A stretch of 28,804 nt of DNA from an uncultured Desulfobacterium sp. (GTDB taxonomy: Bacteria; Desulfobacterota; Desulfobacteria; Desulfobacterales; Desulfobacteraceae), in assembly GCA_937124525.1 (NCBI GenBank), contig CAKZLA010000281.1, positions 1 through 28,804 on the forward strand, read 5' to 3'. Below, in pieces: positions 1-28,804 of the stretch. Numbering within the stretch: the first letter of the stretch is position 1; the number at the start of each line of letters is the position of its first letter. The notes beneath the pieces are model-generated. The model worked only from the letters and a program-made list of their open reading frames with translations. It was not told the DNA's origin and searched no databases. The position numbers were made by a program, and so were the translations under genes.

Positions 1-1
1 T

Positions 2-106
2 ACATCTTGTTCGGATGCTCATATTCTCACTTGGCGTTTAAAGGGTAAGCAGGTTTTATCACCCCAGGTTATTGAGAACTTACAAAGCCTATTGCTATTC
101 TGTTGA
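2..106 (+). CDS. Possible 3' end of an unrecognised gene, cut by the window edge
   Basis: The second forward frame is open from the left edge to a TGA at 104-106 and would encode about 34 residues ending in NLQSLLLFC. Composition looks protein-like, with a segment reading HILTWRLKGKQVLSPQVIEN, but I recognise no family. Nothing else supports it, and the piece is too short to separate from chance. Confidence 0.25.
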   Translation, partial: TSCSDAHILTWRLKGKQVLSPQVIENLQSLLLFC

Positions 107-581
107 AATTATATGCTATTTCAACAAGCGGTTGTAAAATAAAAACCTAACCGCACAGGTCGAAAAATTGCAAGGAAATAGGCGGAATCGTGGATGGAGT
201 GTTTAAAATCCCATATGGAGTATAAAAAATCCCTATCCGGGTAGAAATTTTACCGCCACAGTGTTAGCCTTCCCAAAGAAAATATTAATGAACGAATAAT
301 TTGGTGCAAAGGGGGTATGTGGAAGATCGATTTTTATCCAGGTGACTGATATTGTTGCTCTCTTCTTTTGTTCAGAAATAAATAATTCCTCGTTCTTGCT
401 GTGTTTCAACTCGTCTTCTGCGTTGCACAAGGGATAGTAATTTGTCGAGAAATGCCAGACTATTTACTACAGTGCCACCGTCAGTCTCACTGTCAAGCCC
501 TGAAAATATTTCTGATAGATTGTCAGGGCGATTTTGAACTCTTTTAAAAATGTGCTCCAGAGGTAATGAAAGGCTAATAAC
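107..581. other. Intergenic region upstream of the first TonB receptor
   Basis: No convincing gene is present in this AT-rich stretch of about 475 bases. It holds one 7-bp inverted repeat, GCCCTGA at 497-503 and TCAGGGC at 523-529, about 50 bases before the receptor start. The position would suit an operator or leader hairpin, but no T-run follows, so it is not an obvious terminator. A reverse 65-codon frame at 233-430 starts with TTG, lacks a ribosome binding site and was rejected. Confidence 0.4.
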
Positions 582-2672
582 ATGAAAAACATTATGAAAC
601 TTATTTATGGCTCTACCGTCATGCTGACGACGGTGATAGGATTGTTTTTTATAAGCGCAGCCGTTGCAGCAGAACAGGAGGGGGAGTATTCATCCCAATT
701 AACAAAAGAATATCAGTTGGAAACAATCATGGTTACGGCTCAAAAACAGGAAGAAAACATTCAAAAAGTTCCGGTAGCCATTACAGCGTTTACCGAAACC
801 GAACTTGAGGATGCAGGAGTGGAGACCATCGGTGATGTAATTGATATGATTCCGGGGTTGACGATTGAAGCAGCAGGGGCACAGGGGTGGTCCGTGAGCA
901 GCTACAGAGGAATTACAAACAGCGCTTTCACGGGCAAGAATCCGGTTGTCATTTTTCTTGACGGCATACCCTTTGACAATACATCAGGCTATGATCCGGA
1001 CCTTGTAAATATCCAGAGAGTGGAGGTTCTTAGGGGCCCCCAGGGGACATTATATGGGAAAAATGCCATAGGTGCCGTGATCAATATCATATCCAAAAAA
1101 CCCAATAACACGGTGGAATCAAAATTGACCGGGGAGTGGGGAGAAGATGAAACATATGTTGTCAAAGGATTTGTGAATGGACCCATTATAAAAGATAAGC
1201 TGTTTTTGGGTCTTTCCGCCAAATATCTTGAAACCAGAGGGTTTATGAAAAATGATAATCCTGGCCAGGATTATTTGGGTGAGAAGGAAGCAAAAGATGT
1301 CAGAGCTTTGCTCAGGTGGTTGCCGAGTGATCAGTTGGAGATAAATTTCCATGCCGGGATCAACCAGCGGCGGGATGGATCCATAGAAACCATTTCTTTG
1401 GATAAAGTTCGCTACCATGAGGACAAAAATCCCGCAGACAAAAGCGATTCGGATAAATTTAATTCTGCTTTAAATATCAGCTATAGGACTAATTTTGCAG
1501 AATTAAATTCCATTACCACCTTTCAGGATACTGAAACGGATTACTGGGAAGACAGGAGCTATTCAAATGCAGGAGTAGCAGATACTTTTGATAACTCAGA
1601 CGGCCAATCATTGACCCAGGAATTTCGCATTCAATCTTTGCAAAAGGAAAACGGAATAAAATGGCTTGCCGGATTATACTACTCAAAAGATGACAAGAGT
1701 GAGCAGGAATACGGGATGGTCTATGATTTGGAAGCCTATTATGGCTACAATATGAAATACGACTGGCCCTATGATCAAGATGAAAGGACAGGGGCGGTTT
1801 TTGGTCAAATGACAATTCCCCTTTTTCCGTCGGTGAATTTCACTGCAGGCTTGAGATACGAAAAGACAAAGAAGGAATTGGATTACAAGAGCATCGTTAC
1901 CCGCACCGATACGGAGGATTTGCTTTCAAAGGTACAATGGCGTCGCGATGAAGACTGGGATGCTCTGCTGCCCAAGGGGGTTCTTTCCTGGGATCTGACC
2001 CAGGATGCCATGATTTATTTCAGTGTAGCACAAGGATACCTGGCAGGTGGTCTCAATACCACCAATGACGACAAGGAGGCGGCAAAGTTTGATGAACAAA
2101 CTTCCCTTAACTATGAAATCGGAGCGAAAAGCGCCTGGCTTGACAATCGTCTTTTCCTGAATACCACCCTGTTTTATGTAAATATTGAAGATATGCACGT
2201 CTGGAGTCAACCACAGCCGGGTATCTGGATTGCCTCCAATGCGGCGGAGGCCCATAGCCAGGGAGTTGAAATCGAGGCAAAGGCCAGACCATTACAGGGG
2301 CTGGACATCATGGGTTCCTTTGCATTGACAAAGGCTGAATTTGATGACTATGAAAATTATGATGGCAACAACACTTTGCAGACTCCAGAATACACATTTA
2401 ACCTGAACGCTCAATACAGGCATGCTTCGGGTATTTTTGTTCGTGGGGAAATGGAGGGATACGGCAAAACTTATTATGACGAATCCAACAGTATCAAACG
2501 GGACCCATTTGAGTTGTATAACGCCAAAATCGGTTATGAATCGTCGGACTGGGATATCTATTTTTATGCCAACAATCTTTTGGACAAGGAGTATTTCAGC
2601 ACCATAACCTATGGGTATTATACTGTTGCTGCACCGCGTACACTTGGCGTGATTGCTTCTGTCCGTTTTTAA
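582..2672 (+). CDS. TonB-dependent outer-membrane receptor (siderophore type)
   Basis: A 696-residue receptor predicted to import an iron chelate or similar ligand across the outer membrane using TonB energy. Residues 1-29 form a signal peptide with a hydrophobic core and an AVA-A cleavage site. A TonB-box-like segment, TIMVTAQK, lies at 48-55. The plug domain follows to about residue 170 and includes the family signature RGPQGTLYGKNAIGAVIN. The rest is a beta-barrel ending in the usual C-terminal phenylalanine (SVRF). AAAGG lies about eight bases before the ATG. It is paralogous to the receptor at 12711-14822. It stands tail to tail with a methyltransferase/ABC/MATE operon, which suggests a shared ligand. 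The ligand cannot be told from sequence. Confidence 0.93.
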   Translation: MKNIMKLIYGSTVMLTTVIGLFFISAAVAAEQEGEYSSQLTKEYQLETIMVTAQKQEENIQKVPVAITAFTETELEDAGVETIGDVIDMIPGLTIEAAGAQGWSVSSYRGITNSAFTGKNPVVIFLDGIPFDNTSGYDPDLVNIQRVEVLRGPQGTLYGKNAIGAVINIISKKPNNTVESKLTGEWGEDETYVVKGFVNGPIIKDKLFLGLSAKYLETRGFMKNDNPGQDYLGEKEAKDVRALLRWLPSDQLEINFHAGINQRRDGSIETISLDKVRYHEDKNPADKSDSDKFNSALNISYRTNFAELNSITTFQDTETDYWEDRSYSNAGVADTFDNSDGQSLTQEFRIQSLQKENGIKWLAGLYYSKDDKSEQEYGMVYDLEAYYGYNMKYDWPYDQDERTGAVFGQMTIPLFPSVNFTAGLRYEKTKKELDYKSIVTRTDTEDLLSKVQWRRDEDWDALLPKGVLSWDLTQDAMIYFSVAQGYLAGGLNTTNDDKEAAKFDEQTSLNYEIGAKSAWLDNRLFLNTTLFYVNIEDMHVWSQPQPGIWIASNAAEAHSQGVEIEAKARPLQGLDIMGSFALTKAEFDDYENYDGNNTLQTPEYTFNLNAQYRHASGIFVRGEMEGYGKTYYDESNSIKRDPFELYNAKIGYESSDWDIYFYANNLLDKEYFSTITYGYYTVAAPRTLGVIASVRF

Positions 2673-2720
2673 AAATCTTTTTTTTTGAAATGAGCGATTT
2701 GCCCAAAGCTTCGAGGCTTG

Positions 2721-2743
2721 TTGCTGTGCGTTAAGCACAGCAA
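2721..2743. repeat. Perfect 9-bp hairpin between convergent genes
   Basis: TTGCTGTGC at 2721-2729 pairs exactly with GCACAGCAA at 2735-2743 around a 5-base loop. It lies between the convergent receptor and methyltransferase genes, where a terminator would be expected. No T-run follows on either strand, so it may act only as a transcript-end structure. Confidence 0.4.
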
Positions 2744-2821
2744 GCTCATAACTGAGTAATGGTGTCGCCGGTGGCATCCTGGAACGGATGGGCATTGGCA
2801 AAGGCGGCAAGCACTTTGGGG

Positions 2822-3646
2822 CTATTGGGAAGATTCAAATCTCATATGCACCATTGAACATACACCAAGCATATCCGCTATCGTCAAAACCGATTTTGTT
2901 AGCAATGGGATACCTTTTTTCATTCCTTCGGACATGGATACTGCATTAATAACCTTAATTCTCTTGTCCCATTTTTCAAGATTTTTTATCGGTTTCAGTC
3001 CCCATCCACCATCCATGGACATGCCCATACCCCCTTTTTTTAATACTTGCTTTTTCGCAATTTTTATTCCCATAGGCGACATTGCATCAAAGAAAAAATC
3101 ACAATTTTTAAAATAGTCTGCTGTTTGAATGAAAAATTTTTTGATTTGATCTTCTTCAAAATAACAAAACACACCACCTGCCAGAAATAGTAAACCATCC
3201 CGGACGTTTATTTTCTCAAACCATTCAGTGTCCAAAAATGAAGAAGCAATGCTTTGGTGTCTGCCGCTGTCTTCATAAAAACAATTTCTGAGTGCGATAA
3301 CGTCCGGCAGGTCAAGCTCGTAAAATATGATTTTACCGTTATCAATACGGCTGAAGGTGGTGTCCAACCCGCAGCCAATATTGACAATTGTAGCCCCAGG
3401 GTGCTTTTCTATAAAATCAAGGATCATCCTATCTGTATGCAGACTGCGTGCTACCCAGCCATGCTGGGACATGGATTGAGTTTCTTCTATATCCGAAAAA
3501 TCGTAATCAATTCTTTTAATAATTTCCACAGCTTTTTTATCAATTAAACGCGGTTTATCTTTTTGTGTTTCAAATGCTCTGCCCCATAAAGGCAGCAAAA
3601 GCGTTTCCTGAACATGGCCTTTTTCAATACTGATATTTTGAGTCAT
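2822..3646 (-). CDS. Class I SAM-dependent methyltransferase, LCM (leucine carboxyl methyltransferase/TcmP) family
   Basis: A 274-residue protein, a normal length for this family. It carries the SAM-binding motif VNIGCGLDTTFSRI near residues 89-102, followed by the acidic strand end YELDLPDV. The upstream segment ARSLHTDRMILDFIEKHPGA is also typical of LCM-type O-methyltransferases linked to polyketide and related small-molecule pathways. GGAGG precedes the ATG by a few bases. It is the last gene of a minus-strand run (MATE, ABC, ABC, methyltransferase), 22 bases after the ABC gene. That neighbourhood suggests it methylates a small chelator or its precursor, as inference only. The true substrate is unknown. 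Confidence 0.85.
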   Translation of the reverse strand: MTQNISIEKGHVQETLLLPLWGRAFETQKDKPRLIDKKAVEIIKRIDYDFSDIEETQSMSQHGWVARSLHTDRMILDFIEKHPGATIVNIGCGLDTTFSRIDNGKIIFYELDLPDVIALRNCFYEDSGRHQSIASSFLDTEWFEKINVRDGLLFLAGGVFCYFEEDQIKKFFIQTADYFKNCDFFFDAMSPMGIKIAKKQVLKKGGMGMSMDGGWGLKPIKNLEKWDKRIKVINAVSMSEGMKKGIPLLTKSVLTIADMLGVCSMVHMRFESSQ

Positions 3647-3668
3647 GTATCCTCCCTAAATTATAATC

Positions 3669-5441
3669 TCACTGGCCCATGTGCCATCTTTTGCTACTCA
3701 ACTGTGCTTGCCATAAGGTATGGTATTTACCTTGCTTTTCCAGCAAAGATGAGTGCGTTCCCTTTTCAATTAATTTACCGTCATCAATCACAAGGATCTG
3801 GTCCGCACAGGCAATCGTTGAGAGACGATGTGCGATAACAATAACCGTTTTCTCCCTGACCAGTGTGTCGATGGCCTTTTGTACGGCCACTTCACTTTGT
3901 GTATCAAGGGCTGCAGTCGGTTCATCCAGGATGACGACAGGGGCATCTTTCAGGATGGCACGAGCGATACTGATCCGTTGACGTTCTCCTCCTGAAAGAC
4001 TGCCTCCGATATCGCCCACGGTGGTATGATATCCATTGGGCAGCTGTTTTATAAACTCGTGACAACAGGCGGCTTTTGCGGCCCGGATAACCTCTTCATC
4101 CGTTGCGTCGGATTTAGCCATACGGATATTTTCAATAATGGGTTCATCAAAAAGGTATACATCCTGAAAAACAACGGCAAAGTAGCTCATAAGTTCTTCC
4201 TGGCTTATCTGCCGGATATCGACGCCGCCGACAATGATCGCTCCTGCCTGGGGATCAGCATACCGCATCATAAGTCTGGTAATCGTGGTCTTGCCTGATC
4301 CAGACGGCCCCACGATAGCTGTCATGGCCTGTCCGGGTATCGCGAAGGTGCATTTCTTGAGGGAGTTTTTCTCCTGACCGTGGTAAGTGAAATCCACATT
4401 GCTGAAAAGGATTTCAAAGTTATTCGCCTTACCTTGGGGACTTGCCACCTCAAGCGGTTGTGTGTTCATGATCGCCTGGACCCGCGCAAAACCGGCATTC
4501 ATGATATCAAGTACAGAAGTCGTTGCCAAAAACAGCGATAACGGCTCCATCAACCGTGAAACAATGACAAGCAGCGCAGCTATAGTAGCGATACTCATCG
4601 TTCCTTTGCCGACCCAGATACTTCCCCATATGGCTATCATAATAAGTGCAAACAGGATCAGCATGTTACCCATGACCAGATTGACAATAGTTCCCCACAC
4701 CGAAGCTCGTTGAAGATCTCTGACATGAATAATCCCTTCATGAAGGCGCTTAGCGTTTTTTCCGGTCTGATTCGTGGCGCGTAAAACAGCAAGACCCTGA
4801 ATGTACTCTATGATGTCTGATTCCAGTACACTGTTGGCCTTGGTCATTTCCGTTTTTTCATGGGCTCCGCTTTTTCGTTTTTTGCGATACAGAGGAATAG
4901 CAAGGGGCATGATGACCATCAAAAGCACTGCCATCCGCCAGTCGATGAAAAACATGCCAATAATCACCACGACAGGAGTGAGAAAGTTCTCGATAAGCAT
5001 GCCTGACACCATCCCCAGCATCATTACGCTCTCATCGACATTACTGGATAAACTGGAGTTGAGATCACCGGTTTTGTAGCTGCTCAATACTTCAAGGGGC
5101 ATGGTCCGAAGTCTTTTCCCTAATTTTGACCGCATGTCATGGGTTATGTTTGACATGGTGTCTGTATATTCAAAATCATGAGCGAACCAGCGCGTACAAA
5201 CATTGATCAGAGTAAAAAGGGCCATTACACCGAACCATATCCAGGCCTGCCATACATTAACCGGAGAGGAGAAAAGTGCTGCCATTACGCCATAAATACT
5301 CAGGTAGGTGCCACCCTGCATCGTGTAGGCCAGGGTGAAAAGGGAAAGACTGCGCTTAAAATCCGTTGCATGGTCACCGGCAATCGTTTTACCGGCTTCG
5401 TAGGTCTCCTTAAAGGTGGCATACTTTGTTGTATCAGACAT
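3669..5441 (-). CDS. ABC transporter, fused membrane and ATP-binding domains (YbtPQ/IrtAB-like partner 2)
   Basis: A 590-residue half-transporter of the exporter fold. The N-terminal 320 or so residues hold about six membrane helices. The nucleotide-binding domain has Walker A GPSGSGKTT (378-386), a Q-loop in VFQDVYLF, signature LSGGE (482-486), Walker B VVILDEP ending near 507 and the switch histidine at 538. The start is chosen because AAAGGAG lies six bases before the ATG, inside the end of the upstream ABC gene, which it overlaps by eight bases. That coupling implies a heterodimer. Related pairs (YbtP/YbtQ, IrtA/IrtB) import metal-siderophore complexes although built like exporters. Import of a metallophore is therefore likely but not proven. 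Confidence 0.88.
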   Translation of the reverse strand: MSDTTKYATFKETYEAGKTIAGDHATDFKRSLSLFTLAYTMQGGTYLSIYGVMAALFSSPVNVWQAWIWFGVMALFTLINVCTRWFAHDFEYTDTMSNITHDMRSKLGKRLRTMPLEVLSSYKTGDLNSSLSSNVDESVMMLGMVSGMLIENFLTPVVVIIGMFFIDWRMAVLLMVIMPLAIPLYRKKRKSGAHEKTEMTKANSVLESDIIEYIQGLAVLRATNQTGKNAKRLHEGIIHVRDLQRASVWGTIVNLVMGNMLILFALIMIAIWGSIWVGKGTMSIATIAALLVIVSRLMEPLSLFLATTSVLDIMNAGFARVQAIMNTQPLEVASPQGKANNFEILFSNVDFTYHGQEKNSLKKCTFAIPGQAMTAIVGPSGSGKTTITRLMMRYADPQAGAIIVGGVDIRQISQEELMSYFAVVFQDVYLFDEPIIENIRMAKSDATDEEVIRAAKAACCHEFIKQLPNGYHTTVGDIGGSLSGGERQRISIARAILKDAPVVILDEPTAALDTQSEVAVQKAIDTLVREKTVIVIAHRLSTIACADQILVIDDGKLIEKGTHSSLLEKQGKYHTLWQAQLSSKRWHMGQ

Positions 5442-7230
5442 TTACGGCTCCTTTTGAGTGAAGATCCCATGTTTGTGCTGCTTGATAATTCGCCCACAGC
5501 CGGGCATAAAGCCCCTTGTTTAAGAGAAGGGCATCATGCCTGCCCTTCTCTACAATCCGGCCATGGTCAAAAACTAATATCTGGTCCACATGGGTAATGG
5601 TGGACAAACGGTGTGCAATCGTGATTACGGTTTTGTTTTTAGTCAGAGAGGCAATGGCCCGAATGATTTCCGCTTCACTCTCCGGATCTGCAAATGCGGT
5701 GGCTTCATCCAGAACAACAACCGGTGCGTCCCGAAGAATTGCGCGTGCAATCGTGATACGTTGCTTCTGGCCGCCGGAGAGACGCGTCCCTCTGTCGCCA
5801 GCACGGGTGTCATACCCTTTGGGCAGGGTCATGATAAAGTCGTGGATCCGGGCAGCTTTGGCCGCCGCTGTCACCATCTCATCGGTGGCGCCGGGTTTTG
5901 CCATTCTGATATTGTTTCCCAGGGTGTCATGAAAAAGAAAGGTATCCTGAAATACAAATGTGATGGTATTCATCAGATTTTCATTGTCCATTTCACGAAT
6001 ATCAATGCCGCCGATGGAAATATCGCCCCTTGTCACATCCCAAAAACGGGGCAGCAGCTTTGCCACCGTACTTTTTCCCGCACCACTTGGGCCCACCAGT
6101 GCCGTTGTCGATCCAGGTTCAACGCTGAAACTAACATCCGTCAGCGCATTCTCATCACGGTTTTCATACCTGAAGGAAACGCCGTTAAATCGGACTGTCA
6201 TCTCTCTGGGTACGAGCCCCTTTTCAACAATGGGCATAGCCGGTGCCGCCAATAATTCTTCGATACGATTGGCGGCTGCTTTGGACTGGCGCAGGAAATT
6301 ATTCAGCCACATCAGTGGCATGAACGCATCCACCATTCCTGTAGACATAAAAAGGGCGGCAATAAATGACGGCAATGACAACGTCCCCGTGTTAATAAAA
6401 AAGATTCCTCCGGCAGTCACCGCCAGTAGCGTCGGCAAGGGGGCCAGTAACACAAGGGCGATTCGTGAAGGCGTACCGCTGATTTTCATCCATTCAATGT
6501 ACACTTCTCTGTATCGGTTAAGGGCGTTCAGATATCGTTTGAAGGAACTTGTGCCATCATCAAAGGTGCGCACCACCGGCATCGCCTGAATGAACTCAAT
6601 TACAGCCGCGTTGATTTGGCTCTGACTGTTTTCATATTTTTTTTGTATGGGGCGGGCATCACGCATGGCAATACGCATAACCAACATCCCGATAAGTGTT
6701 ACGCCCAGCGCAATACAGGCCAGACGCCAGTCAATGATAAACAGAAGTACCACCGTCACCAAAGGGGCCGCATATCCTCGCCCGAAGGTTGGGGTGCTGT
6801 CCGCAACAAAAACATGCAGACTCCTGACATCTTCCAGCATCACCTTCTTGAGGGCACCACTTCCCGTGGTGATGATAAATCCCAGCGGCAACCTGGCCAG
6901 ATGTTCCGAAAGACGCGTCCTAAGATCCTCTTCCAGGGAAAAAGCACCCAGATGCGAAATTCCAAAGCTGATCATGCTAAGGCAGAAAGCCAGAACGCCC
7001 AAAACACCCACCCCGATCAACGATTTAGTTCTCGTCCATGATATGCCCCAGAAGAACAACGCTTCTCCGCCTTTCAGCAGTACGGCTACAAATAAAGACA
7101 GCATCAGCAGTGTGGCGATGGTAGCTGTTGATCCCAGTGCAGCAAGTCCCATGGCGCCATAAATGTATTTTTTAACCGGTTTGATGATTCGCCACAGGAC
7201 TCCGTAACCTTCAGATTTTTGTTCAGACAT
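5434..7230 (-). CDS. ABC transporter, fused membrane and ATP-binding domains (YbtPQ/IrtAB-like partner 1)
   Basis: A 598-residue half-transporter with an N-terminal six-helix membrane domain and a C-terminal ATPase. Walker A is GPSGAGKST (380-388), the signature is LSGGQ (484-488), Walker B is VVVLDE (504-509) and the switch histidine is at 540. Immediately after Walker B it reads ATAFADPESE, a D-loop variant that I know from siderophore-importing members such as YbtP and IrtA and that differs from the ALD of ordinary exporters and of its partner. AAGGGAG precedes the ATG. The end overlaps the partner gene by eight bases. It lies 69 bases downstream of the MATE gene and is probably in the same operon. 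Confidence 0.88.
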   Translation of the reverse strand: MSEQKSEGYGVLWRIIKPVKKYIYGAMGLAALGSTATIATLLMLSLFVAVLLKGGEALFFWGISWTRTKSLIGVGVLGVLAFCLSMISFGISHLGAFSLEEDLRTRLSEHLARLPLGFIITTGSGALKKVMLEDVRSLHVFVADSTPTFGRGYAAPLVTVVLLFIIDWRLACIALGVTLIGMLVMRIAMRDARPIQKKYENSQSQINAAVIEFIQAMPVVRTFDDGTSSFKRYLNALNRYREVYIEWMKISGTPSRIALVLLAPLPTLLAVTAGGIFFINTGTLSLPSFIAALFMSTGMVDAFMPLMWLNNFLRQSKAAANRIEELLAAPAMPIVEKGLVPREMTVRFNGVSFRYENRDENALTDVSFSVEPGSTTALVGPSGAGKSTVAKLLPRFWDVTRGDISIGGIDIREMDNENLMNTITFVFQDTFLFHDTLGNNIRMAKPGATDEMVTAAAKAARIHDFIMTLPKGYDTRAGDRGTRLSGGQKQRITIARAILRDAPVVVLDEATAFADPESEAEIIRAIASLTKNKTVITIAHRLSTITHVDQILVFDHGRIVEKGRHDALLLNKGLYARLWANYQAAQTWDLHSKGAVNV

Positions 7231-7299
7231 TTCTTCTGTTCTCCCTTGATTGAGTTAGCGGCAAAATAATAAAAAACAACTACTGACCGTTTGATACAA

Positions 7300-8691
7300 T
7301 TATGCTTCTTTGCCGGATGGCACCCCAGTTAACGGCTGTTTTACGTTCCCTTGCCGCAGTTTTTTGAATTCTGCTGTTACCAGTGCAAAAGTCCATATCG
7401 TTATTACCAGGTCGATAAGAAACGAGCCGATGTAGACCCACTTAACACCAAAAAATCGAGGCAACGTAAGCATTACGGGAATATAGAACACCAGTTGACG
7501 CGCTATCCCTATAATAGAAGCGGGGTTTGCGTTATTGATTGCGGGGAAAAAAGTCATGGCCATAAAAATTAGCGGGAGTATCGGAAGTAACAATATGAAA
7601 ATTCTGAAATTGGCCAAATCAGAAGAAAGAAATTCTTTTGCCGGCAGAACCATATTCAGCACAAATTGGGGGGAAATCATCATTGCCAACCAGAACGGCA
7701 CCATGATTACGGTGGCTGCGACTGCAAAGATATTGAAACTGTTTATGACCCTGTCGTATTTTTCAGCCCCGAAATTAATTCCGATGGCTGGCTGAAGGGC
7801 GCGCATCAGACCGATTATCGGCGTCAGCATGAGTAGATGAATCCTGAAAACAATGCCGTAAAATGCCACATCACCTGTTGTGCCAAAACGGCTCAGGGCG
7901 TTAAGAACAACAACTCCCTGGATAAGGCCCATGACAGACATGATAAGCGATGGCATTCCCATGGACAGGATGGATTTAATGATCGATTTGTCACGACGTA
8001 TGGAAAATGGTCTTGCGTTAAACGAAGTTTTCTTTTTTCCGGCGTAGATAAAAAATACCAGTGTATATACAAGCATGGCCAGATTGGTACCCCATGCCGC
8101 GCCCTTTACACCGAAATCAAATATAACGATCAGAATGTAATTGGCTATGATATTTACAACAACTCCCAGGGCCATCATGACAGCCGCGCAACCCATCTTC
8201 CCCTCTGCGCGTACAATCATGTTTCCCGAAAGCCCTGCGATCCAGAAAACAGAGCCGTATAATGTTACCCTGAAATAATCGACGCCGAATTTCAGTTCAT
8301 CTCCCCTGCCACCCATCATTTTTATCAGAACCGTTGCCAGTATCAGCCCCAAAACGGTTACAAAAAAACCGTATGTCAGATTCATGTAATTCACATTTCC
8401 AAGCAGCTTTCTCTGGGTATCATAGTCATTTGCGCCCAAGGCAATACTCAAGGCGGAACCTGCACCAACGCCTATGAGCGAACCTAAACCAAGGAATAAC
8501 ATGCTTAGTGGATAGGCAAGCGACAATCCGGCAAAAGCTGTTTCTCCAACAAAACGTCCGACAAAAACAGCGTCGAAAACGGAATTGAGTCCGTGAAGGA
8601 CCATGGCGACAACAGCTGGCCATGACAGTTTAAACATCACCTGCCAGAGATTGTCATTTAAAATCATGATTTTTTGTTTATCTTTCTGCAT
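7300..8691 (-). CDS. MATE family efflux transporter
   Basis: A 463-residue polytopic membrane protein, about 12 helices, of normal MATE length. The N-terminal segment LSWPAVVAMVLHGLNSVFDA, followed by FVGRFVGETAFAGLSLAYPL, is typical of the family, and the repeat of this pattern in the second half (SMGMPSLIMSVMGLIQGVVV) fits the two-lobed fold. Such carriers export organic cations or small molecules in exchange for Na+ or H+. It is the first gene of a minus-strand set with two ABC half-transporters and a methyltransferase. Export of a chelator or protection from a metal-chelate by-product are plausible roles, but the substrate is not visible. AGGTG precedes the ATG. Confidence 0.9.
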   Translation of the reverse strand: MQKDKQKIMILNDNLWQVMFKLSWPAVVAMVLHGLNSVFDAVFVGRFVGETAFAGLSLAYPLSMLFLGLGSLIGVGAGSALSIALGANDYDTQRKLLGNVNYMNLTYGFFVTVLGLILATVLIKMMGGRGDELKFGVDYFRVTLYGSVFWIAGLSGNMIVRAEGKMGCAAVMMALGVVVNIIANYILIVIFDFGVKGAAWGTNLAMLVYTLVFFIYAGKKKTSFNARPFSIRRDKSIIKSILSMGMPSLIMSVMGLIQGVVVLNALSRFGTTGDVAFYGIVFRIHLLMLTPIIGLMRALQPAIGINFGAEKYDRVINSFNIFAVAATVIMVPFWLAMMISPQFVLNMVLPAKEFLSSDLANFRIFILLLPILPLIFMAMTFFPAINNANPASIIGIARQLVFYIPVMLTLPRFFGVKWVYIGSFLIDLVITIWTFALVTAEFKKLRQGNVKQPLTGVPSGKEA

Positions 8692-8794
8692 GGCAAAACA
8701 CCTGTTCTTTCATTTTAAAATTTTAAGAAAAAGTGGACGACTTCTTAATCTGTTACAATGAACTGGTTCGGAACAATTTTTAAGCATAATTTGA

Positions 8795-9754
8795 TTAATG
8801 CCCGGGAATTGCCCTGTTAATGCATACCGCTGCCAGCAGATTCGGGTACGGCCACATCCTGTCGTCCCGGCCGGCGTAGCCCTCCGGTTCTTTCCTGGGA
8901 AAAGGCCGAAAGCGGTTAAGGAGCACGAGGGTGACAAAGTAATCGGCTGCCAGAATACCGGTCGGTATCAAAATTCCCATACTGACAAACACCTTGGCCA
9001 AAGAAGCCAAGTAAGCCGAAAAATTCAGGATCAAGACCATGGAGGTCAAAAGCAGCGCGACACCAACGCTGGAAAAAACCCGGCGCGTACTTTCGGCGTA
9101 GCTACCGGTCCGGCTGTATTCAAGCTGGGTGTGATTGATGAAATGAATCGTATCATCCACTGCAAGGCCCAGCAGCATGGGCATGATGGTTACCGTCATG
9201 ATGTCCAGCGGAATATTGGCAAATCCCATGATGCCCCCCACCACAAGGGCCGGAGATATATTGGGGATCATCGCTATCAGGCCGGTTTTAATTGTGGTCA
9301 GGGCACTGAACAGAAGCGGCCATCCGGTCTCCTCTACGGCATGTAAAAGGGCGTTGTGACGTTGGCCGCTTTTAACAAATTCGCGTTTAAAGAAATTAAA
9401 CACGTGTATCGAGTATCCGATTGATACCGCCAGGCTTAAAAATACAAGAATAAAGGTCATGGAAGGATCAAAAACAATTCCCCAAAAACCCTGGAAACCA
9501 AAAACGATGACAATGGCACTGACGGTGGTCACCAGAGGAAACACAACGCCGGTAGGACTTCGTAACGAAACAGCCAGAATCAGTATGGTCAGGATCATGG
9601 ATATGCCGAATAACTTCGGTGTCTCCTTGGCGAAAAAAGCACTCTTATCAATATTGATGACCGGCAGGCCAGTGGTTTTGGGATGTAAAAACCGATATTT
9701 TTCCTGACCGACAACTTTTTTAAAATGGGCATGGATCTTTTCGATATTCAACAT
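8795..9754 (-). CDS. RND/MMPL-family transporter, truncated at the 5' side and internally deleted
   Basis: An intact 319-codon frame, less than half the length of a full RND permease of the hydrophobe-exporter type. It starts inside what would be the end of the first periplasmic loop, then has helices 2-4 of the first bundle (FGISMILTILILAVSLRSP, LSLAVSIGYSIHVFNFF). At about LFSALTT/IKTGLIAMIP it jumps directly into the second bundle (IMPMLLGLAVDDTIHFINH, through to the last helix). The rest of bundle one, the second periplasmic domain and helix 7 are missing. AAGGAG lies 12 bases before the ATG, so it may still be translated after feoC. I read it as a decayed gene with an open frame. A small repurposed membrane protein is the alternative. 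Confidence 0.7.
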   Translation of the reverse strand: MLNIEKIHAHFKKVVGQEKYRFLHPKTTGLPVINIDKSAFFAKETPKLFGISMILTILILAVSLRSPTGVVFPLVTTVSAIVIVFGFQGFWGIVFDPSMTFILVFLSLAVSIGYSIHVFNFFKREFVKSGQRHNALLHAVEETGWPLLFSALTTIKTGLIAMIPNISPALVVGGIMGFANIPLDIMTVTIMPMLLGLAVDDTIHFINHTQLEYSRTGSYAESTRRVFSSVGVALLLTSMVLILNFSAYLASLAKVFVSMGILIPTGILAADYFVTLVLLNRFRPFPRKEPEGYAGRDDRMWPYPNLLAAVCINRAIPGH

Positions 9755-9779
9755 GGCACAGAAGGACTCCTTATTATGT

Positions 9780-10073
9780 TTATGTGTTACTGGAAAAAAT
9801 CTGGTTGTTTTTTTTAGCCAAACCCTTGCCTTTTTCTGTTAACGACCATGCGATAAACTGATTTTCAGCAGCATTCTTGGAAATACATTGTGACGTGCAA
9901 TGGTTACACCTGCCGGAATCCACGGGCCCATAGGTTTTTTCCACATATCCGCGGTGGATAAGTTCATGGATCAATTGCCCAACCATTGTTTGGTCCACGC
10001 CAAGTTTATCCGCCAGAGTAGCCTCCAGGTAAACCTTATTTTTAGAGAGCAAACTAATAAGATTGATTAACAT
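9780..10073 (-). CDS. feoC: FeoC-like winged-helix protein of the ferrous iron system
   Basis: A 97-residue protein. Residues 1-50 form a winged helix (LADKLGVDQTMVGQLIHELI is the recognition region). A cysteine cluster CxxCxxxC follows at C56, C59 and C63, and then the closing segment FIAWSLTEKG. FeoC proteins couple a winged helix to a cysteine cluster that can hold an oxygen-sensitive iron-sulfur centre and modulate FeoB. Its place directly after feoB, 69 bases downstream, supports the call. AGAGG lies four bases before the ATG. The RND remnant follows after 25 bases. A generic iron-sulfur transcription factor is the alternative. Confidence 0.75.
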   Translation of the reverse strand: MLINLISLLSKNKVYLEATLADKLGVDQTMVGQLIHELIHRGYVEKTYGPVDSGRCNHCTSQCISKNAAENQFIAWSLTEKGKGLAKKNNQIFSSNT

Positions 10074-10142
10074 TTAACCTCTTTGAAAAAGTAGTGATTT
10101 TATAGTTGGAAAAACAGCAGCGTAACAGGCAAGTGCCGGCTT

Positions 10143-12179
10143 TTAAAAAATCAGCAGAGCTGCTTGGTAAGCAAGAATTCCGGCCACAAGGCTTGACAGT
10201 GTGTAATAAGCTGATGCACCTGCGGTCCATTTTAATGACCTTGTTTCGGTATATAATACCGAGATCGTGGCCGAGCAAGGTATTGAGAATGTCAAGGCAA
10301 ATAAAAACGCCAGTGCAGATTCTGGGCTGATGGATTGCATCAGGATTGAAGCCAGCTCGTTATGCGTATGTTCTCCACCTGGTGTAACCGACGCCAGTCC
10401 TGTTATTGATGACAGTCCCTGTCCTGTGCCATATAAAATAGCAATGGCCGGAAGGGCGGACTCTTTTGCCACCACGGCTACAATCAAAGCTGCCATAAGT
10501 TTCCAGTCGCACCCCATCAGATTTCCAATTGGATTTAAGAAGCTGCCTGTGGATGCTAAAAAACTGGTTTCGATTTTGCCCTCAGGGAAATAAGAAAAAA
10601 ACCAGACGATAAAAGACGCCATGGCAATGATGGAAAAACCACGTTTTAAATATCCCTTCTCATTTGTCCAGGCATAAGTCCAGATCGTTTTAAAGTTTGG
10701 CTTGTGATAAGGGGGCAGCTCCATGATCAGCCCTGTGCTTTCTCCTTTCACAATAAAACGCCGCAGCAGAAAAGAGGTCAGGGCTAAATGAAGCGCTGCT
10801 GTTATCAAAAGGGCAAAAACAACCATGGGGGTTTTTACGCCAAAAAAAATTGTGCCGATAAAACTGACCACTGCCCAGATCCCATAGCAGGGAATAATAG
10901 GGATCAGGAGCACGGTTATAAGACGCTGCCGCCATGAATCAACAACACGAGTGCCCAATACACCGCTGATATTGCAGCAAAATCCCATTAAAAAAGGCAT
11001 GAAGGACTTTCCATGCAAACCTATGCCATGCATGAACAAATCAAAAACATAGGCCAGGCGAGGCAAATACCCCACATCTTCCAAAAAGCCGACTACAATA
11101 AATACGCCCATTAAAAAAAATGACAGGGCGGTCGCTATCCCGACGCCAACAATAAGTCCGTCTGCCATCATGGAACTAAGCCATTCAGGCCCAGGTTCCA
11201 GTAAAATCCGAGCGCCATCCGAGACAAGGGAGACTGTTTTTAGAAAAGGTAATCCTAAACTGCCGATGCTCATTGCTGCAACAATTGCGAAAAATAGTAT
11301 CCCCAGGGCCACAAACATCCCCCATACCGGATGAGTGGCAACTTTGTCAAATTTGTTACGCTTATCCAAAAGGCTTTTTGTGTCATGGGACTTTGTCTCT
11401 GATGTGTCTATAATTTTTTGGATCCATTTATATCTTGAGTCTGCTACAAGCAACGCAAGACCATTGTTTATAATTTTATCCAGATGCAAACATTGGTCAG
11501 GACCCAACCGTTTTCTCATTATTTCTCGTGCTTCCCTGTCATCTTCCATCAGTTTAAGCGCCATCCAATCTTCGGTGAAGGGCGAAGGAACAAGTCCCTT
11601 GATAAGGCTTTTGACTTCATTTAAACGTGCAAGAACTTCTCCTTCAAATTCCTGCTGTATTGATTTTTCATCTGGATCATGGTTTTCAACACTCGCTTTT
11701 ATCGCTTCGAGAAGTTCTGAAAATCCTATGTTTTTTGATGCAACCATCGGGATAACCATCACACCCATTTGCTTTCCCATTGCTTCATGGCAAATTTTAC
11801 GACCCTCCTTTTCGGCAATGTCAGTCATGTTCAAGGCAACAATTATCTTAACCTGCAGCATGGATGTTTCTGCGGCAAGATAAAGTGTTCGCTCTAATTG
11901 TGACGCATCAACCACAACCACCAAAACGTCAGGATGTTTTTTTATGATATAATCCCTGGTGATTATCTCTTCGGCCGAGTTTGCGGTCAGGCTGTAAGTC
12001 CCGGGCAAATCAACCAATTGATAGGGGTGGCCTTTGAATTTAAAAGCCCCTTCTTTTTTTTCTATTGTTTTACCCGGCCAGTTACCAACATGCTGGTTTG
12101 AACCGGTAAGTCTGTTGAAAATAGAAGATTTTCCGGTATTCGGCTGTCCTGCCAAGACGACGACGTTGTTTGCTTTCAT
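10143..12179 (-). CDS. feoB: Ferrous iron transporter FeoB
   Basis: A 678-residue inner-membrane Fe(II) transporter with an N-terminal G domain. G1 is GQPNTGKSS (11-19), G3 is DLPG (57-60) and G4 is NMTD (near 117). A helical linker follows to about residue 270, then a polytopic membrane part with two gate-like segments. The first gate reads GFCCNISGVLGTR and, after the RLITVLLIP stretch, PCYGIWAVV. The common FeoB form has SCGARLP or similar at that point, so this is a divergent type. The ATG overlaps the feoA stop (ATGA), so the two are translationally coupled. It is followed by the FeoC-like gene. Confidence 0.95.
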   Translation of the reverse strand: MKANNVVVLAGQPNTGKSSIFNRLTGSNQHVGNWPGKTIEKKEGAFKFKGHPYQLVDLPGTYSLTANSAEEIITRDYIIKKHPDVLVVVVDASQLERTLYLAAETSMLQVKIIVALNMTDIAEKEGRKICHEAMGKQMGVMVIPMVASKNIGFSELLEAIKASVENHDPDEKSIQQEFEGEVLARLNEVKSLIKGLVPSPFTEDWMALKLMEDDREAREIMRKRLGPDQCLHLDKIINNGLALLVADSRYKWIQKIIDTSETKSHDTKSLLDKRNKFDKVATHPVWGMFVALGILFFAIVAAMSIGSLGLPFLKTVSLVSDGARILLEPGPEWLSSMMADGLIVGVGIATALSFFLMGVFIVVGFLEDVGYLPRLAYVFDLFMHGIGLHGKSFMPFLMGFCCNISGVLGTRVVDSWRQRLITVLLIPIIPCYGIWAVVSFIGTIFFGVKTPMVVFALLITAALHLALTSFLLRRFIVKGESTGLIMELPPYHKPNFKTIWTYAWTNEKGYLKRGFSIIAMASFIVWFFSYFPEGKIETSFLASTGSFLNPIGNLMGCDWKLMAALIVAVVAKESALPAIAILYGTGQGLSSITGLASVTPGGEHTHNELASILMQSISPESALAFLFALTFSIPCSATISVLYTETRSLKWTAGASAYYTLSSLVAGILAYQAALLIF

Positions 12180-12412
12180 TTTGATTCTGATTTCTTCCTC
12201 ACCATAATATTTCCAGCTTCAGTGCGGCCCAAGGCGATTTGTGTATCGCGTAAAAAAATGATCAAAGGACCCCATTTCCAGTTCCGTATCATCTTAACTT
12301 CTGTATTTAAAGAAAAGCCGGTTGCAGATATTCTGCTGACAAATCCAGGTTTTCCTGAGATATCTTGAACCACACCCACTTCCCAAGCCCTAAGCGAGGT
12401 TAAGGGAGTCAT
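12176..12412 (-). CDS. feoA: FeoA family protein
   Basis: A small SH3-like protein of 78 residues that assists FeoB. A longer frame starts at 12481, but I place the start at the ATG at 12412. CAGGAG stands seven bases upstream of it, the resulting length fits the family, and the extra 23 residues would be encoded by mobile-element DNA. The segment RAWEVGVVQDISG, then GFSLNTEVKMIRN and later IALGRTEAGNIMV, follows the FeoA pattern. The gene ends in a four-base overlap with feoB. Its native promoter may have been replaced by the IS200/IS605-like end immediately upstream. Confidence 0.88.
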   Translation of the reverse strand: MTPLTSLRAWEVGVVQDISGKPGFVSRISATGFSLNTEVKMIRNWKWGPLIIFLRDTQIALGRTEAGNIMVRKKSESK

Positions 12413-12454
12413 AATACTCTCCTGAAAATTGGTTAAAAAAGTTTTGAAACCCGT

Positions 12455-12620
12455 TGTTAACCCCATCGCTTTAGAAGTCATGGGGGTTTTAGCTTCAAGG
12501 CATCAAGCTTGCCGCTGTAGTCAACTACCGCAAAAGCTTGATAACACCGAAGATGAAATCTTCATGGCTTTCCCGAAGGGTAAAAAAAATTTATGCAACG
12601 TTGGGGTTAATTAGGGTAGT
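12455..12620 (-). mobile_element. IS200/IS605-like right-end remnant with subterminal hairpins
   Basis: Read on the minus strand, this stretch holds a hairpin with arms CAAGCTT and AAGCTTG (12504-12540) that also pairs GTAGT with ACTAC. It is followed by a second hairpin with arms AACCCCCAT and ATGGGGTT (12459-12488). A terminal hairpin of the form CCCC-ATGACTT...AAG-GGGG just before the border is the usual look of IS200/IS605 right ends. No tnpB or tnpA remains next to it. A truncated tnpA of the same superfamily lies at 17984-18258. The border falls about 40 bases before feoA. The call rests on structure, not on a database match. Confidence 0.45.
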
Positions 12621-12710
12621 GTATTGGAGGCTGATTTATGCGCTGATATGTTATTTTTTTCATTGAATAAAATTTAAAAATCCTTATGAGCACCAGCCCT
12701 CACCGTTTTC

Positions 12711-14822
12711 TTAAAACCGGCTTACAATCTGCAGACCAACTTCGCCAGGTTCACTTTGGAGCATGTACATACCGCTCGTGTAAGGAATATCGTACTCTTG
12801 ATTAAAAATATTTTTGCCATAGAGGTAGATGTCAAAACGATCAGTTTCGTAACCGATTTTGGCATTGACGACCTCGTATGGATCCCTTGAATACTCGTTA
12901 GCCTTGTCGTAATAGGTTTTTCCATAACCAATCAGATCTATCCTGGCAAAATACCCTTTGGTGTTCCGGTACTGCAAACCGACATTAAACGTATAATTCG
13001 GTGCAAAAGGATTTTTATTCCCAGAATAATCACCTCCGGCATCACTGAATTCGTCAAACTCAACATTGGTGTAACCGAATCCGCCCATAAGGGTCAGGGT
13101 GTCTGTAATACGCGCGGTAACATCAAGCTCCAGGCCCCATGATGTGGCCTCTGCAGCATTGGTGATCACGGCGGTGTTAAGATTAACCCATTCATCAACT
13201 TGCATGTCACTGATTTCCATGTAGAAAAGCGCTGCGTTGAGCATGATGCGTTTGTTCATGAAAAGGCTTTTCATGCCAAGTTCGTATGACCACAACGACT
13301 CTTCATCAAAGCTGTAATAATCTGGATCAGTGGCAAGACCGTTAAATCCGCCGGTGCGGAATCCTTCGGATACATCGGCATATAACAGCATATCAGGCGT
13401 AGCATGATATTCTGCAGTTATTTTAGGCGTCAGGCGTTCCCATGAGTCTTCGATTGTCCCTTGAATTGGTAAACACCTTTCCATCTCGGAGTCCTGGTGG
13501 TCATATCGCAAGCCGCCGATGAGTTTAAACTTTTCCGTTAGGAAATATCCAACCTGTCCGAAAATTGCATATGCGTCACCGGTCTGGTCAGCGTTAAGAT
13601 TGTAAAACATCGAAGGATACATCGAATTCTGGCTGTATCTTATTTCTGTGTCATCCGTATCGTAATATACACCGGCAACCCAATTGAGTCGATTCGATGT
13701 CGAGTCCAACCGAATTTCCTGAGAGATCTTTTCAGATGAAAAAGGGTCCCAGTATCCATTCATTATATGAGCAGATGTCAAATCATAGTCAAATGCATTT
13801 TCAAGGGTAGTTTCTTTTATAGAAGTAATCGAGGTAAAATCTATCGTATCGGTAAGGGCATAAGAAAGTTTCAATGACTGGGTCTGGCTTTTGGTCTCTT
13901 GCCAGCCTTCGAACTCTGATTCTACCTGGCCTCGGGAGGGCGTGGCACTCCCGAAATAGCCAGCACCGATATCCGACAGATACCAATTGATATCGCCGTC
14001 TAATTCATATCTAATAGATGATAATATAAGCGACATATCAAGCCGCTCCGTTGGCATCCATCGCAGCTTCAGCCTGCCGAAATAGTTCTCGCGTTCAAAT
14101 TCAGAGTCATCACTATAAGTGTTATGTAGATACCCGTCTTTATGTTTGTACGATCCTGCCATCTCAAAAAACAACTTATCTTTGAGAATAGGACCGCTGG
14201 CACCCAATGACGCGCCCCCTACCATCTTGTCTCCCGAATCAGAAGACAGCCATTGGCCTACTTCTGTCGATACCCTTGCTGTAAACTGGTTGTCAGGTTG
14301 CCGGGAAATGATATTGATGGCACCGACTTCCGTATTTTTGCCGTATAACGTCCCCTGGGGGCCCCGCAACACCTCTATACGTTCGACATCAATAAGCCCT
14401 TCTTCCATTCCGAAGCTACTCAATACCGGAACGCCGTCGATATACATTCCCACTGATGACGCACCTCTGGTCGATAGAGGGGCGGAAATCCCGCGGGCAG
14501 AGATACTATTAGACAAACCATAATGATCTTTAAAACTTATCATATTAGGGGTGAAATCTAAGACCTCAGACACGGACTCAATGTTTCTATCTTCTATATC
14601 CAGAATGTCCATAACGGTGATACTTGTTGAAACATCCTGGACATTTTCCTCCTGTTTTTCTGCAGTAACGGTCATCGCTCCAAGATCAACGGCGTCCCTT
14701 GTGGACACGCCCCCGGATGTTTTTTCCTGAGCACTTGTCCCTGCCGGAGAGGAGAGCTGAACAATCGAAAACAACGAGATGAACCACGCTGTTATAACCA
14801 GAACTTTAAAACCCTTTACCAT
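12711..14822 (-). CDS. TonB-dependent outer-membrane receptor (siderophore type)
   Basis: A 703-residue receptor. It has a signal peptide (hydrophobic core 8-22, cleavage near residue 31), a TonB-box-like segment AMTVTAEK at 49-56, a plug domain with RGPQGTLYGKNTEVGAINII, and a beta-barrel closing with VSRF. AAGGAG lies eight bases before the ATG. It is paralogous to the receptor at 582-2672 and, in its last 200 residues, clearly to the broken receptor copy at 17101-17686. The AraC-type gene lies 258 bases upstream on the same strand. In PchR/FptA- and YbtA/FyuA-like loci such a regulator activates the receptor when the ferric chelate is bound, so that arrangement is inferred here. Confidence 0.93.
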   Translation of the reverse strand: MVKGFKVLVITAWFISLFSIVQLSSPAGTSAQEKTSGGVSTRDAVDLGAMTVTAEKQEENVQDVSTSITVMDILDIEDRNIESVSEVLDFTPNMISFKDHYGLSNSISARGISAPLSTRGASSVGMYIDGVPVLSSFGMEEGLIDVERIEVLRGPQGTLYGKNTEVGAINIISRQPDNQFTARVSTEVGQWLSSDSGDKMVGGASLGASGPILKDKLFFEMAGSYKHKDGYLHNTYSDDSEFERENYFGRLKLRWMPTERLDMSLILSSIRYELDGDINWYLSDIGAGYFGSATPSRGQVESEFEGWQETKSQTQSLKLSYALTDTIDFTSITSIKETTLENAFDYDLTSAHIMNGYWDPFSSEKISQEIRLDSTSNRLNWVAGVYYDTDDTEIRYSQNSMYPSMFYNLNADQTGDAYAIFGQVGYFLTEKFKLIGGLRYDHQDSEMERCLPIQGTIEDSWERLTPKITAEYHATPDMLLYADVSEGFRTGGFNGLATDPDYYSFDEESLWSYELGMKSLFMNKRIMLNAALFYMEISDMQVDEWVNLNTAVITNAAEATSWGLELDVTARITDTLTLMGGFGYTNVEFDEFSDAGGDYSGNKNPFAPNYTFNVGLQYRNTKGYFARIDLIGYGKTYYDKANEYSRDPYEVVNAKIGYETDRFDIYLYGKNIFNQEYDIPYTSGMYMLQSEPGEVGLQIVSRF

Positions 14823-15080
14823 AACGTTTTCTCCTTAAATTGTGGTTTTTTAGAGCCCTATGTAAAAGCTTTTATCATCTAACACTGAACAAAAGCTTAA
14901 TTGTTTACACCAATTGGCCTTATATTCTTTATTTCCGCCGTCCGTTTACTGATTCAGGTTTAATCCACCAACAAATCTTTTTTATTGAGTGATACACCTG
15001 GTTGACGTTTTTTCGCTAATCATGGAAGAATTTATTTTTTGCTTTAAAAGAACAGGCAGGATAAATATCGCCAAACAGGA

Positions 15081-16088
15081 TTAATTCTGGCGTTTCAAAT
15101 GACGAAGGTAGGTCCCGGGTCCGGTGCCGAACTCGGATTTGAAGGCTCTGGAAAAATTGCTGAGACTGGCATAACCAACTTCGAATGCGGCCTCGGTGAC
15201 ATTGATCCGACCCTGGTCCAGCAGGCCTTTGGCGTGGGTGAGACGAAGTTCCTTGACGTAGTTGAAAATGGTGGTGCCGTAAACCTCACGGAAACATTGA
15301 TTGAGGCGGGTGTGCTGAAGCCCCACGGTTTTGGCAAGTTCCTGAAGCGCCGGGGGGTTTTTAAACTGGCGGCAGATCAGCTCCCGGGTGCGCACAACGG
15401 CATCCATGTCGCTGCTTCTAAGGGGCCTTGGCGTCTTGTTTTCCTGTTTCGGTGGTGCAAAAAGACCCAGGCCCATGGTGGCCAGTTCCAGGGCTTTCCC
15501 TTCGAAATACATGGTTTTCATGGGGCCCCTGAGACTACAGGACAGAAGTTGCCAAATAATAATCCGGACAGTGGGAGGCATGGTCAAAGATTTTAAGTAG
15601 GGACTCTGGTTGAGGGCCATATCATTGAGGTCCCCGGGTATTCGGCAGTATTCGTGCTCCAGCAGGGAATTAAACAGATCGTGACGAACAAAAACCTGGA
15701 CACCCGATAATGGTCTGTTTAGTTGATACCGAGTGATTCCTTTCCACCGGGGCAGGTAGGACAGAACGCAGCAGCCCTGTTCCAGATATCTGAAATTGCC
15801 CGAGCCCGGCCGGTTCTGAATGGTGGTGTTCACGTCTCCTGACAGGCTGAATCCGAAGACAACGCAAGATCCAGCAGTATCGTAACTGTACGCCAGCGGG
15901 GATGAAAAACAGCAATTGCCCATGGACAGGGCCAGATCCGGCCGCAGATTGATCATGTACATGAATCCCTGCCCCATATGACTGGGGCACGACCAATAAT
16001 ATTCATGCCCGTTTGGATGATTCAGGAGATCGGCTTTGAAATTACCGAAATTGGATCTATCATTTTGAATGCCGGACAAATCTGCCAT
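15081..16088 (-). CDS. AraC-family transcriptional regulator (PchR/YbtA-like)
   Basis: A 335-residue regulator with an N-terminal ligand-sensing region and a C-terminal AraC DNA-binding domain from about residue 235. The first helix-turn-helix is ALQELAKTVGLQHTRLNQCF. The second lies in NVTEAAFEVGYASLSNFSRA, followed by FKSEFGTGPGTYLR. The sequence FREVYGTTIFNYVKELRLTHA between them is typical of the siderophore-linked subgroup. It sits upstream of a TonB receptor on the same strand, which makes that receptor its likely target. No good ribosome binding site precedes the ATG at 16088, so the true start could lie further inside. A decayed paralogue lies divergently at 16476-17112. Confidence 0.88.
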   Translation of the reverse strand: MADLSGIQNDRSNFGNFKADLLNHPNGHEYYWSCPSHMGQGFMYMINLRPDLALSMGNCCFSSPLAYSYDTAGSCVVFGFSLSGDVNTTIQNRPGSGNFRYLEQGCCVLSYLPRWKGITRYQLNRPLSGVQVFVRHDLFNSLLEHEYCRIPGDLNDMALNQSPYLKSLTMPPTVRIIIWQLLSCSLRGPMKTMYFEGKALELATMGLGLFAPPKQENKTPRPLRSSDMDAVVRTRELICRQFKNPPALQELAKTVGLQHTRLNQCFREVYGTTIFNYVKELRLTHAKGLLDQGRINVTEAAFEVGYASLSNFSRAFKSEFGTGPGTYLRHLKRQN

Positions 16089-16475
16089 AGGTCGCTTGTT
16101 TTGTCTTATCTGAAAAAGTCCTTTGCATTGACGACAACTGTTTCTGTCAACATGGTATTTTTACCTTTGAAGTCAGATTTTTTCTGCCGGGCAGTGCTGA
16201 TTTCCTGTTTCATGGTTAGGATCAAAACTCCTTTTTCGGTATGTAGTTGGAAGGAATACTTCTTTAAGTCTCTTGTCTTAGGTGACCTTCAAAGTTATCT
16301 ATAGAAAACTATTTGTCGTGTCAAGTTAATTTTGTGGTATGCTTTATAAATTATTTATTATGAAAACAAATCATGTATAATAAACATTATATGTTATTAT
16401 TTAAATTTTTAGTTATAGCTTATTTTTTTTACTGATACTGACTGGTAGGAAAATGCTTTTTGACTCCAAAAGCAT
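16089..16475. other. AT-rich divergent intergenic region
   Basis: About 390 bases between the AraC gene and its decayed paralogue. I see no gene. The right half (16310-16430) is very AT-rich and would suit promoters, but I could not single out a convincing -35/-10 pair or operator. Confidence 0.5.
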
Positions 16476-17112
16476 AAAAAATTATCAGGAGCTTGCAATA
16501 TGCCCCCGCCTGGCAGCAGGTCCTGTTACGGCCCGGACTTGAACTGATGATCAGCGATCATCAGATTTTACAATCGGAAAAAACATGTTTTGAAACTTCT
16601 TCCTGCACCTGTGCGCTGTGCTTTCTTCTTTCAGGCAGCACGAAAAGCTGGATCGAAGGCTTTACAGAGCCTGTCACGGTTTTGCCCCTGAGTACAGGCT
16701 TCTGGCTGCCCCCCCCGCCTTGAGGCCTACTGTGAACTTCTGCTCGGCCAGGATATCAGTCATGTATCTGTCGCGATCGGGATTGACCGTTCATTAATGC
16801 CCAGATTGCCGGGGATTATCTGGCGCAGGTGCAAAAATATTTCCGCAATATTCTGGAAGGCCGTCAGGACAGGCTGTTTTGCCGCTTTGATACGATGACG
16901 GTCCCCATGCAGTTTGCGGCACAGCAGATTTTTCAATGCCCTTACAATGGGGATATGAAAAAACTGTTTCTTGAAAGCAAGACATTGGAATTGATATCGC
17001 ATCTGATGACCTATCATTTTGGTCCACATACCGGAGCTGGCACGCTTATATCTGAAAATGGCCTGAAACTTATTAAAAAGGCCCGGGATTTTCTGGTCGA
17101 ATCCATGCCTAT
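16476..17112 (+). pseudogene. Decayed AraC-family regulator, frameshifted and missing its DNA-binding domain
   Basis: Three pieces in different frames make up the sensing half of a PchR-like regulator. The first (from about 16493) reads RPGLELMISDHQ and later CFLLSGSTKSWIEG. It breaks at a run of eight C near 16710-16717, after which removal of one C restores RLEAYCELLLGQDISHVSVA. A second shift near 16790-16805 leads into QIAGDYLAQVQKYFRNILEG (16800 onward) and LFLESKTLELISHLM. The linker typical of the family (KKARDFLVESM) is reached at about 17107. There the helix-turn-helix domain should begin, but receptor sequence starts instead. The gene cannot make a working regulator. Confidence 0.75.
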
Positions 17113-17686
17113 GAAGTTGGTTCCAAGGCGGCTTTTTGGGATAATCGTTTGATATTCAACTCCTGCCTGTTTTATATGGATATTACCGATATGCAGGTTA
17201 CGGACGCGGTATCAACAACGGAGACGTATCTGACCAACGCCGCCGAAGCGACGTCCATGGGAATCGAGCTGGAAATGACGGCCATGGTGACCGACAGCCT
17301 GACGTTCATGGCCGGCTTCGGATACACCGATTGAATTTGATGAGTTCACTGACGCACTCGGGGATTACACGGGCAACAAAAATCCTTATGCCCCGGAGTA
17401 TACCTTTAACATCGGGGCCCAGTACCGGCATGAGCGAGGATTCTACACCCGGGCCGATCTGATCGGCTACGGCGAGATGTTTCTGGACAAATCCAACCAG
17501 TATTCCAGGGATGCCTTCCAGATCGTGAATGCTAAAATCGGGTATGAGACTGACTATTTTGACATCTATCTTTACGGCAAGAATATTTTTGATCAAGAAT
17601 ATGACAGCGTGGGGTATTATGACGGTTATTACACCGTTTACAGTGATCCGGGCGAAGTCGGTCTCCAGTTGACCTATCGGTTTTAA
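17101..17686 (+). pseudogene. 3' third of a TonB-dependent receptor, frameshifted
   Basis: From 17101 the first frame reads YEVGSKAAFWDNRL, FYMDITDMQV and NAAEATSMGIELEMTA, matching the barrel of the receptor at 12711-14822 segment by segment. At about 17331 the text GATTGAATTTGATGAG lacks two bases of the expected GATATTGAA, which causes a stop. The other frame then continues from EFDEFTDALGDYTGNKNPYA through NAKIGYETDYFDIYLYGKNI to a normal end, GLQLTYRF. The first two thirds of the gene are absent, and an AraC remnant is joined directly in front. It is the relic of a second AraC-receptor pair. Confidence 0.85.
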
Positions 17687-17692
17687 TCCAAA

Positions 17693-18000
17693 ACAGCAGG
17701 CAGATAGAAGTGATAAAACTACCCGACATCCATGTGGGTTTGAGGGCATTGTTACAGCGGTTGACGGTCATCTCCAGACCAGCCTGCCCAAAAGCGTCAT
17801 TGAACTGGATCTTTTTTCCGAGTTGACCGCACCGGCCGCGGCTGGTGATGTTGCAGACGTCCTTTTTTTTTTAGGGATGACACCTAAAAATGACATTCAC
17901 CGCAGAAAAATTAAAGTAGAAATGAAGGATGCCTACAATTTCAATGATTTACCCATGTGTCTGCTTTTCGATTATCCGACAATTCAATTTTCAAAATTGC
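17693..18000 (+). pseudogene. Possible C-terminal remnant of a PKS/NRPS carrier-protein domain
   Basis: One forward frame stays open through this stretch. Its end reads MKDAYNFNDLPMCLLFDYPT followed by I. The LP-x-x-LLFDYPTI pattern is the typical close of acyl or peptidyl carrier domains in polyketide and peptide synthases. The phosphopantetheine serine motif (DSL) expected about 25 residues earlier is not there, and a run of ten T at 17863-17872 suggests a join. The earlier part (TAVDGHLQTSLPKSVIELDL) is unrecognised. The frame runs into the truncated transposase at about 17984. Support is a single motif, so this is tentative. Confidence 0.3.
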
Positions 18001-18258
18001 GACGTTTGCCAGCATAAGTTCGAGCTATGTGAATAGCACTTTTACCTTTAATGTAACCGAGAACTTGAGCTACTGAATACTTCGGTGGTATTGCTATCAG
18101 CATATGAACGTGATTTCCCATCAGATGTCCTTCAAGGATCTCTGATTCCCTTTGTAATGCCAAATCTCTAAAAACTTTACCGAGATATTTTCTCAGCTGG
18201 CCGTATATAGCTTTTTTCCGGTATTTTGGAATCCAAACTATATGATTACGCTTATGGG
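17984..18258 (-). mobile_element. Truncated IS200/IS605-family TnpA transposase
   Basis: A fragment of about 90 residues of a Y1 HUH transposase. It reads NHIVWIPKYRKKAIYGQLRK, then EGHLMGNHVHMLIAIPPKYS with the HxH metal-binding pair of the HUH motif, then QVLGYIKGKSAIHIAR. It stops after GKRRNF, where a full protein would go on to the GYFVSTVG region and the catalytic tyrosine helix. Both the tyrosine and the normal N-terminus are missing, so it cannot be active. The frame continues upstream into receptor sequence, giving a 123-codon chimera with an ATG at 18355. Confidence 0.8.
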
Positions 18259-18390
18259 AATTGCAACATCCTGGGCGTCCGCCTCGGTTTTTTTCTGCGG
18301 TGACGATAACTTTGTCAAGGGCCAGAACCTCATCCTGGGCAACCGCCTGGCCCATGGATAACAGGGTACATAAAAGATATCTTTTTCCAT
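18244..18390 (-). pseudogene. 5' end of a TonB-dependent receptor (signal peptide and TonB box), frameshifted
   Basis: Allowing for one base lost in the A-run after the ATG at 18390, the start reads MEKRYLLCTLLSMGQAVAQ, a signal peptide. DEVLALDKVIVTAEK follows as the TonB-box region. One extra A in the run near 18290-18296 then shifts the frame; correcting it gives TEADAQDVAIPISVI, the standard opening of a receptor plug. There the sequence changes to transposase. It points in the opposite direction to the receptor 3' relic at 17101-17686, so the two could be halves of one gene split by an inversion, or relics of two genes. Confidence 0.7.
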
Positions 18391-18600
18391 GCGGCGGTTC
18401 CGCAGGTGTTCGCCAACAATATGAGAAAAAATATAAATTACTGCAAAATTATTAATTTCGTAGTAAAGTTCTATGATCGGCGATGTTACAAAATCTGGAT
18501 TGAAATGAAATTTGGTGGGTTGAAAAGGCTTGTTCTTTGGCGGGTCTTGGAGTATTAAATAAGTTCATAGCTAAGGAAACTCACAGCTTGGAGGTCAAAA

Positions 18601-18629
18601 ATGCCAATAAAAAAATGCCAATAAAAAAT
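18601..18629 (+). repeat. Tandem direct repeat of ATGCCAATAAAAAA
   Basis: Two near-identical 14-15 base units, ATGCCAATAAAAAA and ATGCCAATAAAAA, stand in tandem in the leader of the Slp-like gene. No function is evident. Replication slippage is the simplest origin. Confidence 0.6.
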
Positions 18630-18685
18630 GATCACAGTAGAACAGAAGCAGCGCTGTGCAAGTAATTTCAGCAAGGAGGCAACCC

Positions 18686-19192
18686 ATGAATCGTTTAAGC
18701 ATGGTAATCATCACCCTGATCGTACTCACCTCGGTAACAGGCTGCGCCCCGATCATTTCAAAGAGTCTGTTGCGGCAGGTGAATCCTGATGTTAGTTTTG
18801 AAAAGACTTTTGATAATCCAGAGGCGGTCCGGGGCACTACAGTCCTGTGGGGAGGTGAAATTGTTTCAATCAGGAATCTCAAAGAGGGCACTCTTTTGGA
18901 GGTGCTTCAAAAATCCCTGGACATCGGGAAAAAACCCAAGAGAGTTGATAATTCCAGTGGCCGGTTCCTGGCACTCTACGATGGCTTTCTTGATGGGGAA
19001 ATTTACGCAAAGGGGCGGGCGGTTACCATAGCCGGCGTAGTGAAGGGACGCCGGGTGCAGCTCCTGGACGAAATCGAGTATAATTATCCTCTCATCGCGG
19101 TAAAGGATATTCATCTCTGGGAGCAGCTGTCCCAGGATCCCACTTTTTACCATTCTCCGTACTACATCTGGCCATACCACCGGTACTGGTAA
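18686..19192 (+). CDS. Slp-family outer-membrane lipoprotein
   Basis: A 168-residue lipoprotein. I start it at 18686, since AAGGAGG lies six bases before that ATG and the signal sequence then has normal length. Residues 1-20 are a lipoprotein signal peptide ending in the lipobox SVTGC, with the acylated cysteine near residue 21. The body matches the Slp pattern: a fold opening with FEKTFDNPEAVRGTTVLWGG, then GRFLALYDGFLD, RAVTIAGVVKG and a C-terminal YPLIAVKDIHLW. Slp proteins are envelope lipoproteins linked to starvation and stress, with no known activity. The gene stands alone among relics. Its TAA abuts the inverted repeat of a MITE-like element, so its native terminator may have been displaced. 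Confidence 0.85.
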   Translation: MNRLSMVIITLIVLTSVTGCAPIISKSLLRQVNPDVSFEKTFDNPEAVRGTTVLWGGEIVSIRNLKEGTLLEVLQKSLDIGKKPKRVDNSSGRFLALYDGFLDGEIYAKGRAVTIAGVVKGRRVQLLDEIEYNYPLIAVKDIHLWEQLSQDPTFYHSPYYIWPYHRYW

Positions 19193-19456
19193 GGGACTTG
19201 GACGATAATAGACTACCAGATTAAAATTTTTTATAATGCAATATCAGCGTATTAGACAGGGCAATTGCATGAAAAGTTGGCATGTTTTTTGATCTCAATA
19301 AATTCAAATAGTTAAAAAATAGAATTTTTTGATAAGAGCAAAAAAACTGAAATTACCCTCTGTAACATACTGAATTTATTGCAACCGAAATTTTGATGCG
19401 ATTGCCTTGGCGTATTAGACTGGACATAGTGGTAGCCTATTTTCGGGGAAGTCCCT
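19192..19456. mobile_element. MITE-like element, about 265 bp, with 27-bp terminal inverted repeats
   Basis: The 27 bases at 19192-19218 (starting AGGGACTT, ending CTACCA) and the reverse complement of 19430-19456 match at 22 positions. Inside, a second imperfect inverted pair (GGCAATTGCATGAAAA near 19259-19274 and GGCAATCGCATCAAAA read on the minus strand near 19395-19410) extends the symmetry. The block GCGTATTAGAC occurs twice as a direct repeat (19248 and 19410). The middle is AT-rich and without a gene. I see no clear target-site duplication. The left end touches the last base of the Slp-like gene. The parent family was not identified. Confidence 0.65.
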
Positions 19457-19489
19457 AATCAAAGTCGTCGTGTTTCAGGCCGGCCAGGT

Positions 19490-19600
19490 AGCTGAGTCTA
19501 AACACCCGGTTGCTGCATTGCTGTAAAAGCCGCAACAAAGACAATGGGTTTTCCAAAACAGGATGTGGATATAGGCAGCGGTTTCCTCCCCGAGAATTGC
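19490..19600 (-). pseudogene. Internal fragment of a hutW-like gene
   Basis: Bases 19505-19586 match 25494-25575 inside hutW at 79 of 82 positions, in the same orientation. The fragment encodes GEETAAYIHILFWKTHCLCC followed by GFYSNAATG. All three differences change an amino acid of the cluster loop: P to L, the first cluster cysteine to W, and Y to C. It has no flanking hutW sequence and ends soon in a stop. It is a dead scrap of either a duplicate hutW or a short copied segment. Confidence 0.8.
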
Positions 19601-19705
19601 GGGCGGTTGGGCTGGGCACCCGAGGGGAGATAGTGGTGGCGGTAACCCTTGTCAAAACGGGTGGCAAGCTCCTCTGGGGGCGCATTTTTGTGACTGATTT
19701 TCGGG

Positions 19706-19746
19706 AAAACACTGCGATCAGGTCTTTTACCTGATCGCAGTGTTTT
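19706..19746. terminator. Strong bidirectional intrinsic terminator after the haem operon
   Basis: An 18-bp perfect stem (19706-19723 with 19729-19746) around the loop CTTTT. The arms begin with AAAACACTGCGATC and end with GATCGCAGTGTTTT, so an A-run and a T-run flank the GC-rich core on both strands. It stands ten bases after the stop of the TonB receptor gene that ends at 19757. Confidence 0.9.
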
Positions 19747-19756
19747 TCTAATTCAT

Positions 19757-21787
19757 TTAAAATTTAAAATTCACACCACCATAAAACTGGGCACCCAGGA
19801 GCATGTCATGGAGGTCCTCCTCTTTTTCGTCCAGGAGATTGTTGACCCCGACATAAACGTCCATCTTTTGATTCAGCCGTTTTTTTACGTTCAGGTTCAC
19901 CACGGTGAAATCATAATTTTTCTCCTCTTCCAGGTAGTCCATGGTGTGTTCGCCCCAAAGGTTGACATCAAAGTCATATCGGGGATTGGTGTAAAAAAGT
20001 TTGGCCGTGATCTTGTTTCTTGCCCTCTGGTCCAGCCTCTCATCGGCCTCCTTGTCCATGGCATCCAGATAGGCATAGGCTGCTTTGAACATAAGATCTT
20101 TTGTGATGTTGAAATAGGCTTCCACTTCTGTTCCCTGAATTTCAGCCTTGCCGATGTTCTGGTAAATATAGGCCTTGACAGAAGGACTTTCCTTATAGCT
20201 GTACACCGATTCGATGAGATCGGTTATATCGTTGTAAAAATAGGCTACACGTCCTCCAAATCGTCCTTTCTCTCCTTCTATGGCAATTTCATAGCTGTCG
20301 CTCACCTCCGGGTCCAGCTCCTTGTTGCCGATAAGATGATATCTGCCTCCCATGCCGTACCAGTCCTTGTAAAGCTCACCTGGTCCCGGTGCCACGTAAC
20401 TGTGGCCGTAGTTGAGCTTCAGTCGCAGATCCGGGCGCATGAACCAGGTAATGCCGAGTTTGGGGCTGATTTCGCTGTCAAAATCATCGGGCTCATCATA
20501 TCTCAGACCCGGAATGATGAGCAGTTTGTCTCCAATGCTCCACTCATCCTGGAGGTAGAAGGCATAGTTGTCCGGTTCGCATTCGGAACCTTCAACCGTG
20601 ACGCCCTCCCGTGTTAATGTAAAGTTTCCCTCTCCTGTGTCCATGCGGGCACTGTGATAAAATTCCCGCCTCCACTCCCCGCCCAGGGTAACCATATGGT
20701 TTCTGGCAACGGGTTTGGAGATCTGGCCTTCCACCACGCTGGTTTCTCTTTCTCCGGAATCAAAATCAATGAGTTCCCCTGTGGTGTGCTGGGTGCCTTT
20801 ACTGAGATAATCTTCCTGGTATCTACTCTCATACTCTTTATCGTAATCTGAATAATATCCCCGGATCATGGCTTTAAGTTCGGGGGTGTTATAGTCAAAA
20901 CCCAGGGAGAGATCCAGGCGGTCATATTCATTGTCGGAACTTCTGAGATAACTGCTGAAATAGTCATTGTACACCTCGTCTTCGGTGTATCCCAGGGTAA
21001 AGGTGGAGGTGAGAAACTCTGAAACATCATAGGTGAGTTTGCCGCTGATACTTTGCAGCTCTTTGTCCGGAGTCAGGGAGGTCTCGTTATCTGTCATCAG
21101 CGGATCCCCATTGATGATTTCCCCTGAGAGGTCGACGCCGAATTTCCCCATTTTTTCACCACCCAGAGTCAGGTTAAAGTAGGCCTCTGTGGAGGCTGAG
21201 TCGCTGTCATAGGCGCTGTATTTCACGCCGGCTCCGGCAGACATTTTCTGGGGTTTTCTGGTGATGATATTGATGACCCCACCCATGGCCTCGGAGCCGT
21301 AAAGGGTGCTCATGGGGCCCCGGATAATTTCAATACGTTCAATGTTTGCAAGGGTGATCCGATCGGTTTCATTGAATTTCCCCTGGGGGCCTGCCATGCG
21401 TTTTCCATCCATCAAAAGCAGGGTGTGCTTGCCGCTCAATCCCCTAATGGAGGGGGTGGATCGGAGCATATCCGAGTAGAAACCTATGCCGGTGGCGTAT
21501 TTGAGGATATCGGTCACCGTGGTGCCTTCCATCTTGCTGATCTCCTCTGCGGTGATAACTTCAACACTTGCCGGGACATCCGTTTGGCTGATTTCCGTCC
21601 TTGTGGCGGTGATAACCGTTTTTTTCACCTGAACGCTTTCCACAGCATTGGCATTTATTCCCCAGCCAAGGGTAAGACAGATCAAAATCGGAACTATTTT
21701 TATTCCGTTTTTTGCCGCAAGAACTGATTTTTGCATTCCATTGTCAGAGATGCGCAGGGAAAGTGGGAACCCTTTTCTTTTTTTCAT
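19757..21787 (-). CDS. TonB-dependent outer-membrane receptor, probably for haem
   Basis: A 676-residue receptor of the CirA/BtuB/haem-receptor branch, unlike the other two receptors here. It has a hydrophobic signal core at 30-43 with cleavage near ANA-VE (48), a TonB box KKTVITATR (55-63), and a plug with EIIRGPMSTLYGSEAMGGVI. The barrel ends in GGVNFKF. YVAPGPGELY followed by NKELDPE occupies the place where haem receptors carry FRAP-LY and NPxL-PE motifs, so haem fits but is not proven. AAGGA precedes the ATG at 21787; an inner ATG at 21736 has no ribosome site. It is the last gene of the hutW operon, 43 bases after the flavodoxin gene. Confidence 0.9.
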   Translation of the reverse strand: MKKRKGFPLSLRISDNGMQKSVLAAKNGIKIVPILICLTLGWGINANAVESVQVKKTVITATRTEISQTDVPASVEVITAEEISKMEGTTVTDILKYATGIGFYSDMLRSTPSIRGLSGKHTLLLMDGKRMAGPQGKFNETDRITLANIERIEIIRGPMSTLYGSEAMGGVINIITRKPQKMSAGAGVKYSAYDSDSASTEAYFNLTLGGEKMGKFGVDLSGEIINGDPLMTDNETSLTPDKELQSISGKLTYDVSEFLTSTFTLGYTEDEVYNDYFSSYLRSSDNEYDRLDLSLGFDYNTPELKAMIRGYYSDYDKEYESRYQEDYLSKGTQHTTGELIDFDSGERETSVVEGQISKPVARNHMVTLGGEWRREFYHSARMDTGEGNFTLTREGVTVEGSECEPDNYAFYLQDEWSIGDKLLIIPGLRYDEPDDFDSEISPKLGITWFMRPDLRLKLNYGHSYVAPGPGELYKDWYGMGGRYHLIGNKELDPEVSDSYEIAIEGEKGRFGGRVAYFYNDITDLIESVYSYKESPSVKAYIYQNIGKAEIQGTEVEAYFNITKDLMFKAAYAYLDAMDKEADERLDQRARNKITAKLFYTNPRYDFDVNLWGEHTMDYLEEEKNYDFTVVNLNVKKRLNQKMDVYVGVNNLLDEKEEDLHDMLLGAQFYGGVNFKF

Positions 21788-21830
21788 CTTTTTTTCCTTC
21801 TTTTTTTCGTTTCGGCATTTTTTATGGCAG

Positions 21831-22343
21831 CTATCCTTCCATTTTTTTTAGAATTTCCCTGAAGACGGTCTGTGCAGACTCCAGATCGGCCTTGTCCGGG
21901 TGTTTGGCCGCCTCTGCCAGGCGTGCCTGTCTCTCCGGTGTCATGGCGTGGTGGGGATCATCTTTCATTTTTGTCGCCATCATTTCAATAAGGGCAGGGT
22001 CCACCTTTCCCTGGCAGAGAAATTCGCCAAGACCCTCATTCCCCTCGGTCAAAATCCTGACTTTTTCCAGGCATTTTTGGGCATGGTCGGAATCGGGATA
22101 GGCCCCAAGGGTTCCAAAAACGGCTATCTTTTTCCCCCTTACCTTTTTAAAATACTCCCTTGATTTTTCATCGGCAGTGCCCCTGTCCACCCAGAAACCC
22201 AGGGCAATGAAGTCATATCCGTTCGGGGAAGGGGCAGTCTCCACCGGATAAATTTCCGATGGATGGGGAAGGATTTCGTGGATGGCCTGGGCCACCATTT
22301 TTGTGTTTCCGGTTTTACTTGAATAGACCACCATTGTTTTCAT
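21831..22343 (-). CDS. Flavodoxin family protein, probable electron donor to HutW
   Basis: A 170-residue flavodoxin fold. The FMN phosphate loop is YSSKTGNTKMV (residues 7-17), and the second FMN loop region is ALGFWVDRGTADEKSREYF, followed by KIAVFGTLGAYPDS. The extra 40 C-terminal residues (MTPERQARLAEAAKHPDKAD) are charged and helical. GGAGG precedes the ATG. In Fusobacterium a flavodoxin (HmuF) is encoded with the haem-opening enzyme HmuW, and here the same partner occurs in one operon with hutW. I therefore infer that it supplies electrons for anaerobic haem breakdown or reduces the product. A general flavodoxin is the alternative. Confidence 0.88.
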   Translation of the reverse strand: MKTMVVYSSKTGNTKMVAQAIHEILPHPSEIYPVETAPSPNGYDFIALGFWVDRGTADEKSREYFKKVRGKKIAVFGTLGAYPDSDHAQKCLEKVRILTEGNEGLGEFLCQGKVDPALIEMMATKMKDDPHHAMTPERQARLAEAAKHPDKADLESAQTVFREILKKMEG

Positions 22344-22407
22344 TTTTTCCTCCGTATTTCTTATGTGACTGACTTCACAGCAAAATGTCCAAGACCATAC
22401 TCAATTT

Positions 22408-23065
22408 TTAAAACGGAAATTTCAATACTGACGAGCAGGCCTCCCCGATGAGTTCAAGGTCATGGGTAATCACAAGAACGCAGGTCCCTTGGGCCGCCAT
22501 CTGCTGCATCATTTTTGAAATAACGTGCATGTTTACACCGTCAAGCCCGCTTGTGGGCTCATCCAGAATCAGGATTTCAGGGGATTTTATGATCCCGCAG
22601 GCAATGACAAGTCTCTGCTTTTGCCCCCCGGAAAGGGATTGGGGGTGGCGATGTGCAACCTGGATCAGGCCAAACCGGGAGAGCAGGTTCTCAATTTTTT
22701 CCCCGGAGGGATGACGTTTTTTTACCAGCCCCATGGAGACCTCAAGCTCCTGTCTCACACTTTTCATGTGGAGCTGATGGTCGGCATTTTGAAGGACAAT
22801 GCTTCCTTTTTTCAGAAGAGTGCAGGGGGCTTTTGTGGGTATCTGTTCCGGCGATGGAGACCCGGCCTTGTAATTGACCGTGAAAAAAGTGAGGGGCCAT
22901 CCCATTGATAAGGCGAATGAGGGTGGATTTGCCGCAGCCGCTGGCTCCGGTGCAGAGGACGGCTTTTCCAGGATTGACGGTGAAGGAGATCCCGGCAACG
23001 GCCTTTTGCTCTTGAAAGGGGTATGTATAGGAGACATTATGAAATCGAATTATTGAATCAGTCAT
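22408..23065 (-). pseudogene. ecfA: ECF transporter ATPase (EcfA), interrupted by a one-base frameshift
   Basis: The first frame (start 23065) gives an ABC ATPase opening FHNVSYTYPF with Walker A TGASGCGKST and GRVSIAGTDTHKSPL. The continuation is in another frame: GSIVLQNADHQLHMKSVRQE (Q-loop), SLSGGQKQR (signature), EILILDEPTSGLD (Walker B) and VLVITHDLE (H-loop), with the stop at 22408. Taking one A from the six-A run in TCTGAAAAAAGG, near 22816, joins them into about 218 residues with every motif present. The gene may be broken, rescued by slippage at the A-run, or affected by a sequencing error. It lies between ecfT and the flavodoxin gene. Confidence 0.85.
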
Positions 23066-23133
23066 GGTATTCCTGTGGGCGTCAGGCTTTCAGTGGACAA
23101 TGGCAGCAGTCTGGGTGTTTCGGATGGAGTTGA

Positions 23134-23886
23134 TCATGGCCTTCCCGTGAGAACCAGGGCCAGCAGGCATACGGCATAAAGAAAAGTTGCATAATCCACA
23201 GAGGAGAGGTGTCGGGTTTGAAGGCTGGTGATTTTATCTCCATAACCAATTCCCTTGCACTCTGCCGCAACGGAAAGTTCATCTGCACAGCGTAGAGCAC
23301 GAATGACCAGGGGAACTACCAAAAGTCTTGTGGTCAAAAGGGGGTGCAGGGTCAAAGAGAGCACGTTGACGCGGTACCCTTTGATCTTCATGCTCTGGCT
23401 GATCTGCTTTACATCATGGATAAAGCTTGGGATAAAGCGGATCATCACCGTGGCTGGCAAATAGATGAACAGGGGCAGTCCCAGGGATTTGAGGCCTGCC
23501 ATGATCTCCTGAACCCTGGATGAAAGGGCCAGGGCCAGCAGAAGATTGACCAGCACCATCACCCGTAAAAAAGGGTTGATATACACCCCCATGCCCATCT
23601 CCCCCATCTGGGGGAAAAAAATCACCATGGCCTTGATGCAGCAAAGGGCAAGAAAGAACATGACAAGAACACAGCCATGGGCCACCATCACCGTTGAAAA
23701 TCGACCATGGGCAAGGACATATACATAACTTGCCCCAAGGAGCACAACAAGGGGATACCACTCTTTGATAAAAACCACTGCGGTGGAAAAGAGAAGACAA
23801 AGGAGCATCCGGGTACGTACGTCCAGGTCCTGGACGAAATTATGATTCCTGTCGATGGCTGTGCTATTGCCGGATAATGCCTGCAT
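23134..23886 (-). CDS. ecfT: ECF transporter transmembrane component EcfT
   Basis: A 250-residue membrane protein with about five hydrophobic helices. The cytoplasmic coupling segments typical of EcfT follow MIRFIPSFIHDVKQISQSMK: one ends in MKIKGYRV and the second is ADELSVAAECKGIGYGD. EcfT joins the substrate-binding S component to the ATPases. The start overlaps the S-component gene by 23 bases and has AAAGGAG ahead of it, so the two are coupled. The next gene is ecfA, 68 bases downstream. Only one ATPase gene is seen, so a homodimeric ATPase or a second one elsewhere is implied. Confidence 0.85.
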   Translation of the reverse strand: MQALSGNSTAIDRNHNFVQDLDVRTRMLLCLLFSTAVVFIKEWYPLVVLLGASYVYVLAHGRFSTVMVAHGCVLVMFFLALCCIKAMVIFFPQMGEMGMGVYINPFLRVMVLVNLLLALALSSRVQEIMAGLKSLGLPLFIYLPATVMIRFIPSFIHDVKQISQSMKIKGYRVNVLSLTLHPLLTTRLLVVPLVIRALRCADELSVAAECKGIGYGDKITSLQTRHLSSVDYATFLYAVCLLALVLTGRP

Positions 23887-24406
23887 GTTTCAACTCCTTT
23901 GCAAATAAGACCCCGGTGCCAAGGCCGATAAGGCAGCCCACATAACCAAGGGTCACAAAGACGGCCCCTATGACAAAGAGCTTGAACTCCTCCTGGTACA
24001 GAAAATAGGAATACCCAAGGGAGATAAACCGGGAGAAAAAATCAAAAAAAGCCACCCCGAAAACAAGGCTGAACGTCCGTTGATGGCCCCCGGTGAGAAA
24101 GATGAGCCCGTCGCAGATGACACCGGCAACCAGGGACCCGGCAAAGGTCATGGCATTGCTTCCCATGAGCATAAGAGAGACCAGGCTGACGATGACGGAA
24201 TAAAGAGAGAGCACCCCGAATTTTCTCACCTTGTAAACCAGGACAATTAAAAGGGTGGTGGCCACAATGTTTTTAAGTACCAGGGTGATTGGGTTCATGC
24301 CGCCACCGGCCAGGGCGATGAGCATGGTGGAGACCTTTATCAACCCTGCAAAGGTGCCGATGACAATGAGTTCTTCGGAACTCCAGTATCGTTTTTTGTC
24401 TGCCAT
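23864..24406 (-). CDS. ECF transporter S component (MptD-like), possible haem or tetrapyrrole binder
   Basis: A 180-residue membrane protein with about six helices. I start it at the ATG at 24406 (MADKKRYWSSEELIVIG). It lies four bases after the hutW stop with GGGAG upstream, whereas the longer frame from 24442 would overlap hutW. Features seen are the N-terminal LIKVSTMLIALAGGGMNPIT, a central SNAMTFAGSLVAGVICDGLI and the closing LIGLGTGVLFAKELKHAGII. The glycine-rich helices resemble MptD-type S components. Ligand binding cannot be read from sequence; haem is inferred only from the operon. Confidence 0.75.
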   Translation of the reverse strand: MADKKRYWSSEELIVIGTFAGLIKVSTMLIALAGGGMNPITLVLKNIVATTLLIVLVYKVRKFGVLSLYSVIVSLVSLMLMGSNAMTFAGSLVAGVICDGLIFLTGGHQRTFSLVFGVAFFDFFSRFISLGYSYFLYQEEFKLFVIGAVFVTLGYVGCLIGLGTGVLFAKELKHAGIIRQ

Positions 24407-24410
24407 GGCA

Positions 24411-25814
24411 CTATTCTCCCGGTACCGTCTGAAGATAATCAATGAGTCCCTGGGCCAGGTTGGTTTGCCAGAACTCCCCGGCCAGGGTTAGATCCATCCA
24501 TCCCCCTTTGAGGCGGACAAGCCCTGCCTTTTGCCATTGGCTTAAAAGGGGTGCGAATCGTTCTTCCAGATCCAGGTTCAGCTGTTTTCCCGCCTTTTTA
24601 AGATCCATGCGCCCAAGCTCCAGCTCTCCTGAAATGATTTTGATCAGGGACTCGTTGGGGGAGGGGAAGAGCATCATAGCCAGTGGTTTTTCTCCTGCAA
24701 GGTTTCGGCTTAGGTAGGATTCAAGTTTGTTGTCCAGAAAAAAGGCATGACCATGGAGGTTGCCACCGGCTCCGCTGCCGTAGGCAAGGCACTGGGCTTT
24801 TTGCTTCATAAAAAGATTGTATCGGTTTCTCTCCCGGGTGGTTCGGCCCCAGTGGCTGATGGAGAGACGCCGGTAACGGGCGTTTTCCATCAATTGCACG
24901 CCCAGGGCGAAAAGTTTTGATTTTTCAGGGGTGTCTGCCGTGGGGGGGAGGGCTCCTTTTTGGATCTGTTTTTCCAGGGCGCCCCCTTTGTAGAGTATGA
25001 GTTGATAGAGATCCACTCCGTCCAGTTCCAATTCCAAAAAGGTTTCAATGTCCCTTTCCCAAAGGGTGGCATCCTGTCCTGGAAGCCCGAAGATAAGGTC
25101 AATGATCACTGCTGCATGGCCGGTCTGTTTTAAATATGACAGGGTGGAGATGATGGTTTCCCGGGATGAGATCCTGCCCAGGGCCTGGCGCATTTTTGTA
25201 TTGAATGTTTGTACGCCCAATGAAAAACGGTTGGCACCACCCCGGATGCATGCATCAATTTTCTCTTGATCAAATTCCAGGATGCGACCCTCAACGGTGA
25301 TTTCGCAGTCATTGGCCAAAGGAAGGAAGTCTTTAATGGAACTCAGAAGTCGTTCCAGGTCGCTTGCTTTAAGGTCCGTGGGGGTGCCACCTCCCAGGTA
25401 AACGGCATGGACGGGCTTATCTTGACAAACGGCAAGGTTGCTGTCCTGCCGGAGTTCCCGGATCAGGGCATCGGTGTATGGTCTGCTGAAATCCCCGGTT
25501 GCTGCATTGCTGTAAAAGCCGCAATAAAGACAATGGGTTTTACAAAACGGGATGTGGATATAGGCAGCGGTTTCCCCGGATCTTGGGATGTCGGCAAGGT
25601 TATCCCAGACTGATGAGATCTCTTTTCTGGGGACTGGAGCGCCTCCAAGACCGGCATGGATCACGGTCTTTTTTTCAAAGGCATGGGCCAGGGGATTGTC
25701 CGAAAGGGTGGCAAAAAAAGAATTTTTTCTTTTCTCCTGTTGGGTTTTCATTAAAAGCCCCATTTTCCCTTCCATGGGTTCCGTCTGATGCGCCTGTTCT
25801 GTTTTTAATTCCAT
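24411..25814 (-). CDS. hutW: HutW/ChuW-type radical SAM haem-opening methyltransferase
   Basis: A 467-residue member of the HemN-like radical SAM group. It has the cluster motif FCKTHCLYC (C91, C95, C98), the SAM-binding GGGTP and the HemN-like FSLGVQTFN. The N-terminal NPLAHAFEKKTVIHAG and the C-terminal DLTLAGEFWQTNL are, to my knowledge, marks of ChuW/HutW and not of HemN or HemW. These enzymes open haem without oxygen, releasing iron and making anaerobilin-type tetrapyrroles. It is the first gene of a six-gene operon with an ECF transporter, a flavodoxin and a TonB receptor. AAGGG lies upstream of the ATG at 25814; later ATGs at 25775, 25763 and 25751 are possible. An 82-bp near-copy of its cluster region lies at 19505. 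Confidence 0.9.
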   Translation of the reverse strand: MELKTEQAHQTEPMEGKMGLLMKTQQEKRKNSFFATLSDNPLAHAFEKKTVIHAGLGGAPVPRKEISSVWDNLADIPRSGETAAYIHIPFCKTHCLYCGFYSNAATGDFSRPYTDALIRELRQDSNLAVCQDKPVHAVYLGGGTPTDLKASDLERLLSSIKDFLPLANDCEITVEGRILEFDQEKIDACIRGGANRFSLGVQTFNTKMRQALGRISSRETIISTLSYLKQTGHAAVIIDLIFGLPGQDATLWERDIETFLELELDGVDLYQLILYKGGALEKQIQKGALPPTADTPEKSKLFALGVQLMENARYRRLSISHWGRTTRERNRYNLFMKQKAQCLAYGSGAGGNLHGHAFFLDNKLESYLSRNLAGEKPLAMMLFPSPNESLIKIISGELELGRMDLKKAGKQLNLDLEERFAPLLSQWQKAGLVRLKGGWMDLTLAGEFWQTNLAQGLIDYLQTVPGE

Positions 25815-25844
25815 TATCCATCCCTTGAGAGTGTTTTTTCTTTG

Positions 25845-25912
25845 TGGTTTCCCATGGATTGATCATGGCTGTTTTTTTGCAGCTTGCTTGATCAACTTAA
25901 TTTGGGAAACCA
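25845..25912 (-). promoter_or_regulatory. Nested three-tier inverted repeat in the hutW leader
   Basis: Outer arms TGGTTTCCCA (25845-25854) and TGGGAAACCA (25903-25912), middle arms TTGATCA (25859-25865) and TGATCAA (25889-25895), and an inner pair GCTG/CAGC (25868-25871, 25880-25883) are nested in order. All would fold in the transcript between the promoter and the hutW start. It may be a structured RNA leader or a pair of palindromic operators. Confidence 0.65.
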
Positions 25913-25936
25913 TTTATTTTGAATTCCTGATAAAGT

Positions 25937-25965
25937 TTCATATTCCAAACATTGTGCTCTGTCAA
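25937..25965 (-). promoter_or_regulatory. Sigma70-type promoter of the hutW operon
   Basis: On the minus strand TTGACA (25960-25965, perfect consensus) is followed after 17 bases by TATGAA (25937-25942, four of six). An A/T-rich UP-like tract precedes it. Transcription would start near 25930 and give a leader of about 115 bases that contains the nested hairpin before hutW. No clear Fur box was found over it. Confidence 0.65.
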
Positions 25966-26221
25966 TATAATTTTTTAGTATGGCATGTTTGACGTGAAGA
26001 TATCTTTTGATTTTTTTGGTTCGGGGGCGAGGTCCAGCACATCTTGAATTTTATTGGTCAGTTCATCTTAACCGGCTTTGGGACAGATTTTGCTCTGCCC
26101 CGGCAAAACTCAAGCCGCTCCCAGTCCCATCCAGCATATAATTTTGCCATTCTCCTCTACCAGGCATGAATTTTGCTTTCAAATCAAGGAGAGTGGTTCA
26201 AATATAAACAAGGAGGAAAAC
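25966..26221. other. Divergent intergenic stretch between hutW and the Ser-rich protein gene
   Basis: No gene recognised. A forward frame open from 26078 continues into the downstream gene, but its first 48 codons lack a ribosome binding site and look non-coding. AAGGAGG at 26210-26216 serves the start at 26222. No clear promoter for the plus-strand gene was identified. Confidence 0.5.
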
Positions 26222-26872
26222 ATGACGTCCATCACCAATTCACTCAACTCCGGCCTCAGCTCATATTACAATACCGGCCTCACCGAACAGAGCAGCAGCA
26301 CCTCCAGTTCCGGTTCCGACACAAAAGTTAGTGCTGAAGGCTCGGTTGCCACCGGAGACACGGTCAGCCTGTCATCAACAGTTAAAACGGCCCAAACCCG
26401 GGAGTACCTGGGGCTGAATCCCACCGGAACCTTGACCCTCTTCGACATCCAGGGGGCTGCGGCCCAACAGGAGGAGGCCGTGGGCAGTATGCTTGCCACG
26501 GCCATGGAAGCGCTGGGCATTAATGAGAATCAGCAGGTCAGTCTGAGCCTGGACGACGACGGCAACATTGAGATTGCAGAAAGCTTTGCCAGCAGTGATG
26601 AACTTGAGGAGGCACTGAACAGTGACGACACCTTTGTCCAGGCCTTTTCCGGACTGAGTGCAAATAACGAAATCATGGACTATGCCACATCCCTTCAATC
26701 CAAGTCCATCAGCCTTGCGGACTATATCAACGGAGATATCAGTGACTCAGATCTGCTCTCCCTGGCATCCACCTACTCATCCATCAAGTCCTCCAGCAAC
26801 CCCATTGAAACCCTGTGGCAGGTCAGCCACGATGAGACGCCGTTCACATATGTGTATAACGAAATTGAATGA
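26222..26872 (+). CDS. Unrecognised acidic, Ser-rich protein
   Basis: A 216-residue protein that I cannot assign. The start at 26222 has AAGGAGG six bases upstream. It has no signal peptide or membrane helix and is rich in Ser, acidic residues and Ala. Residues 1-55 look disordered (TEQSSSTSSSGSDTKVSAEG). A short motif, GDTVSLSST, recalls the opening of flagellar anti-sigma or substrate proteins but is too short to rely on. The middle (LATAMEALGINENQQVSLSL) and the part from DELEEALNSDD on look folded and helical. There is no cysteine. It is monocistronic, convergent with the formate dehydrogenase gene and followed by its own terminator. Confidence 0.75.
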   Translation: MTSITNSLNSGLSSYYNTGLTEQSSSTSSSGSDTKVSAEGSVATGDTVSLSSTVKTAQTREYLGLNPTGTLTLFDIQGAAAQQEEAVGSMLATAMEALGINENQQVSLSLDDDGNIEIAESFASSDELEEALNSDDTFVQAFSGLSANNEIMDYATSLQSKSISLADYINGDISDSDLLSLASTYSSIKSSSNPIETLWQVSHDETPFTYVYNEIE

Positions 26873-26952
26873 TACCATAAAAACCGGAAGCCGCGGATAA
26901 CTGGTACCCTCACTGGCCGTTCCCCGGTAAATCCGCCGATGGTGCCGGGCAA

Positions 26953-26973
26953 TGTGGCTATGCCACAATTTTT
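26953..26973 (+). terminator. Intrinsic terminator of the Ser-rich protein gene
   Basis: TGTGGC and GCCACA pair around a TAT loop and are followed by ATTTTTT on the plus strand. The hairpin lies 80 bases after the plus-strand stop and overlaps the last codons and stop of the convergent formate dehydrogenase gene. The stem is short (six pairs), so strength is uncertain. Confidence 0.5.
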
Positions 26974-28804
26974 TCCAGACGTACGGCACAGGCCTTGAAT
27001 TCAGCAGTCTTGGAGACCGGATCCAGAGCGGGGTTTGTCAAAAAATTGGCGCATCCCTCCCTGAAGTGGAAGGCCATCCATATCAGCCCTTCAGGCACCT
27101 GGGACGTGATCTTTGCCTTGACATCCACCGATCCCCGCCTGGAGGACACCCGGACCATCTCTCCATGGGTAATATCCAGCAGATGGGCATCTTCGGCTGA
27201 AATATCAGCGGTTTCCTCCCCGAGAAGTTCGTTTAATCCAAGGCACCTTCCGGTCTGGGTCCGGGTATGATAGTGATAGAGACGACGACCGGTACTCAGA
27301 ACAAAGGGGAAATCATTGTCCGGCACCTCTGCCGGCGGGGTCCATTCCACGGGAACCAGGTTTCCCTTGCCGCAGGTAAAATTGCCGTTCAGATGCATCA
27401 CCTTTGTGCCGGGGTGGTCCAGGGAGGTGCAGGGCCATTGGAGACCGTCTTTTTCAATGCGGGAAAAACGAATACCGTGAAAGAGCGGGCAAAGTTCAGC
27501 CACCTCGTTGTCCCAGATTTTTTGACCGCTGTCGGAGGGCCACACATGGCCCATGCGCCGGGCGATCTCTCTGAAGATCCACCAGTCGGGCTTTGCCTCT
27601 CCCGGTGGGCGAACCGCCTTTCTGACCCGGTTGACCCTCCGTTCGCTGTTGGTGAAGGTGCCGTCATCCTCACTCCAGGCGGCGGCCGGAAATATCACAT
27701 GGGCAAACCGGGTGGTTTCGGTGGGAAATATGTCGTTGCAGACCATGAACTCAGCAGATTCAAGACATTTTTCCACATGATGAATATCCGGTTCAGTATT
27801 GGCTATATTTTCTCCAAACACGTACAGGGCTTTTATCTTCCCTGTGGGGAGCCCTTCAATCATGTCCGGAATCATCATACCCGGTTGGTCAGGCAATCGG
27901 GTACCCCAGGCCTGTTCGAATTTTTTCCGGGAAACTTTGTCCGTAACTTTTTGGTATCCGGGGAGATCCCCCGGCAAAGCGCCCATGTCGCACGCCCCCT
28001 GCACATTGTTCTGGCCCCGCAAAGGATTGACTCCGCCCCTGGCACTCCCCACGTTACCCAGAAGCATCTGAAGGTTGGCGCAGGAAATGACATTGTTCAC
28101 TCCGCAGGTATGCTCGGTAATCCCCAGGGTGTATACGAGCATGGCCGGTTTTACCGAGGCCATTTTCCGGGTCACAGTGCGGATGGTCCCAGCATCAATG
28201 CCGCAGACAGGAGCGGCTTTTTCAGGCGGCCAGGTCATAACCATATTTTTCATCTCATCAAACCCTGTGGTGTGAGTGGCCACATATGTCTTGTCATAAA
28301 GATCTTCGGTGATCAGGACGTACATCATGGAGTTGATCAGGGCCACATCCGACCCTACCTTGATCTGCATGTGTGTGTGGGCATGTTCGGCAATCCCGTT
28401 GCGCCGGGGATCAGCCACGATTAGATGGGCACCGTTGCGAACCGCCTGTTTAATCCAGGTGGCGGCCACAGGATGGGCTTCGGTGGTGTTGGAGCCGATG
28501 ACAAAGAAGAGTTTACCGTGTTTGAATTCATCAAAGGAGTTAGTCATGGCGCCGGATCCAAAGGAGCGGGCCAGGCCAGCCACAGTGGGGGCGTGGCAGG
28601 TCCGGGCGCAGTGGTCAATGTTGTTGGTGCCGATGACCGACCGGAAAAGTTTCTGCATGTTGTAGGAATCTTCGTTGATGCTCCTGGCACAGCTGATCCC
28701 TGCCAGGGCATCCGGGCCGTGGTCTTTGATAATCTGGGTAAACTTTTCCGCCACAAGGGTCAGGGCCTCGTTCCAGGAGGCCCTGCGGAAATCATTCCCC
28801 TCCC
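26958..28804 (-). CDS. fdhA: Formate dehydrogenase alpha subunit (Mo/W, cysteine type), 5' part beyond the window
   Basis: The last 615 or so codons of a molybdopterin oxidoreductase that oxidises formate or reduces CO2. The frame stays open to the right edge (reading FRRASWNEALTLVAEKF there), so the start and the N-terminal iron-sulfur part lie outside. NNIDHCARTCHAPTVAGLAR carries the active-site position of formate dehydrogenases, filled here by cysteine (TCHAP) and not selenocysteine. FFVIGSNTTEAHPV and LIVADPRRN bind the cofactor. PLRGQNNVQGACDMG is a family signature. The C-terminal dinucleotide-binding domain runs from STGRRLYHYHTRTQTGR to the stop. The C-terminus ends just after EFKACAVRLEKIVA, normal for the family. 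Partner subunits are not in the window. Confidence 0.93.
   Translation of the reverse strand, partial: EGNDFRRASWNEALTLVAEKFTQIIKDHGPDALAGISCARSINEDSYNMQKLFRSVIGTNNIDHCARTCHAPTVAGLARSFGSGAMTNSFDEFKHGKLFFVIGSNTTEAHPVAATWIKQAVRNGAHLIVADPRRNGIAEHAHTHMQIKVGSDVALINSMMYVLITEDLYDKTYVATHTTGFDEMKNMVMTWPPEKAAPVCGIDAGTIRTVTRKMASVKPAMLVYTLGITEHTCGVNNVISCANLQMLLGNVGSARGGVNPLRGQNNVQGACDMGALPGDLPGYQKVTDKVSRKKFEQAWGTRLPDQPGMMIPDMIEGLPTGKIKALYVFGENIANTEPDIHHVEKCLESAEFMVCNDIFPTETTRFAHVIFPAAAWSEDDGTFTNSERRVNRVRKAVRPPGEAKPDWWIFREIARRMGHVWPSDSGQKIWDNEVAELCPLFHGIRFSRIEKDGLQWPCTSLDHPGTKVMHLNGNFTCGKGNLVPVEWTPPAEVPDNDFPFVLSTGRRLYHYHTRTQTGRCLGLNELLGEETADISAEDAHLLDITHGEMVRVSSRRGSVDVKAKITSQVPEGLIWMAFHFREGCANFLTNPALDPVSKTAEFKACAVRLEKIVA

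Follow-up and report, generated by a model that had tools for sequence, protein, structure and literature searches.

In Gram-negative bacteria, haem uptake has been described as a TonB receptor followed by a binding-protein ABC importer; HmuTUV of Fusobacterium nucleatum performs the inner-membrane step in this way. Haem transporters of the ECF class are found in lactic acid bacteria. According to the accessible part of PMC10404700, the hmuTRUVWF locus of F. nucleatum, an anaerobic Gram-negative, unites a HutW-type enzyme, the flavodoxin HmuF and a receptor. The chu operon of E. coli O157 and the hut genes of Vibrio cholerae share HutW/ChuW and HutX/ChuX; V. cholerae hutW is listed beside hutX, hutZ, tonB1, exbB1 and exbD1, and hutB1 encodes a periplasmic haemin-binding protein (accessible part of PMC5816637), while chuT, chuU and hmuV form a binding-protein ABC importer in the portion of the chu account available. 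Among ECF systems, LhaSTA of Staphylococcus lugdunensis is a haem transporter (accessible part of PMC7299338) and SiaFGH of Streptococcus pyogenes is an S, T and A set in the sia haem locus (accessible part of PMC6593403).

The window analysed here, 28,804 nucleotides of an uncultured Desulfobacterium sp., contains a minus-strand operon (19757-25814) with hutW, ECF S, ECF T, ECF A, an HmuF-like flavodoxin and a TonB receptor, in this order (table). Intergenic gaps do not exceed 68 nt and the S and T genes overlap. This arrangement had been claimed from the letters alone; profile scores recovered its order and all parts, but A is present as two ends in different frames. A Fur-box scan of the window allowing up to 3 mismatches gave 0 matches, comparison of the window with Rfam at gathering scores plus a tRNA scan found nothing, and a promoter scan gave 4 sites versus 6.3 in shuffled sequence. 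FeoAB and two siderophore-type TonB receptors were also observed in the window.

Table. Coordinates of the operon genes and of the likely terminator that follows them
Feature	Position	Strand	Length	Basis
hutW, predicted radical SAM anaerobilin synthase (ChuW/HutW family)	24411-25814	-	467 aa	TIGR04107
ECF S component, Trep_Strep-type clade linked to hutW	23864-24406	-	180 aa	Pfam PF09605, fold class
ECF T component	23134-23886	-	250 aa	PF02361 CbiQ, 71.6 bits, cut-off 25
Remnant of fused double-ATPase ECF A gene	22408-23065	-		two ORFs in different frames (22742-23065 and 22408-23037)
HmuF/FldH-like flavodoxin, putative haem binder	21831-22343	-	170 aa	PF12641, 189.9 bits
TonB-dependent receptor, ligand not certain	19757-21787	-	676 aa	best NCBIfam TIGR01785
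Likely transcription terminator	19703-19749	listed on +, hairpin symmetric		20-pair hairpin just past last gene

Compared with hmuTRUVWF, the operon differs at the inner membrane, where F. nucleatum has HmuTUV and not an ECF importer; the term ECF has 0 occurrences in the main text of PMC10404700. The chu and hut systems differ in having ChuY or HutZ in place of the flavodoxin, and no ECF genes. LhaSTA is similar in being of the ECF class, with S, T and A genes of its own within a locus for haem uptake, but it is Gram-positive, lies within isd and has no outer membrane or TonB receptor. SiaFGH likewise is an ECF set within a haem locus, but is Gram-positive and adjoins another haem ABC transporter, siaABC. 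In the accessible parts of PMC7299338 and PMC6593403, hutW is not mentioned. The likeness of the S component of the window to LhaS and SiaF is one of class and locus context.

The product of hutW is predicted to be an anaerobilin synthase capable of anaerobic haem ring opening. It scored 535.6 bits against TIGR04107 (curated cut-off 400), and its CxxxCxxC cysteines (C91, C95 and C98) were conserved in at least 90% of 71 aligned HutW proteins. The flavodoxin was best matched in the PDB by FldH (8g64, E 5.1e-22, residues 1-154), with homology extending through the helical cap that carries the haem ligand His134; this residue aligns with His132 of the window protein, and the AxxHP stretch is kept. 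These features place it in the HmuF/FldH group as a putative haem binder, and it fell below the cut-off of the BilS model NF045594 (118.5 bits, cut-off 155). The best NCBI family for the receptor was TonB-hemin TIGR01785, at 215 bits and thus below the cut-off of 316.85. Its closest solved relatives were Cir and BtuB, and strong relatives were present in two other hutW loci (501 bits in L089 and 838 bits in L093).

The S component has the six-helix S fold of ECF transporters and exceeded the cut-off of Pfam Trep_Strep PF09605 (33.2 versus 28.7 bits). Its gene starts at ATG 24406; the ORF listing gives an upstream TTG at 24442. In an alignment of the window S with 31 of 120 listed homologues (186 found), 28 of 32 rows matched Trep_Strep at E 0.001. 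The label MptD-like, given to this protein in the sequence-only reading, is loose because of the weak score against the MptD model TIGR02185 (22.4 bits, cut-off 76.45). No vitamin S family was matched at the limits used, and S was not seen within a clade of known non-tetrapyrrole ligand, although this was a weak test. Searching PDB sequences with a profile of S returned CLN8 alone (E 0.18), Foldseek gave no match below E 0.001 (best 5edl at 6.9e-3), and no S was found in a plasmid collection. The clade is marked by the motifs GGGMNP and KELRHAGIIR. The conserved residues M37, K45, N46, R/K126 and E139 lie within the periplasmic half of S or close to it and could suit an anionic metalloporphyrin. 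There is no conserved His in that half; among His residues only H174 is well conserved (185 of 196 rows), and it sits where helix 6 ends, probably on the cytosolic side. For LhaS, spectra suggest His coordination (accessible part of PMC7299338). In the second hutW-ECF locus, L089, an S-like protein (11539-12129) belonged to no Pfam family and matched the S alignment profile weakly (probability 4.7%), and was therefore not counted in the S family.

Solved EcfT relatives matched the T component at E 1e-4 to 1e-3. A reading of the A gene as a normal single ATPase was rejected, since what remains are both termini of a double ATPase fused into one protein. In the closest relative found, P0145, A is an intact fused double ATPase of 469 aa; residues 1 to about 86 were matched at 84% and about 329 to 469 at 92% in the other frame, so that roughly 240 internal codons are missing and the frame has changed. 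No working A ATPase was found in the window, and ATP coupling would fail as sequenced unless the assembly is wrong there or another A serves. The whole operon copy could thus be decaying or mis-assembled, with no function readable from this copy alone, which we consider possible but doubtful. The reduction of A to two ends in different frames speaks for it; yet the other five genes of the operon are each full-length and open, the break joins near-equivalent points in the homologous halves of the ATPase, a place where errors of assembly or recombination can arise, and the closest relative is intact. Such damage has no bearing on the system in relatives. A single A ORF of at least 417 aa, stop to stop, was present in 71 of 73 loci with A among the best 80 of 111 relatives.

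These 80 loci were chosen by S alone with two motif patterns, and ORFs in them were taken stop to stop. The fetched stretch contained hutW in 70 of them, and in 43 of the 45 whose flanks reached 6 kb or more in both directions; the same 45 had T (44), A (45), flavodoxin (41) and TonB receptor (31). An E-value of 1e-118 to TIGR04107 was reached by 65 of the 70 locus HutW proteins and by that of the window (66/71). Across the 80 loci, HutX was found in 43 (one example scoring 164 bits against TIGR04108, cut-off 110), ExbB-like genes in 36 and TonB-like genes in 28; ExbD genes were present as well. All these fit haem uptake. Among S relatives, a similar set of genes was seen in records with many different phylum names. 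S and HutW distance matrices were correlated (r 0.83; 66 of the 80 loci plus the window; 0 of 999 permutations), a raw value that includes shared organism ancestry. The nearest HutW (L041) and nearest S (L001) of the window belong to different lineages, so the operon was not inherited strictly as a block.

Linkage was also assessed in two genome samples whose centres (G001 and G014) had been selected for carrying S, and figures were also computed without them. Of 247 genomes from the phylum of G001, 13 had hutW over the cut-off, a count that may be low since at most 6 first-look candidates were scored per genome, and 4 had S. All 4 carried hutW on the same contig, with gaps of about 0.1, 2.2, 2.4 and 4.1 kb (3 of 3 without the centre, chance about 9e-5). 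The 67 genomes from the family of G014 included 22 with S, 22 with hutW over the cut-off and 19 with both (p 8e-11; 2e-10 without the centre), and hutW lay within 4 kb of 19 of the 22 S genes. As a control, 38 CbiQ-type T genes of the family sample were divided into 21 beside S and 17 others; hutW was within 10 kb of 18 of the former and 0 of the latter (p 4e-8). FecCD, to which the permeases of binding-protein haem importers belong, was found within 20 kb of hutW in 0 of 15 phylum-sample genomes, several of whose hutW contigs are short.

Exceptions occurred in both directions. Three of the 22 family-sample S genomes (G009, G010 and G311) had no hutW over the cut-off in the assembly, and 6 of the 10 loci without hutW (L002, L052, L053, L060, L069 and L079) came from genomes whose assemblies likewise had none over the cut-off, L060 and L069 being genomes G009 and G010. 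Conversely, S was absent from 9 of the 13 phylum-sample genomes with hutW and from 3 of the 22 in the family sample (G274, G292 and G314). The expectation that S tracks hutW was strongly borne out in the S-selected loci and in both genome samples, and conservation of the ECF genes beside hutW in relatives excludes the opposite result. Chance neighbourhood was rejected by these loci, the two samples and the T-gene control; given this recurrence, the link is not a local accident.

The same data bear on what the transporter carries. It is improbable that the ECF set imports a cofactor of the haem-opening machinery, such as riboflavin for an FMN flavodoxin or another vitamin, with haem entering through an importer elsewhere: S matches Trep_Strep and not the vitamin families at the limits used, and HutX and TonB-ExbB genes share the locus in many relatives. 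Many genomes lacking hutW should also carry the importer if it served a vitamin, yet in the two samples hutW is near the S gene in 4 of 4 and 19 of 22 cases. It is likewise improbable that the importer takes up some other tetrapyrrole or a metal complex, whether cobalamin or a precursor of it, a linear tetrapyrrole, a porphyrin without iron or a product of haem breakdown, and that HutW acts on this compound or on a by-product. In favour of this reading, ECF importers for cobalamin are known. ECF importers for cobalt are known too (accessible part of PMC13119186), and the receptor scored 184.8 bits against the B12-receptor model TIGR01779, near its TIGR01785 score, with BtuB a close solved relative. 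Against such a ligand, HutX belongs to a family of haem carriers (TIGR04108), the His that ligates haem in FldH is retained in the flavodoxin, and ECF complexes are importers, which makes anaerobilin export unlikely. That the genes are neighbours merely through shared iron regulation or iron-gene clustering, without a common substrate, is very improbable: FeoAB and the siderophore-type receptors share the window, but the operon is tight, much of its gene complement is repeated in records with many phylum names, and in the control the remaining ECF T genes lay away from hutW.

The operon is thus quite probably an anaerobic haem-acquisition operon whose inner-membrane step is an ECF importer, and the best reading is a dedicated importer working like LhaSTA of staphylococci. 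We infer that its ligand is haem or a close iron porphyrin, moved inward and handed over to HutW in anaerobic Gram-negatives. In this route, the ligand would cross the outer membrane via the TonB receptor and be bound by S in a periplasm-facing pocket; S would topple inward with T as the fused double ATPase A hydrolyses ATP. The HmuF-like flavodoxin, together with HutX in many relatives, could carry haem in the cytosol to HutW, which would open the ring and free Fe(II), and the flavodoxin may then reduce anaerobilin. The haem route proposed in the sequence-only reading gains from the tracking of hutW by S and from HutX, ExbB, ExbD and TonB in relatives, but the receptor is below the haem cut-off and A is broken. 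It is probable that the distinct S clade is a dedicated haem receptor and that hutW-ECF is a common Gram-negative anaerobic route in many phyla; taxa named for it include gut Parasutterella, Sutterella, Bilophila relatives, Mailhella, Mucispirillum and Kiritimatiellae.

No report of an ECF-hutW pairing or of a Gram-negative ECF haem importer was found in the open-access literature. In the accessible parts of the four papers found to contain both terms, the mentions of ECF were a sigma-factor reference (PMC12670364), a sigma factor (PMC7600106), RibU (PMC5816637) and a reference to LhaSTA (PMC11282960). The occurrence of an ECF importer beside hutW in many Gram-negative anaerobes suggests a little-noticed route of haem intake. 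If the ECF set carries haem, anaerobes of gut and sediment would have a second inner-membrane route, coupled to ring opening without oxygen. Part of an unassigned S-component family would then gain a ligand, and the compact S-T-A set would lend itself to studying how ECF transporters handle a large, anionic, redox-active ligand. Such a route would also suggest how anaerobes such as Parasutterella and Desulfovibrionaceae may obtain iron from haem of the diet or the host.

The hutW operon lies on the minus strand (25814 to 19757) as one tight run of six genes coding for HutW, the S, T and A components of an ECF transporter, a flavodoxin and a TonB receptor. Intergenic gaps do not exceed 68 nt, the S and T genes overlap, and the operon ends in a 20-pair hairpin. 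HutW of the window retained the CxxxCxxC motif and scored 535.6 bits against the curated cut-off of 400 for anaerobilin synthase (TIGR04107). An operon of hutW, ECF genes, flavodoxin and TonB receptor had been proposed in the sequence-only reading; hutW, S, T, flavodoxin and receptor were indeed present in this order, but the A component was not intact.

That the S component tracks hutW, suggested earlier as a check, was borne out by loci selected through S and by two genome samples. A scan of the genome collection with the S alignment only gave 111 relatives, the best 80 of which were retained, and hutW was called in these loci where the match to HutW of the window scored at least 150 bits. 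It was detected in 70 of the 80. Among the 45 loci flanked by 6 kb or more on either side, hutW was present in 43, T in 44, A in 45, flavodoxin in 41 and a TonB receptor in 31. With the window's own HutW counted in, 66 of 71 HutW proteins reached E 1e-118 to TIGR04107. Regarding the ten loci without hutW, the genomes of L014, L020, L021 and L040 do hold a gene over the cut-off (about 9 kb off on the opposite strand in L020; L040 opens with part of a hutW, at the edge of its contig), and no hutW over the cut-off was found anywhere in the assemblies of L002, L052, L053, L060, L069 and L079. In L066, a Turicimonas muris record, hutW was read in two same-frame pieces split by a single stop codon (4362-5783).

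In the phylum sample of 247 genomes centred on G001, which had been picked because it carries this S, 13 genomes had hutW over the cut-off and four had this S, all four with hutW on the same contig, about 0.1, 2.2, 2.4 and 4.1 kb away. Without the centre, 3/3 S genomes had hutW (246 genomes, 12 with hutW; chance about 9e-5). In the family sample centred on G014 (67 genomes), S was present in 22 genomes, hutW over the cut-off in 22 and both in 19, where hutW started no more than 3.9 kb from S; S alone was present in G009, G010 and G311, and hutW alone in G274, G292 and G314. CbiQ-type T genes of the same 67 genomes served as a control: of 38, 21 adjoin this S, and hutW was within 10 kb in 18/21 of these and in 0/17 of the others (Fisher p 4e-8; 9e-8 without G014).

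Relatives of S occurred under Desulfobacterota names and in Cloacimonadota, Sabulitectum, Verrucomicrobia, Kiritimatiellae, Lentisphaeraceae, SAR324, Planctomycetota, Mucispirillum and Pseudomonadota (Parasutterella, Turicimonas, Sutterella, Succinatimonas and others). None of their record titles named a Gram-positive taxon, one title being just "bacterium". Companion genes, counted with one query each at E 1e-6 and including general relatives, were HutX (43/80 loci; one example scored 164 bits, the cut-off being 110), ExbB-like (36/80), TonB-like (28/80) and a DtxR-like regulator (20/80).

In relatives, the A component is a single fused double ATPase; 71 of 73 loci with A have it as one ORF that measures 417 aa or more from stop to stop. 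It is intact (469 aa) in P0145, the A of the closest relative found, whose contig shares its length (21,719) and organism name with that of P0001, an S protein 97% identical to the window's S. The window's A region (22408-23065) matched only the two ends of P0145: one part aligned with residues 1 to about 86 (84%), the other, in another reading frame, with residues from about 329 to 469 (92%). It retains the N-terminal end of ATPase half one and the C-terminal end of half two, with about 240 codons absent between near-equivalent points of the halves and the frame shifted. This break is either a recent deletion between the homologous halves or an assembly collapse. In L059 (9286-10759), the reading gave A not as a single fused ORF but as a pair of ORFs that overlap (293 and 214 aa, stop to stop), and the 725-aa homologue P0186 is a T-A fusion with CbiQ and ABC ATPase domains.

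The flavodoxin is an HmuF/FldH-type protein (best solved relative, 8g64), and the FldH haem ligand His134 and the later AxxHP stretch align with the same residues in it. HmuF is reported to deliver haem to HmuW and to act in the reduction of anaerobilin (PMC10404700). No HutX ORF was found in the window's hutW run; by analogy with HmuF, the flavodoxin alone may do the job of HutX. A family scan detected HutX and an HmuF-like flavodoxin fused in one protein in L049 (Mucispirillum, 8862-10004). ORF length and match indicated the same fusion in L055, L057, L058 and L062.

No FecCD permease gene was found within 20 kb of hutW in 15 phylum-sample genomes (13 with hutW over the cut-off, two below), several of whose hutW contigs were short (e.g., 3.7 and 5.3 kb). 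In G170 (L089), hutW was accompanied by T and A, a flavodoxin, ExbB, TonB and a TonB receptor of the window's type (501 bits). The position of S, with hutW and flavodoxin on one side and the T-A genes on the other, was taken there by a small membrane protein (11539-12129; no Pfam family) that is S-like but of a family other than this S. The window's T matched nothing in the remaining hutW loci that were fetched and lack this S (L081-L088, L090-L092). Seven of them had a low-scoring flavodoxin match close to hutW (27-33 bits); L082, the single one of these scanned, had Flavodoxin_5. Another importer type may serve these loci.

Region 582-16088 of the window holds iron-related genes. The IS200/IS605-type element looks as if it sits in a broken TonB receptor gene.

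Other features of the window
Feature	Position	Remark
Two siderophore-type TonB receptors	582-2672, 12711-14822	both below family cut-off
Pair of MsbA-like ABC exporters	3669-7230	
MMPL ORF	8795-9754	short, 319 aa; fragment-like in appearance
FeoAB	10143-12481	
AraC-type regulator	15081-16088	
MatE; LCM-type methyltransferase	within 582-16088	
IS200/IS605-type transposase ORF	17984-18355 (-)	first residues resemble TonB receptor N-terminal region (by eye)
Slp-family outer-membrane lipoprotein	18656-19192 (+)	similar gene close to hutW in L081 (2385-2957)

Known ECF haem importers of Gram-positive bacteria include LhaSTA (PMC7299338) and SiaFGH (listed in PMC6593403), and hutW-type loci are known with binding-protein ABC importers (PMC10404700; a V. 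cholerae table in PMC5816637). We found no publication in the open-access literature linking ECF with hutW. The weakest steps of the mechanism proposed here are the ligands of S and of the TonB receptor. His coordination was suggested for LhaS (PMC7299338), whereas the window-type S has no conserved His on its periplasmic side; the receptor scored under the haem-receptor cut-off. Starting from the observed gene content, gene order, fold class of S and linkage of S to hutW, we propose that S would bind haem, the ECF importer would bring it inward, flavodoxin or HutX would pass it to HutW, and the anaerobilin would then be reduced.
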